Assembly: GCF_004216895.1 (NCBI RefSeq)
Contig: NZ_SGXE01000001.1
Location: 1,470,208 to 1,534,207, forward strand
DNA: 64,000 nucleotides
Direction of reading: 5' to 3'
From: Aquimarina brevivitae
GTDB lineage: Bacteria; Bacteroidota; Bacteroidia; Flavobacteriales; Flavobacteriaceae
The notes under the pieces were generated by a model. That model made no database searches, was not told where the DNA came from, and saw nothing but the letters and a program-made list of their open reading frames with translations. Numbering within the stretch: position 1 is the stretch's first letter; each line of letters opens with the position of its first letter. The translations under genes were made by a program, and so were the position numbers. Shown here piece after piece: positions 1 through 64,000 of this stretch.

Positions 1-1513
1 AAATATCTCCATTCTGAGTAAATTTTATTGAGTTCCCTATGAGGTTTATAAGTACTTGAGATACCTTAAGTGGATCACCTTTTACTTTTGAAGGGATATC
101 GTCATCGAATTCGTAATGTAATTTGTTATTACGATCCTTCGCCGATTTACTAAGCGCTATAAGTACATCACTTATTCGCTTCTTTAAGTTAAAGGGTACA
201 CTTTCGAGTTCAACCTTATTAGCTTCGAGCTTATTGAGATCTAAAATATTATTAATTAATGACAGTAAATATTCTCCTGAGAATTTTAGAGAGTTGAGAT
301 GTTCTTTTTGACTTGGTGTTGGGCTTTCTTCTAGTAATAAGTGAGTAAGTCCAGTAACGGCATACAGCGGAGTTCTAAGCTCGTGGGTAATGGTGGATAA
401 GAATTGAACTTTAGCTTCACTAGCGCGTTCTGCATTTTCTTTAGCTAAGATTAATTCTGCATTTTTATTTTGTAATAGTTCATTGGCTCTTGCCCTAAGA
501 TTATTGTTTTTATACAATGATAAAGTAAGTAGCGATAAAATGGTGATCAAAGCAATAGCCAAAATTGTAGTCAACCTGCCCAATTTTAGCGATTTTTGTT
601 GTTCCTTTAGTTCTCCTGTTAACTCGTCAATTATTACTTTACTGTCTCCCATATCTAATTTGGCAGCAGCTTCTTGTGCAATGATTTCTTTATTGATGGT
701 AAATAGAGAATCTTTTACTTTCTGATGTAGTTTAAGATTGTTTAATGAAATCTGGTGTTTTTCTTGTAATTCATAAATTTCACTATAAAGCTTATAGCAT
801 CCAGATACTATCTCGGTATAACCGCTTTCCTTGGCAATAGCAATCGCGGTATCATTGTTTTTTATCGCTTCTTCAGAATTATTAAGTGCTAGATGTGCTT
901 TAGCTTTATTGACATAGAGCTTAGCCTTAAAATAAGATTGATCTAATGAGTTGAGTATAGGTAAACCACTATTAAAGTGAGCAATAGCTTCTTTTGGATT
1001 ATCTTGGTGAAGCTCTAAAAGACCTCTATAGAGCTTGATTGCTCCTTTAAGCTGCGTAATATTTTCTTGATCCGCAAGCTCTGCTGCTTGATCCAAGGAG
1101 TTTTTTGCTTCGTTAAACTTTTGAAGCTCTAATACGATTGAAGCATAGATGAGTTTAGAAAATGCAAGTGAAAAATTATTTTGATCTTCGGTTTGAATCT
1201 GAATAGCATTAATAATTCGCTCTTCTGCTTTTTCAAGATCTCCTAATTCTCTGTAGAGTTTAGCAAGCGTCATATTTGTTCTGGCTCTGGACACTCTGTC
1301 TCCATAGTCGATTGCTAAATCTTTACCGATAATGATATTTTCAAGTGCTTTTTCAAGTTCTGCTTTGTCAATTGAAGTGGAGGCTTTTACTAAAAAGTCT
1401 TCAATAGAGTCTCTTACTTTTTCTATTTCAACCTTAGGTGTTTGCTGCCCGTAGGCAATTACACCAAAAATTAAAAAGAAAATAAGTATATAATATTTGA
1501 AAGGGGTAGGCAT
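1..1513 (-). CDS. TPR-containing (probably hybrid) sensor histidine kinase, 3' end outside the window
   Basis: The frame is open from an ATG at 1513 to the window edge (504 codons), so the C-terminus is missing. The protein starts with a signal peptide ending near YGQQ, followed by about 250 residues of helical TPR-like repeats (alternating A/L/Y helices such as AEERIINAIQIQ), a transmembrane helix near residues 315-335, a short coiled coil, and a HisKA domain. The phospho-acceptor box reads STITHELRTPLY with His377 (codon 385-383). A HATPase N-box begins near the edge (QVLINLIGNSIKFT). In this family the TPR region is periplasmic and autophosphorylates in response to unknown cues; many members carry a C-terminal receiver, which cannot be checked here. 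It lies 30 bases downstream of gapA on the same strand, so it may be read from the lipA-gapA unit. Confidence 0.88.
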   Translation of the reverse strand, partial: MPTPFKYYILIFFLIFGVIAYGQQTPKVEIEKVRDSIEDFLVKASTSIDKAELEKALENIIIGKDLAIDYGDRVSRARTNMTLAKLYRELGDLEKAEERIINAIQIQTEDQNNFSLAFSKLIYASIVLELQKFNEAKNSLDQAAELADQENITQLKGAIKLYRGLLELHQDNPKEAIAHFNSGLPILNSLDQSYFKAKLYVNKAKAHLALNNSEEAIKNNDTAIAIAKESGYTEIVSGCYKLYSEIYELQEKHQISLNNLKLHQKVKDSLFTINKEIIAQEAAAKLDMGDSKVIIDELTGELKEQQKSLKLGRLTTILAIALITILSLLTLSLYKNNNLRARANELLQNKNAELILAKENAERASEAKVQFLSTITHELRTPLYAVTGLTHLLLEESPTPSQKEHLNSLKFSGEYLLSLINNILDLNKLEANKVELESVPFNLKKRISDVLIALSKSAKDRNNKLHYEFDDDIPSKVKGDPLKVSQVLINLIGNSIKFTQNGDI

Positions 1514-1543
1514 TAGTTCGTTTAAATCACTCAACTAATATAG

Positions 1544-2548
1544 TTATTTCTTACAAATGTTAATAATTAAATCAATTATTCTATGACTATAACCAATTTC
1601 ATTATCGTACCAGCCAATTATTTTTACCATTTTTCCGATTACCGAAGTCATTAATCCATCAAAAACACAGGAGTAAGGGTTGCCTATAATATCAACAGAA
1701 ACGATTGGATCCTCGGTATATGAAAGAATTCCTTTTAAGCTTGTTTCTGCAGCATTTTTAAAGGCTTCATTGATCTGGTCAATCGAAGTTTCGGTACTTA
1801 CATTAAAGGTGATATCAGTTAACGATCCATCCGGAACAGGAACACGGATCCCGCAACCCCCAATAACATTACTGAGCTCAGGAAAAATTTTGGTAAGTGC
1901 TTTTGCTGCTCCTGTTGTGGTAGGAACTATAGACTGACCAGCTGCTCTTGCTCGCCTTAAATCTTTATGCGGTTGGTCATGCAGGCTTTGATCCGTAGTA
2001 TAACTATGAACCGTGGTGATATATGCTTGTTCAATCCCACAGAGTTCATCAATTACTTTGATCATCGGAGCTGCGTTATTCGTGGTACACGAAGCATTAG
2101 ATATGATTAGTTCTGACCCATCTAAGATATGTTCATTTACCCCAATAACAATTGTTTTAATATCATCATCTAGAGGAGGAGCCGAAAGAATTACCTTTTT
2201 TGCACCAGATTGGATATGTTTATAGCTGTCTTGATAGCTCTTAAACTTACCCGTGGCTTCAATAACTATATCTATTTCCATAGACTTCCAGGGGCAATCA
2301 AGCGGGTCTTTATGATGTAATACTGGATACTCCTTATTGATAACTATTATATGCTCAGCAGTGGAGCTAATAGTAAAAGGTAATACACCGTGGATACTAT
2401 CATATTTTAATAAATGAGCTAAAGTCTTAGTTTCTGCTAAGTCATTTATTGCCACAACTTCAATATCAGGATGATTGATAAGTAGTCTAAATAGGTTTCT
2501 TCCGATTCGACCGAAACCATTTATTGCAACTCTAATAGGTTTTTCCAT
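1544..2548 (-). CDS. gapA: Glyceraldehyde-3-phosphate dehydrogenase (type I)
   Basis: This enzyme oxidises glyceraldehyde-3-phosphate to 1,3-bisphosphoglycerate in the cytoplasm (glycolysis/gluconeogenesis). The 334 residues match the usual length. The Rossmann nucleotide-binding motif is at the N-terminus (NGFGRIGRN, residues 10-18) and AINDL follows at 33-37, where the acidic residue typical of NAD-dependent enzymes sits. The catalytic motif SNASCTTN gives Cys154. The substrate-loop motif TGAAKA and the C-terminal WYDNEIGYS are intact. It starts 18 bases after the lipA stop on the same strand, so the two are probably co-transcribed. Flavobacteria often carry two GAPDH genes; whether this is the glycolytic or the gluconeogenic copy cannot be decided from the sequence. 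Confidence 0.97.
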   Translation of the reverse strand: MEKPIRVAINGFGRIGRNLFRLLINHPDIEVVAINDLAETKTLAHLLKYDSIHGVLPFTISSTAEHIIVINKEYPVLHHKDPLDCPWKSMEIDIVIEATGKFKSYQDSYKHIQSGAKKVILSAPPLDDDIKTIVIGVNEHILDGSELIISNASCTTNNAAPMIKVIDELCGIEQAYITTVHSYTTDQSLHDQPHKDLRRARAAGQSIVPTTTGAAKALTKIFPELSNVIGGCGIRVPVPDGSLTDITFNVSTETSIDQINEAFKNAAETSLKGILSYTEDPIVSVDIIGNPYSCVFDGLMTSVIGKMVKIIGWYDNEIGYSHRIIDLIINICKK

Positions 2549-2566
2549 TACATATATTAGAATGTA

Positions 2567-3439
2567 CTAGGTTAGATGTTTTTGTGCTTTGTAAGAAGAT
2601 CTAACTAGCGCTCCACTTTCTACATGCCTAAAGCCCATTTCTAATCCTATCTCTTCGTATTTTTTAAATTGATCTGGAGTTATAAATTGTTTTACAGGTA
2701 AGTGTCTTTTTGATGGTTGGAGGTATTGTCCAATGGTAACGATATCTAAATCAACCGCCCTTAGGTCTTTTAGGGTTTGAATTACTTCGTCTTCCTGTTC
2801 TCCAAGTCCCAACATAATTCCACTCTTCGTACGTTTAATACCGTTTTCTTTTAAGTATTTTAAGACTTGTAAGCTTTGTTCGTATTTTGCTTGGATTCTA
2901 ACCTCTCTGGTTAACCTTTTAACGGTTTCCATATTGTGCGACACTACCTCGGGATTAGCTTCAATAATACGATCAATATTCTTGGTTTTACCTTGAAAGT
3001 CTGGTATTAATGTTTCTAAAGTAGTATTGGGATTCATTCTTCGGATAGCTCTAATGGTTTCTGTCCAAATAATTGACCCTCCATCTGCTAAATCATCTCT
3101 GTCAACCGAGGTAATCACCGCGTGTTTAATGTTCATGATTTTTATGGAGCGCGCTACTTTTTCTGGTTCTTCCCAATCAACGGTTTCAGGTCTACCTGTT
3201 TTTACACCACAAAACCCACAAGAGCGGGTACATATGTTTCCCAAGATCATAAAAGTAGCCGTACCTTCACTCCAGCACTCACCCATATTAGGACAACTAC
3301 CAGAGGTACAAATCGTATGAAGATCGTATTTGTCAACTAATCCCCGCAATTCTGTATATTTTTTTCCTGTCGGAAGTTTTACTCGTAACCATTTGGGTTT
3401 GCCCTTTGGTGGGGCAACAGTTGCAACGTCATTATTCAT
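2567..3439 (-). CDS. lipA: Lipoyl synthase
   Basis: Radical SAM enzyme that inserts two sulfurs into octanoyl groups on lipoyl domains of pyruvate and 2-oxoglutarate dehydrogenases and the glycine cleavage system. Counting from the start chosen here (290 residues, the normal length), the auxiliary cluster cysteines are C44, C49 and C55, the radical SAM CxxxCxxC is C70-C74-C77 (CTRSCGFC), and the C-terminal RSSY motif is present. The frame runs 12 codons further upstream to 3475, but ATG 3439 is preferred because a perfect -7 box lies at 3456-3463, which would be inside the longer version, and because family homology begins here. Followed at 18 bases by gapA. Confidence 0.96.
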   Translation of the reverse strand: MNNDVATVAPPKGKPKWLRVKLPTGKKYTELRGLVDKYDLHTICTSGSCPNMGECWSEGTATFMILGNICTRSCGFCGVKTGRPETVDWEEPEKVARSIKIMNIKHAVITSVDRDDLADGGSIIWTETIRAIRRMNPNTTLETLIPDFQGKTKNIDRIIEANPEVVSHNMETVKRLTREVRIQAKYEQSLQVLKYLKENGIKRTKSGIMLGLGEQEDEVIQTLKDLRAVDLDIVTIGQYLQPSKRHLPVKQFITPDQFKKYEEIGLEMGFRHVESGALVRSSYKAQKHLT

Positions 3440-3455
3440 ATAGCAAAATTTCTTA

Positions 3456-3463
3456 CAAAAATA
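3456..3463 (-). promoter_or_regulatory. Predicted lipA promoter -7 box (TATTTTTG)
   Basis: On the minus strand this reads TATTTTTG, a full match to the Bacteroidota -7 consensus TAnnTTTG, 16 bases before the chosen lipA ATG. No clear -33 TTG is visible at the right spacing. It helps to set the lipA start. Confidence 0.5.
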
Positions 3464-3656
3464 CAAAGAAAGCACTAAATAGGATAATCTTTGGATCTGA
3501 ACCCGTAAAAATTTAAGTAAAATTTGGTAATCCGCTTTGCAGAGCCTAAAAGGACAGTACTTCTATGGTTTTCAATCTTAAGAGAAAGTTAAAGAAGCAC
3601 TGTTGTAAAATTTTTATTTAGAAAAAAAGTTACTATAATAAAGGATCTAATTTACA

Positions 3657-3887
3657 ATGCAAAATCAACTAAAAAGCGAAGTAAAAAAACGGAATCATAG
3701 AAAGCGAGTAGAAAGGTGGTTATTGAAAAATCAAAAATTTATAAACATCACTGCTATCGAAAAAGAGATCGACGCTCCTAAAGGTTTGATCCAAAAATTT
3801 ATCAAATACGATAAAAAAATAAAGGATAAGTGGATAGATCCTATTTATGCGGTGATCCAACGCTTCAAATCTTTTGGATTAAAGTAG
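3657..3887 (+). CDS. Small basic protein of unknown function, possibly helix-turn-helix
   Basis: 76 residues, very rich in Lys and Arg (first 25 residues especially). The centre (residues about 29-45, ITAIEKEIDAPKGLIQKFI) has the pattern of a short helix-turn-helix, and the C-terminus holds KWIDPIYAVIQRFKSFG. Small one-domain proteins of this shape occur as uncharacterised DNA-binding proteins in flavobacteria; I cannot name a family. No signal peptide or membrane segment. It stands alone, divergent from lipA and convergent with the sigma-factor gene at 3928. ATG start; a weak terminator-like hairpin follows. Confidence 0.5.
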   Translation: MQNQLKSEVKKRNHRKRVERWLLKNQKFINITAIEKEIDAPKGLIQKFIKYDKKIKDKWIDPIYAVIQRFKSFGLK

Positions 3888-3908
3888 CTTTGATAATATT
3901 TAGTAGTA

Positions 3909-3925
3909 CCTTTATTTAGTAAAGG
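3909..3925. terminator. Weak hairpin between convergent genes
   Basis: CCTTTA (3909-3914), a five-base loop and TAAAGG (3920-3925) form a six-base-pair stem between the convergent stops at 3887 and 3928. It is followed only by a short T-rich stretch, so terminator function is doubtful. Confidence 0.3.
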
Positions 3926-3927
3926 GT

Positions 3928-4512
3928 TTATTTAGTGTGTGATTTGAAATTCGTTATGATTTCGGCCAATAGTTTTTTTGCTCTCAATAATTTCACTTTG
4001 ACATTATTCATAGGTTCGTTCAGCCGATCCGAAATTTCTTTATACGACAACTCCTGAAAATACCTAAGATTAATCACTTCTTGATAATGAGGTTTTAATT
4101 GCTTGATAAATCTAAGCAACTGAGCAAGATTTTGTTCAGTAATTAATCGATCTTCAGGAGTAGGAGTATCATCGGCAATAGCGTGCAATGATTCTTTGTC
4201 GGTGTCTGAGGTAGTCTTGGATCTAATGGAGGCTTTTTTCTTTCTCTGCAGATCGATGTGTATGTTTTTGGAAATTTGGATCAACCAGGTTTTAAAAGCA
4301 TACTCCTCTTTGTAGGTATCTATTTTATCAAAAGCTCTGGAGAAGGTTTGAATTGTAATTTCTTCAGCTTCATATTCATCCTTCGTTCTCTTTAGCTGAA
4401 ATAAATATACGTCATTCCAATAGTTATCTAAGAGATAATTAAAGGACGTTTGAATACCTTGTTTAGCATTACGAATGTGATCTTGTAGCGTTTCGGTTTT
4501 GTCGTTCACCAA
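3928..4512 (-). CDS. ECF-type RNA polymerase sigma factor
   Basis: 194 residues with sigma-70 region 2 (about residues 20-90, including EITIQTFSRAFDKIDTYK and the following FKTWLIQISKN) and region 4 (about 125-185, HYQEVINLRYFQELSYKEISDRLN, read in two parts) that reads the -35/-33 element. It lacks regions 1 and 3, as expected for the extracytoplasmic-function group. It would redirect RNA polymerase to a small regulon. It is preceded 21 bases upstream, on the same strand, by a small membrane protein with a CxxC. No classic anti-sigma gene is adjacent. Start: ATG at 4512. Confidence 0.9.
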   Translation of the reverse strand: MVNDKTETLQDHIRNAKQGIQTSFNYLLDNYWNDVYLFQLKRTKDEYEAEEITIQTFSRAFDKIDTYKEEYAFKTWLIQISKNIHIDLQRKKKASIRSKTTSDTDKESLHAIADDTPTPEDRLITEQNLAQLLRFIKQLKPHYQEVINLRYFQELSYKEISDRLNEPMNNVKVKLLRAKKLLAEIITNFKSHTK

Positions 4513-4533
4513 AAATATTTTGAAGGTAAAGTG

Positions 4534-4743
4534 CTATTGTTGGGTATGCTCAGTTTCGTTACAATTAGCATATTGATCAGGAGTTTTGCCACAAAGTGAA
4601 CAAGATTCTCCATCTTGGTTTAAAAAAGGACTTTGACTTGCGCAAGTACCCGCAAACTTACCGTCTTTCTTGGCCCATAATTTTATCGCTATCCCAGCAA
4701 AGGCTAGTAGCAATAATCCTACGGTTAATAGTATCAATTTCAT
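4534..4743 (-). CDS. Small single-span membrane protein with four cysteines
   Basis: 69 residues: one hydrophobic segment at residues 2-22, then a short soluble tail with Cys34, Cys48, Cys51 and Cys61, including SCSLCGK, a CxxC that could bind a metal or form a disulfide. Proteins like this are annotated in flavobacteria only as membrane or secreted protein; I know no function. It lies directly upstream of the ECF sigma gene in the same direction (21-base gap), so it is probably co-transcribed and might act in the same signalling path (inference). A perfect -7 box is at 4766-4773. Confidence 0.75.
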   Translation of the reverse strand: MKLILLTVGLLLLAFAGIAIKLWAKKDGKFAGTCASQSPFLNQDGESCSLCGKTPDQYANCNETEHTQQ

Positions 4744-4765
4744 AGTTCCTGATTTTTTTAAAGTA

Positions 4766-4773
4766 CAAAGGTA
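4766..4773 (-). promoter_or_regulatory. Predicted -7 box (TACCTTTG) for the membrane protein-sigma unit
   Basis: Minus-strand TACCTTTG matches TAnnTTTG and ends 22 bases before the ATG at 4743. No good -33 TTG was found. Confidence 0.45.
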
Positions 4774-4857
4774 AAAATATTCTGAAGTTTATGCGAAAAT
4801 ATTGATCAACAAAACCTATAGTACGCCTTAGGATTACTTATAGGCTAAACTTTTGAT

Positions 4858-5874
4858 TTAAAAGATGTTCACTTCAGATTCAAGACTAATGTCAAATCTT
4901 GATTTTATGGTTTCTTTTATATTTTCTGCAATTTGCTTTATTTCTGATCCTGTTGCATTTGCATAATTTACTAATACAAGAGCTTGATTTTTATGTATAC
5001 CTGCATCGCCCCATCGTTTCCCTTTAAAACCACATTGCTCAATAAGCCATCCTGCAGGTACCTTTATCGAGTTTTCATCGATTACATAAGATGGTGCATT
5101 GGGGTAGGCTTTAAGAATGTTATTGAATTTAGCTTTAGAGATGACTGGGTTCTTAAAAAAACTTCCACTGTTTCCAATTTCTTTGGGATTCGGTAATTTA
5201 CTTTTCCGTATGGCAATTACAGCATCCGAAATGTTTTGTATAGTTGGTTGGGATATGTTGTTTTTAGCCAATTCTGCGGTAATAGCGCCGTAAGCTGTAT
5301 GTAACTGATGATTTTGAGTAGTCAAAACAAAAGATACCTGAGTAATTATGTATTTATTTTTTGCTTTTCTTTTAAAAATAGAGTCGCGATACCCAAACTG
5401 GCAATCTTCTTTAGTAAAGGTTATTCTTTTTCCGGTGGCTACCTCTATCGCCTGGCAGCTATGAAAAGTATCTTTGAGTTCTACTCCGTAAGCGCCGATA
5501 TTTTGAATTGGGGCACTCCCCACATATCCTGGTATTAAGGATAAGTTTTCAACGCCGCCAAAATTATTTTTAATACAATATAGAACAAAATCATGCCAGC
5601 TTTCTCCAGCGCCAACATTAATGCGTATTTTATGTTGGTCGTCTGTTTTTTCGGTAGTTATGCCTTCTATTTTTATGTGTATGACTAAGGCTTCGATATC
5701 CTTAGTTAACAGCATATTGCTTCCTCCGCTTAGTATAAATATGGGTTTACCCTGATATTGCAAAAGGATTCTTAGTAAGTCTTCTTCAGTAGTTACCTCT
5801 ACAAATTCTGTAGCCTTAACTTCTATACCAAACGTATTATAGGACTTAAGAGATTTGTTTTTTTCTATAATCAT
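4858..5874 (-). CDS. murB: UDP-N-acetylenolpyruvoylglucosamine reductase
   Basis: FAD- and NADPH-dependent reductase making UDP-MurNAc, the second committed step of peptidoglycan precursor synthesis. The 338 residues fit the E. coli-like type I enzyme. Visible features: SYNTFGI near the N-terminus, the FAD-binding stretch ILSGGSNMLLT, IPGYVGSAPIQNIGAYG in the FAD domain, and GNSGSFFKNP with the catalytic serine that protonates the product. The open frame extends 24 codons upstream to 5946, overlapping the previous gene; ATG 5874 is chosen because MurB homology starts there and it leaves a 43-base gap after the aminotransferase stop. Reading TACTTTTA just before the ATG may be a weak internal promoter. 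Confidence 0.95.
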   Translation of the reverse strand: MIIEKNKSLKSYNTFGIEVKATEFVEVTTEEDLLRILLQYQGKPIFILSGGSNMLLTKDIEALVIHIKIEGITTEKTDDQHKIRINVGAGESWHDFVLYCIKNNFGGVENLSLIPGYVGSAPIQNIGAYGVELKDTFHSCQAIEVATGKRITFTKEDCQFGYRDSIFKRKAKNKYIITQVSFVLTTQNHQLHTAYGAITAELAKNNISQPTIQNISDAVIAIRKSKLPNPKEIGNSGSFFKNPVISKAKFNNILKAYPNAPSYVIDENSIKVPAGWLIEQCGFKGKRWGDAGIHKNQALVLVNYANATGSEIKQIAENIKETIKSRFDISLESEVNIF

Positions 5875-5917
5875 AGGCGTAAAAGTAGCCTTTTTTGATA
5901 AAAAAGTAAGGCCGGCA

Positions 5918-7138
5918 TTAGTTTTCTGATTTCGTTTTTGATTCAAATTTAGTTCGATACGTATTTAGTCCTTTGATGAGAATTTTCGTTGCTTTTTTTA
6001 AGGCTTTTTGATTAAGAACATAGGCAATTCTTACTTGATCTGTTCCTTGGCCAGGGCTTGAATAAAATCCGGATGCAGGAGCGAGCATAACGGTTTCGTT
6101 ATTCATACTAAAATCAGAAAGTAACCACTGACAAAAATGATCTGCATCGTTTATCGGCAGTTGCGCAATACAATAAAAAGCACCTTTGGGAACGGAGATT
6201 TTAATATCTGGATGCTGGCTTAATTTTTCAATAACAAGATCTCTTCGTTGTTTGTATTTTGCTACGGTTTTTTCGTGATAACTATCTGGCGCTTCTAATG
6301 CCGCTTCACTAGCAATTTGAGCATAGGTCGGTGGACTTAATCGAGCTTGCGCAAACTTCATAGCCGTTTCGATAACACTCTTGTTTTTGGTAACCATACA
6401 ACCTATCCTGGCACCGCACATACTGTAGCGTTTTGAAACGGAGTCGATAATTATAGCGTGTTCATTTAAGTCTTTTTCTTCGAGTACAGAATAGTGTTCT
6501 AAACCGTCGTAAACAAATTCGCGATAAACCTCATCAGAAATTAAAAAAAGATCATAGCGAATAGCCAATTTCGCCAAGGCTTTGATTTCACTTTTACTGT
6601 AAAGGTAACCAGTAGGGTTACCAGGGTTACAAATTAGTATTGCTTTGGTTTTTTTGGTGATTAATTTTTCAAACTCTGCAATTGCTGGTAAGGCAAAATC
6701 ATTTTCTATTGACGATATTACCGGTACAACTTTAATATTTGACTGCGTAGAAAAGCTATAATAATTGGCATAAAAAGGCTCTGGTACTATAATTTCATCT
6801 TCTGGATCAGTGATACTGCCCATAGTAAAAACCAGCGCTTCACTTGCACCAGTAGTAATTAAAATATCGTCTTGGGATATGGTAATATCGTGTTTTGCAT
6901 AATAGCTCGCCAGCTTTTTTCTAAAACTTTCAAAACCTGCAGAATGACTATAGGCTAGGATGTGTAGAGAATTGTTTTTTACAGCATCTAAAGCTGCTTT
7001 TGGAGTTTTAATATCAGGCTGCCCGATATTAAGATGGTATATTTTTTTGCCGTCTTTTTTAGCTTGCTCCGCAAAAGGAACCAATTTCCTTATGGGCGAC
7101 TCGGGCATTGCTCTTCCTTTTTTTGATACTGATGGCAT
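5918..7138 (-). CDS. Pyridoxal-phosphate-dependent aminotransferase (class I/II, AspC-like)
   Basis: Fold type I aminotransferase of 406 residues. Visible: HLNIGQPDIKTP at the N-terminus, TTGASEAL (cofactor phosphate/ring contacts), NPGNPTGYLYS, ISDEVYREFVYDG (the Asp that contacts the pyridine nitrogen, and the Tyr), SVSKRYSMCGARIG with the PLP lysine at Lys236, and an Arg near the C-terminus (QVRIAYV) that binds the substrate carboxylate. The family covers aspartate, aromatic and other amino acids; exact substrate cannot be read. It sits 43 bases upstream of murB on the same strand, divergent from the protease gene at 7245. Confidence 0.92.
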   Translation of the reverse strand: MPSVSKKGRAMPESPIRKLVPFAEQAKKDGKKIYHLNIGQPDIKTPKAALDAVKNNSLHILAYSHSAGFESFRKKLASYYAKHDITISQDDILITTGASEALVFTMGSITDPEDEIIVPEPFYANYYSFSTQSNIKVVPVISSIENDFALPAIAEFEKLITKKTKAILICNPGNPTGYLYSKSEIKALAKLAIRYDLFLISDEVYREFVYDGLEHYSVLEEKDLNEHAIIIDSVSKRYSMCGARIGCMVTKNKSVIETAMKFAQARLSPPTYAQIASEAALEAPDSYHEKTVAKYKQRRDLVIEKLSQHPDIKISVPKGAFYCIAQLPINDADHFCQWLLSDFSMNNETVMLAPASGFYSSPGQGTDQVRIAYVLNQKALKKATKILIKGLNTYRTKFESKTKSEN

Positions 7139-7203
7139 ATGGTTGTTCCTATTTTAAGAAGCTAATTTCTTAAAATAATAGTAATTAGGCTTAAAGAACA
7201 CAA

Positions 7204-7211
7204 TATTTTTG
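7204..7211 (+). promoter_or_regulatory. Predicted -7 box (TATTTTTG) upstream of the retropepsin-like gene
   Basis: Perfect TAnnTTTG match 33 bases before the TTG start at 7245. No convincing -33 TTG. Confidence 0.4.
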
Positions 7212-7244
7212 ATGGATTTTTTTATATTTAAAATAAAGTAAGAT

Positions 7245-8606
7245 TTGCCCTTGAGTTTTTATAGTTTTGTTAGAAAGAGTTGTGTAATATTATGTCTGCT
7301 TATTGCACATAACTTGTTTTGTCAGCAAAATTTTCAATTGCCAAATTCTCTATCCAAAAGCAAGATAAAGTTTCAATTGGTAAATAATTTAGTTGTATTA
7401 CCAGTCATTGTCAATGGCGTAGAGCTTTCTTTCATTTTAGATACCGGAGTGGGATCCACCATTATTTTTAGCCTGGAAAACCGGGATTCTTTAAAGTTAA
7501 AAAATGCAACTAAGATTTTTTTAAGAGGATTGGGAGAAGATGAGCCAATAGAAGCTGTAAAATCTGTACATAATCAAGTAAAGATTGGAGATGCAATTAG
7601 TAGAAATCATACTATTTATCTTGTTTATGATCAGTCTATAAATTTTTCCCCTCGTATGGGATTTCCGATTCATGGGATCATTGGGTATGACTTTTTTAAA
7701 GATTTTGCCGTAGAGATGAATTATGCACGAGAACGTATAACAATAAAACCTCCTGGAGGATTCAGAGTTAAAAAATGTAGAAAATGTTTTACTACCAGTT
7801 TAAAATTTTTAGATGGAAAACGACCTTTTATGGATATCAAACATTTTACCTCAAAGGGAGTAGTCAATCTAAATATGTTAATTGACTCTGGTTCTGGTTC
7901 TGGATTATGGCTTTTTGAGAATGAAGCACTAGGGATCGAGGTTCCGCAGCAATCATTTCGAGATTTTTTAGGGAGAGGTTTTTCTGGAGATATTTATGGT
8001 AGCAACGCTAAGATAAGCAGTCTTAAAATAGGTCCTTTTGAATTAAAAAATGTAACAACCTCTTTTCCAGATTCCATTTATCTCACTGAAATTTCGGTAA
8101 AGGAACGTCAAGGTTCTATTGGGGGAGCTGTATTGAAAAGATTTAATGTAACTTATGATTACCAAAAAGGTAGGATAACCTTCAAAAAGAATAAATATTT
8201 TAAAAAACCATTTAGCTATAATAAAAGCGGTTTAACGATACAGCATAACGGTAGAATCTTATCAAAACAACCTGAGTTTAGTAAGGTTGCTCAGTCTGGA
8301 TTTAATATTGTGAAAAGTAATGATGGAAAGGTCAAATCCATTAATGCTATTGAAGATATTTTAGTACAATACGCTTTTCAGCCCAAGTATGAGATTGTAG
8401 AAATTCGACAAAATTCTCCAGGTGATAAAGCAGGATTATTCAAAGGAGATGTAATTATAGGTGTTAATGGTAGAAATTCAATAAATTATAGCTTATCAGA
8501 AATCAATGATTTATTTTATCAGGAAGAAGGCAAGAAAATAAAGTTGACCGTAGATCGAAATGGCGTGATAATGACTTTTACTTTTTTTCTTGAAAAAGTA
8601 CTGTAA
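7245..8606 (+). CDS. Secreted retropepsin-like aspartyl protease with C-terminal PDZ domain
   Basis: 453 residues. A signal peptide (hydrophobic core about 11-24, ending LFCQ) is followed by two aspartyl-protease-like halves: FILDTGVGSTI with Asp66, and MLIDSGSGSG with Asp214. The C-terminal 70 residues form a PDZ domain (IRQNSPGDKAGLFKGDVI, then the GKKIKLTV strand). Such proteins are common in Bacteroidota and are thought to be periplasmic or exported proteases; substrates are unknown. No ATG is available near the N-terminus: the frame starts with TTG at 7245 (a second TTG at 7251 is possible), and the signal peptide requires one of them. A strong bidirectional terminator follows, separating it from the DUF1573 gene. 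Confidence 0.88.
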   Translation: MPLSFYSFVRKSCVILCLLIAHNLFCQQNFQLPNSLSKSKIKFQLVNNLVVLPVIVNGVELSFILDTGVGSTIIFSLENRDSLKLKNATKIFLRGLGEDEPIEAVKSVHNQVKIGDAISRNHTIYLVYDQSINFSPRMGFPIHGIIGYDFFKDFAVEMNYARERITIKPPGGFRVKKCRKCFTTSLKFLDGKRPFMDIKHFTSKGVVNLNMLIDSGSGSGLWLFENEALGIEVPQQSFRDFLGRGFSGDIYGSNAKISSLKIGPFELKNVTTSFPDSIYLTEISVKERQGSIGGAVLKRFNVTYDYQKGRITFKKNKYFKKPFSYNKSGLTIQHNGRILSKQPEFSKVAQSGFNIVKSNDGKVKSINAIEDILVQYAFQPKYEIVEIRQNSPGDKAGLFKGDVIIGVNGRNSINYSLSEINDLFYQEEGKKIKLTVDRNGVIMTFTFFLEKVL

Positions 8607-8610
8607 AAAG

Positions 8611-8642
8611 TAAAAAGACCTGTTTTAAAACAGGTCTTTTTA
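8611..8642. terminator. Bidirectional rho-independent terminator
   Basis: Perfect inverted repeat with 16-base arms (8611-8626 and 8627-8642; core AAAAAGACCTG / CAGGTCTTTTT) flanked by A and T runs, five bases after the stop at 8606 and just before the convergent stop at 8664. It should serve both strands. Confidence 0.9.
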
Positions 8643-8663
8643 CTATCTATTACTAAGTATATC

Positions 8664-9065
8664 TTAATTTTTCTTCTCTAGGACACTTTTAGAATCGTCA
8701 CACACCACTGTACCTTTAATTTTAATGGCTTTAGTACTTTCTGTAGCATTAGAGTAAACAGTTATTGTTTTTCTAATAGGGCCACAGCGATTAGTATCAT
8801 ACTTCACTTCAATAATTCCACTATCTCCAGGAGCGATAGGAGCCTCAGGTTTTTTAGGAATTGTACAGCCACAGCTAGAATATACCTTGCTAATCACAAG
8901 CGGTGCTTTACCAGTGTTGGTAAATTCAAATTTACGGACGCCATCGCTACCCTTTGCAACTTCTCCATAATCAATAACTTCTGATTTAAATTCAATTACT
9001 GCATCTTGTGCCAAGATACTTTGGCTACAAAAACCAATAAATAGAATCATCATAATTTTTCTCAT
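8664..9065 (-). CDS. DUF1573 domain secreted protein
   Basis: 133 residues: signal peptide 1-19 (ends SILAQ), then one DUF1573 domain, an immunoglobulin-like beta-sandwich related to the ASPM/SPD-2/Hydin group. Hallmarks are DYGEVAKGSDGVRKFEFTNTG, the Cys pair SSCGCTIP and YDTNRCGPIRKTITVYSN. The protein is predicted periplasmic or exported; its role is unknown. It is divergent from valS and convergent with the protease gene. On the minus strand a TTG, 17 bases, then TACTTTTA precede the start and may be its promoter. Confidence 0.9.
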   Translation of the reverse strand: MRKIMMILFIGFCSQSILAQDAVIEFKSEVIDYGEVAKGSDGVRKFEFTNTGKAPLVISKVYSSCGCTIPKKPEAPIAPGDSGIIEVKYDTNRCGPIRKTITVYSNATESTKAIKIKGTVVCDDSKSVLEKKN

Positions 9066-9152
9066 AACGTAGGTTTTAGTTAATGTAAAAGTAGTTACTT
9101 TTTATACAACTTCAAAATTGTAAAAGACTTTCAAGTTGTCGTTTATAATAAT

Positions 9153-9160
9153 TACTTTTG
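9153..9160 (+). promoter_or_regulatory. Predicted valS promoter -7 box (TACTTTTG)
   Basis: Perfect TAnnTTTG match 29 bases before the valS ATG. The nearest upstream TTG (9136-9138) is only 14 bases away, closer than usual. Confidence 0.5.
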
Positions 9161-9189
9161 CACTCTAACTTCAAAAATCAGACCAAAAT

Positions 9190-11823
9190 ATGGCTTCCTT
9201 AGGAAAATATGATGCGAAATCTATAGAAGACAAGTGGTATCAGTACTGGATGGATAATAATTATTTTCATTCAGAAGTGGATGAAAGAGAACCATATACT
9301 ATTGTGATTCCCCCTCCCAACGTTACTGGTGTATTGCATATGGGACATATGCTGAATAATACGATACAGGATGTGTTAATTCGTAGAGCCAGACTTAAAG
9401 GTTATAATGCCTGTTGGGTACCAGGTACGGATCACGCATCTATTGCTACTGAAGCCAAGGTAGTAGCGAAGCTTAAAGAAGAAGGAATTCAAAAATCTGA
9501 TTTAACACGAGATGAATTCTTAAAGCATGCTTGGGATTGGACCCATAAGCACGGTGGAATTATATTGGAGCAGTTAAAAAAGCTTGGTGCCTCTTGCGAT
9601 TGGCAAAGAACTGCATTTACTATGGATGACAATTTGTCGGCCTCAGTGATTAAAGTGTTTGTAGACCTGTTTAATAAAGGACTAGTTTATCGGGGTTATC
9701 GAATGGTAAATTGGGATCCTGAAGCGAAGACTACCTTATCGGATGAAGAGGTGATTTATGAAGAAAAAGAAGGAAATCTATATTATCTGGAGTATAAAAT
9801 CGAAGGAAGTGATGAGGCACTTACCATTGCAACGACACGACCTGAAACCATAATGGGCGATACAGCAATATGTATCAACCCAAATGATGAAAGGTTTACA
9901 CATCTCAAAGGAAAAAAAGCGATTATACCTATAGTGGATAGGGCTATACCAATAATTGAAGATGAGTACGTGGATATGGAGTTTGGTACTGGTTGTCTAA
10001 AGGTTACTCCAGCTCATGATACAAATGACAAGGTTCTTGGAGACAAGCATAACTTAGAGGTGATTGATATTTTTAATGATGACGCTACCTTAAATGCCAA
10101 TGGTCTGCAATATGAAGGTAAAGATCGATTTGTAGTTCGAAAAGAGATCGTTCAGGATTTAAAAGAAATTGGAGCTTTGGTGAAAACAGAGACTCACCTA
10201 AATAAGGTGGGTACTAGTGAACGTACTAAAGCGGTTATCGAACCTCGATTAAGTGACCAATGGTTTTTGAAAATGGAGGACTTAGCAAAGCCTGCTTTAG
10301 AAGCGGTTATGGAAAAGGATATCAATCTGGTGCCCGAAAAATTTGTAAACACCTATCGCCATTGGATGGAAAATGTTAGAGACTGGAATATTTCAAGACA
10401 ATTGTGGTGGGGCCATCAAATACCTGCATATTACTATGGCGACGGAAAAGAAGATTTCGTAGTTGCGGAGAGTAGAACGGAAGCACTTCAGTTAGCACGA
10501 AAAAAATCCGGCAACACTCAGCTTACAGATAGTGATTTAACACAAGATCCAGATGCTCTAGATACTTGGTTTTCATCCTGGTTATGGCCAATGAGTGTGT
10601 TTAATGGAATTTTAGAGCCAGATAATGAAGAAATCAATTATTATTATCCTACCAATGATTTGGTAACTGGTCCGGATATTATCTTCTTCTGGGTAGCAAG
10701 GATGATTGTAGCGGGTTATCACTATAGAGATGAGAAGCCTTTTTCTAATGTGTATTTTACAGGAATAGTTAGGGATAAGTTACGAAGAAAGATGTCAAAA
10801 CAGCTCGGAAACTCGCCTGATGCAATTAAATTAATTGAGAAGTTTGGGGCAGATGGTGTTCGTGTTGGTTTATTACTAAGTGCTCCTGCAGGCAATGACC
10901 TTATGTTTGATGAAGACTTATGTAAGCAGGGGAGTGGCTTTGTAAATAAAATTTGGAATGCCTACAATTTAGTAACTAGTTGGGAGGTAGATCAAACCAT
11001 TGAGCAACCAGCATATGCTTGTATTGGTATCGATTGGTACCAGGCTAAATTTCAGCGAGCACTCCAAGAGTTAGAAGATCATTACAGTAAATACCGCATG
11101 AGCGATGCGCTTATGACTACCTATAAACTCATTTGGGATGATTTTTGTAGTTGGCTGTTAGAGATTGTTAAACCATCCTACGGGGATCCAATAGATGGAA
11201 AAACGTATACTGCCGTGATTCAGCTTTTTGAAGATAACTTAAAGATTGTTAATCCATTCATTCCTTTTGTTTCAGAAGAAATTTGGCATCAAATAAAGGA
11301 AAGAAAAAAAGAAGAAGCATTGATCGTTTCTTCTTGGCCTTCACCAACAGCGGTTAATGAAGAACTAACGCATGATTTTAGTATGGTAGCAGATATCATT
11401 TCTGGTATTCGTACAATCCGCAAAAACAAAAATATTCCGTTTAAGGATAGTATAACATTAAGTGTTCTTAATAAAGAATCCTTTACGGATGGATTTGATG
11501 CAGTGATAAAGAAAATGGGTAATGTGTCTGAAATCAATTATGTACAGGATAAAGTAGATGGAGCATTGTCCTTTAGGGTAAAATCAAATGAATATTTTAT
11601 ACCTATAGCAGGTGCTATTGATGTAGCGTCTGAAATCAGTAAACTAACGGAAGAATTAGAGTATACTGAAGGTTTTTTGAAATCGGTTCAAAAAAAGCTT
11701 CAAAATGAACGTTTTGTCAACAATGCGCCTGAGCAAGTTGTGGCAAATGAACGTAAAAAGATGGCAGATGCTGAAGCGAAGATTGAAACCTTAAAATCTA
11801 GTCTAGAATCTTTAAACAAATAA
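9190..11823 (+). CDS. valS: Valyl-tRNA synthetase
   Basis: Class Ia aminoacyl-tRNA synthetase charging tRNA-Val, cytoplasmic. 877 residues, normal for bacteria. The HIGH signature is HMGH at residues 50-53 (in [13 protein letters not shown]) and the KMSKS loop is KMSKQ at 534-538, a common variant. The editing domain is inserted between the halves ([27 protein letters not shown]), followed by the tungsten-like WFLKMEDL and WFSSWLWP motifs, an anticodon-binding domain and a C-terminal coiled-coil arm (from about residue 810, rich in E, K and L). ATG start, 29 bases after a -7 box. Followed by a clear terminator. Confidence 0.98.
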
Positions 11824-11847
11824 GAGCTAGTTTTTAGCTATTCTATT

Positions 11848-11886
11848 AAATCCTTTCTTAGTCAATTATTAAGAAGGGATTTTTTG
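11848..11886 (+). terminator. Rho-independent terminator after valS
   Basis: AAATCCTTTCTTA (11848-11860) pairs with TAAGAAGGGATTT (11870-11882) with one G-T wobble, a nine-base loop, and then a T run. 24 bases after the valS stop. Confidence 0.85.
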
Positions 11887-11909
11887 TTTAAGGGACAATC
11901 ACTAAAAAA

Positions 11910-12785
11910 TTACCCAACTGCTATTTTTAAAGTGTTTGGTTGTATCGCAACCTCTACGCTTTGAATGCTGCCATAGGGCTCGCCATCAACTTGAAAAGGT
12001 ACTGGTTTATCAGTGGTTACCGTTGCCCCTGTCGTTTGAATTACCTCTACAAAATTGGGGTCAAGCTGCACTTCTCCTAGCAGGATTTTGATAATATTGG
12101 CAACATCAAGTTTTTTAAAAACAAGAATTTCAAATTTTCCATCATCGATTTTACCGGTGGGATTGACTATGGCACCTGTACCAAATTTATTGCTATTAGC
12201 AAAAGCCAACATTATTCCAGTGGTGCTCAATTCATTTTCTTCGGTTTTAATATGAAATTTATACGGAGCGTTGGTGTTTAAAAGGGTAGGGATGCTATTT
12301 AGAGCATATCCAAAATGCCCTCTTACCGTACTGTTTGAATAATGCTCTATTAGTTCTGCATTGATTCCTAAATCGCTAATATGTAACCCCAGGGAGTTAT
12401 TGATGCATAAGCTGTCAACATTTTGAAAGGTATTGCCCAGAGCAATTTGTATGGCTTCATCAACGTTTGAAGGGATGGCTAAATCCGTAGCAAGACCATT
12501 GGATGAACCACACGGGATGATTCCTATTGTGGGGTTATTGTTTTTAAAGCATTCCGCTATTAATTTAACAGTACCATCACCACCGACTACGAGTATTCGA
12601 TCTGGTTGAACATCTGCTTGTAGTTCTTTAAGTGTTTTGTAATCTTCTCTCCCTGTTGTTTTGTAAAACTTTAGATCAGTTTTTTTAGAAACAGCTCCTT
12701 TAATCTTCTGTATAACAGGTTCTTTGTTGATGTCACCAGAAATAGGATTGACCACCACAAGTATTTTTGTTTCCAAATGCTCCAT
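11910..12785 (-). CDS. Diacylglycerol kinase family lipid kinase
   Basis: 291 residues of the DagK/YegS/LCB5 lipid-kinase family: N-terminal VVNPISGDINK (nucleotide-site NP..G), the signature VVGGDGTVK with the GGDGT at 68-72, GIIPCGSSNGLA, and a C-terminal beta-sandwich (GKIDDGKFEILVF, ending QVDGEPYGSIQSVEV). Family members phosphorylate diacylglycerol, sphingoid bases or related lipids with ATP; the substrate here is not provable. It is divergent from an App1-family phosphatase (48-base spacer), whose family can do the reverse reaction. Convergent with valS beyond its terminator. ATG start at 12785. Confidence 0.9.
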   Translation of the reverse strand: MEHLETKILVVVNPISGDINKEPVIQKIKGAVSKKTDLKFYKTTGREDYKTLKELQADVQPDRILVVGGDGTVKLIAECFKNNNPTIGIIPCGSSNGLATDLAIPSNVDEAIQIALGNTFQNVDSLCINNSLGLHISDLGINAELIEHYSNSTVRGHFGYALNSIPTLLNTNAPYKFHIKTEENELSTTGIMLAFANSNKFGTGAIVNPTGKIDDGKFEILVFKKLDVANIIKILLGEVQLDPNFVEVIQTTGATVTTDKPVPFQVDGEPYGSIQSVEVAIQPNTLKIAVG

Positions 12786-12833
12786 TTAATGTCATAAAAA
12801 TGTATATTTTTAAAAATAAGCATTCTGTATTTT

Positions 12834-13802
12834 ATGTCAGAAATAAATTTGAAAATTTATAGGGGGTATGCTAATGAACAGCAAATACATGTTTTTGGTC
12901 ATGTACTTCGTAATACTGGGGTAGCAACTAATTCTTTTGACCAAAGTAAGTGGTGGTATGCTTTTAAAATGATACAAATGTTTACTGTAAAACCTATCAA
13001 AGGGATAACAGTACAGTTTAATTACAATGGAATTAAAGGAGAATCAACAACAAAGTCAGATGGCTATTTTCAATTCACCATTCCGTTAACCAAGAAGCTC
13101 GAAGCAGGATGGCATAATTTTGAGGTTTCAGTTCTCTGGAATAATGAAGTTAAAACTGAAGTAGGAGAGTTTTTTATGGCTTATCCAGGTCGGTTGGGAA
13201 TTATTTCAGATATTGATGATACTTTTTTAATCTCACACTCAGGCAGTTTTTTTAAAAAACTATATGTATTACTTACTCGAAATATCCATAGAAGAAAAAT
13301 TTTTGAAGACGTAGTGCACCATTATCGAATGCTTAGTAGCGCAAATCGAGTTGGGATTGAAAAAAATTTGTTTTTTTATGTATCTAGTAGCGAGTGGAAT
13401 TTATATGACTTTATCACTAAATTTACAGCGCTACACGATTTTCCAAAAGCTGTTATTAAATTAAAAGAAATAAAAAAGGGACTCATTGATTTCTTAGTAA
13501 CAGGTCGGGGAAATCACAATCATAAATTGCTCAAAATTCAGCACATATTAACTTTTTACCCAGATGTTCAATTCATTCTATTAGGGGATGATAGTCAAAA
13601 GGACCCTTTAATTTATCATAAAATAGTCACCTTATTTCCTGATAGTATCAAGGCTATTTATATCCGACAAACCAGAAGTAAGAAAAAACAACACGTTTTA
13701 AGGATGATGAAGGATTGTGAGGATACTGCTATCCATTACTGCTATTTTAAAGATAGTAAAACAGCCATATCACATTCCAAAAAGATCGGCCTGATTGATT
13801 AA
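12834..13802 (+). CDS. App1-family phosphatase (DUF2183), putative phosphatidate phosphatase
   Basis: 322 residues. An N-terminal beta-sandwich (about 1-115, with STTKSDGYFQF) leads to a HAD-like DUF2183 domain with the motif IISDIDDTFLISHSG: Asp126 and Asp128 are the DxDxT nucleophile and acid. Later motifs are SSEWNLYDFI, LVTGRGNHNHK and LLGDDSQKDPLIY, the last being the Mg-binding acidic pair. Yeast App1 is a Mg-dependent phosphatidate phosphatase, and this motif set is the same. No signal peptide. Divergent from the lipid kinase; its stop is three bases from the convergent stop of the acyl-CoA-binding-protein gene. Specific substrate is inferred. Confidence 0.88.
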   Translation: MSEINLKIYRGYANEQQIHVFGHVLRNTGVATNSFDQSKWWYAFKMIQMFTVKPIKGITVQFNYNGIKGESTTKSDGYFQFTIPLTKKLEAGWHNFEVSVLWNNEVKTEVGEFFMAYPGRLGIISDIDDTFLISHSGSFFKKLYVLLTRNIHRRKIFEDVVHHYRMLSSANRVGIEKNLFFYVSSSEWNLYDFITKFTALHDFPKAVIKLKEIKKGLIDFLVTGRGNHNHKLLKIQHILTFYPDVQFILLGDDSQKDPLIYHKIVTLFPDSIKAIYIRQTRSKKKQHVLRMMKDCEDTAIHYCYFKDSKTAISHSKKIGLID

Positions 13803-13805
13803 AAG

Positions 13806-14072
13806 TCAATCGGTAATATATTTTTCTACCAAGGCGATATATCTTTTTTTGGCTTGTTTTTTAGAAAGACCTTTTACCTGGAATAGCGCATTAAGTTTAA
13901 ACGCATTGCGAAGATCACTATCTCCTGAGGGTCTATAAAACTCTTCAGCGTGTATAGCTTGTTTGTAATAAGCATACAGATGCAACATAATATCCGGAGG
14001 TAGCTGAATATTTGTGGTGCAAGCTTTTTGATAAGCCTTTTGAAAAGCAATATTTAGTTCCTCGTCTGTCAT
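13806..14072 (-). CDS. Acyl-CoA-binding protein
   Basis: 88 residues from ATG 14072, matching the four-helix acyl-CoA-binding fold: FQKAYQKA, then LHLYAYYKQAIHAEE (the conserved LYxxYKQA core), RNAFKLNALFQVKGLSKK (usually KxxAWxxxKGMSxxxA) and KKRYIALVEKY at the end. It would bind and carry long-chain acyl-CoA in the cytoplasm. The frame extends six codons upstream to a TTG at 14090, but the ATG fits the family start better. It ends the minus-strand run LUD-cdsA-psd-acbP, 52 bases after psd, which ties it to phospholipid synthesis. Confidence 0.85.
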   Translation of the reverse strand: MTDEELNIAFQKAYQKACTTNIQLPPDIMLHLYAYYKQAIHAEEFYRPSGDSDLRNAFKLNALFQVKGLSKKQAKKRYIALVEKYITD

Positions 14073-14124
14073 TAGGTTGTTTTGTCCCAAAAATTAATAG
14101 TAAATGGTAATAGTTGTGAGCTAT

Positions 14125-14772
14125 TTATAAATCCGCAATAACGCTTTCTCCACCTCTTACTTTTTCATTTAAGGAGACTTTTACTTTAGTTCCGACAGGC
14201 AGAAAAACGTCTACTCTCGAACCAAATTTTATAAAACCACTATCTGATCCTTGAACGACTAATTCGCCTTCTTTAGCATAATTTACGATTCTTTTTGCTA
14301 ATGCGCCAGCTATTTGGCGGTATAAAATTTCTACAACCTTATTTTTTACAACAACGGTAGTTCTTTCGTTTTCTTCAGATGCTTTGGGATGCCAGGCAAC
14401 GAGATATTTTCCTGGATGATATTTGCTAAAGGCTATTTTTCCTCCAATCGGATGCCGCGTTACGTGTACGTTTATAGGAGACATAAAAATAGAAACCTGC
14501 AATCTATTGTCCTTAAAATACTCTTTTTCAAAGACCTCTTCAATTACTACCACTTTTCCATCAACTGGAGAAACAACAGTAGTATCGTTAAGAAGGGTTT
14601 CTCTTTTTGGGTTTCTAAAAAATTGAAGAATAAGTACTAAAAATACAAGTGACAAGATCAATATACCAAATTGGATCTCTTCAACCTGTATGGCAACGTA
14701 AGAAGCAACATTAATACCTAAAAAGATAATAATGGCTATTGTAATTATTTTAAAACCCTCTTTATGAAACAT
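14125..14772 (-). CDS. psd: Phosphatidylserine decarboxylase (short, prokaryotic type II)
   Basis: Decarboxylates phosphatidylserine to phosphatidylethanolamine at the membrane. 215 residues, the short form. Two membrane segments lie near residues 8-27 and 34-51. VSPVDGKVVVIEE, FMSPINVHVTRHPIGG (catalytic His region) and the self-cleavage site SGFIKFGSRVD with Gly184-Ser185 are visible; Ser185 would become the pyruvoyl group of the alpha chain. The start overlaps the end of cdsA by 11 bases, so the two are translationally coupled. cdsA makes CDP-diacylglycerol, the precursor of phosphatidylserine, so these are steps of one pathway. Confidence 0.95.
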   Translation of the reverse strand: MFHKEGFKIITIAIIIFLGINVASYVAIQVEEIQFGILILSLVFLVLILQFFRNPKRETLLNDTTVVSPVDGKVVVIEEVFEKEYFKDNRLQVSIFMSPINVHVTRHPIGGKIAFSKYHPGKYLVAWHPKASEENERTTVVVKNKVVEILYRQIAGALAKRIVNYAKEGELVVQGSDSGFIKFGSRVDVFLPVGTKVKVSLNEKVRGGESVIADL

Positions 14773-15565
14773 AGTTTAGAATTAATAAAAATGCGTATAA
14801 AAATGGACTGGCAAAAATGATACTGTCTAACCTGTCATACATTCCTCCATGTCCAGGCATTATAGTTCCACTATCTTTAACTCCTGCTTGTCTTTTAAAT
14901 TTTGATTGTATTAAATCACCGAGTGTACCAAAAATACTCATAATTACACTTATTGTCAACCAAATGCCTATGGAAAGTGTTTCAGAAAAATAGGCTATTA
15001 AAAATCCAGCTAGTAATGAGAAGCAAAATCCTCCTACAAATCCTTCAATTGTTTTCTTTGGTGATATACGCTCTAACAATTTATGTTTCCCAAAATTTTT
15101 ACCTACTAAATAAGCAAAGGTGTCATTAACCCATATGATTACAAATGGACCCGCGATTAAAAAGGGTTTGTAATCACTATCCTGAAAAGGTATTGCGGTA
15201 AGAAAAATTAGGCACGTAATTAAATAGAAGATGCTTGTTCTGTATTTTCTTTTTTCGAACATGGGAATGATTCGAATGGTCACCAAATCTTTTACCAAAA
15301 ATAGCTGTGTAATGATGGTGAGGATTAAGAGTGGTATACTTAAGTAAATAGGAAAATGCAATAGGTGGCAAGCTGAAAAAAGAATGAAAAAAACAAAGTA
15401 GAGGCGTTTATTCTCTAAATGAATCAATTTTTGGAACTCAAAAAGACATAAGGTGCCAAAGATGGCAAAAATTGCGATAAAGGTGTAGGGTGAGATAAAT
15501 ATTGATGAAAGCAAAATTAGGGAATATAGGGCCCCAGATAATGTTCGTGTAAATAGTTCTTTCAT
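14762..15565 (-). CDS. cdsA: Phosphatidate cytidylyltransferase (CDP-diacylglycerol synthase)
   Basis: Integral membrane enzyme making CDP-diacylglycerol from phosphatidate and CTP. 267 residues from ATG 15565, with about eight hydrophobic segments. The C-terminal signature is complete: GDLIQSKFKRQAGVKDSG, then IMPGHGGMYDRLDS with its two Asp. The frame continues 17 codons upstream into the LUD gene, but ATG 15565 sits one base after that gene's stop and begins the typical MKELFTRTLSGALY. Overlaps psd by 11 bases downstream. Part of the conserved flavobacterial block ftsH-LUD-cdsA-psd-acbP. Confidence 0.95.
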   Translation of the reverse strand: MKELFTRTLSGALYSLILLSSIFISPYTFIAIFAIFGTLCLFEFQKLIHLENKRLYFVFFILFSACHLLHFPIYLSIPLLILTIITQLFLVKDLVTIRIIPMFEKRKYRTSIFYLITCLIFLTAIPFQDSDYKPFLIAGPFVIIWVNDTFAYLVGKNFGKHKLLERISPKKTIEGFVGGFCFSLLAGFLIAYFSETLSIGIWLTISVIMSIFGTLGDLIQSKFKRQAGVKDSGTIMPGHGGMYDRLDSIIFASPFLYAFLLILNYVS

Positions 15566-15566
15566 A

Positions 15567-16178
15567 TTATAAATCTTCCAACAGCAGCAAATATAGATTT
15601 TTTGAGCTACTTCCATAGGTAAGGAAGTCTTTTTCTTTTTGAGTTTCGAAGTTTTTTATGGTAGTAATGTTAGAAGGAATACTATTTTTATTTTTTTCTT
15701 TAATGCCTTTAAGACCTTCGCCAATGCTTCTAACGATCTGACTAGTAGCGGCAAATATGATGAAGTTGTCAGGGAGCTCCATTAATTTTTTTTCTCTTAA
15801 TTGATTGGATGAAACCAATATGGCACCGGTGTCCGCAATGAGGTATTCACAAGTAGAAAGCAAAAATGAAGCAGGTGTGTTTTTGATGAAATTGAGATTG
15901 TATCCAGAAAACTTATGCTCTAATCCAATTTCGAAACAACAAACATCTTTTTCATACCAATCGTTTTCTAAAAGAATCTTGTCAAAAGCCTCCATGACTT
16001 CTTCGTCACTGTCACAATACAAGAATTTTCCGCCATTCCGCTTAAAGTTGATCATAAAGCTTTCATCTTCCGGCAGCTTAACTTCAGGCATATATTTACT
16101 CCTGTCTTCAACAAGACGCTCTTTCTTCTCTTTGTCTGATTTAGATTTCGATGAAAATAATCTTCTAAATAGACTCAT
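15567..16178 (-). CDS. LUD domain protein (LutC/YkgG-like)
   Basis: 203 residues with a LUD fold: after a charged N-terminus come WYEKDVCCFEIG, CEYLIADTGAILVSS and LPDNFIIFAATSQIV, strands and loops typical of LutC-like proteins. The family includes the lactate oxidation subunits LutB and LutC, but here there are no LutA or LutB genes nearby; instead the gene is fixed next to cdsA and ftsH, as in other flavobacteria, so a lactate role is not supported by context. No signal peptide. Stop is one base from the cdsA start. Function unknown. Confidence 0.8.
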   Translation of the reverse strand: MSLFRRLFSSKSKSDKEKKERLVEDRSKYMPEVKLPEDESFMINFKRNGGKFLYCDSDEEVMEAFDKILLENDWYEKDVCCFEIGLEHKFSGYNLNFIKNTPASFLLSTCEYLIADTGAILVSSNQLREKKLMELPDNFIIFAATSQIVRSIGEGLKGIKEKNKNSIPSNITTIKNFETQKEKDFLTYGSSSKNLYLLLLEDL

Positions 16179-16230
16179 ACTGCTACATTATTGATATTGG
16201 AATTACTGGATGACATATTCAGTCAAATAT

Positions 16231-16275
16231 AAAAAAAATCTTAACCTTAGTTGGACTAGGGTTAAGATTTTTAAT
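16231..16275 (-). terminator. Rho-independent terminator after ftsH
   Basis: AAAATCTTAACCTTAG and CTAGGGTTAAGATTTT pair over about 16 bases with one wobble around a five-base loop, with A/T runs on both sides. It lies between the ftsH stop (16302) and the start of the LUD gene (16178), so the lipid genes are likely to have a separate promoter or rely on read-through. Confidence 0.85.
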
Positions 16276-16301
16276 TTTACTTGTATATAATTAAAAAATA
16301 A

Positions 16302-18251
16302 TTAAGAAGGCTCTTTTACAGATTCCTCTTCTTTTTTGCCAAAAGGTCTTTCGCCAAATATTTTTTCTAAATTATCTTTAAATATTACTTCTTTTTCAAG
16401 GAGCACTTCTGCCAATTCTAACAATTTATCTTTGTGCTCTTCAAGAAGTGCTATAGCTCGTTGATATTGCTTTTCTACTATATTAGAAATTTCTTTATCG
16501 ATAAGTTCACTGGTTTGCTCACTATAAGGTTTGGTGAAGTTATATTCACTTTGTCCAGTACTATCGTAATACGTTAGATTACCAACCTTATCGTTCAATC
16601 CGTATATAGTTACCATTGCGCGAGCTTGTTTGGTTACTTTTTCCAAATCGCTAAGTGCTCCCGTGGAAATCTCATTAAAAACTACTTTTTCTGCAGCTCG
16701 TCCTCCTAGGGCGGCACACATTTCATCTAGCATTTGATTTGGTCTTACGATAAGACGCTCTTCTGGTAAATACCAGGCTGCACCTAAGGACTGTCCTCGC
16801 GGCACTATGGTAACTTTAACCAAAGGTGCTGCATGTTCTAACATCCAACTTACGGTGGCGTGACCTGCTTCGTGTACAGCGATTGCACGTTTCTCTTCAG
16901 GAGTGATGATTTTATTTTTCTTCTCTAATCCACCTACGATTCGGTCAACTGCATCCAGAAAATCTTGCTTCCCTACGGCAGCTTTTCCTTTTCGGGCAGC
17001 GATTAAGGCAGCTTCATTACACACATTAGCAATATCCGCACCTGAGAAACCTGGTGTTTGTTTCGCTAAAAATTCTGTGTCTAATTCGTTTTCTACCTTT
17101 TTTATAGGTTTTAAATGGACTTCGAATATTTCTTTTCGTTCTCTTACATCTGGTAGATCCACATAAATCTGTCTATCAAATCTACCTGCTCTCATTAATG
17201 CTTTATCTAATACGTCTGCTCGGTTAGTAGCTGCAAGTACAATAACATTGGTATTGGTTCCGAATCCATCCATCTCGGTTAATAGCTGGTTCAATGTATT
17301 TTCGCGTTCATCATTAGAACCCGAAAAATTACTTTTACCTCTAGCTCTACCAATGGCATCAATTTCATCTATAAAAATTATAGCAGGAGATTTCTCTTTA
17401 GCTTGTTTAAAAAGGTCTCTTACCCTAGAAGCACCTACACCTACAAACATTTCTACAAAGTCAGATCCCGATAGGGAGAAGAAAGGAACTTTAGCTTCTC
17501 CTGCCACAGCTTTAGCTAATAACGTTTTACCAGTTCCTGGAGGTCCTACTAATAAGGCACCTTTAGGAATTTTACCTCCTAAAGAAGTATATTTATCTGG
17601 ATTTTTAAGAAAATCTACGATTTCTTGGATTTCTTCTTTAGCGCCTTCTAATCCAGCTACATTTTCAAAGGATACTTTTACATCTGTATTTTGATCAAAT
17701 AATTTAGCTTTGGATTTACCAATATTAAAAATTTGTCCACCAGCACCGCCTCCGGTACCGCCGCTCATACGACGCATAATAAATATCCATACCCCTATAA
17801 TTAAAGCGAAAGGTAACAACGTTATGAAAATTTCTCCCCACACATTACTTTCCGTATTATAGATAACGCTAGTGTCTAAGCCATTTTCTTTTTTGATTTT
17901 GGCAATATCATTTTCAAAATTCTGAAGATCACCAAATTCAAACTGATAGTCTGGTTCACTTGGACTTGAAGGTAGTATGGATGTGCTACGCGTATTTTTA
18001 TGTTTTTCTAATTTCTTTGCTTCAGCAGTTAAATATACCTTAGCTTCTCTTCGGTTTAGTATAACAACTTTTTGAACCTCTCCATTACTTAGGTAATTTT
18101 CAAATTCAGATATCGTAGTTTTTGGTGCAGATCCCCATCCGCTTCCTCCGATAAAGTTAAGTACTAAAAATCCTATTATGATAATCGCATAAATCCAGTA
18201 TGCACTGAATTTAGGCTTTTTAGGGTCAATTTTTCTATTTTCTTTAGCCAT
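16302..18251 (-). CDS. ftsH: ATP-dependent zinc metalloprotease FtsH
   Basis: Membrane-anchored AAA+ protease that degrades misfolded membrane proteins and short-lived regulators. 649 residues: membrane helix at about 17-35, a periplasmic domain, a second helix at about 141-159, then the AAA module with Walker A VGPPGTGKTLLAKA, Walker B AIIFIDEIDAIG and the second-region-of-homology Arg (NRADVLDKALMRAGRFDR). The zinc site is HEAGH at 460-464, with the third acidic ligand in the helix that includes LSDLEKVT. An acidic tail follows. It starts 12 bases after rsfS, so the two form a unit. Confidence 0.98.
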   Translation of the reverse strand: MAKENRKIDPKKPKFSAYWIYAIIIIGFLVLNFIGGSGWGSAPKTTISEFENYLSNGEVQKVVILNRREAKVYLTAEAKKLEKHKNTRSTSILPSSPSEPDYQFEFGDLQNFENDIAKIKKENGLDTSVIYNTESNVWGEIFITLLPFALIIGVWIFIMRRMSGGTGGGAGGQIFNIGKSKAKLFDQNTDVKVSFENVAGLEGAKEEIQEIVDFLKNPDKYTSLGGKIPKGALLVGPPGTGKTLLAKAVAGEAKVPFFSLSGSDFVEMFVGVGASRVRDLFKQAKEKSPAIIFIDEIDAIGRARGKSNFSGSNDERENTLNQLLTEMDGFGTNTNVIVLAATNRADVLDKALMRAGRFDRQIYVDLPDVRERKEIFEVHLKPIKKVENELDTEFLAKQTPGFSGADIANVCNEAALIAARKGKAAVGKQDFLDAVDRIVGGLEKKNKIITPEEKRAIAVHEAGHATVSWMLEHAAPLVKVTIVPRGQSLGAAWYLPEERLIVRPNQMLDEMCAALGGRAAEKVVFNEISTGALSDLEKVTKQARAMVTIYGLNDKVGNLTYYDSTGQSEYNFTKPYSEQTSELIDKEISNIVEKQYQRAIALLEEHKDKLLELAEVLLEKEVIFKDNLEKIFGERPFGKKEEESVKEPS

Positions 18252-18263
18252 TTAGGTGATTTT

Positions 18264-18635
18264 TTAATAATTCGTTTCGATTACGGTGGTTTTTGCATCT
18301 CCCCACAAGCCTTCAATGTCATAAAACTCTCTAATATGCTTTTGGAAGACATGTACCACTACATCGACATAGTCCATTAATACCCATTCTGCATTTTCAC
18401 TTCCTTCAACGTGCCAAGGTTTATCTTTCAATGATTTACTGACCGTTTTTTGAACAGAATTTACAATTGCATTAACTTGAGTATTGGAGGTACCGTTACA
18501 GATTACGAAGTAGCTACAAACAGTATTTTCTATTTCGCGAAGATCTAAAATGTTTATATCCTGACCTTTTACTTCTTCTATTCCTTTTATGATATGAGTG
18601 ATTAATTGATCTGTACCGATTTCGTTTTTATTCAT
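18264..18635 (-). CDS. rsfS: Ribosomal silencing factor RsfS
   Basis: 123 residues of the RsfS/DUF143/Iojap family, which binds ribosomal protein uL14 and blocks subunit joining in starvation. Conserved patches: DINILDLREIE, YFVICNGTSNTQVNAI, WHVEGSENAEWVLMDYVDVVVHVF and REFYDIEGLWGDA. Cytoplasmic. First gene of the rsfS-ftsH unit and divergent from birA, a common flavobacterial arrangement. Confidence 0.95.
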   Translation of the reverse strand: MNKNEIGTDQLITHIIKGIEEVKGQDINILDLREIENTVCSYFVICNGTSNTQVNAIVNSVQKTVSKSLKDKPWHVEGSENAEWVLMDYVDVVVHVFQKHIREFYDIEGLWGDAKTTVIETNY

Positions 18636-18695
18636 GCATTTTCTTTATTTGTGTAAAGTTATTACTTTTTATCTTTTTACCATCTGTACTTAATA

Positions 18696-18703
18696 TACAT
18701 TTG
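18696..18703 (+). promoter_or_regulatory. Predicted birA promoter -7 box (TACATTTG)
   Basis: Perfect TAnnTTTG match 24 bases before the birA ATG. No clear -33 TTG. On the other strand TAACTTTA upstream of rsfS is a weaker candidate. Confidence 0.45.
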
Positions 18704-18727
18704 TAAAACTTTTACACTATTTTATAT

Positions 18728-19459
18728 ATGCGTATAATCAAAGTTGATGCCATTGAGTCAACAAACACTTTTTTACGAAACTTATATCGAGAAGAGCGAT
18801 TGGATATGCCTGTATGTATTAGTGCAAAAGAACAAACCTATGGGCGAGGGCAAATGGGAACTACTTGGATTAGCGAAGGTGGCAAGAACCTTACATTTAG
18901 TGTATTTATGCCGATAAACGGCCTAGCCTTAGCGGATCAATTTCAAATTTCAATGACTGTTGCTACAGCACTTATCCGCGGGTTGCAATTCTTGCAAATC
19001 CCCAGATTAGCAATAAAATGGCCAAACGACATTCTGTCAGACAAGTATAAAATATGTGGTATTTTAATTGAAAACATTGTTAAAAATGGCAGTTTGGAAG
19101 GAGTGGTTATTGGTATTGGGCTTAATGTAAATCAACTGAATTTTGAAGGCTTGGAGCAGGCTAGTTCTTTAAAAAAACTTACCGGAGTACATTATGATCT
19201 TGATGAAATCTTAGGGATTTTGTTGCAAAAAATCGAGGAGTATTTTTGTCAACTTGCTACTCGAAGTTATCCTACTTTAAAAAAGGAATACGAATCCTAT
19301 TTATTTAGAAAAAATAAACCCTCTACATTCAAAAATATAGAGGGAGATTCTTTTGTCGGTATCATTGATTCCGTTACGCCCGAGGGTAAATTAAGAGTGT
19401 TACTCGAGGACGAGGTGTTTAAGGACTTTGATCTTAAAGAAATCAAATTGTTGTACTAA
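18728..19459 (+). CDS. birA: Biotin--[acetyl-CoA-carboxylase] ligase
   Basis: Attaches biotin to the lysine of biotin carboxyl carrier domains. 243 residues: catalytic domain with the nucleotide loop YGRGQMGTTW (residues 38-47), IKWPNDILSDKYKICGILIE (Lys97 to Asp101 and on) and GIGLNVN, then a small C-terminal beta-barrel. No N-terminal helix-turn-helix, so it is a monofunctional ligase and not a repressor of biotin synthesis. One likely client in this window is pyruvate carboxylase at 35518 (biotin Lys1116). The stop overlaps the convergent SRPBCC gene by four bases. Confidence 0.95.
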   Translation: MRIIKVDAIESTNTFLRNLYREERLDMPVCISAKEQTYGRGQMGTTWISEGGKNLTFSVFMPINGLALADQFQISMTVATALIRGLQFLQIPRLAIKWPNDILSDKYKICGILIENIVKNGSLEGVVIGIGLNVNQLNFEGLEQASSLKKLTGVHYDLDEILGILLQKIEEYFCQLATRSYPTLKKEYESYLFRKNKPSTFKNIEGDSFVGIIDSVTPEGKLRVLLEDEVFKDFDLKEIKLLY

Positions 19460-19848
19460 AGCTTGGTAATATTATCGCTTAGCGTATTGATAAAGTTTTG
19501 CAATGGTTTTTTGATCATCATTGCCATCATAGCATTAAACTCTCCATCAAAGACCAATTGCACATTACTGTTTTGCTCGTCTTGAGCTTCAATATTAGCT
19601 GTTAAGGTAAACGGAAGTTTGTCGCTTGCTGCTCCCAAAATTACTTTGCTAAATTCTTCGGTTTCTTTTTTTTCTAAAACGATCTCAGGCATGCCTTTCA
19701 ACTGAAAAAGAAAACGAGTATCGTTTAACATTTCAAATTTTTGTATGCTTTCTGGCATTAATTGTTCAAAATTTTCCACATTCGTAAGAAAATTAAAGAC
19801 CTCTTCCGGGCTCTTGCTTACAGTTACAGTACTGCTTTCTAAATTCAT
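19456..19848 (-). CDS. SRPBCC-fold protein (polyketide-cyclase/START-like)
   Basis: 130 residues with the helix-grip pattern: STVTVSKSPEEVFNFLTNVENFEQLMP at the start (helix after the first strand), alternating beta-strands, and a long C-terminal helix MIKKPLQNFINTLSDNITKL. The family binds hydrophobic ligands; this member has no known function. It lies nine bases downstream of pyrE on the same strand and is likely to be co-transcribed. Tail-to-tail overlap of four bases with birA. Confidence 0.82.
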   Translation of the reverse strand: MNLESSTVTVSKSPEEVFNFLTNVENFEQLMPESIQKFEMLNDTRFLFQLKGMPEIVLEKKETEEFSKVILGAASDKLPFTLTANIEAQDEQNSNVQLVFDGEFNAMMAMMIKKPLQNFINTLSDNITKL

Positions 19849-19857
19849 AGCTTTTTT

Positions 19858-20499
19858 TTAAATAGTCCAACCAGCAGGGTCTACCCTCCAGGCTTTTAAA
19901 GTTTCTTCTTCTTTTTTTGTGATATAGTTAGTTTCAAGTGCTTGCTCCACTAAGTTTTCATAATTACTTAAAGTATGTAACTCTATATTGGCTTTGTTAA
20001 AGTTTTCATCGGCAATAGTAAAACCATAATTAAATATGGCTACCATCCCTTTAACATTAGCATTGACATCTTGCAATGCTTTTACAGCGTTTAAACTACT
20101 TTTGCCGGTACTTATCAGATCTTCAATAACTACCACATTTTTTCCAGTAGGAACTAATCCCTCAATTTGGTTTTGTCTACCGTGTTTTTTGGGTTCAGGT
20201 CTAATGTAAATAAAAGGTAGACTTAGATATTCTGCGACAAGCATGCCAATACCGATAGCCCCTGTAGCTACACCGGCAATGACATCTGGTTTGCCATATT
20301 TTTCTTCAATAAACCTGGCAAGGTTTTCTCTTAAGTAGTTGCGTATCATTGGATAAGACAACGTTATTCGATTGTCACAATAAATTGGTGACTTCCATCC
20401 AGAGGCCCAAGTAAAAGGTTCTTGTGGTTGTAATTTTATTGCATTAATTTGCAATAACAATTCAGCGGTTTTTTTTGCTGTATTTTTATCAAAAATCAT
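19858..20499 (-). CDS. pyrE: Orotate phosphoribosyltransferase
   Basis: Joins orotate and PRPP to give orotidine 5'-phosphate in pyrimidine synthesis. 213 residues. Visible: FTWASGWKSPIYCDNR, the catalytic loop region RPEPKKHGRQNQIEG with its Lys/His, and the PRPP motif VVVIEDLISTGKSS. The start ATG 20499 is only eight bases from the divergent Nudix ATG, and a perfect -7 box ends five bases before it, so the mRNA is predicted to be leaderless or nearly so. Followed at nine bases by the SRPBCC gene. Confidence 0.96.
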   Translation of the reverse strand: MIFDKNTAKKTAELLLQINAIKLQPQEPFTWASGWKSPIYCDNRITLSYPMIRNYLRENLARFIEEKYGKPDVIAGVATGAIGIGMLVAEYLSLPFIYIRPEPKKHGRQNQIEGLVPTGKNVVVIEDLISTGKSSLNAVKALQDVNANVKGMVAIFNYGFTIADENFNKANIELHTLSNYENLVEQALETNYITKKEEETLKAWRVDPAGWTI

Positions 20500-20504
20500 A
20501 GGTG

Positions 20505-20512
20505 CAAATGTA
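20505..20512 (-). promoter_or_regulatory. pyrE -7 box (TACATTTG) adjacent to the start codon
   Basis: Minus-strand TACATTTG matches TAnnTTTG exactly and is followed by five bases and then the pyrE ATG, placing transcription start at or within a few bases of the start codon. The box lies inside the first codons of the divergent Nudix gene. Confidence 0.55.
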
Positions 20513-21116
20513 TAAAGTTTTTGTGAATAATACGCCTATTATTCTTTCTACTAAAAAAGCAATAGAAGGCTATACAACATTACCAATAAAGGAGGTTGAT
20601 TTTCCTGAGATTATTAGAACTGTTCTAAAAAAGGAAAAGAAGGGGAAGGAGGCGAAGTACCATTTTTATCACAAAAGTGAAAAGAAATTAATGGAGCATT
20701 TGTACAGTAAGCTTCCTGTTGTGGTAGCAGGTGGGGGCAAAGTATATAATGAAGCGGATGAGGTATTGTTTATTCGTAGAAACGGCAAATGGGATTTGCC
20801 TAAAGGTAAAGCGGAGAAAAAAGAAGATATGGAAACGGCCGCTATCCGCGAAGTAGAGGAGGAAACAGGTGTTAAAAACCTCAGGGTCACCAAATTCTTA
20901 AAGCACACCTACCATATTTTTAAACGCAATGGAGAATTTCGATTGAAAGTTACCTATTGGTTTGAAATGAAAACCGATTTTACAGGAGATCTAGTGCCTC
21001 AAAAAAGTGAAGGTATAACCAAAGTTCGCTGGAAAAATACAGCCAAGTCTAAAAAAGCATTGACGGATTCTTATGAAAATATTAAGCAACTTTTTTCACT
21101 GAAATACTTATCCTGA
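20508..21116 (+). CDS. Nudix hydrolase
   Basis: 202 residues from ATG 20508 (a GTG two codons earlier is possible). The first 65 residues are an extra N-terminal domain with unknown role; the Nudix domain follows. The Nudix box is GKAEKKEDMETAAIREVEEE plus TG, with the metal-binding REVEEE intact, preceded by FIRRNGKWDLPKG. The family hydrolyses nucleoside diphosphate derivatives; the substrate is not defined by the sequence. Cytoplasmic. Divergent from pyrE with only eight bases between the two ATGs; its own promoter must lie inside pyrE coding DNA. Confidence 0.9.
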   Translation: MYKVFVNNTPIILSTKKAIEGYTTLPIKEVDFPEIIRTVLKKEKKGKEAKYHFYHKSEKKLMEHLYSKLPVVVAGGGKVYNEADEVLFIRRNGKWDLPKGKAEKKEDMETAAIREVEEETGVKNLRVTKFLKHTYHIFKRNGEFRLKVTYWFEMKTDFTGDLVPQKSEGITKVRWKNTAKSKKALTDSYENIKQLFSLKYLS

Positions 21117-21119
21117 TTA

Positions 21120-21209
21120 TTATTCAGTAACCGTAAACTCATAGGCGTTTGTAATTAAGCTATTGGATAATATTGTTTCTATGTTAACATAACCTAGCTC
21201 ATAGACTCA
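21120..21209 (-). pseudogene. In-frame continuation of the lipoprotein gene beyond a TGA codon
   Basis: After the TGA at 21209-21207 the same frame stays open for 28 more sense codons to a TAA at 21122-21120. It reads VYELGYVNIETILS, then NSLITNAYEFTVTE, with normal codon use for this genome. The TAA is three bases from the stop of the convergent Nudix gene, matching the tight packing seen elsewhere. This looks like the true C-terminus cut off by a nonsense change (for example CGA, AGA or GGA to TGA), or less likely a read-through or recoded stop. Confidence 0.7.
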
Positions 21210-21704
21210 CCCCTTAATTAATATGATACCATCATTGTTTATGTTGGTGTAATCTGCCGATGACAAAACATAATCACCGGATTCTAATAATTTTATACCA
21301 ATTTTACTTCGAAAGGCTGAATCGCGATAAAAGTTTTGAACAAATAAATTTCCTTGTGAAACACTTACTTCTCCCTCAAGTACTTCTATAGCATTTTCCG
21401 TCAAGTTAATTTTTGATAGGGTTCCGAATCCTGTCTTCTTGTAGAGTGCAAGTGTATGGTAAAAGTTTTCAAAGTCTTCTCCATAGGTAAACTCGGATAA
21501 GGTAATATTCTTTTCGTTAGTGGTTGTTTGTTGATCGTTAACTGTAGTTATTACATATATGGATTCATCAAGTGCAAATTCGGTAGTCTCATTTTCAACT
21601 GTAATAATATCATTATTTGTAACGTAATACACATCCGCGTTTTCACTGGTATCACAAGTGGTTAATGCGATGGCGGTAAAAAATGATACAAGCGCAACTT
21701 TCAT
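21207..21704 (-). CDS. Putative lipoprotein, probably truncated by an in-frame TGA
   Basis: 165 residues to the TGA; 194 if the TGA is read through. The N-terminus has a hydrophobic stretch and a lipobox-like LTTC (Cys17), so it is predicted to be a lipoprotein, followed by acidic, strand-rich sequence without a family I recognise (EFTYGEDFENFY, GDYVLSSADYTNINNDG). The frame continues past the stop for 28 codons (see the separate entry), so the gene appears to carry a recent nonsense mutation. It sits 57 bases downstream of the M14 peptidase start region's own strand partner, i.e. between that gene's promoter-distal side and the Nudix gene; on the minus strand it follows nothing closely, its ATG being 57 bases after the end of the M14 gene (21762). 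Confidence 0.7.
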   Translation of the reverse strand: MKVALVSFFTAIALTTCDTSENADVYYVTNNDIITVENETTEFALDESIYVITTVNDQQTTTNEKNITLSEFTYGEDFENFYHTLALYKKTGFGTLSKINLTENAIEVLEGEVSVSQGNLFVQNFYRDSAFRSKIGIKLLESGDYVLSSADYTNINNDGIILIKG

Positions 21705-21761
21705 AACTTAAATTTCAGATAAGACGCTAATGAATTGTAAAAGTTGCGTGTGAGTTGAAAA

Positions 21762-23504
21762 TTATTTCAAAATACGATATACTGGGTACCGAAGATGGGC
21801 TTTCTCATAGTGTTCTGATTTTTTATGAATCCAATCCAATTGGGTATACCAATCTTTAGCAAAAGCGGTATCCTTTTTTGCTTCCTCAAATTCTTGACGT
21901 AATTCAGGGTTTTCTTGTAGTAGGCTCAACGCCTTATCTTCCCATACGTAAGGTGAAAAACCTTCTTTTTGTTGTAAAATAGTATCAAAAAAGTTCCAGT
22001 TAAAAAAGGAATCAGTGGCCTCGGGCTCCAGGGTTTCTATAAGATAGCGAATGCCTTTTTGGGCTGTAGGTACGATGATATCACCCGTTTGTAATGTTAC
22101 CATTTCTTTATGTTTGGTAATGGTAGTGTTGTAATGTAGATAATGACCTTCAAAAGGTTGTTTTCTTGTTTTGTAGTCTGCAATGTGATATACTTCAGCG
22201 GATAAGGTGGTATCTTCTGCTACCAAGCTATATTTAATTTTGTTGATATCCAATAATGCTTTGATATTCCACCAACCCTTAGGTATTACATAGGCTTCAG
22301 GAACCGCAACGCTTTGAGTAGCCTTATAATAATTTTGATAGGTCACTTTTTTGGTATAGGGTTGATTTCTGTCATATTTTAATCGCTTTGCACCTGTAAT
22401 TGCACTAGGAATATAAGAACCTTCGAACCCTTTAAAGTCAAGTGTTGTTGTTTGTGAAGTGTCAACCGCCCAACTTATGGGATAAGATTTTATGGAACGC
22501 CAGTAGGCATCATCTTTTTTCTTTAGTGTTTTAATTTTAGCCCCGTCCTTTTCTGTAATGTCTATAGCAGATTTCATCAGTTCATAGGTGCCAAGTACGC
22601 GTTGTTTATAAGGTTTGAGCATGTGCGTTTCAACCATGAGTCCGGGTGTATTCCATAAACTGGTATACCCGGTAGAGTACCTTGGGTAATCTATAAACTG
22701 GCTCCAGCCCTTGTCGGGTGTAGTGCCCCAGACATTCACATAAGGAGTGATATCCCAATTTTTGTTGGCAAGCGATTGCTCTAACTGTGGTTGTAATTCT
22801 TGATGTAGGTAGGCTCCTAATGTACCCCCTAATTTATTGTGCTGGGTGAATAAATGGGTAAGCGTGTATTGATAGTCTGCTCCATTGCTCACGTGATTGT
22901 CTATAAATACGTCTGGTTGAACCAGATGAAATATTTCTGCGAAGGTACGTGCATTTTTAGTATCGTTTTTTATGAAATCTCTGTTGAGATCATAATTTCT
23001 TGCATTCCCTCGAAACCCATAAGCTTCAGGCCCATTCTGATTAGTTCTACTAGCAGTATTTCTATTTAAGGCTCCTCCAATATTATATACGGGGATGGTT
23101 GAAACAACTGTGTTTTCAGGGCTTTGAATCGTGCCATTGGCTAGATCTCTAAACAGCATCATAGTAGCGTCAATACCATCACTTTCCCCAGGGTGAATTC
23201 CATTGTTAATCAGTATAACCGATTTGGTTTGGTGTATCTGATCAAAGTTAAAATTTGCTTCTGGGTTATAAGTTATTAAATGCAATGGGTAGCCGCTATC
23301 TGTAGTACCAACCTCTCGTATATCTATGGAATTAAACTGCTGAGCCAGTTGCGTATAATATGTTATCACCTCTGGATAGGTAGCTGTTTCTTTACCGTTA
23401 CGCTTTTCAAAGGTAGTTTCGGAATTAAAATCGGCGACTTCTTCTGTTTGTTTGGCGCATTGCAAGGTTATGAATGCAAAACCAACTAGTATTAGTTTTT
23501 TCAT
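21762..23504 (-). CDS. M14 family zinc carboxypeptidase, exported
   Basis: 580 residues. Hydrophobic N-terminus followed by Cys16 (FITLQCAK), probably a lipoprotein although Gln before Cys is atypical. The M14 catalytic core is clear: zinc ligands His104 and Glu107 in NNGIHPGESDG, RNYDLNRDF with the substrate-binding Arg, and His204 in FIDNHVSNGAD. The second half (after about residue 330) is a long region not shared with classic carboxypeptidases, found in Bacteroidota M14 proteins. It should trim C-terminal residues from peptides in the periplasm or outside. Upstream and divergent is the SulP gene; downstream, 57 bases on, is the interrupted lipoprotein gene. Confidence 0.88.
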   Translation of the reverse strand: MKKLILVGFAFITLQCAKQTEEVADFNSETTFEKRNGKETATYPEVITYYTQLAQQFNSIDIREVGTTDSGYPLHLITYNPEANFNFDQIHQTKSVILINNGIHPGESDGIDATMMLFRDLANGTIQSPENTVVSTIPVYNIGGALNRNTASRTNQNGPEAYGFRGNARNYDLNRDFIKNDTKNARTFAEIFHLVQPDVFIDNHVSNGADYQYTLTHLFTQHNKLGGTLGAYLHQELQPQLEQSLANKNWDITPYVNVWGTTPDKGWSQFIDYPRYSTGYTSLWNTPGLMVETHMLKPYKQRVLGTYELMKSAIDITEKDGAKIKTLKKKDDAYWRSIKSYPISWAVDTSQTTTLDFKGFEGSYIPSAITGAKRLKYDRNQPYTKKVTYQNYYKATQSVAVPEAYVIPKGWWNIKALLDINKIKYSLVAEDTTLSAEVYHIADYKTRKQPFEGHYLHYNTTITKHKEMVTLQTGDIIVPTAQKGIRYLIETLEPEATDSFFNWNFFDTILQQKEGFSPYVWEDKALSLLQENPELRQEFEEAKKDTAFAKDWYTQLDWIHKKSEHYEKAHLRYPVYRILK

Positions 23505-23607
23505 GAGATGATTCTAGTAAAAGAAGGTAAAGTTAATAAGTTAAGAACATTCGGCATAAATTAGAGCTACAATCTTTCAAAATTGTAAATTAGAGGTATG
23601 ATATTCC

Positions 23608-23637
23608 TTGTCTAGGGATAAAATAACCGTATTTTTG
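23608..23637 (+). promoter_or_regulatory. Predicted SulP promoter, TTG-N19-TATTTTTG
   Basis: TTG at 23608-23610, a 19-base spacer, and TATTTTTG at 23630-23637: a complete match to the Bacteroidota housekeeping promoter (-33 TTG, -7 TAnnTTTG), ending 20 bases before the ATG at 23658. The best promoter in the window. Confidence 0.7.
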
Positions 23638-23657
23638 CGGCTTCAAAACCAACTACC

Positions 23658-25508
23658 ATGACTGAATTTGTAAGAAAAAGAGTGGCAAATGCCAAAAATG
23701 ATATATTATCCGGTTTAACGGTTGCCTTAGCTTTAGTGCCAGAAGCCGTGGCTTTTGCATTTGTTGCGGGTGTGGATCCATTAGTGGGATTGTACGCTGC
23801 ATTTATGGTAGGATTGATAACCTCCATATTTGGAGGACGTCCAGGTATGATTTCTGGTGCAACGGGAGCATTAGCAGTCGTTATGGTGCATTTGGTAGCA
23901 GAAGGTAATGCGATGGGGGCTCCTGGAGAAGAACTTGGATTATACTATTTATTCGCAACTGTGATTTTAATGGGGGTGATTCAAATGATGGCAGGTGTTT
24001 TTAAACTCGGAAAATTTGTACGATTGATACCGCACCCTGTAATGATGGGATTTGTGAACGGATTGGCCATTGTTATTTTTCTTTCTCAACTAGGGATGTT
24101 CCAAGAGACTAAAAAGGATGTTTTTGGTAATGATAAATTTAACACCGCTTCCGTAGCGGCTCAATACACTATCAAAGACAATACAGTATATGATGCATCA
24201 ACGGATATGAAGGTGTTAACACGAAAAAACAATACACTTATAGATCCCGCTACCGGAACTGAAAAGTATATCATTGATCAGGGACAAGTATTTGATATCG
24301 CTACAAAAGAGGTAGTCTTTAATTTTGACGACGCAACTAATAAGATTTATTCTATTGAAAAAAAGGGAAAAGCAAAATCCTGGTTGCCAACCAAAGAACT
24401 GTTGATGATGCTTGGCTTAGTGTTTTTAACCATGCTTATGATGTGGGGACTGCCTAAATTGAAATTTACCTCTAAATTACCAGAAGCTTTAATCGGTATA
24501 GTGGTCGTTTCTGCCATTGTTATTTTAGGAAAACTAGATGTAGCAACGGTTGGTAGTTTTATACGCGACGGAGGGGGAGAAGGACTACAAGGTGGACTAC
24601 CGCAGTTTCAGCTAGATATATTTAGTAAAATTCCTATGAATTTAGAAACCCTTAAGTTTATAGCACCTTACGCCTTGATATTGGCAGCGATTGGGTTAAT
24701 TGAGTCGCTCATGACCTTAAACCTTATTGATGAGTTAACAGAAACCAGAGGAAATACCAATAGAGAATGTCTTGCCCAGGGTGGTGCCAATATCCTTACC
24801 GGTTTGTTTGGTGGTATGGGTGGATGTGCTATGATAGGACAGTCCATCATTAACATCAAATCTGGCGGAAGAACTCGATTATCGGGGATTGTAGCGGCAG
24901 TTACCTTGCTGTTGTTTATTTTATTTGCTTCAGGTTTGATTGAACAGGTGCCCATTGCTGCTCTGGTAGGCGTAATGTTTATGGTGGTTATCGGTACGTT
25001 CGCCTGGTCTAGTTTTAGGATCATCAGTAAGATTCCGGTCAGTGACGCCATTGTTTTATTGGCGGTATCCCTGTTAACTGTTTTCTTTGATTTGGCTATT
25101 GCCGTTATAACAGGGGTTATTATGTCAGCATTGGTTTTTGCCTGGGAAAATGCAAAACGAATTCGAGCACGAAAACACCTCAAAGAAGATGGTACTAAAG
25201 TATATGAAATTTGGGGGCCTTTATTTTTTGGAAGCATTCAGGCTTTTAATAGTAAATTCGATGTTCAAGGAGATCCCGACCGTGTAGAAATTGATTTTAT
25301 GGAATCTCGAGTAAGTGACCATTCTGCCTTAGAAGCTATATGGGCTTTAGTAGGTAAATATGAACAAGCTGGTAAACGGGTAAAAATAAAGCACCTTAGT
25401 GAGGAGTGTCAAGAACTTATGATCAAAGCTTCTCCTAAATTGGCAAGCGTTATTGAGCATAATGTTGATGATCCACGCTATCACGTAATGGCAAAAGCAA
25501 TGGAATAG
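23658..25508 (+). CDS. SulP family anion permease with STAS domain and a large loop insert
   Basis: 616 residues. The SulP membrane core begins with LSGLTVALALVPEAVAFAF and GLYAAFMVGLITSIFGGRPG (the half-helix signature); a second conserved patch is GGMGGCAMIGQSIINIKSGGRTRLSG. The C-terminal STAS domain runs from about residue 515 (YEIWGPLFFGSIQAF, RVEIDFMESRVSDHSALEA). Transports sulfate, bicarbonate or other anions; ion not determinable. Unusual: between FLSQLGMF (about 148) and ELLMMLGLVFL (about 247) there is a hydrophilic stretch of about 93 residues rich in D, T, K and V, where typical SulP proteins have a short loop. Perfect promoter upstream. The stop is three bases from the convergent methyltransferase stop. 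Confidence 0.92.
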   Translation: MTEFVRKRVANAKNDILSGLTVALALVPEAVAFAFVAGVDPLVGLYAAFMVGLITSIFGGRPGMISGATGALAVVMVHLVAEGNAMGAPGEELGLYYLFATVILMGVIQMMAGVFKLGKFVRLIPHPVMMGFVNGLAIVIFLSQLGMFQETKKDVFGNDKFNTASVAAQYTIKDNTVYDASTDMKVLTRKNNTLIDPATGTEKYIIDQGQVFDIATKEVVFNFDDATNKIYSIEKKGKAKSWLPTKELLMMLGLVFLTMLMMWGLPKLKFTSKLPEALIGIVVVSAIVILGKLDVATVGSFIRDGGGEGLQGGLPQFQLDIFSKIPMNLETLKFIAPYALILAAIGLIESLMTLNLIDELTETRGNTNRECLAQGGANILTGLFGGMGGCAMIGQSIINIKSGGRTRLSGIVAAVTLLLFILFASGLIEQVPIAALVGVMFMVVIGTFAWSSFRIISKIPVSDAIVLLAVSLLTVFFDLAIAVITGVIMSALVFAWENAKRIRARKHLKEDGTKVYEIWGPLFFGSIQAFNSKFDVQGDPDRVEIDFMESRVSDHSALEAIWALVGKYEQAGKRVKIKHLSEECQELMIKASPKLASVIEHNVDDPRYHVMAKAME

Positions 25509-25511
25509 GGC

Positions 25512-26333
25512 TTAATTTTTGCGCAGAATATACAAGCTTTCATTGAGGCACTCCGATGGTTCTGGTGCATCGTGTGTAGGCGCAAAAGTAGCTAGGGTTT
25601 CCAATTCACTAGATTGTTGTAAGATAGTATAGTCCTTTAAATTTTCATAAAAAGATAATGGTGTGGTTTGATGCATAAAAGAATCATTCAAGTCATTATT
25701 TGCATTGAAGTAATCAAGTAAACGTTGATAGACAGCTGTATTTTCAACCTCAGGAAGATAAGAGACACTACCAATTAGATCTCCGGATTTTTGTAATGCT
25801 TTAAATACGGCAAAAATCTTATCTCGCGTTGCTGGACTTAGAAAAAATAAAACACCCTCTAAGAGTATAAAGTTAGGCTGGTTATCCAGTAAGGAGCTTA
25901 TCTTGGATACAATCTCTTCTTGGGGTTGCAAATTAAAATCGAGACTGATATACTTCGTTGTTCGTTGAGGTAACTTATTTTTTTGAGTCCATTCGACAAT
26001 TTTACGTTCCTTAAACTGAAGAATACTCTCCTTGTCAATTTCTATAGTTAAAACGTGGTCAGGTAGCATATATTGGTACATACTAAACCCCGAACCAAAA
26101 TTAATCAACGTTCCTTTAGTATGCTTTTTAAAAAAATCGTGTAACTGCTCAAAGAAGAATCGATTTCTTACGCAGTGCATAATTGCTTCGTGTGGAGAAA
26201 CGTTGTCTAGAATGTCGGGCAGTAGCGCTGCAGTTTTTGGGTTATGCCAAAGTTTAGCATAAGGGTCTTTACTGATATTTTCAAATTGGGCTCGGTAGTG
26301 AGATACGATAAAAGCGGTTTCGTGTATTTGCAT
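25512..26333 (-). CDS. Class I SAM-dependent methyltransferase, LCMT-like
   Basis: 273 residues resembling leucine-carboxyl-methyltransferase family enzymes: IMHCVRNRFFFEQL, the SAM-binding loop LINFGSGFSMYQYML, ending strand two at TIEIDKESI, ISLDFNLQPQ and LLEGVLFFLSP. Bacterial members methylate small metabolites in secondary or polyketide metabolism; the substrate here is unknown. No membrane segment. The ATG follows directly on the T-run of a hairpin (26340-26361), so its transcription or translation may depend on that structure. Convergent with the SulP gene. Confidence 0.85.
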   Translation of the reverse strand: MQIHETAFIVSHYRAQFENISKDPYAKLWHNPKTAALLPDILDNVSPHEAIMHCVRNRFFFEQLHDFFKKHTKGTLINFGSGFSMYQYMLPDHVLTIEIDKESILQFKERKIVEWTQKNKLPQRTTKYISLDFNLQPQEEIVSKISSLLDNQPNFILLEGVLFFLSPATRDKIFAVFKALQKSGDLIGSVSYLPEVENTAVYQRLLDYFNANNDLNDSFMHQTTPLSFYENLKDYTILQQSSELETLATFAPTHDAPEPSECLNESLYILRKN

Positions 26334-26339
26334 AAAAAA

Positions 26340-26361
26340 AGATCTGTTAAAAAACAGATCT
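26340..26361 (-). terminator. Hairpin plus T-run abutting the methyltransferase start
   Basis: AGATCTGTT and AACAGATCT pair perfectly around a four-base loop. On the minus strand the stem is followed by seven T bases and then by ATG of the methyltransferase. It would terminate the 26389-26718 gene, 28 bases after its stop, or act as an attenuator for the methyltransferase. Confidence 0.75.
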
Positions 26362-26388
26362 AAGATATGAAATCTATGTAATAGTATT

Positions 26389-26718
26389 CTATAAGCCAGT
26401 TACCTGTGTGGTGTCTTTAGGTAACGTCATCTCTTTGTTCAGTGTACCGGCTAATCTCGTATTCTTTTTTTCATCAATGGTAAAACCATTTTTGTCCATT
26501 AGTTCGTTGTAAAAATCTTCCTTAGTTTTTAAAGCAACACCTTTATCCTCATTGATAGTAATATCAAATTTATTTACAGATACTAAAGTTTTGTAAAAAT
26601 CGTATTTAGTAGGAGTTGTTTTAGTTACTTCAGTGCTGGTTTCATTTTGAATTTTTGCTTCTTGAGCAGTTGCACTTAAACTTAAAAATACTAAAGAGAT
26701 AAAAACTAATTTTTTCAT
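26389..26718 (-). CDS. Small secreted protein of unknown function
   Basis: 109 residues: signal peptide 1-19 (ends SATAQ) then a charged region in which two similar segments recur: TPTKYDFYKTLVSVNKFDI with GVALKTKE, and KEDFYNELMDKNGFTI with NTRLAG. The pattern FY..L...N.F.I appears in both, so the mature protein may be two short repeats. No family recognised. It has terminator-like hairpins on both sides and so is probably a single-gene unit. Confidence 0.7.
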   Translation of the reverse strand: MKKLVFISLVFLSLSATAQEAKIQNETSTEVTKTTPTKYDFYKTLVSVNKFDITINEDKGVALKTKEDFYNELMDKNGFTIDEKKNTRLAGTLNKEMTLPKDTTQVTGL

Positions 26719-26830
26719 TTTGGGGCTTATGAATTAATTATTACTGATGCGAATATATATGTAAAATATTTGTTAAGAAAATGATTTTTAAGGTTTTAGA
26801 TAAAAACACAAAATTACCGATGAACTACAC

Positions 26831-26857
26831 AAAAATTACGGCTGAACCGTAAAAAAA
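26831..26857. terminator. Terminator between two secreted-protein genes
   Basis: TTACGG (26836-26841), loop CTGAA, CCGTAA (26847-26852), flanked by A runs on both sides. On the minus strand it is followed by five T, 50 bases after the end of the lipoprotein gene at 26907. Confidence 0.7.
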
Positions 26858-26906
26858 TACACATTTTACATGTATATTGCTGAATGTAAGACAGTTGCCC
26901 TGTGTT

Positions 26907-27638
26907 TTAATCACAAAGTGTAGCGCTTACTTCGTTAGCGTCATCAGTAGCTGTTTCTACGCTTACGTTAGTATTGAAGAGTGTAAATCGATCTAGAGCA
27001 TGGTAAGAAGACCTAGCGGAAACTTCCATGGTGTATATCCCTGGATTATCAAAAACCACAAAGATTTGATGCGGATCGTTGTCACTGGTTTTTGCTTGCC
27101 ATTTCCAGCTACCAGTTCCATTAAGGTAAATCTTAAACCAACCATCTTTACTGGCGCCATTTGGATTAGGTGTTTGTCCGGTGCCTTGTGGATAAACCGT
27201 GCTTTGATCTTTTTGACCGTAGAAATCATCAGCATCAGCAAATCGTAACCATGAGTCATTGTGTTCGGTGCCTGAAGTGCCTTGAGCTATTCTAGATCTC
27301 CATAAAAATCTATACGTACCCGGGTTGTTAATTTGAATTTTATAGGTTAGTAGTCCATTTCCAGGATTATTTAAGGACTGATCGCCTTTCCAAATGATAT
27401 AATGCGTGCCTAAAAATTCATTGATAGCTGTCTCTTTTTGCCAATCAGATAGATTAGGGTTGCTTTCAAATTCAACCGTTATTAAACCATCTTTTTCTTC
27501 GTAGACGATGTTTTCGGTTTCATTGCAGGCGATTGGATTTAAGCCGTCGTTGTCGGAAGCTCCATCATCAGAACTACACGAGAATAGTGAAAAAAGTAGA
27601 GAAAGGCTAAGACCAATAGTTTGAAATTTAGTAGACAT
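26907..27638 (-). CDS. Lipoprotein with a carbohydrate-binding-like beta-sandwich domain
   Basis: 243 residues. Lipobox SLFSCSSDD (Cys about 21) with an acidic Asp/Ser/Gly linker behind it, typical of flavobacterial surface lipoproteins. The rest is a beta-sandwich-like domain: EEKDGLITVEFESNP, then W/Y-rich strands (HYIIWKGDQS, YRFLWRSRIAQGT, DSWLRFADADDFYG, GSWKWQAKTSD) and the closing IYTMEVSARSSYHALDRF. This arrangement resembles galactose-binding-like modules attached to polysaccharide-degrading enzymes in Bacteroidota; here it stands alone. Ligand unknown. ATG is 30 bases after the coaD stop on the same strand. Confidence 0.75.
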   Translation of the reverse strand: MSTKFQTIGLSLSLLFSLFSCSSDDGASDNDGLNPIACNETENIVYEEKDGLITVEFESNPNLSDWQKETAINEFLGTHYIIWKGDQSLNNPGNGLLTYKIQINNPGTYRFLWRSRIAQGTSGTEHNDSWLRFADADDFYGQKDQSTVYPQGTGQTPNPNGASKDGWFKIYLNGTGSWKWQAKTSDNDPHQIFVVFDNPGIYTMEVSARSSYHALDRFTLFNTNVSVETATDDANEVSATLCD

Positions 27639-27668
27639 AGGTAGGTGTGTTAAGATTATAGTTTGATA

Positions 27669-28133
27669 CTATAACGCACTTTTTATGTTTACAGTATCTG
27701 GAACTAATCCTGTAACGTCTCCTCCGTGTCTAATAACATCTCTAACGATAGAAGATGATATGTAACTCTTACCAGATGAAGTCAATAAAAATACGGTTTC
27801 TATCTCGGACATTTTTCGATTTGTATGTGCTATTGCTTTTTCGAATTCAAAATCCGCTGGATTTCGAAGTCCTCTCAAAATAAAATTAGCATTTTGCTCT
27901 CTACAAAAGTCCACAGTTAGACCTTTATAGGTTTTAACCGAAATTTTTGGCTCATCCTTAAAAGCTTCTTCGATAAACTTTTTTCTATCCTCCAGACTAA
28001 ACATATACTTTTTATCCGCATTAACGCCAATGGCCAAAATTATTTCGTCAAATAAGGTAAGTCCTCTTCTTATAATATCGTAATGGCCTAACGTAATTGG
28101 ATCAAAAGAACCCGGAAAAACTGCTCTTCTCAT
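27669..28133 (-). CDS. coaD: Phosphopantetheine adenylyltransferase
   Basis: Penultimate step of coenzyme A synthesis: ATP plus 4'-phosphopantetheine gives dephospho-CoA. 154 residues. The nucleotidyltransferase motif is GSFDPITLGHYDII with Thr14-Leu-Gly-His17, and the C-terminal YISSSIVRDV loop is present, with NPADFEFEKAIAHTNR in the middle. Co-oriented 55 bases downstream of ddl; the order coaD-ddl/PASTA-rluD is widespread in Bacteroidota. Confidence 0.96.
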   Translation of the reverse strand: MRRAVFPGSFDPITLGHYDIIRRGLTLFDEIILAIGVNADKKYMFSLEDRKKFIEEAFKDEPKISVKTYKGLTVDFCREQNANFILRGLRNPADFEFEKAIAHTNRKMSEIETVFLLTSSGKSYISSSIVRDVIRHGGDVTGLVPDTVNIKSAL

Positions 28134-28188
28134 AATATAAGGTGTGAAGTTTTAATTAGCCAAATGTACAAAAAGTAAAATACTAGCC

Positions 28189-29172
28189 TTAGGCTTCTTT
28201 AGAAATCGCTTCCTCAATACTGTTGGTAATCAACTCCTGTATACTGATACCTAAGACTGCCGCCTGCTGAGGCAATATACTAGCTTCTGTAAATCCTGGA
28301 TTGGTATTCATTTCAATAAAATGAGGTTCACCCTTATGAAAGATAAACTCACTTCTTGAAAAACCACTCATTTTGAGGGTTTTATAAATCTTTAGCGCAA
28401 GTTGTTTTACATTTTCTTCGTCCTGCTTGGAGATCCTTGCGGGAGTTATTTCCTGAGATTTTCCTAAATATTTGGCTTCATAATCAAAGAACTCATTTTC
28501 AGATACGATTTCAGTTATAGGTAAGACCAAATCCTTACCCTGATAAGTAATTACGCCTACGGATACTTCTGTTCCATCTAAAAAGGATTCGATAATAATT
28601 TCATCATCCTCTTTATAAGCTAGTGCAATAGCCGGTTGAAGTTCTTCTTTAGTTTTTACTTTAGAGATGCCATAACTACTTCCGGATTTATTGGCCTTTA
28701 CGAAACAAGGCAATCCAACCCGCTCAATAATTTCATTTTCATGAATAGCATCACCTTTATTTAAAAAGTAATTTTTTGCTGTTACGATTCCATAGGGCTT
28801 AAGGGCGCTAATACAATCTCTTTTATTAAAGGTAAGTGCGGCTTGATAAAAATTACAAGCGGTTTGTGGAATCGCTAACAATTTAAAATAGGCTTGTAGT
28901 AATCCATCTTCTCCTGGGCTACCGTGAACTATATTAAAGGCAGCATCAAAATGAACTTTGTTTCCGTTAATCAATACGGAAAAATCATTCTTATCGACCA
29001 TTACTTTTTCCTCCGATTCATTTACATAGTACCATTTTTCTTTGGTGATAAATATGCGGTAGGGATTGTACTTTGTTCGATCAATGTGCTTAAAAACATT
29101 ATTTCCACTTTTAATGGAGATATCAAATTCACTAGAGTATCCACCCATTAAGATGGCGATATTTTTTTTCAT
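28189..29172 (-). CDS. ddl: D-alanine--D-alanine ligase
   Basis: ATP-grasp enzyme that makes the D-Ala-D-Ala dipeptide of peptidoglycan. 327 residues: N-terminal ILMGGYSSEFDISIKSG, NIVHGSPGEDGLLQAYF, the ATP-grasp strands PCFVKANKSGSSYGISKVK and EIIIESFLDGTEVSVGVI, and the metal site HFIEMNTNPGFTEASILPQ. A perfect -7 box is on the minus strand 21 bases before the ATG. Divergent from the PASTA gene, which is also linked to the cell wall. Confidence 0.96.
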   Translation of the reverse strand: MKKNIAILMGGYSSEFDISIKSGNNVFKHIDRTKYNPYRIFITKEKWYYVNESEEKVMVDKNDFSVLINGNKVHFDAAFNIVHGSPGEDGLLQAYFKLLAIPQTACNFYQAALTFNKRDCISALKPYGIVTAKNYFLNKGDAIHENEIIERVGLPCFVKANKSGSSYGISKVKTKEELQPAIALAYKEDDEIIIESFLDGTEVSVGVITYQGKDLVLPITEIVSENEFFDYEAKYLGKSQEITPARISKQDEENVKQLALKIYKTLKMSGFSRSEFIFHKGEPHFIEMNTNPGFTEASILPQQAAVLGISIQELITNSIEEAISKEA

Positions 29173-29192
29173 AAAAATAAATTACTACCTCA

Positions 29193-29200
29193 CAAAAATA
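29193..29200 (-). promoter_or_regulatory. Predicted ddl promoter -7 box (TATTTTTG)
   Basis: Minus-strand TATTTTTG, a full TAnnTTTG match, 20 bases before the ddl ATG. A TTG on that strand at 29216-29218 is only 15 bases upstream. Confidence 0.45.
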
Positions 29201-29241
29201 TCATTTATCCCATAACAAATTATTATAATCAGGCGTTTTTA

Positions 29242-29249
29242 TATCTTTG
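29242..29249 (+). promoter_or_regulatory. Predicted PASTA-rluD promoter -7 box (TATCTTTG)
   Basis: TATCTTTG matches TAnnTTTG, 20 bases before the ATG at 29270 and 41 bases from the divergent ddl box. Confidence 0.5.
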
Positions 29250-29269
29250 CCCGATACATAATTAATAGG

Positions 29270-29863
29270 ATGAATTTTTTTAAGGGACTATTTAAGTTTA
29301 TTTACAGCAAGATTTTCTTAATTCAACTGGTACTAGCTATTGCGCTTACGGTGATTATTGGGTTTGTAGCCCTTCAATGGTTGGATAGCACCACTAATCA
29401 TGATCAACGAATTCAAGTGCCAGATCTTAGCAAAATGTCTATCGATGAAGCCAAAGAAGTATTAGCTTCTAAAGAGTTAAGGCTTAAATTAAGAGAGGAT
29501 TCTGCAAATTTTAATCCCGAATATCCACGATATAGTATTATTGATCAGGATCCCAAAGGCGGAAGCACCGTAAAGGAAAACAGAAAGATTTACGTAACTC
29601 TAAATCCATCAGGTTATCAAAAAATAGAAGTGCCTAATGTGGTTCAACAAACCAGAAGGCAAGCAGAGCCTATGCTCATTGCTTCAGGTTTTAAAATTGG
29701 TACGGTGACCTATAAGCCAGATATGTCAGATCAGGTTTTAGAACTGAGATATAAGGGTCAAAAAATAAAACCGGGTATTATGCTCGAAAAAACATCCACT
29801 ATCGATTTGGTTGTTGGAGATAACGGTGGGCAAAAACTCAACCTTACTGAGGAGAATCAATAG
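29270..29863 (+). CDS. Membrane-anchored PASTA domain protein
   Basis: 197 residues. One membrane helix at about 13-37, then two PASTA domains facing the periplasm: about 44-113 (IQVPDLSKMSIDEAKEVLAS, GSTVKENRKIYVTLNP) and about 114-188 (IEVPNVVQQTRRQAEPML, IDLVVGDNG). PASTA domains bind muropeptides or beta-lactams in other proteins; in Bacteroidota they occur as such small stand-alone anchors. It is 28 bases upstream of rluD and divergent from ddl, supporting a cell-wall role (inference). No kinase domain. Confidence 0.9.
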   Translation: MNFFKGLFKFIYSKIFLIQLVLAIALTVIIGFVALQWLDSTTNHDQRIQVPDLSKMSIDEAKEVLASKELRLKLREDSANFNPEYPRYSIIDQDPKGGSTVKENRKIYVTLNPSGYQKIEVPNVVQQTRRQAEPMLIASGFKIGTVTYKPDMSDQVLELRYKGQKIKPGIMLEKTSTIDLVVGDNGGQKLNLTEENQ

Positions 29864-29891
29864 GTTGCAACACTCTATATAAAAAATAAAC

Positions 29892-30941
29892 ATGTCACAG
29901 GATAGCCAGAAAGAGGATTTTGATGAAAACGATGATGAGCTTTATGAACATTATAAGTTTGTAGCAGGAGCAGGACAGGTGCCGCTAAGAGTGGATAAGT
30001 TTTTGATGAATTTTGTTGAAAACGCTACGCGAAATAAAATACAGCAGGCAGCTAAAGAAGGTTGTGTGTATGTTAATGACGTGGCGGTTAAATCCAACCA
30101 CAAAGTAAAGCCCAATGATGTAGTTAGGGTGTTGTTTTCTCATCCACCTTATGAAAACCTATTAATCGCAGAAGATATTCCGCTTGATATTGTTTATGAA
30201 GATGAGGTTTTATTGGTGGTTAATAAACCAGCAGGTATGGTGGTGCACCCAGGCCACGGTAATTATTCGGGTACTTTGATCAATGCCTTGATTTATCACT
30301 TTGATAACTTACCTAATAACAGTAGCGAGCGCCCTGGATTAGTTCACAGAATAGATAAAGACACCAGCGGATTATTAGTTATTGCTAAGACAGAAGAGGC
30401 GATGACGCATCTGGCTAAACAGTTTTTTGATAAGACCAGTGAACGAGAGTATATCGCTTTGGTGTGGGGAAATATAGAGGAAGACGAAGGCACCATTGAA
30501 GGTAATATAGGCAGACATCCTAAAAACCGTTTGCAGAATACGGTTTATGAAGGAGAAGACGCGTATAAGGGTAAACCAGCCATAACCCATTTTAAAGTAT
30601 TGGAGCGATTAGGCTATGTTACTTTAGTTTCTTGTCAATTAGAAACAGGAAGAACGCACCAAATAAGAGTGCATATGAAGCACATTGGGCATACATTGTT
30701 TAATGATGAGCGGTATGGAGGTGAAAAAATATTAAAAGGGACAACCTTTACCAAGTACAAGCAGTTTGTTGATAATTGCTTTAAAACATTGCCTAGACAA
30801 GCATTGCACGCCAAGACCCTAGGCTTTATCCATCCTACTACGAATAAGAAAATGAATTTTGAGGCTCCAATTCCCGAGGACATTGCATCTTGTGTTGAAC
30901 GTTGGAGAAATTATGCTAAAAACCAAATAGAGCAATCTTAG
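29892..30941 (+). CDS. rluD: RluA/RluD-family 23S rRNA pseudouridine synthase
   Basis: 349 residues: an acidic N-terminal tail, an S4 RNA-binding domain (about 30-95, LRVDKFLMNFVENATRNKIQ), then the catalytic domain with RPGLVHRIDKDTSGLLVIAK where Asp155 is the catalytic residue, and LETGRTHQIRVHMKHIGH. It isomerises uridines of large-subunit rRNA in the cytoplasm; the RluD assignment follows from the S4 domain and length, but exact sites cannot be read. Second gene of the PASTA-rluD unit. Confidence 0.92.
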   Translation: MSQDSQKEDFDENDDELYEHYKFVAGAGQVPLRVDKFLMNFVENATRNKIQQAAKEGCVYVNDVAVKSNHKVKPNDVVRVLFSHPPYENLLIAEDIPLDIVYEDEVLLVVNKPAGMVVHPGHGNYSGTLINALIYHFDNLPNNSSERPGLVHRIDKDTSGLLVIAKTEEAMTHLAKQFFDKTSEREYIALVWGNIEEDEGTIEGNIGRHPKNRLQNTVYEGEDAYKGKPAITHFKVLERLGYVTLVSCQLETGRTHQIRVHMKHIGHTLFNDERYGGEKILKGTTFTKYKQFVDNCFKTLPRQALHAKTLGFIHPTTNKKMNFEAPIPEDIASCVERWRNYAKNQIEQS

Positions 30942-31047
30942 CATTTTTTGCAATTTAATGTATACACTTGTACCGCAAGCATTTAAAGCTGATTAAATAA
31001 TTTTTAAAATAAATCTTACTTCATTCGTCTAGCGATAAAAATTAATG

Positions 31048-31055
31048 TACATTTG
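31048..31055 (+). promoter_or_regulatory. Predicted cold-shock gene -7 box (TACATTTG)
   Basis: Perfect TAnnTTTG match 18 bases before the ATG at 31074. This leaves a very short 5' leader, unlike the long leader of E. coli cspA. Confidence 0.5.
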
Positions 31056-31073
31056 TTGCTTTAATTTATTATA

Positions 31074-31265
31074 ATGAACAAAGGAACAGTAAAATTTTTT
31101 AATGACTCCAAAGGTTATGGATTCATCACAGAAGAAGGATCAAACACAGATCATTTTGTACACATCTCAGGATTAGTGGACGAAATTAGAGAAGGAGACG
31201 AAGTAGAGTTTGACCTACAAAACGGTAAAAAAGGATTAAACGCAGTAAATGTTAAGGTAATTTAA
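31074..31265 (+). CDS. Cold-shock domain protein
   Basis: 63 residues, one OB-fold cold-shock domain that binds single-stranded RNA and DNA. RNP1 is KGYGFIT (residues 13-19) and RNP2 is DHFVHIS (about 26-32); the N-terminal KGTVKFFNDS and final GLNAVNVKVI are typical. Slightly shorter than E. coli CspA (70). Single-gene unit with its own -7 box and a strong terminator. Confidence 0.96.
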   Translation: MNKGTVKFFNDSKGYGFITEEGSNTDHFVHISGLVDEIREGDEVEFDLQNGKKGLNAVNVKVI

Positions 31266-31291
31266 TATATACGAATTAATTTTTTTAGTAC

Positions 31292-31324
31292 AACCTGCTT
31301 TGCAAAAAGCAGGTTTTTTTTATG
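31292..31324 (+). terminator. Rho-independent terminator after the cold-shock gene
   Basis: AACCTGCTT (31292-31300) pairs with AAGCAGGTT (31308-31316), seven-base loop, followed by a long T run. Confidence 0.9.
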
Positions 31325-31507
31325 CTTTTTTTTAATCAATTTCCATACACATTCTATTCAGCAGAGCTTGATATCAACTTAAAAGCTATGTTTTTTTTAG
31401 AAATACCTTGATGTGGCTAAGTTAGTAACGCTGTGATAAGATAGATAAATGTGATTCTTACATAAAAAAGCTTTACGCAAAACATAAGCTAGAAAAAAGA
31501 ACAATTG

Positions 31508-31515
31508 TATTTTTG
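31508..31515 (+). promoter_or_regulatory. Predicted yaaA -7 box (TATTTTTG)
   Basis: Perfect TAnnTTTG match 56 bases before the yaaA ATG. No -33 TTG at normal spacing. Confidence 0.4.
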
Positions 31516-31571
31516 AACTTAGAATCCTATAGTTTTTTATACTATTTAGAAAAATAAAAATTACAGCAACT

Positions 31572-32333
31572 ATGAAAATCGTTATATCTCCAGCTAAATC
31601 ACTTGATTTTGAGTCAGAATTGCCAACAACAAGGGGTACTCAGCCTCAATTTTTAGAAACTGCAGCGCAGATTAATCGCAAGCTCGCTAGGATGTCAAAG
31701 CAAGAAATTGGTGAGTTAATGAGTATTAGCGATAAATTGGCGGATCTTAATTATACCCGCTATCAAGATTTTGAAGAAAACCATACTAAAAAGAACTCCA
31801 GACCCGCCGTATATGCCTTTGATGGCGATGTTTATACAGGTTTAGATGCGTATACTATTCCGACAGATAAATTAGATAAACTTCAGGATACCTTACGGAT
31901 TTTGTCCGGGATGTATGGCATACTTAAACCCTTAGACCTTATTCAGCCCTATCGACTGGAAATGGGGACCAAACTACCAATTGAGCGTAATGATAACCTA
32001 TATGAAGTTTGGAAAGAGGAGGTAACCAAAGCTTTAAATAATGAATTGGCAGATGATGAGTTGTTTATCAATTTGGCTAGTAACGAATATTTCGGAGCGG
32101 TGGATACCAAAAAGCTAAAAGTTCCTGTTATTACGCCCGTCTTTAAAGATTGGAAAAACGATAAGCTAAAGGTAATTAGTTTTTATGCCAAAAAAGCTAG
32201 AGGTCTTATGGTGAGATACATTATCGATACTAATGCAGAGACCATCGAAGATCTTAAAGGTTTTAATTACGATGGTTATGGGTTTAGTGAGGAGTACACC
32301 AAAAAGAAAAACGAACTTGTTTTTGTAAGATAA
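31572..32333 (+). CDS. yaaA: Peroxide stress protein YaaA (UPF0246)
   Basis: 253 residues of the YaaA/DUF328 family: [13 protein letters not shown] at the N-terminus, [41 protein letters not shown] and [14 protein letters not shown], ending with the [13 protein letters not shown] patch. In E. coli YaaA lowers free iron during hydrogen peroxide stress and binds DNA. Cytoplasmic. Single gene, 66 bases before the TRAP transporter genes. Confidence 0.95.
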
Positions 32334-32372
32334 ACGGCCATTGAGATTGCTTTTTCTTTCTTTCTAAATTAG

Positions 32373-32394
32373 TATCTTCACGCGTCTAATACGC
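32373..32394 (+). promoter_or_regulatory. Possible TRAP operon promoter with a small palindrome at the start site
   Basis: TATCTTCA (32373-32380), a near match to TAnnTTTG, is followed by GCGT-CTAAT-ACGC (32382-32394), five bases before the ATG. A TTG lies 23 bases upstream (32347-32349). Weak; listed because the pyc promoter has the same order of elements. Confidence 0.3.
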
Positions 32395-32399
32395 AGAAG

Positions 32400-32900
32400 A
32401 TGCAAAAGGTAATTCATATATTAGATCTAATCAGTGCTAAGATTGGGCAAGCGGCCAGTTGGTTTGCAGCATTAATGGCGGTTGTCATTGCCTTGGATGT
32501 GGTTATACGGTATGTATTTAGGTTCACCTATATGTGGATGGTCGAGGTAGAGATTTACTTGTTTGGGATCTTGTTTTTATTAGCATCTGGCTATACCTTT
32601 CAGCACGATAAACACGTTCGAGTAGATGTTTTTTATAATAAATGGTCACCCAAGCGAAAAGCCTGGACAGACCTACTTGGTGGGCTATTCTTATTAATTC
32701 CCTGGTGCTATGTGGTGATTGTATCGTCCTGGTATTATGCCGTATCTTCATTTTTAATTGGCGAAGGTTCTCCCCAACCTGGTGGATTACCAGGAATTTA
32801 TGTCTTAAAGTTTTGTATTACACTTGGGTTTAGCCTACTACTATTACAAGGGGTATCTCAAATATTAAAATCACTTCACATCATTATTAAAAAGGACTAA
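32400..32900 (+). CDS. TRAP transporter small permease subunit (DctQ type)
   Basis: 166 residues, four membrane helices (about 17-37, 47-66, 90-110, 130-150). Family marks: WFAALMAVVIALDVVIRYVF and WMVEVEIYLFGILFLLASGYTFQHDKHVRVDVFY, the last with the conserved HVRVD after helix two. It pairs with the large permease to move the substrate with Na+ or H+. First of three TRAP genes; its TAA is immediately followed by the GTG start of the large subunit. Confidence 0.92.
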   Translation: MQKVIHILDLISAKIGQAASWFAALMAVVIALDVVIRYVFRFTYMWMVEVEIYLFGILFLLASGYTFQHDKHVRVDVFYNKWSPKRKAWTDLLGGLFLLIPWCYVVIVSSWYYAVSSFLIGEGSPQPGGLPGIYVLKFCITLGFSLLLLQGVSQILKSLHIIIKKD

Positions 32901-34244
32901 GTGGAATATCTCGCTATTGTATTATTTGTACTCATTTTCATACTTATCCTACGGGGTTATCCGGTAGCTTTCACATTAGGAGGTATTTCCATAGCATTTG
33001 CGTATGGTGTTTCCTTATGGGCGCCAGAGCTCTTTCAGATGTCAACATTTTATTTGCTTCCCTCACGTATTATGGGCGTAGTAAATAACTATGTGTTAAT
33101 GGCAGTGCCTTTGTTCATTTTTATGGGGATTATGTTAGAAAAATCAGGGCTGGCCCAAAGTTTATTAGAAACCATGGCTATGATGTTTGGGCAGGTGCGC
33201 GGAGGATTGGCCATTTCGGTTGTGATTGTGGGTGCTTTACTGGCAGCCTCTACGGGTATAGTTGGGGCAACGGTTGTGACGATGGGGCTGATCAGTTTAC
33301 CGACGATGCTAAAAAGAGGCTATAGCACAGAACTTTCTACTGGGGTAATCGCTTCTTCAGGAACCTTAGGGCAGATCATACCGCCTTCAATCGTTCTGGT
33401 ATTATTGGCAGATACGATTAATAGTTCTTCTAAGGGGTCTTCTTCAGTTGATGTAGGCGCCTTATTTTCTGCAGCATTACTACCTGGTTTATTGTTAGTG
33501 GGTTTATACGTGCTCTATATATTATTTAAATCATTCCTTAATAAAGAAGATGCGCCTAGCATACCCGCTGAGGAAATTGCGGAATTTAGAGGGAAAAATT
33601 TTGGGCTTAAAGTACTCAAGGTGTTGTTTTTACCGCTACTGCTTATTGTATTGGTATTGGGTTCAATTTTTACAGGAGTAGCTTCTCCAACCGAAGCCTC
33701 TGCGATTGGTGCAATTGGTGCTACTTTACTGGTGATATTGCAAAAAAAGTTTTCCTATGCGGTGGTAAAAGAAGTGGTACAGGAAACGGCCAAATTAACC
33801 GCTATGGTATTTTTTATTTTGCTTGGTGCTACGACCTTCACACTCGTATTTCGAAGTTTGGGTGGTGATGCCTATTTACGAGAATTGATTGTTTCATCAG
33901 CACTGTCTCCTATGTTATTCTTGTTGTTGGTTATGCTAGTGGTGTTTATCGCTGGTTTTTTTATTGACTTTATTGAAATTGTATTTATTATAGTTCCAGT
34001 AGTAACCCCAGTTTTCAATGCACTGGGCGTGGATATGTTATGGGTAGGAGTATTGATAGCCTTAAATTTGCAAACTTCCTTTTTGACACCTCCTTTTGGG
34101 TTTGCTTTATTTTATCTCAAAGGCGTTACGCCTCCAGAAGTGACTACACGTCAAATCTATAGAGGGATTATTCCCTTTATAATTATTCAATTACTAATAG
34201 TAGCCATTGTGTTATTTTTTCCGGAGGTAATCCTGAAATCATAA
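32901..34244 (+). CDS. TRAP transporter large permease subunit (DctM type)
   Basis: 447 residues, about 12 membrane segments. Typical patches: RGYPVAFTLGGISIAFAYG, AVPLFIFMGIMLEKSGLAQ, GALLAASTGIVGATVVTMGL, ASSGTLGQIIPPSIVLVLL and FTGVASPTEASAIGAIGA. These are the substrate- and ion-translocating repeats of the DctM family. GTG start at 32901 directly abuts the small-subunit stop, which implies coupled translation. The binding-protein gene follows 18 bases on. Confidence 0.95.
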   Translation: MEYLAIVLFVLIFILILRGYPVAFTLGGISIAFAYGVSLWAPELFQMSTFYLLPSRIMGVVNNYVLMAVPLFIFMGIMLEKSGLAQSLLETMAMMFGQVRGGLAISVVIVGALLAASTGIVGATVVTMGLISLPTMLKRGYSTELSTGVIASSGTLGQIIPPSIVLVLLADTINSSSKGSSSVDVGALFSAALLPGLLLVGLYVLYILFKSFLNKEDAPSIPAEEIAEFRGKNFGLKVLKVLFLPLLLIVLVLGSIFTGVASPTEASAIGAIGATLLVILQKKFSYAVVKEVVQETAKLTAMVFFILLGATTFTLVFRSLGGDAYLRELIVSSALSPMLFLLLVMLVVFIAGFFIDFIEIVFIIVPVVTPVFNALGVDMLWVGVLIALNLQTSFLTPPFGFALFYLKGVTPPEVTTRQIYRGIIPFIIIQLLIVAIVLFFPEVILKS

Positions 34245-34262
34245 CCTATAAATGAAAATCCT

Positions 34263-35363
34263 ATGTTTAAAAAAATAGCGCTCCTTATTGTTTTTTCAGT
34301 GGTATCCAGTTGTTTAGGAGATCCACCGGCAAGTATGAATCCTAAGTCCTATGAAGCGGTTAAACCCGAAACCGTTTTGTATTGGAAAATGACCACCACC
34401 TGGCCACCAAACTTTCCGGTACTTGGAGAGGTGGCAGAGAAATATGCGCAGTGGGTAGATGAGTTAACCAACGGACAGATTAAAATAAAGGTGTATGGTG
34501 GGGGCGAGTTGGTACCGCCATTGGAGGCTTTTGATGCGGTATCTCAGGGAACCATTGAAATGGGATGTGGTGCGTCCTATTATTGGGCTGGCAAAACCCC
34601 AGCGGCACAATTTTTTGCCGCAGTGCCTTTTGGGATGAATAGTCAGCAGCTCACTGCTTGGTTAGAAACTGGCGGCGGGTATGAACTGTGGAAAAAAACC
34701 TACGCTAAATTTAATCTGGTACCTTTTATGGGGGGCAATACAGGAGTGCAAATGGGGGGGTGGTTTAATCGCGAGATCAATTCTATCGAAGATTTTAAAG
34801 GTTTAAAAATGCGACTGCCCGGTATAGGAGGCAAAGTATTAGAAAAAGCAGGTGGAGCAGCAGTATTAGTGGCAGGTAGTGAAATCTATACCAGTCTAGA
34901 ACGGGGTGTTATTGACGCTACAGAGTGGATAGGTCCCTACCATGATTATAGAATGGGTTTTCATAAAATTGCCAAGTATTATTATACGCCAGGATGGCAC
35001 GAACCGGGCTCTCAATTAGAATTTTTTATCAATAAGAACCTCTTTGATGGATTGCCTAAACATCTGCAAGCAGCACTAGATGCGGCTTCTAAGAAAGCAC
35101 AGGTATGGGTGTTATCTGAGTTTGATAAACAAAATGGAATTTATCTAGATAAACTGGTCAATGAAGAGGGTGTTGAGGTACGCGAGTTTTCTAAAGAAAC
35201 ATTAGATGCGCTCCGCAAGTATAAAGAAGAAGCTATACAAGAAATGATTGGAGACGATCCGCTATCCAAAGAGGTCTATGAAAGCTACTCAAACTTTCAA
35301 AAACAAATAGCGAAATGGTCTAAGGTTACCGAGAAAGCGTATTATAATAAGATTCAACAATGA
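34263..35363 (+). CDS. TRAP transporter substrate-binding lipoprotein, 2-oxo acid/lactate-type
   Basis: 366 residues with lipobox VVSSC (Cys17), so it is membrane-anchored, unlike the free periplasmic proteins of proteobacteria. The rest is a DctP-fold binding protein. The patches VYGGGELVPPLEAFDAVSQG, GGWFNREINSIEDFKGLKMR, LPGIGGKVLEKAGG, GVIDATEWIGPYHDYRMG and YYTPGWHEPGSQLEFFINK match the branch that includes Rhodobacter TakP (2-oxo acids such as pyruvate) and the Thermus lactate-binding protein, where GWHEPG and DATEWxGP line the site. Substrate is inferred from this resemblance and from pyruvate carboxylase being the next gene (154 bases on). Confidence 0.9.
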   Translation: MFKKIALLIVFSVVSSCLGDPPASMNPKSYEAVKPETVLYWKMTTTWPPNFPVLGEVAEKYAQWVDELTNGQIKIKVYGGGELVPPLEAFDAVSQGTIEMGCGASYYWAGKTPAAQFFAAVPFGMNSQQLTAWLETGGGYELWKKTYAKFNLVPFMGGNTGVQMGGWFNREINSIEDFKGLKMRLPGIGGKVLEKAGGAAVLVAGSEIYTSLERGVIDATEWIGPYHDYRMGFHKIAKYYYTPGWHEPGSQLEFFINKNLFDGLPKHLQAALDAASKKAQVWVLSEFDKQNGIYLDKLVNEEGVEVREFSKETLDALRKYKEEAIQEMIGDDPLSKEVYESYSNFQKQIAKWSKVTEKAYYNKIQQ

Positions 35364-35429
35364 TAGCACCATAAGTTTTATTTTGGTGTTTTATATGTTA
35401 AAATTATTACATAACTTATCCAAAACAAG

Positions 35430-35475
35430 TTGCGAAGAAATTATCTTATCTCTATCTTCGCAGCGAATGTTCGCT
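35430..35475 (+). promoter_or_regulatory. Predicted pyc promoter with palindrome at the transcription start
   Basis: TTG (35430-35432), 20 bases, TATCTTCG (35453-35460, one change from TAnnTTTG), then the perfect inverted repeat AGCGAA-TG-TTCGCT (35462-35475) where transcription should begin. The palindrome is a candidate operator. The ATG is 42 bases further on. Confidence 0.45.
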
Positions 35476-35517
35476 AAAATTAATATAATACACTTTTAAA
35501 TAACATACTGTAACACC

Positions 35518-38500
35518 ATGCAAATTAAAAAGGTTTTAGTCGCCAATCGTGGGGAAATCGCCATTAGAATTTTTAGAGCCTGTACAGAAATAGGGCTGCA
35601 AACTGTAGGGATTTATACCTACGAAGACCGATACTCTTTGCACCGGTATAAAGCCGACGAAGCCTATCAGATTGGTAAAAATAATGAACCCTTAAAGCCG
35701 TATCTGGATATTGATGCGATCATCAAAGTAGCAAAACAAAATAATGTGGATGCCATACATCCTGGATATGGATTCTTGTCTGAAAATTCAAAATTTGCGC
35801 AAAGTTGTGAGGATAATGGAATCATTTTTATCGGACCTAAGGTTTCCGTGTTAAAGGCCTTAGGCGATAAGATTACCGCAAAGCAAGTAGCGATAGAGAA
35901 TGATATCCCAATTATTCAAAGTAATAAGGAGGAATTAACGGACATAAAAATCGCGGTTAAAGAAGCCAAGCGTATTGGTTACCCAGTGATGCTTAAAGCA
36001 GCTTCTGGTGGTGGAGGTCGTGGTATGCGCGTCATCCGTACCCAGGAGGAATTGGAAAAAGCCTTCCCAGAATCTCGTAGAGAAGCCTTAAATGCATTTG
36101 GTGATGATACGGTGTTTCTTGAAAAATTTGTAGAAAACCCTAAGCATATTGAAATCCAAATTGTGGCGGATCACCATGGTAATATGGTACACCTATTTGA
36201 GCGTGACTGTTCCGTACAACGTAGGTATCAAAAAGTAATTGAGTATGCGCCATCACACGGCGTTGATCAGAAGATATTAGATAGCTTATACCAATATGCA
36301 TTGACCATTTGTAAAGCGGTGGATTATAATAATATTGGTACGGTAGAATTTTTGGTGGATGATGATGGTAGTATTTATTTTATTGAAGTAAACCCTAGAG
36401 TACAGGTGGAGCATACCGTAACCGAAGTGGTAACCGGTATTGATCTGATCAAAGCACAGATCTTTATTGCCGGGGGGTATAAACTATCCGACAAACAAAT
36501 CAAAATAGAAAGTCAGGAGAGCCTGAAAACAACGGGTTTTGCCTTGCAGTGTAGAATTACCACAGAAGATCCTGAAAATGATTTTAAACCAGACTATGGA
36601 ACCATAACTACCTATCGTAGTGCTTCAGGATTTGGGATCCGATTGGATGCAGGTAGTGTTTATCAAGGGGTAACCATTTCTCCATTCTTTGATTCGATGT
36701 TGGTTAAAGTGTCAGCTAGTGGTAGAACCTTGGATGGTGCGTGCAGAAAAATGCGTAGAGCCTTGTCTGAATTTAGAATCCGTGGGGTAAAATCGAATAT
36801 GCCCTTTTTGGATAACATTCTGCAGCACGAAACCTTTAGAAAAGGAGCAGTTACCGTTAACTTTATCAGAGACACCAAGGAATTATTTAAAATAAAAGAA
36901 TCCAGAAACCGAGCTACGAAACTGGCCAACTTTTTAGGGGATATTATTGTTAATGGTAACCCTGATGTCAAACAATTTGACCCGAACAAAAAGTTTGTAG
37001 AGCCTCAGGTTCCTACCTTCGAAAATGATAACGGTTTCCCTAAAGGAACCAAAGATCTATTAACCGAACTAGGACCCGAAAAGTTTGCGCAGTGGTTAAA
37101 AAATGAAAAGAAAGTTCATTTTACGGATACTACCATGCGCGATGCCCATCAAAGTTTATTGGCTACGCGTATGCGTACTTATGATATGCTCAAAGTAGCC
37201 GAAGGTTTCGCTAAGAACCACCCAGAAGTATTTAGTATGGAAGTGTGGGGAGGAGCTACCTTTGATGTATGTCTGCGATTCTTAAAAGAAAACCCGTGGG
37301 AGCGTTTGCGCTTGTTGCGCGAAGCAATGCCTAATCTCTTGCTACAGATGCTAATCCGAGGATCTAATGGGGTGGGATATACGGCCTATCCAGATAATCT
37401 GGTGGAAAAATTTGTAGAACAATCCTGGGAGAACGGCGTAGATGTATTTCGAATTTTTGATTCGCTTAACTGGATGCAATCGATTGCACCTTGTATCGAG
37501 CACGTACGCAAGCGCACCAATGGACTAGCAGAAGGTTCGTTATGTTATACCGGAGATATTTTGGATCCAAAACTTACTAAATATACACTGGAGTATTATG
37601 TACAACTGGCTAAGGATATCGAAAATGCCGGTGCACACATTTTAGGGATTAAAGATATGGCTGGGTTACTTAAGCCATATGCAGCTTCGGAGTTGGTAAG
37701 TGCATTAAAAGCAGAAATTAATATTCCGATCCATTTACACACCCACGATACCTCTTCGGTACAATCTGCAACCTATCTCAAAGCGATTGAAGCAGGAGTA
37801 GACGTGGTGGATGTAGCCTTAGGCGGACTGTCTGGATTAACAGCACAGCCCAACTTTAATGCAATTGTGGAAATGTTGAAATTCCATGAGCGCGAAAACA
37901 AGATCGATATTAATAAATTAAATGAATACTCTCATTATTGGGAAGCCGTGCGCGAGTATTACTACGTCTTTGAATCTGGATTAAAATCCGGTACTGGCGA
38001 GGTATACCAGCACGAAATTCCAGGAGGACAATACTCCAACCTTAAACCACAGGCAGAGGGACTCGGGCTATCCGATCGCTTCCACGAAATCACTAAGATG
38101 TATGGGGAGGTGAACAAGCTTTTTGGAGACCTGGTTAAAGTAACGCCAAGTTCCAAAGTAGTAGGTGATATGGCGCAGTATTTAGTAAGTAATAACTTAA
38201 CTATCGAAGATGTAAAAGAGCGAGGAGAGTCAATATCTTTCCCTCAGTCGGTAGTGAGTTTGTTTAAAGGAGAGTTAGGTCAGCCAGAAGGTGGATTTCC
38301 TAAAGAATTACAAAAAGTAATTCTAAAGGACCAAGAAGCCTTTACCAACCGACCTAATGCGCATCTAGAACCTATTGATTTTGAAGAGGAGTTCAAAGAT
38401 TTCCAAAAAACTTTTAAAAAGGGAATGGGACGTGAGCTGGATATTACCGACTTCTTATCTTATAAACTCTATCCTAAAGTATTTACAGGTGCCTATAATC

Positions 38501-38970
38501 ACCACTTGAAGTATGGTAATGTGATGAACATTCCTACCAAGAATTTCTTCTACGGCATGACCCCGGGAGAAGAAATTATAGTAGAACTGGATAAAGGTAA
38601 GATCTTATTGATTGAGATGATTTCTATTGGAGAGCCTAATGAAGAAGGTATGGTCACCGTATTCTTTAAGGTCAATGGGCAAACCCGAAATGTAGAGATT
38701 CAGGATAATTCCATCAAAGTAGATAAGGTAGTACACGTTAAGGCCGATAAGAGCGATCCGAAACAGATTGCTGCGCCACTACAAGGATCCTTATCCTCGG
38801 TGTTGGTCAAAACAGGTCAGCAAGTAAAGAAAAATGAACCGTTGTTTATCATTGAAGCAATGAAGATGGAAACCACCATCACTGCCAATGAAGCGGCTAC
38901 GGTAAAAAAGATCGTTATTAAATCAGGCACTATGGTAGAAGCCGATGATTTGGTACTGACATTGAAATAA
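35518..38970 (+). CDS. pyc: Pyruvate carboxylase
   Basis: ATP- and biotin-dependent carboxylation of pyruvate to oxaloacetate, refilling the TCA cycle. 1150 residues in one chain. Biotin carboxylase domain 1-460: MLKAASGGGGRGMRV (ATP loop), FIEVNPRVQVEHTVTE. Carboxyltransferase domain about 530-800: FTDTTMRDAHQSLLATRMRTYD (metal Asp), GGATFDVCLRFLKENPWERL, GIKDMAGLLKP with the carbamylated-Lys region, LHLHTHDTS-like IHLHTHDTSS. The C-terminal carrier domain holds IIEAMKMETT with the biotin lysine Lys1116. BirA at 18728 would modify it. Its position right after a TRAP operon of 2-oxo acid type suggests use of imported pyruvate or lactate. A strong terminator follows. Confidence 0.98.
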   Translation: MQIKKVLVANRGEIAIRIFRACTEIGLQTVGIYTYEDRYSLHRYKADEAYQIGKNNEPLKPYLDIDAIIKVAKQNNVDAIHPGYGFLSENSKFAQSCEDNGIIFIGPKVSVLKALGDKITAKQVAIENDIPIIQSNKEELTDIKIAVKEAKRIGYPVMLKAASGGGGRGMRVIRTQEELEKAFPESRREALNAFGDDTVFLEKFVENPKHIEIQIVADHHGNMVHLFERDCSVQRRYQKVIEYAPSHGVDQKILDSLYQYALTICKAVDYNNIGTVEFLVDDDGSIYFIEVNPRVQVEHTVTEVVTGIDLIKAQIFIAGGYKLSDKQIKIESQESLKTTGFALQCRITTEDPENDFKPDYGTITTYRSASGFGIRLDAGSVYQGVTISPFFDSMLVKVSASGRTLDGACRKMRRALSEFRIRGVKSNMPFLDNILQHETFRKGAVTVNFIRDTKELFKIKESRNRATKLANFLGDIIVNGNPDVKQFDPNKKFVEPQVPTFENDNGFPKGTKDLLTELGPEKFAQWLKNEKKVHFTDTTMRDAHQSLLATRMRTYDMLKVAEGFAKNHPEVFSMEVWGGATFDVCLRFLKENPWERLRLLREAMPNLLLQMLIRGSNGVGYTAYPDNLVEKFVEQSWENGVDVFRIFDSLNWMQSIAPCIEHVRKRTNGLAEGSLCYTGDILDPKLTKYTLEYYVQLAKDIENAGAHILGIKDMAGLLKPYAASELVSALKAEINIPIHLHTHDTSSVQSATYLKAIEAGVDVVDVALGGLSGLTAQPNFNAIVEMLKFHERENKIDINKLNEYSHYWEAVREYYYVFESGLKSGTGEVYQHEIPGGQYSNLKPQAEGLGLSDRFHEITKMYGEVNKLFGDLVKVTPSSKVVGDMAQYLVSNNLTIEDVKERGESISFPQSVVSLFKGELGQPEGGFPKELQKVILKDQEAFTNRPNAHLEPIDFEEEFKDFQKTFKKGMGRELDITDFLSYKLYPKVFTGAYNHHLKYGNVMNIPTKNFFYGMTPGEEIIVELDKGKILLIEMISIGEPNEEGMVTVFFKVNGQTRNVEIQDNSIKVDKVVHVKADKSDPKQIAAPLQGSLSSVLVKTGQQVKKNEPLFIIEAMKMETTITANEAATVKKIVIKSGTMVEADDLVLTLK

Positions 38971-38990
38971 AGCATTCACTTTTATAACAT

Positions 38991-39036
38991 AATGGGAAAG
39001 TCACAGCGCTATACCGCTGAGCTTTCCCATTTTTTC
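38991..39036 (+). terminator. Strong terminator after pyc
   Basis: AATGGGAAAG (38991-39000) pairs with CTTTCCCATT (39022-39031), with an inner stem CAGCG/CGCTG, followed by TTTTTC. It ends pyc and separates it from the accessory region. Confidence 0.9.
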
Positions 39037-39083
39037 TTGCTTAGTGACGAACGCTTTTAGAGTTAACAATCGATCCAATAAGG

Positions 39084-39180
39084 TAGTAATCAAAAAACAA
39101 TTAGCTTTGTAGCTAAATAATACTATAATGGAAATAAACGAATTGGTGTTTTTATTTCTACGTTGTGAGTTATTAGAATA
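39084..39180 (+). repeat. Dispersed degenerate repeat, copy A
   Basis: About 95 bases clearly similar to 41914-42009: both contain ATCAAAAAACAA then CTAGCTTTGTAG or TTAGCTTTGTAG, AAATAATAC, and later TGTTTTTATTTCTAC or TGTGTTTATTTCTAC. The TAGCTTTG inside (39102-39109) fits the -7 consensus. Each copy lies directly upstream of a gene (39185 and 42023). It includes a 17-codon frame (39128-39181) starting MEINELVF. Confidence 0.65.
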
Positions 39181-39184
39181 AATA

Positions 39185-39538
39185 ATGGACAGTTTCAAAT
39201 TTGTATCAGATGATGCATTCTATATCTGGGGTAGATGTTTCAGTTTTCAAGGAAAAGTTCTTTCAGGTGAGGTTTCTAAAGATGAAGAAGTAATGATTCA
39301 AACCAAAGATGGATTATTGTACGCTAAGGTGGACCTAATAATTAAGTTATCGGATAGGAAGGTCATAGAAACATCCATTAAAGGAGAACGAATAGCTATA
39401 GGACTTCATAAATTTAGTAAAGAGGAGTTAAACAATATCGAGAAAAATTTTAATTCTGAGGTTGACAAAGAACCATTGACTACTGAATTTTTAGGTGTGG
39501 AATACCCTATTCATATACATATCTCAGACAAAACATAA
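39185..39538 (+). CDS. Hypothetical protein with an EF-Tu domain-2-like beta-barrel
   Basis: 117 residues. The middle (about 15-80) resembles the beta-barrel domain 2 of translation GTPases: FSFQGKVLSGEVSKDEEVMIQT, then strands around VDLIIKLSDRKVIET and GERIAIGLHKFSKEEL. There is no GTPase domain, so it is not a translation factor; stand-alone barrels like this are found in uncharacterised proteins. No signal peptide. It is nine bases upstream of the next gene in the same direction, so the two form an operon. A -7-like box lies in repeat copy A. Confidence 0.65.
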   Translation: MDSFKFVSDDAFYIWGRCFSFQGKVLSGEVSKDEEVMIQTKDGLLYAKVDLIIKLSDRKVIETSIKGERIAIGLHKFSKEELNNIEKNFNSEVDKEPLTTEFLGVEYPIHIHISDKT

Positions 39539-39546
39539 AACAAAAC

Positions 39547-40275
39547 ATGTTCGGGCTAAAGAAAAAACGAGACTATTCAGCAAAGGAAATTCTAACGCAA
39601 CTTGATAATTGTGCCGAAGAATTCACATTCCCTATGTTGGACAACGGATATATTTACCCGATTCACTCTAAGCTAAGTGCTTACCGTAATGAAAAAAGAT
39701 GGGCGTTGATAATTGAGATTATAGGATTTAATTATCGTGGTGGTGGACACAATGGCATTAACAACTGTTTGCACATTTTTGGAAACTGTATAAATACAAA
39801 TCCAGGAACAGATAACGCTAATTTTCTATTTATAACAGACAATAGCTCCGACATTCCAACTTTTGATGATGAGTATGAAGAAAGCTTAAATCCAAACGCA
39901 AAAACTATGACTTTACGTGGTAAAGAAATCTTAATTACTCATAGTCGAGAATTTTACTTGAACAAAGGGATTGAACTTGAGGAAAGCGACAAGATTCTGG
40001 TTTGGGAATTTTTAAGAGGGTTAGAACCTGAATTCAATAAAGACTTCGAAGCAACAGAAGAAGAAATTCGAGATAGAATACCAACGGATATCCCTAAGAT
40101 TCTTGAACTAACTGAATGGTTCCATCCTGATTGTGCTGATTCGGAACTACCCAGTAACAATGAAACTTTTCAGCAAATTGCAAAAGTCTTAGAAACTGGA
40201 CGAAAGGAATTTTATAAACCCAAAAATTCACCTAATAATCATTGGAAAAATTGGCCTGATGGGGGAGCGCTTTAA
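39547..40275 (+). CDS. Conserved hypothetical cytoplasmic protein
   Basis: 242 residues, acidic, no signal peptide or membrane span. Recognisable only as a conserved type seen in scattered Bacteroidota: FTFPMLDNGYIYPIHSKLSAY, ALIIEIIGFNYRGGGHNGINNCLHIFGNCI, and a C-terminal half with ILVWEFLRGLEPEF and TEWFHPDC. Function unknown. The patchy type of distribution and its accessory setting would fit an immunity-like or defence-related protein, but nothing in the sequence proves that. Nine bases after the domain-2-like gene. Confidence 0.7.
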   Translation: MFGLKKKRDYSAKEILTQLDNCAEEFTFPMLDNGYIYPIHSKLSAYRNEKRWALIIEIIGFNYRGGGHNGINNCLHIFGNCINTNPGTDNANFLFITDNSSDIPTFDDEYEESLNPNAKTMTLRGKEILITHSREFYLNKGIELEESDKILVWEFLRGLEPEFNKDFEATEEEIRDRIPTDIPKILELTEWFHPDCADSELPSNNETFQQIAKVLETGRKEFYKPKNSPNNHWKNWPDGGAL

Positions 40276-40354
40276 ATTAAAGCCATTGGGAAAATGTATA
40301 TGTCATATATCCTGGAATGTGAATTAAGAAGTTAAGAGCAATTTACAAGAAGCA

Positions 40355-40376
40355 CCAAATCGTTCATTTGGCTTTT
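40355..40376 (+). terminator. Probable terminator after the 39185-40275 pair
   Basis: CCAAAT (40355-40360), loop CGTTC, ATTTGG (40366-40371), then CTTTT. 80 bases after the stop at 40275. Confidence 0.5.
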
Positions 40377-40588
40377 AAGAATCAATAAATTAAAAACAAA
40401 ATATAATGTTCTGGCTGAGTATAAAATTGAAAGTTTATTAATTTCTACTACCCCCAATACACTGCGTCTCCTGACTTATCGAAATTGTTATTGAATGTAA
40501 CTCTCATAGCTGACGCCTAGTGCCAAGGATAGCTACGATTTATGATAGTAACCTTTTGAATATCCTATTTATTACTATTTTTAACTTA

Positions 40589-40639
40589 ATCATTCGCTAA
40601 CTCCTTAAAGCTATCAGAAGATAGTGAAAAGCGAATGAT
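40589..40639 (+). promoter_or_regulatory. Nested inverted repeat upstream of the 40724 gene
   Basis: Outer arms ATCATTCGCT (40589-40598) and AGCGAATGAT (40630-40639) are perfect; inside is a second stem CTATC-AGAA-GATAG (40611-40624). It spans the -33 area of the TACTTTTG box at 40645 and could be an operator or a folded element. Confidence 0.4.
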
Positions 40640-40644
40640 GGCAC

Positions 40645-40652
40645 TACTTTTG
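40645..40652 (+). promoter_or_regulatory. Predicted -7 box (TACTTTTG) for the 40724 gene
   Basis: Perfect TAnnTTTG match 71 bases before the ATG, directly after the nested inverted repeat. Confidence 0.45.
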
Positions 40653-40723
40653 TTTAGGTAAAATAAACCTAATCGGTCAAAAAATACGGTCAGGTTAATG
40701 AATAGTTTAATACAAACTAACAT

Positions 40724-41197
40724 ATGATGTACAGATATTTAATAATGCTCAAAATACTGGTGCTGATCGGTGTAACCGCTCAGGCTCAAGAGGTAAAGGT
40801 GGATAAACCCTTTCCGCGAGGCTTAGATAAAGGACTTGTATTTAACATGTTACTTGAAGGATTTTTAGACCGGTTTACTGATGCCGAATTTATTGAAGAA
40901 AATTCATTCCGAAAAGTGTATAAGATGATACCGTACCTAAAGGATATTAAAGAGGTATATCTTTATTTTGATAAGGACGGCGAAGAACCTTTATATGAAA
41001 TGATTTTTGTTTTTCACGAAACTGAAAAAGCAAAGGAAACAGCCCTCAAGTTATACGGTTCTCCAAACTACAACGATACGGAGTGGAGGATGAAGTACAA
41101 ATATTTAACACTCTGGAGCTGGATCTATAAAAATAAAATGGTGTTGGTTGGTAATTCTTATAACAGCAACCACGAATGGACAGATTCATTCAATTGA
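40724..41197 (+). CDS. Secreted protein of unknown function
   Basis: 157 residues with a signal peptide ending AQAQ (about residue 22), then a soluble mixed alpha/beta region (LVFNMLLEGFLDRFTDAEFI, EVYLYFDKDGEEPLYEMIFVF, KLYGSPNYNDTEWR) and a W/Y-rich C-terminus. No family recognised. Two ATGs in a row (40724 and 40727) can both start it. Single gene between two non-coding gaps. Confidence 0.7.
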   Translation: MMYRYLIMLKILVLIGVTAQAQEVKVDKPFPRGLDKGLVFNMLLEGFLDRFTDAEFIEENSFRKVYKMIPYLKDIKEVYLYFDKDGEEPLYEMIFVFHETEKAKETALKLYGSPNYNDTEWRMKYKYLTLWSWIYKNKMVLVGNSYNSNHEWTDSFN

Positions 41198-41235
41198 TCA
41201 AAATTAATATAGCAAGCAGAGTGCTACCTGCTGGT

Positions 41236-41252
41236 GCGAGCATCTTGCTCGT
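41236..41252. repeat. REP-like hairpin
   Basis: CGAGCA-TCT-TGCTCG (41237-41251), extended by a G-T pair, within GGTGCGAGCATCTTGCTCGT. It has higher GC than its surroundings and looks like a REP-type palindrome. It lies 39 bases after the stop at 41197 and is not followed by a T run. Confidence 0.45.
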
Positions 41253-41394
41253 ACGCCAATAGTTATCAATTATTTTTTTCTAGGGGTAGAAATATTCGGT
41301 TGATATTTACTAAATTTAATATCCAAAATTATGCTACAAAGCATTCAACGCATGGGTTGCGCCTAACTAGCACATTGAATTAACTAGCGAAAAA

Positions 41395-41823
41395 ATGCAA
41401 ATAACACCTTTTTTAACCTTCGTAGGGGATCAATGCGGAAAAGCTGGGGAGGCCATAGACTACTATACTTCTATCTTCCCGAATTCTGAAATTAAGCGCA
41501 TTAGTAAATATGCTGAAGGAGAAGCCGGTGGCACTCCTGATCTCATTAAATATGCACTAGTTAGCTTAAATGGAACCGATTATATGGTTTCAGAAAGTAA
41601 CTATACTCATGCCTGGTCTTTTACTCCTGCAGTTTCACTTTTAATTAGTGATGATTCTAAAGCATTGATCCAAAACCTTTTTGAAGAGCTTTCCTCAAAC
41701 GGGGGTCAAATTATGGTGCCTTTGGAGGACTATAAAGGAGAAGGAGATTATGGTTTTGGTAAAAAGTTTGGCTGGTGTGCGGACAAATATGGCATTTCGT
41801 GGCAATTTATTCTTGCTACATAA
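41395..41823 (+). CDS. VOC family protein (PhnB-like)
   Basis: 142 residues of the vicinal-oxygen-chelate fold in its PhnB-like form: ITPFLTFVGDQCGKAGEAIDYYTSIF at the N-terminus, MVSESNYTHAWSFTPAVSLLI, and the closing GFGKKFGWCADKYGISWQFIL typical of this group. These small dimeric proteins include resistance and isomerase enzymes, but the PhnB-like set is mostly uncharacterised. No signal peptide. Stands alone. Confidence 0.9.
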   Translation: MQITPFLTFVGDQCGKAGEAIDYYTSIFPNSEIKRISKYAEGEAGGTPDLIKYALVSLNGTDYMVSESNYTHAWSFTPAVSLLISDDSKALIQNLFEELSSNGGQIMVPLEDYKGEGDYGFGKKFGWCADKYGISWQFILAT

Positions 41824-41913
41824 ATCGAAGTGATATGGTACACGATGCTATGGAAGGTGTTAAAATAACTATCAACCGCATCAGCAACGCAGAGTATACA
41901 GAGACCTCCACCT

Positions 41914-42009
41914 ACGATTATCAAAAAACAACTAGCTTTGTAGAAAAATAATACAACGGGAATAGACATTTGGGTGTGTTTATTTCTACCTTAGTAGTAT
42001 TTGCTCAAT
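41914..42009 (+). repeat. Dispersed degenerate repeat, copy B
   Basis: About 95 bases matching copy A (39084-39180), ending 14 bases before the serine-hydrolase gene. Contains TAGCTTTG at 41933-41940, a possible -7 box. See copy A for shared blocks. Confidence 0.65.
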
Positions 42010-42022
42010 AATTAAAATTTGA

Positions 42023-43060
42023 ATGACTAAACCTAAATCCAAAAGGTTACTTCTATTAGTGTTGTTCTTAGGAACAGTACTCTCCTTATATTTTGTGCCG
42101 TGGCCGGTGGTGATTGCTCGGATAACGCCACTCCCAACTACAGTTCAGGAGCAAGTGAATACTGCAGCGGACTATGGATTTGAAGGCATTATTGTTTGTG
42201 TACAACAAAAAGGCAACCCATCAGAATTGTATGTATCTGGCTATAAAAACCGAGAACAGAAAACCCCAGCTGATCCCAATGCACTTTTTAAAATAGCAAG
42301 CGTCGGTAAACTGTATACAGCCTTAGCGGTAGCAAAATTGGTTGCTGATGACAAATTAGCCTTGGACAACACACTTGCGTCCTATTTGCCCGAACTAAAG
42401 GATAGAATAGCCTACGCTGATCAAATAACCCTACGCATGTTGGTGCAGCATAGAAGTGGAATTCCTAATTTTACTGATGGCTATAGGTATTGGGATGCAC
42501 CAAAGAAAACCACAGACAAACAATTGGCTTTGATTTTGGACAAAGCAGCCAATTTTAAACCCGATGAAGACTATGAATATTCCAATACCAATTATGTATT
42601 GCTTGACAGCATCATCCATCGAGTTCTTGGATATGATACCTTTGATTATATCCAAAAAGAGATTTTAGATCCACTACAATTAATGCATACGTATAGTTCA
42701 ATAAAAGAGGTGAATATTGATGCGGTTATGAGTGGGTATTATGTGGGTTATAAAAAGGATTTGAAGACCGAATATGTGGGTTCCATCCTAGCAACTGTAG
42801 AAGACTTGAGCAAATTTATCCGTGCTTTAAATGACGGCTCTGCCTTTAGAGACAATAAAGAACAACAAATCTATACCTCAATCTACAAGTATGAGCACAC
42901 CGGATTAGTACCTGGATACCAAACTATAGCCAAATATCATAAGGATTTAGATGCGGTAGTGGTTCAATTTACAAACACGGTAGACTTTGAGGGTTACAAT
43001 TGGGCGATGTCCGAAATAATGTATGATCGAATTGTTAAGCTATTGAAAAGCAATAATTGA
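42023..43060 (+). CDS. Serine hydrolase of the class C beta-lactamase/penicillin-binding family
   Basis: 345 residues. An N-terminal hydrophobic segment (about 9-27) is a signal anchor or signal peptide. Catalytic motifs: SxxK as FKIASVGKLYT with Ser93 and Lys96; YxN as YEYSNTNY with Tyr186 and Asn188; and HTG in YEHTGLVPGYQ in place of KTG. RMLVQHRSGIPNF is another family mark. Members include D-aminopeptidases, esterases and beta-lactamase-like proteins; beta-lactam resistance should not be assumed. Predicted periplasmic. Preceded by repeat copy B, which may supply its promoter. Confidence 0.9.
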   Translation: MTKPKSKRLLLLVLFLGTVLSLYFVPWPVVIARITPLPTTVQEQVNTAADYGFEGIIVCVQQKGNPSELYVSGYKNREQKTPADPNALFKIASVGKLYTALAVAKLVADDKLALDNTLASYLPELKDRIAYADQITLRMLVQHRSGIPNFTDGYRYWDAPKKTTDKQLALILDKAANFKPDEDYEYSNTNYVLLDSIIHRVLGYDTFDYIQKEILDPLQLMHTYSSIKEVNIDAVMSGYYVGYKKDLKTEYVGSILATVEDLSKFIRALNDGSAFRDNKEQQIYTSIYKYEHTGLVPGYQTIAKYHKDLDAVVVQFTNTVDFEGYNWAMSEIMYDRIVKLLKSNN

Positions 43061-43255
43061 TCACGGTAGTGTGTACTTATAATAGTAATCATCATTAAAT
43101 AACCTTCTCGCTAGTGTTTCTGACCGGGCTAAACCAATTACATCAAATAGGTAATAACTCAAGTCTGGCGTATGATGAACGAATAAGAAAAAGCTTTTAA
43201 CTATAGTTGAAAAAAATAGGGAACGTAACATCTTAAAACCTCATAAATAACATTG

Positions 43256-43747
43256 ATGAAAAACAAAGAAAAATATCTTCTAAGCACCCTAGCCCTAACA
43301 GTTTTAGGGTTTTTGACTTCTCGATGGTTTATGGATATATCTCTATGGCTAGTTGATCATCAACATGTGGATATTGTTGTAACCAAAATGCTTAGAATAT
43401 TTACATCAGACCTTGTGTTTGCAGTGATTCTCGGTATGCTACCGTTACTCTTCCTAGTTGTCGATACGTTATGCGGTTTAAAATCTTTATCGCAAAGACT
43501 AATTACAATAGGATTCATTCTAGGTTTTGGCATTATCACTTGGCTATTTCGAATCGTACAGCTAAATACTGGTTTTAGGCAAATTTCTAAATATAATCTA
43601 GGCAGAGATACTGTTCATGCTTTAGATGCCGGAAGTCTTCAATTTAAGATCTTTTTAGTGTTTGGTTTTTTATTGGGAGCAGTTGTAAGTATATTGGTAT
43701 TTCGAGAAAAAAATAAGAGAAGTGAAGATGATATTGGTATACTATAA
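43256..43747 (+). CDS. Four-helix membrane protein of unknown function
   Basis: 163 residues from ATG 43256 (a TTG one codon earlier is possible). Four hydrophobic segments at about 9-28, 45-68, 80-99 and 130-149, with short loops and a charged C-terminus (FREKNKRSEDD). No family or active-site motif recognised. Single gene. Confidence 0.65.
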   Translation: MKNKEKYLLSTLALTVLGFLTSRWFMDISLWLVDHQHVDIVVTKMLRIFTSDLVFAVILGMLPLLFLVVDTLCGLKSLSQRLITIGFILGFGIITWLFRIVQLNTGFRQISKYNLGRDTVHALDAGSLQFKIFLVFGFLLGAVVSILVFREKNKRSEDDIGIL

Positions 43748-44080
43748 TATATGGAACTAATGGCTTCAGCGCAGCTCTTTTTTGCACAAAACAAACTTTT
43801 TTCATCAACTATAAGTGATTAGAGTAGCTCCCGTTTTCCTGATAAGAATTACAATATATAGCAGGTATAATCTTCAAAACGAAATCGCTTGTACTATATA
43901 AAATGCTTCTCTTAATGAGTATGCTATTATTCCTTTGTAAGGATTGTTATTTGGTTTATTACAAAGTAATAGTGTATATTTAACTCATCTTCACACATTT
44001 TCGCATACGCTCTAGGTGTATTTGCACAACAAACGGCTGTACACCATTTTATTAACAGAACCCATTAAAATCGAAAATGT
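43748..44080. other. 333-base gap with a possible gene remnant
   Basis: No intact gene. A short frame at 44012-44068 reads LGVFAQQTAVHHFINRTH then stop, like the end of a signal peptide followed by a truncated mature start. An eight-base inverted repeat CTTTGTAA/TTACAAAG lies near 43933-43966. Nothing else recognised. Confidence 0.45.
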
Positions 44081-44413
44081 ATGGAAAATCAAAACATTAG
44101 TCAAGAAGAAGCAGCCAACCAAGTTTACGAATACGCTGCCAATCTTTTAGTCAACCAGAAAAAAAGTACTGCCGAAACTAAAAGTGCACTTATTGCACAA
44201 GGTTTAGATGAGGAAAGTGCGACTGCAGTGGTAACGAATCTCAGCCAACAAATCAAAGATGCTAAAAAAGAAGGTGCTAATAAAGATATGCTCTGGGGAG
44301 CAGTTTGGTGTGTTGGTGGTATTATAGCTACAGTTGCGGATATTGGTTTTATATTCTGGGGTGCTATTGTTTTTGGTGCCATTCAATTTTTTAGAGGAGT
44401 TGCTAATTCCTAA
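44081..44413 (+). CDS. Small two-helix membrane protein
   Basis: 110 residues. Helical N-terminal half with a UBA-like pattern (TKSALIAQGLDEESATAVVTNL), then two hydrophobic segments at about 70-86 and 89-105 ending GAIVFGAIQFFRGV. Proteins with this C-terminus are common in Bacteroidota and uncharacterised. Single gene with ATG start. Confidence 0.7.
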   Translation: MENQNISQEEAANQVYEYAANLLVNQKKSTAETKSALIAQGLDEESATAVVTNLSQQIKDAKKEGANKDMLWGAVWCVGGIIATVADIGFIFWGAIVFGAIQFFRGVANS

Positions 44414-44506
44414 ATATTAGTATAAAAATAAAATGAGTCATTTTTAAGGCCTTTCTTTCAAAGTCCTGACAGATTTGTAAACAAGTATTTATTTCAAGTA
44501 ATCGTG

Positions 44507-44514
44507 TATATTTG
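44507..44514 (+). promoter_or_regulatory. Predicted -7 box (TATATTTG) for the 44555 gene
   Basis: Perfect TAnnTTTG match 40 bases before the ATG at 44555. Confidence 0.45.
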
Positions 44515-44554
44515 TGCCTTATTTTATAAAAAATTTAGTAATAGGATATAGTTA

Positions 44555-45187
44555 ATGAAAAAATTATACTTAGTAGGTCTTGGTTTATTAGTTTTCAATT
44601 TAGCATTAGCACAACAAAGAGGAGTCACAGATACGGGAGAAGAAGTGATCTTGTACGCTGACGGAACCTGGAAATATCAGAATAACCAAGAAGCAATTGA
44701 AAAAGAAATTCCAACAAATCCTGAGAAGTTCACAAAGGATGAAGCCTCTACTTTTTTATTAAAAAGTAGCAAGGTTAATGTAGGATTTTACCTAAACCCA
44801 AAACTGTGGTCATTTCAAAAAGCTGTTGAAAATCCTGAAGCTGAATTTGAATTTCAGTTAAAGGATGAAGATTTATATGGAATGATTTTATCTGAGAAGG
44901 TGGAAATTCCTTTAGAGACTTTAAAGTTTATTGCCTTGGAGAATAGTCGTTCAGTAGCACCAGATGTTAGTGTGGTCAAAGAAGAATATAGAAATGTTAA
45001 TGGTTTGAAGGTACTTTTGTTACAATTAAACGGAACAATGCAAGGAATTAAATTTACTTACTATGGATATTATTTTTCCAGTAGCAATGGAACTATTCAA
45101 TTCATCACGTATACTTCGCAAAATTTAATGGAAACATATAAATCAGCCTGTGAAAAATTGTTGAATGGATTGGTGGAATTGAATTAA
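44555..45187 (+). CDS. Secreted protein of unknown function
   Basis: 210 residues: signal peptide 1-19 (ends LALAQ), then a short N-terminal motif seen in many Bacteroidota exported proteins, GEEVILYADGTWKYQN (a one-strand hairpin), followed by a soluble alpha/beta domain (about 60-210) with GFYLNPKLWSFQKAV, LKVLLLQLNGTMQGIKFTYY and a C-terminal helix, somewhat like PsbP/DcrB-type folds. No catalytic motif seen. Single gene. Confidence 0.75.
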   Translation: MKKLYLVGLGLLVFNLALAQQRGVTDTGEEVILYADGTWKYQNNQEAIEKEIPTNPEKFTKDEASTFLLKSSKVNVGFYLNPKLWSFQKAVENPEAEFEFQLKDEDLYGMILSEKVEIPLETLKFIALENSRSVAPDVSVVKEEYRNVNGLKVLLLQLNGTMQGIKFTYYGYYFSSSNGTIQFITYTSQNLMETYKSACEKLLNGLVELN

Positions 45188-45284
45188 TTAGTTATTTGCT
45201 TTATTTAGATGGTAAGTACCACTAAACTAGTGCACTTAACTTGTTTAAAGCTATCCATATTGAATACCCCTAACTCGAAACATT

Positions 45285-45941
45285 ATGAATGTTTACTTCA
45301 CTGGCTTCTTTTTGATTTTTAGTGCGCTATTGTATTCTCAACAGTTTAAAAGAATTAAAGCGAAGCAGGGAAAAGATGAAGATTATTTTCGTTATCAAGA
45401 TTATGCAGCTCCTGATAAACCTATAGGTGAACCAATTTTTTTAAAAGGTTGCAGCTGGTACTGCGGTGGTTCGGTACAAGTAATCAGCGCTTCTTCAGAA
45501 TTATCTGAAAATAAAGGAATTACCTATTCTGCAGCTAATGCCCACGATTTTGATAAAAATACAGCTTGGATCGAAGGTAAACCAGGTTATGGTGTTGGTG
45601 AGTTTATCGAATATCATTTTGATTTTAGAGACCTTCAAGATTATAAAGGAGGACTAGGGATTACCAAGATATTGCTGGCTAATGGATACAAAAAGAATAA
45701 ACAGGTTTGGGAGAATAACTCACGAATACAACAGTTGAAAATGTACGTAAATGGAGAACCTTACGCTGTTTTAAACTTAATTGATTCTTTTGAAATGCAA
45801 ACAATCGATATAGGCACAATAAAATTTCCTTCAAATAAAGAAACTATTTTGAAATTTGAGATTACTAAAGTATACGAAGGCAAAAGATATAAAGACACAG
45901 CAATCAGTCTATTAATGTTTGACGGAATTGGTGTACATTAA
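45285..45941 (+). CDS. Secreted protein with NADase-type glycan-binding domain
   Basis: 218 residues with a signal peptide ending LYSQQ (about 19). The mature part resembles the glycan-binding (translocation) domain of streptococcal NAD glycohydrolase, also found alone in many bacteria: FLKGCSWYCGGSVQV with two Cys likely to form a disulfide, SAANAHDFDKNTAWIEG, GVGEFIEYHFDF, and the end AISLLMFDGIGVH. It has a discoidin-like jelly-roll fold in the family. No NADase catalytic domain is present. Ligand unknown; carbohydrate binding is inferred from the family. Followed by a terminator. Confidence 0.8.
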   Translation: MNVYFTGFFLIFSALLYSQQFKRIKAKQGKDEDYFRYQDYAAPDKPIGEPIFLKGCSWYCGGSVQVISASSELSENKGITYSAANAHDFDKNTAWIEGKPGYGVGEFIEYHFDFRDLQDYKGGLGITKILLANGYKKNKQVWENNSRIQQLKMYVNGEPYAVLNLIDSFEMQTIDIGTIKFPSNKETILKFEITKVYEGKRYKDTAISLLMFDGIGVH

Positions 45942-46020
45942 AAATTTGGATACTCCAATTAAATTTTAATTGATAGCCGGTTGGACAAACCTATACCTTT
46001 ATCATTACGCTGTAAAAAAC

Positions 46021-46049
46021 AAAAAAGCACCTCCAAGAGGTGCTTTTTT
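46021..46049. terminator. Bidirectional terminator between convergent genes
   Basis: AAAAAAGCACCTC (46021-46033), loop CAA, GAGGTGCTTTTTT (46037-46049): perfect 13-base arms with A and T runs, serving the gene ending at 45941 and the minus-strand gene ending at 46067. Confidence 0.93.
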
Positions 46050-46066
46050 AAAGCAGTGGTGTACTC

Positions 46067-46627
46067 CTAAAATTTGTATCCTAAAGATAGTTGAAACACA
46101 TTGTTTCTTACATCAGGATCTTCTATTACGGTAGATATTCCGTGATTATATCTTACTTGGGCAAATAAATGATTTGTAATATCATAAGCAAATCCTATGT
46201 TTACTCCAAAATCGAAACTTGATGCCTCTGTATCATCATCACCCGGTATGTCTCTATCAAGAGATTTAATGCGATCCTTGGCTAAGAAGTTAAATTGTGG
46301 TCCTGCTTCTACACTTAGCTTTTCATATAAATAATACTTAGCGAGTAAAGGAAAAGACATATATTCTAATTCAATTTTATAGGTGTCTTGTACTTCAGAG
46401 CCTTGTCTAGAAAATAATAATTCGGGTTGAACTGAAAATTTATCACTTATTTTAAATTCTGTTACGATACCGGCGTGGACTGTGAATAAATTATTTCTGT
46501 CGGCATCTCCACCGCTAAGGTTGGCCACATTAAGCCCAAATTTTACCCCAAAATCTACCTCTTGTGCATTAGCGGACTGTGTTAGTCCTAAGACTGTAAT
46601 GATTACTACTAATAAAAGTTTTTTCAT
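46067..46627 (-). CDS. Outer-membrane beta-barrel protein (PorT/OMP_b-brl-like)
   Basis: 186 residues: signal peptide 1-21 (ends SANAQ), then alternating strands typical of the small outer-membrane beta-barrel domain of Bacteroidota: FGVKFGLNVANLSGGD, FTVHAGIVTEFKISDKFSVQPELLFSRQGSE, YMSFPLLAKYYLYEKLSVEAGPQFNFL, and the closing NVFQLSLGYKF, ending in Phe as barrels often do. No enzymatic motif. It probably has eight strands. Role unknown (adhesion, stress or structural). Confidence 0.88.
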   Translation of the reverse strand: MKKLLLVVIITVLGLTQSANAQEVDFGVKFGLNVANLSGGDADRNNLFTVHAGIVTEFKISDKFSVQPELLFSRQGSEVQDTYKIELEYMSFPLLAKYYLYEKLSVEAGPQFNFLAKDRIKSLDRDIPGDDDTEASSFDFGVNIGFAYDITNHLFAQVRYNHGISTVIEDPDVRNNVFQLSLGYKF

Positions 46628-46927
46628 ACGTGAAATGATTTAGTTTTTAAAATGAGCTAACACCAAATCCATAAAACGTGCCAAAATTTGAAGCTTTACT
46701 GTTACAAATAAGAATAGGGCTGTTTTTCAGTAAATTATCTAAAGCAATTTTTTTACGTATTTATCGTAATATTGAGCGCTTACGAATTTTTGCCATCTTT
46801 TAGTCAAAACTTAGCTTTCCCGTCAGCGAGTGAGAGAAATCACTGATTTGGCTAAGCAACTCTTAGGTGTGTTAGCTTTGTATAATTATTCTTTACTTTT
46901 GAACCATACAAAAAGCAAGTTAACCTA
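46628..46927. other. 300-base divergent spacer before the LytTR gene
   Basis: Non-coding. Holds a nested inverted repeat CTTAGC...GCTAAG (46810-46815, 46851-46856) around AGTGA/TCACT (46829-46833, 46840-46844), and two -7-like boxes, TAGCTTTG (46873-46880) and TACTTTTG (46894-46901), 27 bases before the ATG. Confidence 0.55.
46894..46901 (+). promoter_or_regulatory. Predicted -7 box (TACTTTTG) of the LytTR gene
   Basis: Perfect TAnnTTTG match 26 bases before the ATG at 46928; a second match TAGCTTTG lies at 46873-46880. Confidence 0.45.
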
Positions 46928-47764
46928 ATGGGTACGAAACCATCAACCAGAAACATATTTAAAAAAATAGGGGAGGTCATTACCAGTGATACGGCACGCC
47001 GGTGGATTCAAAAAGCCTTGATCTTGGTACTGTTCTCTTTAGTGGTCAATCACTTAGCCCATCGCGATAGCTTTCCGGATGGTGAATCCTATCGCTTTCC
47101 CGTAGAGGGGTTTGTATCTTCCATTGTCTTATGTATTGTAATTGGGTTTATTACATATTTTAATTTTAAAAGGTACCAGAACAAGTATTTTTTCAAAAAG
47201 GTGGAAGCAGCAACCATTATCAAGTTTATGGCTTCCACACTGGGGTATATTGTTGTTTTCTATATTCCAGTAAATCTTCTATTAAATGTAATTGTCGGTG
47301 CGGAGACAGAGTTTTATTATATAGTCATAGGTTTACTGATTACGCTGTTAGTAAGTTTTATTTTTATAGGATTGTGGTATGCGCAAGATATTTACGATTT
47401 ATATCAATCGTCGATCAAAGACGCGGAACTCACTATAGCAAGTGGTGCCAAAATGACTAAGCTTACTTATGAAGATATCGCCTGCTTTTATAGCGAGAAC
47501 AAAATTGTATACACGGTTCAAAATGATGGTGCCACCCTCACCACTGATTTCACCCTAAATGAGCTTGAAGAAACCATAAACGATCAATTATTTTTTAGAG
47601 CCAATCGACAAATGATCATTCACAAAGATGCTGTTGACCAAATCGAAAAAATAGAAAATGGTAAGTTACGCATTCGATTAAAAGCCTCACTTCATAATGA
47701 TGCCATCGGGCAAATCACTATCAGTCGATACAAGCGAAAAGTATTTATGGATTGGTATACCTAA
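46928..47764 (+). CDS. Membrane-bound LytTR transcriptional regulator
   Basis: 278 residues. Four membrane helices (about 28-43, 60-79, 98-120, 129-151), then a cytoplasmic LytTR DNA-binding domain (about 175-278): MTKLTYEDIACFYSENKIVY, FTLNELEETINDQLFFRANRQ, MIIHKDAVDQIEKIENGKLR, TISRYKRKVFMDW. LytTR domains bind direct repeats upstream of target genes. Having no receiver domain, it would sense through the membrane part. It is 125 bases upstream of a CPBP protease gene, so that gene may be its target or partner (inference). The N-terminal domain is not a family I can name. Confidence 0.88.
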   Translation: MGTKPSTRNIFKKIGEVITSDTARRWIQKALILVLFSLVVNHLAHRDSFPDGESYRFPVEGFVSSIVLCIVIGFITYFNFKRYQNKYFFKKVEAATIIKFMASTLGYIVVFYIPVNLLLNVIVGAETEFYYIVIGLLITLLVSFIFIGLWYAQDIYDLYQSSIKDAELTIASGAKMTKLTYEDIACFYSENKIVYTVQNDGATLTTDFTLNELEETINDQLFFRANRQMIIHKDAVDQIEKIENGKLRIRLKASLHNDAIGQITISRYKRKVFMDWYT

Positions 47765-47889
47765 AATAGGATTAAAAAGCAGCGACCATTCAGTTATAAC
47801 TTTAACACCATTCAGTAAAAAGCTACGTATTTAAAGGAGTTTTCAAAGGTTTTGTTCATTAATTCGCTTATCAATTAAAATCAAAAACA

Positions 47890-48552
47890 ATGAAAACGAT
47901 TACTTTAAAAAGTCTACTAATTCCAGTATGTACTACTGCTATGATCTGTTTGATATGGTTTGGACCGATCCATATCAGTTATATAGAAAATATCATCATT
48001 GCAATACTTATTATGATTGCCAATTATATAGAATATAAAGGAAAGGCATTTGAAGCACTCGGGTTGCAACGGGATAAATTTACCATTACAAATATCTTTG
48101 TAGTTGCGCCCTTAGTCGCTCTAGGGCTCTTTGCGTGTTATGTTTTTCTCATCGTACCCGGTATTACAGCTCTAACAGGAGTGCCTATCGATTACTCGAG
48201 TTTTGCACAGTTAGAAGGAAATTTGCGCGCATGTTTGATTGCTTTGGGGGTGGTGTGGCTTACCGCCGGTTTTGGAGAAGAAATTATCTTTCGTGGATAT
48301 TTTATGCGCCAGTTGATAAAGTTTTTTGGTGAAAGCACAGTAAGCATAGTGCTGAATATTATACTATTGGCTTGCTTTTTTGGTTTTATGCATAGCTATC
48401 AAGGTATTACCGGGCAATGGGTTGCCGGGATTATCGGAGGGCTCTTAGCGCTGTTATTCTATTTGCGTAAATACGATTTGTGGTTTGTGATCGCGGTGCA
48501 TGGATTTTTTGACACTTTTGCCTTAGTTTGTATTTATTTGGGCCTAGCATAA
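47890..48552 (+). CDS. CPBP family intramembrane glutamic protease
   Basis: 220 residues with six or more membrane helices. The Rce1/CPBP motifs are complete: GEEIIFRGYFMRQL (Glu130, Glu131, Arg135), CFFGFMHSYQG with His168, and VIAVHGFFDTF. Enzymes of this family cleave prenylated or other membrane peptides; bacterial members often process or give immunity to peptide bacteriocins. Substrate unknown. Same direction as the LytTR gene; LytTR regulator plus CPBP protein is a pairing known from bacteriocin loci, but no bacteriocin-like leader peptide was found here. Confidence 0.92.
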   Translation: MKTITLKSLLIPVCTTAMICLIWFGPIHISYIENIIIAILIMIANYIEYKGKAFEALGLQRDKFTITNIFVVAPLVALGLFACYVFLIVPGITALTGVPIDYSSFAQLEGNLRACLIALGVVWLTAGFGEEIIFRGYFMRQLIKFFGESTVSIVLNIILLACFFGFMHSYQGITGQWVAGIIGGLLALLFYLRKYDLWFVIAVHGFFDTFALVCIYLGLA

Positions 48553-48720
48553 TGCTATACTAAGATAATTTGACAAAGGATTTAGCATGAACTCAGGATG
48601 TTTTTATGTATTCTTACAGTACAACAAGTACTTGATGGTTTTTAAAAAATAAAAGTTTTGTAGTAGTAGAGCTAAGCGATATCTATACAGATTCATATAT
48701 TGCTATGGTATACTAATTAA

Positions 48721-49434
48721 TTGGACCTTGTGAAACAGGAAGTTATACATACAAAAAGACCTAAAATAATACTACAGGTATTCCATAATTACTTTTTGTA
48801 CCATAAGAATATGAAATCCTATGAAGATCGAAAGGGATTAACAAAATGGAAGCAAGAAATCCATTCAAAATCAGCATTCTTAGAAAATGGGAGGCTAACT
48901 TTGGCAAAATCAGAGTATAACTCAGACTTTGATCTTGCCAATTTGATCATCCTAAATGACTATAACAATGATGCTGAAGTAAATGAACTTAACTTACAGC
49001 AACTAAACCATAGGAATAGTGCAATGAATTGTAAAGTAAGAAACGAAGTACAAAATCGGATTGATTTAAAACGCGTACACTATTTGACTTTAGCTAAAAC
49101 TCCAAAAAAGTTTGAGATTTTTCAACTGAAGAAAGTTAAAGAGCAAATAGAATTGCATCTGCTATATGACTATTATGAAATTGGAGCGCCTAAAAGAGAT
49201 AATTTCAAAATTTGCAATCTAGAAATCAACCAACCCATAGCAATTAAAATAAATGGAAAACTTGACCACTCTTTGTCCAGTGGTCGAGAACGGTCTTATA
49301 AAGAACATAGCTATATCTTTCACCTACTTGGCTATGCGAATACGTTTTCGTGGGTTCGAGAACCATTTGAGGGTGATGTAAAATCCATACCCGAACCCAT
49401 CAAAACGGTAGATTTGATGAAAGAATTGTATTAA
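48721..49434 (+). CDS. Hypothetical protein, non-ATG start
   Basis: Up to 237 residues, basic and polar, no signal peptide or membrane span. Unrecognised. Patches: LTKWKQEIHSKSAFLENGRLTL, FDLANLIILNDYNND, KIQPIAIKING-like NQPIAIKINGKLDHSLSSGRE and a C-terminal helix TVDLMKELY. An in-frame TAA lies just before 48721, and the only starts near the beginning are TTG 48721 or GTG 48730; the first ATG is codon 31. Either it has a rare start or the 5' end is damaged. It is flanked by long non-coding gaps. Confidence 0.6.
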   Translation: MDLVKQEVIHTKRPKIILQVFHNYFLYHKNMKSYEDRKGLTKWKQEIHSKSAFLENGRLTLAKSEYNSDFDLANLIILNDYNNDAEVNELNLQQLNHRNSAMNCKVRNEVQNRIDLKRVHYLTLAKTPKKFEIFQLKKVKEQIELHLLYDYYEIGAPKRDNFKICNLEINQPIAIKINGKLDHSLSSGRERSYKEHSYIFHLLGYANTFSWVREPFEGDVKSIPEPIKTVDLMKELY

Positions 49435-50051
49435 AATACGCTAGTTGCTTTACCAATAGTATATAGCATGAATGCTGGTTTTGGAAAGTTCAGTATCCGT
49501 TCCATAATTGGTTGTAGCATTACTACTTAGATATGGAAGTCTTATTTTTAAGGCGTTAGTGCAATTCCGTTTATATTTTCAAACTTCAAAAAACAAGTAA
49601 GATAGCCCTGCAAATTATGTTCAAGTCTTTGGTATTTTCGGAAAACGAATAGTTTTGTACAATTAAATAGCAACCTTTAGGAATAGGTGTGTTTATCTTT
49701 GGTTGGCTCGCCTATGCTGCTTTTGCTATTGGTAAAACCGGTACTCAAAAGAAGTAGCTTCGCTTATTTTTTAATTGAGGATTTTAGAACTCCACTACAG
49801 CTACTGTGTAAAATACTAAAATCATATATCTTGAAATGATTATTTTGTCATTTCTCAAATCTTACTATTTTTATACAACAAGTGGGAAAAATTTGATATC
49901 TAGCTTCTTATAAAAGATCTTGAAAAAATAAGTTGGCTTCATTATTGATGATTCACATTAATAAGTTGGGTGCTTTAGTCCTCAACACCGATATGATTTG
50001 ATTTTTGTTTTACGTACGAATACAATAGGATATTCTTTAAATAATACTACT
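49435..50051. other. 617-base gap with a degenerate small gene
   Basis: No intact gene. At 49679-49757 a frame reads GIGVFIFGWLAYAAFAIG and then KTGTQKK before a stop; it has no start codon and an in-frame TAG just upstream, so it looks like the remnant of a small membrane protein. TAGTTTTG (49650-49657) precedes it. The rest is AT-rich with no structure I can support. Confidence 0.5.
49641..49700 (+). repeat. Possible third, diverged copy (C) of the dispersed repeat
   Basis: GAAAACGAATAGTTTTGTAC followed by AATTAAATAG and later GGTGTGTTTATCTTTGG resembles copies A and B in block order and spacing, but with more changes. Here the downstream part still looks protein-coding. Confidence 0.35.
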
Positions 50052-50831
50052 ATGGCAAAAAAGTTTTTACTGCTACTGTTTTTATATAGTATCATAACAC
50101 CGTTAACTGCACAGACTTCATCAGCCACGCCTAAAGAAAATAAATGGGTGTTGGTAATGGCCAAAGGAACGGGATATGATTTACAGCGTTGGAGAACCCG
50201 TTCTTATTTTCCTAAAGATGAAATTAAAGAAGGTTGGGATGATGGGTATCAGATTACTTCCTTAACACACGGTGCAGGTCAATGGGCATTAGTGATGTCT
50301 AAGACCAACAAATATGGTTTGCAACGCTGGAGAACCCGATCCTATTATCCCAAAGAAGAGATTCAGCAAGGCTGGGCTGATAATTTTGCAATCACTTCTT
50401 TACTATACGCAGACGGAACCTGGGCACTAGTAATGACTAAAAATACAGGCTATACCAGACAAATATGGAAAAGATCCACTGATTTTCCGCATGCACGTAT
50501 TGATCAGGGTTGGAGCGAAGGGTACAAAATTACCTCGTTGACACACGGGGATGGCAAATGGGTAATGGTGATGTCCAAAGGAACGGGATACACCAATCAA
50601 AGAACTAGAACATCCATAGAATTTCCTAGTACTGAAATCAAAACAGGATGGAATGAAGGTTACCAAATCACCTCCTTGAATTTTGTTAATGGATTTTGGT
50701 ACTTGATAATGTCCAAAGGAACTGGGTATTATCAAGAAATGTGGAGAACCCGTTTCAATTTTCCTAAAGACGAAATTAAAAAAGGATGGGATGATGATAA
50801 ATCCATCTCCTATATTTATTACGCTGAGTAG
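50052..50831 (+). CDS. Secreted protein of five exact 46-residue repeats (DUF7477-like)
   Basis: 259 residues from ATG 50052 (the frame extends 18 codons upstream without a signal-like start). Signal peptide 1-21 (ends LTAQ). The mature part is five tandem repeats with an exact 46-residue period: the first Trp of each is Trp32, 78, 124, 170 and 216. The unit begins W-x-L-V-M-S-K-G-T-G-Y, continues Q-x-W-R-T-R-S, then FPKDEIKxGW and GYQITSL. It resembles DUF7477 repeats of plant and bacterial proteins. Five units of about 46-47 residues are the plan of five-bladed beta-propeller lectins such as tachylectin-2, so a glycan-binding propeller is likely but inferred. The SGNH-MBOAT operon begins 151 bases on. 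Confidence 0.85.
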   Translation: MAKKFLLLLFLYSIITPLTAQTSSATPKENKWVLVMAKGTGYDLQRWRTRSYFPKDEIKEGWDDGYQITSLTHGAGQWALVMSKTNKYGLQRWRTRSYYPKEEIQQGWADNFAITSLLYADGTWALVMTKNTGYTRQIWKRSTDFPHARIDQGWSEGYKITSLTHGDGKWVMVMSKGTGYTNQRTRTSIEFPSTEIKTGWNEGYQITSLNFVNGFWYLIMSKGTGYYQEMWRTRFNFPKDEIKKGWDDDKSISYIYYAE

Positions 50832-50936
50832 TAACTTTTACTAAGAAGTATCGAATAGAAGTTAGGTGATACTAATTCTTAAACCTAAAGACAGCTTGGT
50901 TTTTGCAATTAAAACCACTTATAATTTATATAAGTT

Positions 50937-50965
50937 TTGCTGTTCCTAAAATCTTGCTATTTTTA
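50937..50965 (+). promoter_or_regulatory. Predicted promoter of the SGNH-MBOAT operon
   Basis: TTG (50937-50939), 18 bases, TATTTTTA (50958-50965; last base differs from TAnnTTTG), 17 bases before the TTG start codon at 50983. Its position supports that start. Confidence 0.45.
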
Positions 50966-50982
50966 CAAAAAACCCCGGTTAC

Positions 50983-52497
50983 TTGAAAATTAAGCCTATA
51001 CAGATTGCCCTGTTTATGATCTTCCTGCTAGGGGGATTGTTTGGATTAATGTTTTTGAGTCAAGAGGGTGTTATACAAAACAATCGCGCGCCGGAGGATG
51101 GTTTTTCAGTTGAGGGGGTTGCCGTAAAATACCCAACCTACAAATCTTTTTTACAATTAGAAAAAGACACTGCTGTTACCCGAAAAGATATCGTTAAGGT
51201 AACCAAAACAGTGCAACCCTTAGAAGAAGAGCCCGAGAACGATATCGATGTGGTTTCAGAAACTCCCTCGAAAAAAGATAGTCTACAACGCCCTGATTTT
51301 ACAAAAATTGATACCACCCAATTGGTACGGATTAAGTATCCAGACAATAATTTTGATTTTGTAGCAGAATTACAACAAAAACTATCGAGTCAAAACTGCC
51401 GAATAATTCATTATGGAGATTCACAATTAGAAGGCGATCGTATTACGGCTTATTTAAGAAATAGATTACAACGTTTGTATGGGGGTAGTGGACCAGGCTT
51501 TATTCCTGTAAAACCGGTTTACCGTCAAATAAGTGCTAAAGTGGTTCCCAGCGAGCATTGGGAACGTTATGCATTTTTTGATCCAACACAAGATAAGTTA
51601 GAGCATAAAAAATATGGAACTTATTTATCCTATTCGAGATTTACCAAAGATTTTGGAGCCACAATAGATAGTACTTTACTAGATTCATTACCCTTAATTA
51701 AAGCCGCCGTTACCATTGGCAAATCCTCTAAGAGCTATGCCAAGCTGCGTAAGTTTACGGATATAGGTTTACATTACGGAAATGCTTCTCAGCCGATTAA
51801 GATCTCAGTATATAATTTTGAAAAATTGATTCGAGAAGATACACTCATCAGCGATGGAAGATACCACGAGTATAAGATCCGAACGGCTGCCACCCCTGAA
51901 AATTTGCGTATTGAATTGGAGGGTAAGGTAAGTGCAGATTTTTATGGGCTAACCTTAGATGGTATTTCTGGGGTGAAAATGGATAATGTAGCGATGCGTG
52001 GAGCATCAGGAACGATTTTCTCTCGAACAAAAGCCTCACATTTTAGTAGAATGGCCAGCAATCTGGATCCCAAAATAATGATTTTGCAATATGGCGGTAA
52101 TACAGTTCCGTATTTAAAAGATTCAACAGAGGTCAATAATTATGCAAAGTATATGGCCAGTCAAATTAATTGGCTCCGTCGTCGGACCAAGGATGTCCAT
52201 TTTATCTTTATTGGACCTACGGATATGTGTATCCCTATCAATGGTAAAATGCAAACCTATCCATTATTACCGTATTTGAATAAGAAATTAATGGAAACAG
52301 CATTGGCGAATAATGTGGCTTATTGGAGTATGTATCACGCTATGGGGGGTAGGGGTTCCATGCAATATTGGGTAGATGAAAAACTAGCTGCAGGAGATTA
52401 TACCCACTTTACGTGGAAAGGAACTAAGATCATATCAGAGCTATTTTTTACAGCCTTGTATTTAGATCTCAAAAAAGAGGAGGACAATGATACGTAG
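50983..52497 (+). CDS. SGNH/GDSL-family hydrolase or acetyltransferase, membrane-anchored
   Basis: 504 residues, TTG start (no ATG until codon 12, inside the membrane helix). Signal anchor about 7-26, then a low-complexity acidic linker to about residue 100. SGNH motifs: IIHYGDSQLEGDR with Ser147 (block I), MILQYGGNTVP (block III, GGN) and DYTHFTWKG with Asp472 and His475 (block V). Between them is a beta-rich insert of over 200 residues. Such proteins act with MBOAT acyltransferases to O-acetylate exported polysaccharides (as AlgX/AlgJ with AlgI). It overlaps the next SGNH gene by 11 bases. Confidence 0.85.
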   Translation: MKIKPIQIALFMIFLLGGLFGLMFLSQEGVIQNNRAPEDGFSVEGVAVKYPTYKSFLQLEKDTAVTRKDIVKVTKTVQPLEEEPENDIDVVSETPSKKDSLQRPDFTKIDTTQLVRIKYPDNNFDFVAELQQKLSSQNCRIIHYGDSQLEGDRITAYLRNRLQRLYGGSGPGFIPVKPVYRQISAKVVPSEHWERYAFFDPTQDKLEHKKYGTYLSYSRFTKDFGATIDSTLLDSLPLIKAAVTIGKSSKSYAKLRKFTDIGLHYGNASQPIKISVYNFEKLIREDTLISDGRYHEYKIRTAATPENLRIELEGKVSADFYGLTLDGISGVKMDNVAMRGASGTIFSRTKASHFSRMASNLDPKIMILQYGGNTVPYLKDSTEVNNYAKYMASQINWLRRRTKDVHFIFIGPTDMCIPINGKMQTYPLLPYLNKKLMETALANNVAYWSMYHAMGGRGSMQYWVDEKLAAGDYTHFTWKGTKIISELFFTALYLDLKKEEDNDT

Positions 52498-53764
52498 CAT
52501 CACATTGGTCATATTTGTATTTTTTACGACAGTTTTATGGGCTCAGAGCTTTGTATTAGATACTGCTAGGACGGAATATGGTTTTATTAATTTTAAAGCG
52601 AATCAAATTAAGCTGGCAGAATATGCCCCCAATTTTAAAAAAGTATTTAAAAAATTAGACACCATAGCCAAGGGAGGAAAGTCAAAACTTCATGTTTTTC
52701 ATATTGGAGGGTCTCATATCCAGGCAGATATCTATTCAAATCGCCTACGGTCTTATTTACAAACGATGAGCCCTACTGCAACAGGTCAGCGTGGATTTAT
52801 CTATCCCTATGCCGTAGCCAGTACCAATAACCCAGGTAATTACAGAGTGGAGTTTGATGGTAAATGGGAAGGATACCGTTGTTCGGTGATGCGGGATAGT
52901 GTGGCTTGGGGATTATCAGGAGTCACCGCAGTGTTTAAGGATTCTATAGCCAATATTACCCTAAAGGCTAATGGTAATAATTATCATGAGGATTTATACG
53001 ATTTTAATAAGATCCGTATTTTCTACGATAATTGGACAGATGATTATCAAATTTCCTTTAAACCCGATTCTTTGGTGGTTAAGGTGGAAGAGAATAAGGA
53101 AGCGTATTATACTGAGTATACATTTGCCAAAACTGTTAAAGAAGTACAGTTTTGTGTACAAAAGGTGGATAGTTCAGCAAATGCGGAGTTTTTACTAATG
53201 GGGGCAGAGTTGATGAACGATAATTATGGAGTGCAATATACTTCTATTGGAGTCAATGGAGCAAGTTTTGCTTATTACGATCGCTGTGCCTTTTTTGACA
53301 CACAACTGAAGTTATACAAACCTGATTTGTTTATTATTTCTGTGGGTACTAACGATGCGTATCACCCTGATTTTGATCCAGAGGAATACCGTCAGCGATA
53401 CGAAGCATTTATTGATTTGATTCTCGAAGCCAATCCAGATTGTGCGGTCCTATTAACGGTACCTAATGATTCGTATTACAAACGAAAATTTCCGAATCCA
53501 AGGACAAGAAAAGCGCGAAGTATAATCTATGATGTCGCTCGAAAGTACGATATGGCCATCTGGGATTTTTATGAAATAATGGGAGGATTCAATTCCTCTA
53601 GAGATTGGTATAAACAAAATTTAATGCCTAGTGATCGTATTCATTTTACGGTTAAGGGGTATCGCATCAAGGCTGATTTGCTCTTAGAAGCAATAGCCAA
53701 AGCCTGGGAAAACGAATTGCAATTGGAAACTGATTCAGTATTGAATCAACTGATTAATGAATAG
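52487..53764 (+). CDS. Second SGNH/GDSL-family protein of the operon
   Basis: 425 residues with a signal peptide 1-20 (ends LWAQ). SGNH motifs: VFHIGGSHIQAD with Ser76, an inserted beta-rich module (about 110-230), then LFIISVGTNDAYHPDF with the GTND at 287-290, and SDRIHFTVKGYRI with Asp383 and His386. Predicted periplasmic. Overlaps the gene before by 11 bases and the MBOAT gene after by eight, so the three are translated together. Having two different SGNH partners for one MBOAT is a frequent Bacteroidota arrangement. Confidence 0.87.
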   Translation: MIRSITLVIFVFFTTVLWAQSFVLDTARTEYGFINFKANQIKLAEYAPNFKKVFKKLDTIAKGGKSKLHVFHIGGSHIQADIYSNRLRSYLQTMSPTATGQRGFIYPYAVASTNNPGNYRVEFDGKWEGYRCSVMRDSVAWGLSGVTAVFKDSIANITLKANGNNYHEDLYDFNKIRIFYDNWTDDYQISFKPDSLVVKVEENKEAYYTEYTFAKTVKEVQFCVQKVDSSANAEFLLMGAELMNDNYGVQYTSIGVNGASFAYYDRCAFFDTQLKLYKPDLFIISVGTNDAYHPDFDPEEYRQRYEAFIDLILEANPDCAVLLTVPNDSYYKRKFPNPRTRKARSIIYDVARKYDMAIWDFYEIMGGFNSSRDWYKQNLMPSDRIHFTVKGYRIKADLLLEAIAKAWENELQLETDSVLNQLINE

Positions 53765-55415
53765 AATTATTGACATATTTTCCTTTTCAGAGGAATATCC
53801 ATTGATATTTACGCAAGCTGATTTTTGGATCTTTTTTGCTGTAATTTATTTTTTATACGCTCTATTATATCGTAAAAAGAGCCTGCGAAGTGCGTATCTT
53901 TTTGGGATCAGCTTACTATTTTACTACAAAACCAGCGGTTTTTTTATTGGCATACTACTCTTCAGTACAATTAATGATTACTTTCTCGGTAAAGCAATTT
54001 ATCATAGCAAGTCCATAACGAAGCAAAAACTACTGGTAGCGATTAGTGTAATTATTAACCTAAGTACTCTGTGTTATTTTAAGTATGCTTATTTCTTTAC
54101 AGACTCCTACAACTACCTGTTCCAGACAGACCATGAAGTCATCAATTATTTGGCGCAATGGGCCAATACCTGGTCTCAGGTCGATTATTTCACAGTAGAT
54201 AAAATTATTTTACCTGTTGGGATTTCATTTTACACTTTTCAGACGATTAGCTATAGTATAGATATTTATCGCAAAGAAATTAAACCGCTTAATTCCATCA
54301 TTGATTTCGGGTTCTTTGTCAGTTTCTTTCCGCAGTTGGTAGCGGGACCCATTGTTAGAGCCTCGGAATTTGTACCTCAAATCCGAAAAGAGATTTCAAT
54401 CACACGTGAAGAATTTGGGAAAGCGGGCTTTATGATTCTCAAAGGACTGATCAAAAAGATGTTATTTGCTGATTATATCGCTGCCAATTTTATGGATCGG
54501 GTGTTTGATGTACCGGAGATGTTCTCTGGGTTTACCAATATCATGGCGATGTTTGGATATTCGCTACAAATCTATGGCGATTTCTCTGGGTATACTGATG
54601 TAGCTATTGGTATTGCATTATTGATGGGTTATAAACTGCCAGTTAACTTCAATTCTCCTTATAAAGCGATTCACTGTGGTGATTTCTGGAAACGCTGGCA
54701 TATTTCGCTATCCAGCTGGTTAAGAGATTATCTTTATATTCCAATAGGGGGTAATCGTAGTGGAAGTATTTTCTCCTACACCTTTATTTTGTTTTTTACG
54801 TTCCTAGGTGCTTTAGCGATAGGAGATTACGGTGTAGCGGTGTTAGCCACCGCAGTGGTTGCGGTGTTACTTATTTTTACCTTGTTTTCTAAGCGCTTAG
54901 CCTGGCATTTTAATCGTAATGTCAATATCATGATCACCATGCTGGTAGGAGGCCTTTGGCATGGGGCTTCTTGGAAATTTGTGATTTGGGGCGGATTAAA
55001 TGGAATTGGAATTGTAGTGTATAAGTACTGGCGAAAAATTAGTCCCTATGAAAATTCCAACTTGTGGATAGCTACCTTTTGGAAGGTAGGATTAACCTTT
55101 GTATTTATCACGTTTACCCGTATCTATTTTAGAGGAAATAGTATGGACCATATCAATCGATTTTACCAACAGATTGCTACCAATATGGATATGCAAAATG
55201 CATTAGCTGTCCTTTATGAATATCGATTGGTATTTATCGTAATGGCTATAGGGTATCTTACGCATTGGTTACCCTATAAAACAAAAGATTGGATTGAAGC
55301 GATGTTTATTAAAAGTCACATTATGATTAAGGGTGTAATTGCTATGATTGTTGCTATTATCTGTTACCAAACATACGCTGCAGACTTTCAACCCTTTATT
55401 TACTTTCAGTTTTAG
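53757..55415 (+). CDS. MBOAT family O-acyltransferase (AlgI-like)
   Basis: 552 residues with about 11 to 13 membrane helices. Signature segments: DKIILPVGISFYTFQTISYSIDIYR, FFPQLVAGPIVRASEFVPQI, GDFSGYTDVAIGIALLMGY, FWKRWHISLSSWLRDYLYIPIGGNR (His315) and MLVGGLWHGASWKFVIWGG with the catalytic His402. It moves acyl (most often acetyl) groups across the inner membrane for transfer to a polysaccharide or teichoic-type polymer. With the two SGNH proteins it should form a complete acetylation machine; acceptor not known. No glycosyltransferase or export genes lie beside it. Confidence 0.95.
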   Translation: MNRIIDIFSFSEEYPLIFTQADFWIFFAVIYFLYALLYRKKSLRSAYLFGISLLFYYKTSGFFIGILLFSTINDYFLGKAIYHSKSITKQKLLVAISVIINLSTLCYFKYAYFFTDSYNYLFQTDHEVINYLAQWANTWSQVDYFTVDKIILPVGISFYTFQTISYSIDIYRKEIKPLNSIIDFGFFVSFFPQLVAGPIVRASEFVPQIRKEISITREEFGKAGFMILKGLIKKMLFADYIAANFMDRVFDVPEMFSGFTNIMAMFGYSLQIYGDFSGYTDVAIGIALLMGYKLPVNFNSPYKAIHCGDFWKRWHISLSSWLRDYLYIPIGGNRSGSIFSYTFILFFTFLGALAIGDYGVAVLATAVVAVLLIFTLFSKRLAWHFNRNVNIMITMLVGGLWHGASWKFVIWGGLNGIGIVVYKYWRKISPYENSNLWIATFWKVGLTFVFITFTRIYFRGNSMDHINRFYQQIATNMDMQNALAVLYEYRLVFIVMAIGYLTHWLPYKTKDWIEAMFIKSHIMIKGVIAMIVAIICYQTYAADFQPFIYFQF

Positions 55416-55478
55416 AAAGTTATTGATTAGTAACGAACTGGACTAATTGAGTAAACTAATATCTAGGAACTACAAACT

Positions 55479-56132
55479 ATGTTTCAACATACTCATCCAT
55501 ACCCACCATTTTTTCCTGAAGGAGCCACAAAATTAATTGTAGGAACGCTACCCCCTCCAAGATTTACTATAGGCGATTTAAAACCTGGCGATGTCAATTT
55601 TTGTTATGGAAGTATTGACGGGTTATTGTGGCCTATCTTGGATCGGATATTTGCGCTTAATTTAAGCTATGAAAATACGGCTGAAGCTATTGCGCAGCGC
55701 AAATCTTTTTTGGCTTCAAGAGGCATTGGGGTTTGTGATATTGTACACAGTTGCCAACGCGATAAGATCGATGCTTCAGATCTTGGGATGCAACATATTG
55801 AGTTAAGAGATTTGGTCGGATATTTAAAACAATATCCAAAAATAGATACCTTGATTTTTACAGGAGGCAATAGTAAAAACGGTCCAGAGTATTTTTTTAG
55901 AAAACACTTAAAGTCATATGACCTACAACTCAAAGTAGTAGCTGATGCGGTGCCCAGAATACATCAGTTTCGTTTAGAAAACAGGATACTACAAACGGTT
56001 TCTTTAACGGCTCCTTCTGGTGCTGCAAATCGTGCCATAGGAAGTATGGCGTTGTACAAAAAAATGAAACAACAAAACCCCGATTTTAATACTATGGATT
56101 TTAGGGTGCTACAGTATCGTACTTTTTTTTAG
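55479..56132 (+). CDS. Uracil-DNA glycosylase superfamily protein
   Basis: 217 residues resembling the uracil-DNA glycosylase/MUG fold: KLIVGTLPPPRFTIGD, then FCYGSIDGLLWPILDRIF, ASRGIGVCDIVHSCQRDKID, IDTLIFTGGNSKNGPEYFF and the C-terminal SLTAPSGAANRAIG, which takes the place of the family's DNA-contacting loop. It may excise damaged bases, but the catalytic Asp or His of the classic enzymes cannot be assigned with certainty. No signal peptide. Single gene after the acetylation operon, convergent with the 56155 gene. Confidence 0.75.
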   Translation: MFQHTHPYPPFFPEGATKLIVGTLPPPRFTIGDLKPGDVNFCYGSIDGLLWPILDRIFALNLSYENTAEAIAQRKSFLASRGIGVCDIVHSCQRDKIDASDLGMQHIELRDLVGYLKQYPKIDTLIFTGGNSKNGPEYFFRKHLKSYDLQLKVVADAVPRIHQFRLENRILQTVSLTAPSGAANRAIGSMALYKKMKQQNPDFNTMDFRVLQYRTFF

Positions 56133-56154
56133 GATCAATTGATTGATTTTTATC

Positions 56155-56556
56155 TTAAGAGGATTGCAGTTTTTCATAATAAAACGATAACGCGTGCCAT
56201 CTGTTTTTTTTACGAAGTAGTAGGATACCGATAACAAAAAATAGCAAACTGATAATTGTTCCTTGAATTCCTAATTGCTCATGAAGATGATTTTCTGTTA
56301 ATGGCTTTACAAAATTATTAATACCACCGATAAGAAAGCGAATGAGTGACCATAGTATCATACCAATTGCCCACCAAAATAGTATTCGGGATAACACTTT
56401 AGGTTTAGTTCTAAAAATAACGAAAAGTGCAAAAACACCTGTAGCTAAGATCAGTGGAATGAAACTCCCTAGAGAAGCGTAAACTAATCCCTTGACTACA
56501 AAGGCAAACACCGATATCGTTAGTATCAAAAAGTAAAATACACTTTTATTTTTCAT
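56155..56556 (-). CDS. Four-helix membrane protein of unknown function
   Basis: 133 residues with four hydrophobic segments (about 6-26, 29-46, 55-74, 98-117) and a basic C-terminus. No family recognised. It overlaps the end of the M28 peptidase gene by 11 bases and is therefore coupled to it. Confidence 0.7.
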   Translation of the reverse strand: MKNKSVFYFLILTISVFAFVVKGLVYASLGSFIPLILATGVFALFVIFRTKPKVLSRILFWWAIGMILWSLIRFLIGGINNFVKPLTENHLHEQLGIQGTIISLLFFVIGILLLRKKNRWHALSFYYEKLQSS

Positions 56557-57484
56557 GAGAAAGAGGTGTTTGAATTTGGTTTTTAATTACATCATAAACA
56601 AGTTGTGTCAGGGTCGTTAGGTAGTCAAAATTAACCGTTTCAAAAATGTCTTTCTCTGTATCCTTATACGGACTGGTATCTCCTTGCACGTAACCTTCTG
56701 TAATTCCTACGGCTTCGTATCCAGCTTCTCTAAAAGAATGATGATCCGTAGAATTTACTCGGGTTATCGTTATGGGAACCCTATGTGTTGCTGCAACAGA
56801 AACATATTGTTTTTTTAAGGAAGGTGAAGGAAGTTCTATTTCAAAAGCTTTATCGTTATCGGAATCCCATCCTATTTGATCAAATGTATGTGCAGCAATG
56901 ATGTTATAATGTTGTTCTTTCAGGCAGTTAACAAAGGCTTTACTGCCAATTAACTCTTCTTCTTCCTGATCAAAAAAAACGAACATAACGTTAGTCGATC
57001 GCTGCTGTAATGAATTTAGTTTTTGGGCAACCCCATATAGTAATGCAATCGCAGAAGCATTATCATTAGCGCCGGGGCAATTTCTTGCGGTATCGTAGTG
57101 TGCCCCTAAAACAATACAGTCTTTGGTTGGTTTGGTGGCCGGCAATACAACATAAAGATTAGTGCCCTTATAAGGTCCAACTAAAAGATCTACTAAGGGA
57201 TTGCTATTTCGATAACGATACGACTGAGATATTGGAGTTAAAGGTATTTGATGGAGTACTGATTCCAAATAGGCTCTTGACCATGCACGTTCCTCGATAG
57301 TTGCCCGAGCAGCAAGCTGAAGCGTTGTTGAGGGTATGTTTTGATGGCCAGAAAGTACTGCTACAATTTGCTTTTGTGCCACTGAAATGGACTGGGGTAG
57401 CCTATTGTCCAAAACTCTTGGAATTGTAGTAGGGGTACAAGAAATTACAAAAATTGATAGGAATAGCAGTACATGCATTTTCAT
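56546..57484 (-). CDS. M28 family zinc aminopeptidase, lipoprotein
   Basis: 312 residues with lipobox FVISC (Cys16). The di-zinc M28 ligands are visible in order: LGAHYDTARN (His, and the Asp that steers it), CPGANDNASAIALLYG (bridging Asp), FFDQEEEELIGSKAF (catalytic Glu pair), DQIGWDSDN (Asp) and STDHHSFREAGY (His). It should remove N-terminal residues from peptides outside the inner membrane. Upstream and divergent is the SLC13 gene; downstream it overlaps a small membrane protein gene by 11 bases. Confidence 0.92.
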   Translation of the reverse strand: MKMHVLLFLSIFVISCTPTTIPRVLDNRLPQSISVAQKQIVAVLSGHQNIPSTTLQLAARATIEERAWSRAYLESVLHQIPLTPISQSYRYRNSNPLVDLLVGPYKGTNLYVVLPATKPTKDCIVLGAHYDTARNCPGANDNASAIALLYGVAQKLNSLQQRSTNVMFVFFDQEEEELIGSKAFVNCLKEQHYNIIAAHTFDQIGWDSDNDKAFEIELPSPSLKKQYVSVAATHRVPITITRVNSTDHHSFREAGYEAVGITEGYVQGDTSPYKDTEKDIFETVNFDYLTTLTQLVYDVIKNQIQTPLSHEK

Positions 57485-57685
57485 AAATCTTTGGCTTTAA
57501 GAATTAAGAAGTTTAAATGTAAGCTAATAAATCCAGAATCAAGGTTCGGCTAGTATGGTAATGTATCTACAATTTAAAAAAGATCATTTTCTTTAGTATC
57601 TTGTTGTAATAAGGCATGAAAGCAAAGGTTTTATGAAGATGAAAACGTATATGCGACTAAATTGGTCTTAACAAAAAAATCATTA

Positions 57686-59476
57686 ATGGGTATAGACGCT
57701 TACATAACGCTAGGAGTCATGCTGGTAGCTACTATTTTGTTCATTACTGAAAAGGTATCGGTAGATGTTATCTCATTAGGTATGATAGTGGTTTTAGTGT
57801 TAAGCGGGGTAATAACTACGCAGCAGGGGCTAAAAGGTTTCGCCAACGAGGCCGTGCTTACGGTTATGGCCATGTTTGTTTTGTCAGCAGCCATTATAAA
57901 CACCAACATCATAGAGCGTATAGGTCCATCGATCACCCGATTTTTGAAGTTGAATTATGCTATATCCATTTCAGGATTGGCTGCCTTAGTCGGTACTATG
58001 TCAGCATTTGTTAATAACACTCCCGTAGTTGCTACTTTTATTCCTGTGCTTAGTAAATCTGCTAAAAAATCAGGATTATCGGCTTCACGATTTCTTATTC
58101 CGCTTTCTTTCGTAGCGATGTTTGGTGGTATGTGTACCTTGATTGGTACGTCAACGAACTTATTGGTCAGTGGTATCTCAGCTGAAAATGGATTTGGCGA
58201 ATTTTCTATGTTTTTATTAGCCCCCTTGGGCGTTATATTTGCCATTGTTGGTGTAGTGTATTTGATTTTGTTTGGTAAAAAGCTGATACCCGAGAGAGAA
58301 GAGCTTACAGAGGATGAAAATCGCAATAAAATCGATAATTTTTTAACAGAAATACGGTATACAGTCAAAACTAATGAAGCAGTACCCACCATCGAAAATG
58401 TATTTAATCACGAAAATAATTATTTAGAAATCCTTCGCGTAAAGCGAGGTATACACGAAACGGAAACGCCCAAAGAAGATTTTGAACTCGAAGAAGGGGA
58501 TGTGCTATTGGTAAGAGGTGATTTGCAGAAAATTAGGCAGATTTTAAAAAGTGATAACTTATTTATTGTAGATCGATTTGCAGAGAAAAAATTTCCTAAG
58601 GAAGCGACTAAACTGATTGAATTGATTTTACAATCCAATTCTGATATACTTCGTAAAAAGATTAAAGATATTGAATTTAATAAACGGTTTAATGCTAATA
58701 TTTTAGCAATACGACAACGCGGAGAATCAAAGTTCGAAGACCTTGGAAACGTTATGCTTAAATCTGGTGACGTACTCTTAGTACAGACCGATGAAACGGG
58801 ATATAATGCTATTATGGAACATCAAAAAATGGGCAGTTCCCCTTTTTTGATATTTCGAGAAACACCAATGCGAAAAGTGAAGAAAAAGGATTTGCTATTA
58901 GCAACTTTGACTATACTCAGTGTGATACTAACGGCGTCATTAGGTATTGTTTCTATCGGAATAGCTGCACTGGCGGGTATAGTTTTTTTAGCGGTGACTA
59001 ATGTGATTACGATGGAGGATGCTTATAAGAATATAGACTGGCAAGTGATTTTTTTACTGGCTGGGGCGCTAAGTTTGGAACGTGCTATGGCAGCCAGTGG
59101 AGTCTCAGAGCTCATAGGCTATTTTCTTGTGGATCAGGTAGGCGAAGCCTATGGTCCGTACGTTGTGGTGTCTGTCCTTTATTTGCTTACTTCGATTTTA
59201 ACCGGGGTGATATCCAACAATGCGGCAGCGGCACTATTTGCACCTATAGGTATTGCCATAGCAGAGGGATTGCACATTAGTGCTACTCCATTACTGGTGG
59301 CCATTGCATTTGCGGGTAGTGCCAGTTTTTTCTCTCCGATAGGGTATCAAACCAATACGATGGTATACAGTGCAGGTAATTATCAATTTAAGGATTTTAT
59401 ACGCATAGGACTTCCCTTAAATGTACTTTTTTGGCTATTAGCAACCGTACTGATTCCGGTATTTTATCCGTTTTAG
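57686..59476 (+). CDS. SLC13/DASS-type permease with two TrkA-C (RCK_C) domains
   Basis: 596 residues from ATG 57686 (the frame also has a TTG eight codons earlier). Two membrane halves of five or six helices each flank two cytoplasmic TrkA-C domains (about 215-290, YLEILRVKRGIHET, GDVLLVRGD; and about 300-380, ANILAIRQRGESKF, GDVLLVQTD). Transport motifs SAFVNNTPVVATFIPV and GTSTNLLVSG in the first half and GVISNNAAAALFAPIG and SPIGYQTNTMVYSAGNY in the second are the paired SNT-like signatures for sodium and anion. Substrate could be sulfate or a dicarboxylate; not decidable. Confidence 0.92.
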   Translation: MGIDAYITLGVMLVATILFITEKVSVDVISLGMIVVLVLSGVITTQQGLKGFANEAVLTVMAMFVLSAAIINTNIIERIGPSITRFLKLNYAISISGLAALVGTMSAFVNNTPVVATFIPVLSKSAKKSGLSASRFLIPLSFVAMFGGMCTLIGTSTNLLVSGISAENGFGEFSMFLLAPLGVIFAIVGVVYLILFGKKLIPEREELTEDENRNKIDNFLTEIRYTVKTNEAVPTIENVFNHENNYLEILRVKRGIHETETPKEDFELEEGDVLLVRGDLQKIRQILKSDNLFIVDRFAEKKFPKEATKLIELILQSNSDILRKKIKDIEFNKRFNANILAIRQRGESKFEDLGNVMLKSGDVLLVQTDETGYNAIMEHQKMGSSPFLIFRETPMRKVKKKDLLLATLTILSVILTASLGIVSIGIAALAGIVFLAVTNVITMEDAYKNIDWQVIFLLAGALSLERAMAASGVSELIGYFLVDQVGEAYGPYVVVSVLYLLTSILTGVISNNAAAALFAPIGIAIAEGLHISATPLLVAIAFAGSASFFSPIGYQTNTMVYSAGNYQFKDFIRIGLPLNVLFWLLATVLIPVFYPF

Positions 59477-59564
59477 TAGAAAAATGATGGCTGACGAACT
59501 AAAAAAACACCTGTGAATAACTCAGAGGTGCCCGTATCATTAACTATTCGTTTTTTTGCTACAG

Positions 59565-59999
59565 TTACTTTATGATATCAACTATAATATCGTCTTCGAT
59601 TTGTACGGGTTCTCCATTATAAAATACTTCCCGTAAATCATAGGTGTTAAAGCAGGACTGCTGTATGAGTTCATATTGTAACTGAATGGTGTCTGTATCA
59701 TTATCTGTTAGTTCGATGTAATAATCCGTATCTGATTCAAAATTTATGAGTTGTAAAGAAAGTCTTTGGATTCCATTAATAGAGCCGGGAGTAATAAACA
59801 CCTCAGAAGTTTCATTAAAAATTCGAAATTGATCTTGATTGTAGGAGGTGGCGATTAAAGAAGTTCCAGCATCATCAAAGTATCCCAGTTCTATGCCCAT
59901 ATAGGGAGGTGTTGAAGCTGTACAATCATCATCATTTTTGCAAGAACCTAAAAAAAGGGCTGTGAATAATAAGACGACCAAAGTTAAATTTTTTTTCAT
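59565..59999 (-). CDS. Small lipoprotein of unknown function
   Basis: 144 residues with lipobox FLGSC (Cys20) followed by KNDDDC, an acidic stretch after the cysteine typical of surface-exposed Bacteroidota lipoproteins. The rest is strand-rich and acidic (MGIELGYFDDAGTSL, SLQLINFESDTDYYIEL), with two more Cys. No family recognised. A weak five-base stem lies in the 88-base spacer to the convergent SLC13 gene. Confidence 0.75.
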   Translation of the reverse strand: MKKNLTLVVLLFTALFLGSCKNDDDCTASTPPYMGIELGYFDDAGTSLIATSYNQDQFRIFNETSEVFITPGSINGIQRLSLQLINFESDTDYYIELTDNDTDTIQLQYELIQQSCFNTYDLREVFYNGEPVQIEDDIIVDIIK

Positions 60000-60231
60000 G
60001 TGGTGTTTGTTTTTAAAATGTGTTAAGATTTGTTTTATGATAATAACCTGTAATAAATAGGTGTGTTGCAGGATATCGAGCTGTTGGAACTTACGTCATA
60101 GGTAAAAAAATGTAAATGAAAGACAAAACTAACATCCTAAATACTAGGAGAACACCCGGTTTACCTTGAAAAATCGAAGCTTAATTCAAGAATTATAAAT
60201 TAGGTTTGTTAAGTTGACATATCTTTTTGAG

Positions 60232-60852
60232 CTATCTTTTTAGATCACCAACCTGATAATGATTTATTTCTTGTAATTTTTCTGTAGCTTCTCTTAATTC
60301 TTTATCCCATTTTTTATAGATATCCAATGGTAAAATCTTGGTAACAACTATGATAAGGGTTACGGTAAGTATGAAGATTAAAATGTGTGAGATGCTAGAA
60401 AATAAGGCTATATCATAAAATACATTGAGGTAAATAGGAATGGTGGTTAAAAACCAAAGTAGTACAATACCTTTGTCATACTTGGCGTGTTTTAAGGTAT
60501 GGATTCTAAAAGTGGTTATGTTCTTTTGAAGTTCAATAAGGTTCATTGCTCTATAATTAGACTTTTTCAAGGGTGAATGTTGAAAAAAAGAAAATAACAT
60601 AGCCAAAGCTCCTAAACCTGAAGGTATGCTATACCTAAATTCATAAGGCATTGAAGCGATAAGCCCCAAAGATATAAGACAATAAACCAAGGCAAGGTAT
60701 CTACCTACAATGGCAAAATTGAGATATTTCTCAAAGTTACTTTTGTTATTTTGTAAAGTGATCGCCAATAATTGCTCTTGATGGATTTCGAGTTGCTGTT
60801 CTAATTGTTGCTGCTTTGTATTCCACATTGCTTTAAAATCCTGTAATTCCAT
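60232..60852 (-). CDS. Four-helix membrane protein, putative partner of the ECF sigma factor
   Basis: 206 residues: cytoplasmic N-terminus with a glutamine-rich amphipathic helix (about 8-37, TKQQQLEQQLEIHQEQ), then membrane helices at about 46-69, 75-90, 127-146 and 152-172, and a charged C-terminus. Its start overlaps the sigma-factor gene by 20 bases, the usual setting for an anti-sigma factor, but no zinc-binding or RseA-like anti-sigma domain is visible. Similar sigma-linked membrane proteins in flavobacteria are uncharacterised. The role is inferred from position only. Confidence 0.75.
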   Translation of the reverse strand: MELQDFKAMWNTKQQQLEQQLEIHQEQLLAITLQNNKSNFEKYLNFAIVGRYLALVYCLISLGLIASMPYEFRYSIPSGLGALAMLFSFFQHSPLKKSNYRAMNLIELQKNITTFRIHTLKHAKYDKGIVLLWFLTTIPIYLNVFYDIALFSSISHILIFILTVTLIIVVTKILPLDIYKKWDKELREATEKLQEINHYQVGDLKR

Positions 60853-61342
60853 TTTGATATTTTTTTTTGAATTTATTTTTTATTCGATTCAGTTTACTAC
60901 CTACATTGGTTTCTGTAATTCCAATGAGTTCTCCAATTTCTTTATAACTATAGTCTTCTAGGTATAATAACATCAGTGCCTTGTCAAACTCATTTAACTC
61001 TTTGATAAAATGATTCAAAATATGTTTATATGGGCTTTCCTCTTCATTCAATTCTTCTATTTTTTCACTAAAAATTGAGGAAGCGGGCAAAGGTTTTGGT
61101 GTCTTACTGTTTTTTCGATAGGAAGAAATCGCTACATTCATAGCGATTTTATACATCCAGGTAGAAACCTTATAGCTATCATTGTAGTTATCGAGTGACT
61201 TCCATAATTGTAACAAAATTTCTTGTTCTACATCTTTTCGATCTTCAGCATTCTTGCAGTATATCTGAAGCACTTTATAAATAATACCTTTATAGTCTTG
61301 TATGAGCTTTTGAAACCTTTCTGACTTTTTTTTCTTATTCAC
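60833..61342 (-). CDS. ECF-type RNA polymerase sigma factor
   Basis: 169 residues: region 2 (about 8-80, LIQDYKGIIYKVLQIYCKN, DRKDVEQEILLQLWKSLDNY, STWMYKIAMNVAISSYRK) and region 4 (about 110-165, LNEFDKALMLLYLEDYSYKEI, GELIGITETNVGSKLNRIKN). Overlaps the downstream membrane-protein gene by 20 bases. The 273-base divergent spacer to the delta-60 gene should hold its promoter; a candidate TATATTTA is only a partial match. Regulon unknown. Confidence 0.93.
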   Translation of the reverse strand: MNKKKKSERFQKLIQDYKGIIYKVLQIYCKNAEDRKDVEQEILLQLWKSLDNYNDSYKVSTWMYKIAMNVAISSYRKNSKTPKPLPASSIFSEKIEELNEEESPYKHILNHFIKELNEFDKALMLLYLEDYSYKEIGELIGITETNVGSKLNRIKNKFKKKYQNGITGF

Positions 61343-61561
61343 TGTTGTATACCTGTTTCTATACTATTATTCGCAATTAAATATAAAAAATCACACTTTT
61401 TTCTAATTTTTTACTCCGAATGCTTTTAACCCTTATGCATATTAATACTAGGTGATATGGATTAGAGAATTGCTAATAACTTGTGCATATTATTGTCAAA
61501 AACTCATTGTGTCGTAATGAATTAATCCTTTTTTTTGTAACCAAATCCATTCCCCTGGATC

Positions 61562-61569
61562 TATTTTTG
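61562..61569 (+). promoter_or_regulatory. Predicted -7 box (TATTTTTG) of the delta-60 gene
   Basis: Perfect TAnnTTTG match 46 bases before the ATG at 61616. The nearest TTG (61535-61537) is 24 bases upstream, longer than usual. Confidence 0.45.
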
Positions 61570-61615
61570 ACACCTTAGTATAGCAATGGCTTTATTATAA
61601 GTTTCCCTTTTTGCT

Positions 61616-62881
61616 ATGAAACCATATTGTATTATTTCCCTTTTTACAGTGTTATGCTTCCACGCATATACGCAACAACTCGATGATTCGTTTTCAAGAG
61701 ATGGAATATGGATCCTTCGAAATCCAGAAATGACTTCTTCTCAAATCGTAGATTATAAATTAACTACAGACCATAAGCTTATCGTTCTACATCAATCAGA
61801 AATAAAACGTTCTATTACCCGATTATTACCCGATGGGCAAAGAGATGAACAGTTTTCTTTCGATTACCAGCTGTTTGATAATGCAGGTACAACACCAGTA
61901 GCAATAAGTACTACGGCTGATAATGACATTGTAGTATTAGCTAATTTATGGAATGGAACTACTTGGGTGATCAACATTCATACTTTTGATGCTATGGGGG
62001 AGCTTAATACCCAATTTGGACAAAATGGTAGCTATATCAAAAGTCTTACAAAAGATCAATATGATAATTATGGGCAATATTTGTATACCACCGCTAACGA
62101 TGATATTGTAGTAGTTGCTAAAATAAATGATTTTAGTGTTTCTACTACCGAACATAATATCGCCACTTTAAGACTATCCAAATACGGTAAAACAATTTCG
62201 CAAGGTGTTTATGCCAATCGTTGCCAACAAATTAATAGCGCAGCGATGCAAGATGATTATTTGTTACTGGCCTATTCAGAAACACAAGAAGATGAACTGG
62301 ACCAAACGACACGAGTGGCGAGTTGGCAAACCGATCAAAGTTATCATCAAGAATTACATTGCCTGAGTTCTGAAGAAGAGTTTAGTGCTACGGATCAAAT
62401 TGAACTCTCCAAAAATAACTTTTACATCGCTCAAATCATTAGTGATGCCGAAGCGCTTTATAGAATAGGTAAGTATGACTTGAATGGTAATCGTGATACC
62501 TCGTTTACGGATAATGGACATATAGGTGGGGATTCCGATATTTTTAATTCTCGATTTGTCGTTACGCCGTCAGGAGAAATATTTGTGGTGTCTATGAGCC
62601 TGGATAATGAATTTGATATTCACATTAAAAAATTAAATGTAGACGGTACTATTGATGATGTATTCGGAACTCATGGAATCGCTACCATTCGGTTAAATAA
62701 TCCAGTAGAACAGCTCCATAAGATACGGCTAGATACGCAAAACCGATTATATATTTCCGGGAATATGGCTGTTGGAGGTAATTCTTTTGGTTTTATAGCG
62801 CGAGTAAAACCCGATGTACTTCAACTTAAAAAGCAAAAATTAGATGATTTTATCAGTACCCTTTTTACTAAAGGGGAGTAA
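61616..62881 (+). CDS. Secreted delta-60 repeat protein
   Basis: 421 residues with a signal peptide ending AYTQQ (about 21). At least four delta-60 type repeats can be picked out: RLLPDGQRDEQFSFD, FDAMGELNTQFGQNGSY, YDLNGNRDTSFTDNGHI and LNVDGTIDDVFGTHGIAT, each with the G-x-x-D-x-x-F turn followed by a Val/Ile strand. Such repeats occur in bacterial proteins predicted to be beta-propellers. Usually they sit in large proteins with a sorting domain; here the chain ends after the last repeat with a short charged helix and without a type IX secretion C-terminal domain. Function unknown. Confidence 0.8.
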   Translation: MKPYCIISLFTVLCFHAYTQQLDDSFSRDGIWILRNPEMTSSQIVDYKLTTDHKLIVLHQSEIKRSITRLLPDGQRDEQFSFDYQLFDNAGTTPVAISTTADNDIVVLANLWNGTTWVINIHTFDAMGELNTQFGQNGSYIKSLTKDQYDNYGQYLYTTANDDIVVVAKINDFSVSTTEHNIATLRLSKYGKTISQGVYANRCQQINSAAMQDDYLLLAYSETQEDELDQTTRVASWQTDQSYHQELHCLSSEEEFSATDQIELSKNNFYIAQIISDAEALYRIGKYDLNGNRDTSFTDNGHIGGDSDIFNSRFVVTPSGEIFVVSMSLDNEFDIHIKKLNVDGTIDDVFGTHGIATIRLNNPVEQLHKIRLDTQNRLYISGNMAVGGNSFGFIARVKPDVLQLKKQKLDDFISTLFTKGE

Positions 62882-62946
62882 TTTAAAAAAGGCCAGGACA
62901 ATCAAATTGCGCTGACCATTTACTTAGAATCATAGCTAAATTATGT

Positions 62947-63075
62947 TTATTTTTTATCGGGTTTAATGCCAGCTTCGATTTTAGAAACCATGGTTGATTT
63001 CTTTCTAGGTCGTTTACGTCCGTAACTACCGATATGAATTTTTCCTCTTTTGGTTTTTCTATCTCCTTTTCCCAT
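62947..63075 (-). CDS. 30S ribosomal protein THX
   Basis: 42 residues, extremely basic. The start MGKGDRKTKRGKIHIGSYG followed by RKRPRKKS is the THX signature: GKGD-KT-RGKI then G-YG--RP is kept in all members. In Thermus the peptide sits in the 30S head; the family is universal in Bacteroidota, and a C-terminal extension (STMVSKIEAGIKP) is present here. Single short gene with ATG at 63075; a TAACTTTA upstream is a partial -7 box. Confidence 0.9.
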   Translation of the reverse strand: MGKGDRKTKRGKIHIGSYGRKRPRKKSTMVSKIEAGIKPDKK

Positions 63076-63234
63076 ATGAATGTGTTTTTTAAAGTTAATT
63101 TGTATTATAAAAACTTGATACTTTAAAATACATATCTACAATTGAGCTCAAAAGAAATTAGGAAATTTTCACGTAGCTTTTAAGATTTATTTAGCTAAAT
63201 TATAACTACAAAAAAATAGTAGTATTCAGTTTGC

Positions 63235-63888
63235 TTACTCTTTTTCTTCAATGGAGAATCCATTTTTAACCGCATAAACAGCGAGACCTACTCTTGTTTT
63301 AATTTCTAATTTAGTAAAAAGGCTATCTCTATAGTTTTCCACAGTTCGAGGACTACAAAACATTTTTTCAGCGATTTGTTTATAACTCATCTCTGTGGTC
63401 GTGTACTTCAAAAATTCTATCTCTCTTTCTGATAATTTTAAATCTTCTGTTGCGTTTTGGTCACTTTCGTGTAAACTATCAAAAACTTTGATCGCCGCCC
63501 ACTCGGGGAAATATCTTCCTTTGTGAGCTAACTGCTGCAACGCCTGCTCTAATTCAGCTGGTTTTATATTTTTAAGCATATAGCCTTTAGCCCCACATTT
63601 AATCATTTTGATCAAACTTGCATCATCATTTTGCATACTAAGTGCCATGATTAAAATGTCTGGGTACTTGTTTTGTAACCATTTGGCGGTTTCAAAACCA
63701 TCCATTTCCGGCATGCTGATATCGAGAAGTATAATTTCAGGGACTATAGTTTTTCCGATTTTTTGTTGTAGATCTAAGCCATTTGCACAGGTATAGACCA
63801 CATTAAAATTGTTAAACTTAGAAATAATTTCTGCTAATGCATCCGCAATTAAAACGTGATCATCTACAATAACAATATTATAAGCCAT
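63235..63888 (-). CDS. NarL/LuxR-type response regulator
   Basis: 217 residues: receiver domain 1-120 with acidic pair Asp9-Asp10, phospho-acceptor Asp56 (LLDISMPEMDG), Ser84 and Lys106 (GYMLKNIKPAEL); and a LuxR-type helix-turn-helix (about 150-215, LSEREIEFLKYTTTEMSYKQ, then FCSPRTVENYRDSLFTKLEI). It would bind DNA when phosphorylated. The start overlaps the end of the upstream histidine-kinase gene by 11 bases, so the two form a classic two-component pair. Confidence 0.95.
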   Translation of the reverse strand: MAYNIVIVDDHVLIADALAEIISKFNNFNVVYTCANGLDLQQKIGKTIVPEIILLDISMPEMDGFETAKWLQNKYPDILIMALSMQNDDASLIKMIKCGAKGYMLKNIKPAELEQALQQLAHKGRYFPEWAAIKVFDSLHESDQNATEDLKLSEREIEFLKYTTTEMSYKQIAEKMFCSPRTVENYRDSLFTKLEIKTRVGLAVYAVKNGFSIEEKE

Positions 63889-64000
63889 AGTTTTCGATGT
63901 CTAAAGTTAGTTGTGTTCCTTTATTGTGTTGACTATTGAGTTGTAACTCGGCTCCAATCATCGCCGCTCTATTTTTAAAATTTTCTAAGCCAATGCCCTT
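63878..64000 (-). CDS. C-terminal end of a sensor histidine kinase (5' part outside the window)
   Basis: 40 residues in frame from the window edge to a TAA at 63880-63878. KGIGLENFKNRAAMIGAELQ is the G2 box region of a HATPase domain as found in the HisKA_3/NarX-type kinases that pair with LuxR-type regulators; GTQLTLDIE ends the domain. Overlaps the response-regulator ATG by 11 bases. Confidence 0.85.
   Translation of the reverse strand, partial: KGIGLENFKNRAAMIGAELQLNSQHNKGTQLTLDIENYGL

Follow-up and report, generated by a model that had tools for sequence, protein, structure and literature searches.

A secreted five-unit DUF7477 protein of Aquimarina brevivitae predicted to form an alpha/beta ring resembling the N-domain of polyglycine hydrolases

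What is the role of a small, apparently secreted protein that consists of five regular repeats and is encoded beside genes for polysaccharide O-acetylation? This question is raised by a gene in the window, by which we mean the whole stretch of 64,000 nucleotides of Aquimarina brevivitae that was analysed. A sequence-only reading had proposed a glycan-binding propeller lectin with the architecture of tachylectin-2. Tachylectin-2 binds N-acetylated sugars, and it is like the window protein in the number (five) and approximate length of its units. Our analysis indicates that the protein is probably a docking module and not a tachylectin-like sugar propeller, because its predicted ring resembles the one carried by a fungal chitinase-cutting protease. 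The gene and its parts are as follows:

50052-50831, plus strand: DUF7477 gene, 259 residues, secreted (by inspection), a five-unit module without other domains
50052-50114, plus strand: signal peptide by inspection, residues 1-21, MAKKFLLLLFLYSIITPLTAQ
50145-50282, plus strand: unit 1, residues 32-77, from the repeat register
50283-50420, plus strand: unit 2, residues 78-123, from the repeat register
50421-50558, plus strand: unit 3, residues 124-169, from the repeat register
50559-50696, plus strand: unit 4, residues 170-215, from the repeat register
50697-50828, plus strand: unit 5, residues 216-259, from the repeat register

The ATG at 50052 is the sensible choice of start codon, the alternative being an in-frame TTG at 49998, and the N-terminus of the protein (KK, a hydrophobic stretch and TAQ) has, by inspection, the appearance of a signal peptide, in agreement with the earlier suggestion of a secreted protein. 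As had been noted, W32, W78, W124, W170 and W216 open gap-free units of 46 residues; the last unit has 44. The mature protein is identical to itself at 47% of positions at offset 46, 41% at offset 92 and 51% at offset 138, compared with a top self-identity of 17% (offsets 5-139) in 2,000 shuffles of the same sequence, and the five-unit repetition is far above chance. The repeats had been called exact, which is true of their spacing and not of their letters, since pairwise identities between units range from 14/44 to 28/46. Pfam places the protein in DUF7477 (PF24289) at 141.5 bits (cut-off 27), so that what had been described as a DUF7477-like repeat is a full member by score, here in a stand-alone secreted form. 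An NCBIfam scan of the protein gave no match at E <= 1.

The fold was predicted in two AlphaFold2 jobs with two-row alignments, one of the window module with its Kordia relative as second row and one with the two rows exchanged. The best model of the window module (pLDDT 76.9, pTM 0.73) and that of the Kordia module (pLDDT 81.7, pTM 0.79), which is 51% identical to it, each contain 15 strands and 5 helices, and every unit in both models has the order strand-strand-helix-strand. The remaining four models were poorer in both jobs (pLDDT 57.9-38.4 for the window module and 62.0-48.7 for the Kordia module), and for this reason the evidence for the fold is moderate. In Foldseek searches of the PDB, 7tpu ranks first for both models (E 1.4e-3 for the window model and 6.1e-3 for the Kordia model, probability 1.00), with a loose superposition (TM 0.46 and 0.41, rmsd 7.8 and 7.6, respectively). 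VIA-align superposes the Kordia model on 7tpu over 215 residues (Z 20.2, rmsd 2.8; next row Z 6.4) and the window model over 140 residues only (Z 11.1, rmsd 2.8; next row Z 6.5). Sequence identity in the structural alignments with 7tpu is 8-11%. PCSK9 rows in the structure search (Z up to 6.5) were treated as a common arrangement. Pentein/IF6, a five-fold alpha/beta propeller that was considered as an alternative on account of its topology, is absent among the PDB matches listed by Foldseek and VIA-align. In addition, a BFVD search (model m9d6ede1894ca) returned proteins of the coliphages phiJLA23, Jk06 and Rogue1, with alignments that extend over roughly two units (102-105 columns, E 6.1e-4 to 6.9e-4, probability 1.00, query TM 0.30-0.32).

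The entry 7tpu is the polyglycine hydrolase Fvan-cmp, whose N-domain is described as barrel-like and composed of five 44-residue EHEE repeats, each of three strands and one helix, in a fold that was then new among solved structures (PMC9912923). According to the same paper, the function of the N-domain was not known to its authors, the fold is spread across all kingdoms, and substrate positioning, protein-protein interaction and exosite binding were raised as possible roles (PMC9912923). The features of this fold (five EHEE repeats, 15 strands, 5 helices and a ring) recur in the predicted DUF7477 models, and we consider it very probable that the five units form a strand-strand-helix-strand ring like that of the polyglycine hydrolase N-domain. 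Fvan-cmp differs from the window protein in its C-terminal beta-lactamase-fold domain: Pfam names no such domain in the window protein, which ends after unit 5. Propeller blades consist of four antiparallel strands (PMC9218822, PMC8458387), whereas in both the window and the Kordia models the predicted units have three strands and a single helix each, and for that reason the tachylectin-2 architecture is not supported. The structure prediction that had been proposed as a check on the five-bladed ring therefore upholds one half of the earlier claim, a predicted five-unit ring as deduced from the superposition of the Kordia model on the 7tpu N-domain, and speaks against the other half, namely tachylectin-type beta blades, as the units carry one helix each.

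A relationship to the polyglycine hydrolase repeat is also suggested by profile comparison. The corresponding Pfam family, PF17660 (BTRD1), bears the name 'Polyglycine hydrolase-like, structural repeat', and a BTRD1 protein was found in one of 148 genomes drawn from the phylum, where five PF17660 units are followed by a beta-lactamase-fold domain, which is the layout of Fvan-cmp. A BTRD1 profile of four rows (A5) finds 7tpu_A at E 3.1e-17, within the N-domain. When the DUF7477 and BTRD1 profiles were compared by hhalign, they aligned in register over 153 columns (score 36.5, probability 53%, E 1.4e-4), with helix over helix and the following Gly-Tyr strand over its counterpart. Control scores were lower: no more than 19.7 in 200 column shuffles (probability <= 0.98), 11.4 with the profile reversed, and 11.9 and 16.5 for two other regions of five PD40/OmpA proteins. 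The single-unit comparison of the two families was weak (probability 20.8, E 0.0011), with three of the 20 BTRD1 pieces cut out of register. Because the window protein itself has no Pfam match to PF17660 at E <= 1, we take DUF7477 and BTRD1 to be remote homologues, as the profile alignment suggests, and not one membership. As judged by eye, the two families differ in the residues that they conserve: Ala-Arg-His ahead of the helix in BTRD1 and Gln-x-Trp in the strand in DUF7477. Searches of PDB sequences with the window and Kordia proteins gave nothing useful, and the 12-row DUF7477 profile gave nothing at E <= 10.

The distribution of the DUF7477 module is sporadic. In genome samples that overlap one another, it was detected in 2 of 66 for the genus, 9 of 397 for the family (E <= 0.001; eight above the cut-off), 8 of 296 for the phylum, counting A. 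brevivitae itself, and 13 of 294 for the class of genome G077 (12 above the cut-off). The ninth match in the family (G765:C1:142025-142252, L044) is weak, scoring under the cut-off, and its frame contains seven stops; it is either a decayed copy or chance. A. brevivitae has a single copy. A pattern scan of the genome collection recovered one relative, L026 of Kordia, at 54% identity, and no relative of the window protein was found in plasmids and phages by tblastn or in viral contigs by peptide patterns. Three viral contigs returned by a DNA pattern (L064, L065 and L066) were taken as chance, because the frames of at least 80 residues that cover the pattern in L064 and L066 contain no repeated units and L065 has no such frame on that strand.

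Twelve modules were aligned (A4), covering 12 of the 24 genomes with a DUF7477 match; outside this alignment are ten fetched loci (L060 and L063 among these), G512, and G765 with its seven-stop frame. Five is an independent unit count only in the window protein, L024, L026, L053 and L052, where the borders are set by signal peptide, linker or protein end, because the module ends in A4 were cut by hand; not all five units match well in L018, L019, L022, L023, L025 and L055, where some have E > 0.01. A tree of the 12 modules leaves five of nine inner branches open, and the fork joining the window module to M48-like modules is weak (81/83).

The nearest modules found, of which that of the Kordia protein is 51-54% identical to the window module, belong to M48-like fusions, L026 and L053, in which an M48-matching domain is followed by a Thr-rich linker and then by five units; the M48 match exceeds the Pfam cut-off and is short, spanning some 30 residues around HEXXH. 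The Kordia protein is thus like the window protein in its five-unit module and differs from it in the partially M48-matching domain and linker in front. In L052 the module precedes a caspase (Peptidase_C14) domain. L018 and L022 combine DUF7477 with PD40 and OmpA according to Pfam, and L019, L020, L021 and L023 are similar by reading. The protein at 3102-5720 of L058 contains TPR, DUF7477 and AAA parts without an evident signal peptide, and the module accordingly also accompanies cytosolic-type domains. When 11 relatives were scanned with Pfam for fusions, DUF7477 was the only domain above a cut-off in five (L054, L055, L056, L057 and L024). L024, which comes from the distant genome G205 of the same phylum but a different family, resembles the window protein in being secreted and standing alone. 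A similar N-terminal region, recognized by eye and without a Pfam name, is present in L052 (4139-6229), L054 (3795-5123), L055 (4816-6060) and L057 (4428-5768). In PADLOC, the window, Kordia and caspase proteins had no match at E <= 0.001; the matches of L058 fall in its AAA part, which resembles IetA models.

One position of the repeat is better kept than any other. Over 12 proteins with five units each, Gln occupies unit position 14, in strand 2, in 56 of 60 cells, compared with 82% for Trp 1, 78% for Pro 23 and 75% for Ile 37, and positions 15 and 17 beside it vary. The window protein has Gln in units 1-4 and Glu in unit 5. Such a fivefold polar position suggests a shared candidate contact site.

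As for genomic context, the gene lies in the following region:

38971-50982, no strand: variable stretch of 12 kb, from pyruvate carboxylase to the SGNH-SGNH-MBOAT genes, containing the DUF7477 gene among several

Pyruvate carboxylase is encoded at 35518-38970, and the SGNH-SGNH-MBOAT operon, whose SGNH and MBOAT genes are of the polysaccharide O-acetylation type and adjoin the DUF7477 gene, begins at 50983. In 9 of 10 relatives pyruvate carboxylase is situated 0.16-5.8 kb upstream of SGNH1, the first operon gene, against 12 kb in the window; in the tenth it was not found in the fetched stretch. SGNH1 occurs in 19 of the 21 genus genomes examined, own genome included, compared with 2 of 66 for DUF7477. 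Homologues of the DUF7477, LytTR, CPBP and 48721 proteins were found upstream of SGNH1 in none of 10 relatives (8.3-8.6 kb, E <= 0.001), and the three operon proteins in none of 21 DUF7477 loci (5-15 kb each, E <= 0.01). The gene order in related genomes, which the sequence-only reading had named as a check, thus does not bear out the linkage that it had drawn between the protein and the operon, and because this neighbourhood is not conserved in relatives, the O-acetylation context looks positional. The same variable stretch encodes a serine beta-lactamase-fold protein (PF00144, 153.7 bits) at 42023-43060; polyglycine hydrolases fuse a beta-lactamase fold to the five-repeat ring, and here this protein and DUF7477 are encoded by separate genes. 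It also encodes, at 45285-45941, a protein with a signal-like N-terminus and a NADase_transloc F5/8 type C domain (PF25302, 142.9 bits), in which Pfam names no other domain.

Considering these data together, we find it reasonably likely that the window protein is a secreted or periplasmic, stand-alone DUF7477 alpha/beta ring with a non-catalytic role in recognition or docking, most likely for a protein. The signal peptide (by inspection), the five units, the DUF7477 assignment and the similarity to BTRD1 come from sequence, and the secondary structure and the ring come from prediction; the lack of catalytic activity and the recognition or docking role are what we infer from them. After export, or in the periplasm, the five units would form the ring, which would act without catalysis as a recognition or docking module, most likely on a protein partner, and the contact surface may include the strand-2 Gln, one per unit. 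Relatives in other genomes follow a comparable plan, with this module joined to a peptidase, caspase-like, AAA or OmpA domain. These fusions suggest a module that directs the catalytic or anchoring domain beside it to a target, and a protein-docking ring is therefore favoured, with glycan binding as the main rival. No partner of the window protein is indicated, because it has neither a partner domain nor a conserved neighbour.

That main rival, which we regard as rather unlikely, keeps the same ring fold and assigns it a glycan ligand, so that the protein would be a secreted lectin-like module for a cell-surface or environmental polysaccharide. Secretion (by inspection), five repeats in which Trp and Gln positions are conserved, relatives that are placed at the cell envelope by their OmpA domain, and the adjoining SGNH and MBOAT genes in its own genome would all suit such a ligand. 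However, relatives join the module to an M48-like peptidase, to a caspase domain and, in a protein without an evident signal peptide, to TPR and AAA parts, Pfam names no carbohydrate-active domain in the 11 relatives scanned, and the gene neighbourhood is not conserved. Less probable still is that the protein is a leftover of an M48-peptidase fusion that lost its enzyme part and has no present function. The nearest modules found are indeed those of the M48-like L026 and L053 (53-54% identity), any DUF7477 occurs in so few genomes of the genus, and the gene sits in a variable stretch; yet its frame is open throughout and encodes a signal peptide and all five regular units, tblastn of the window for remains of an M48 domain gave nothing better than E 0.35, a genome search for them, run without a positive control, gave no match at E <= 0.01, the stand-alone secreted form is also present in the distant genome G205, and the tree fork to the M48-like modules is weak. 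Finally, a classical beta-propeller lectin with five blades, as in tachylectin-2, to which the five 46-residue units with Trp opening each would conform, is very improbable given the three strands and one helix per unit in both models, the absence of a lectin family from the three that Pfam lists at E <= 1 (an absence that counts only if Pfam has a tachylectin model), and a 7tpu match of the Kordia model that stands far above every other row in VIA-align.

A non-catalytic docking ring, most likely for a protein, may also bear on eukaryotic members of the family. Plant photoregulatory/MUT9-like kinases presumably carry DUF7477 at their C-terminus, the PPKC region being what we take to be this domain. 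The C-terminal region of these kinases (PPKC, about 280 residues) is conserved and is needed to bind cryptochrome 2 but not PIF3 (PMC7084540, PMC5437284). If our assumed annotation of the plant proteins is right, the need for PPKC in cryptochrome 2 binding would be a functional datum for DUF7477 (PMC7084540); no paper on DUF7477 or PF24289 itself was found in the open-licence papers searched.

Through the solved structure 7tpu, DUF7477, a domain without an assigned function, gains a structural template and a home, and this link speaks against the classical propeller-lectin reading. More tentatively, DUF7477 and BTRD1 may be two branches of one widespread five-unit alpha/beta recognition ring, by which bacteria, fungi and, if the plant annotation holds, plants would select the protein targets of the proteases, kinases and ATPases that carry it, with the ring of five Gln residues as a DUF7477-specific contact site; the scattered DUF7477 fusions would then become one idea, that of a shared recognition ring.
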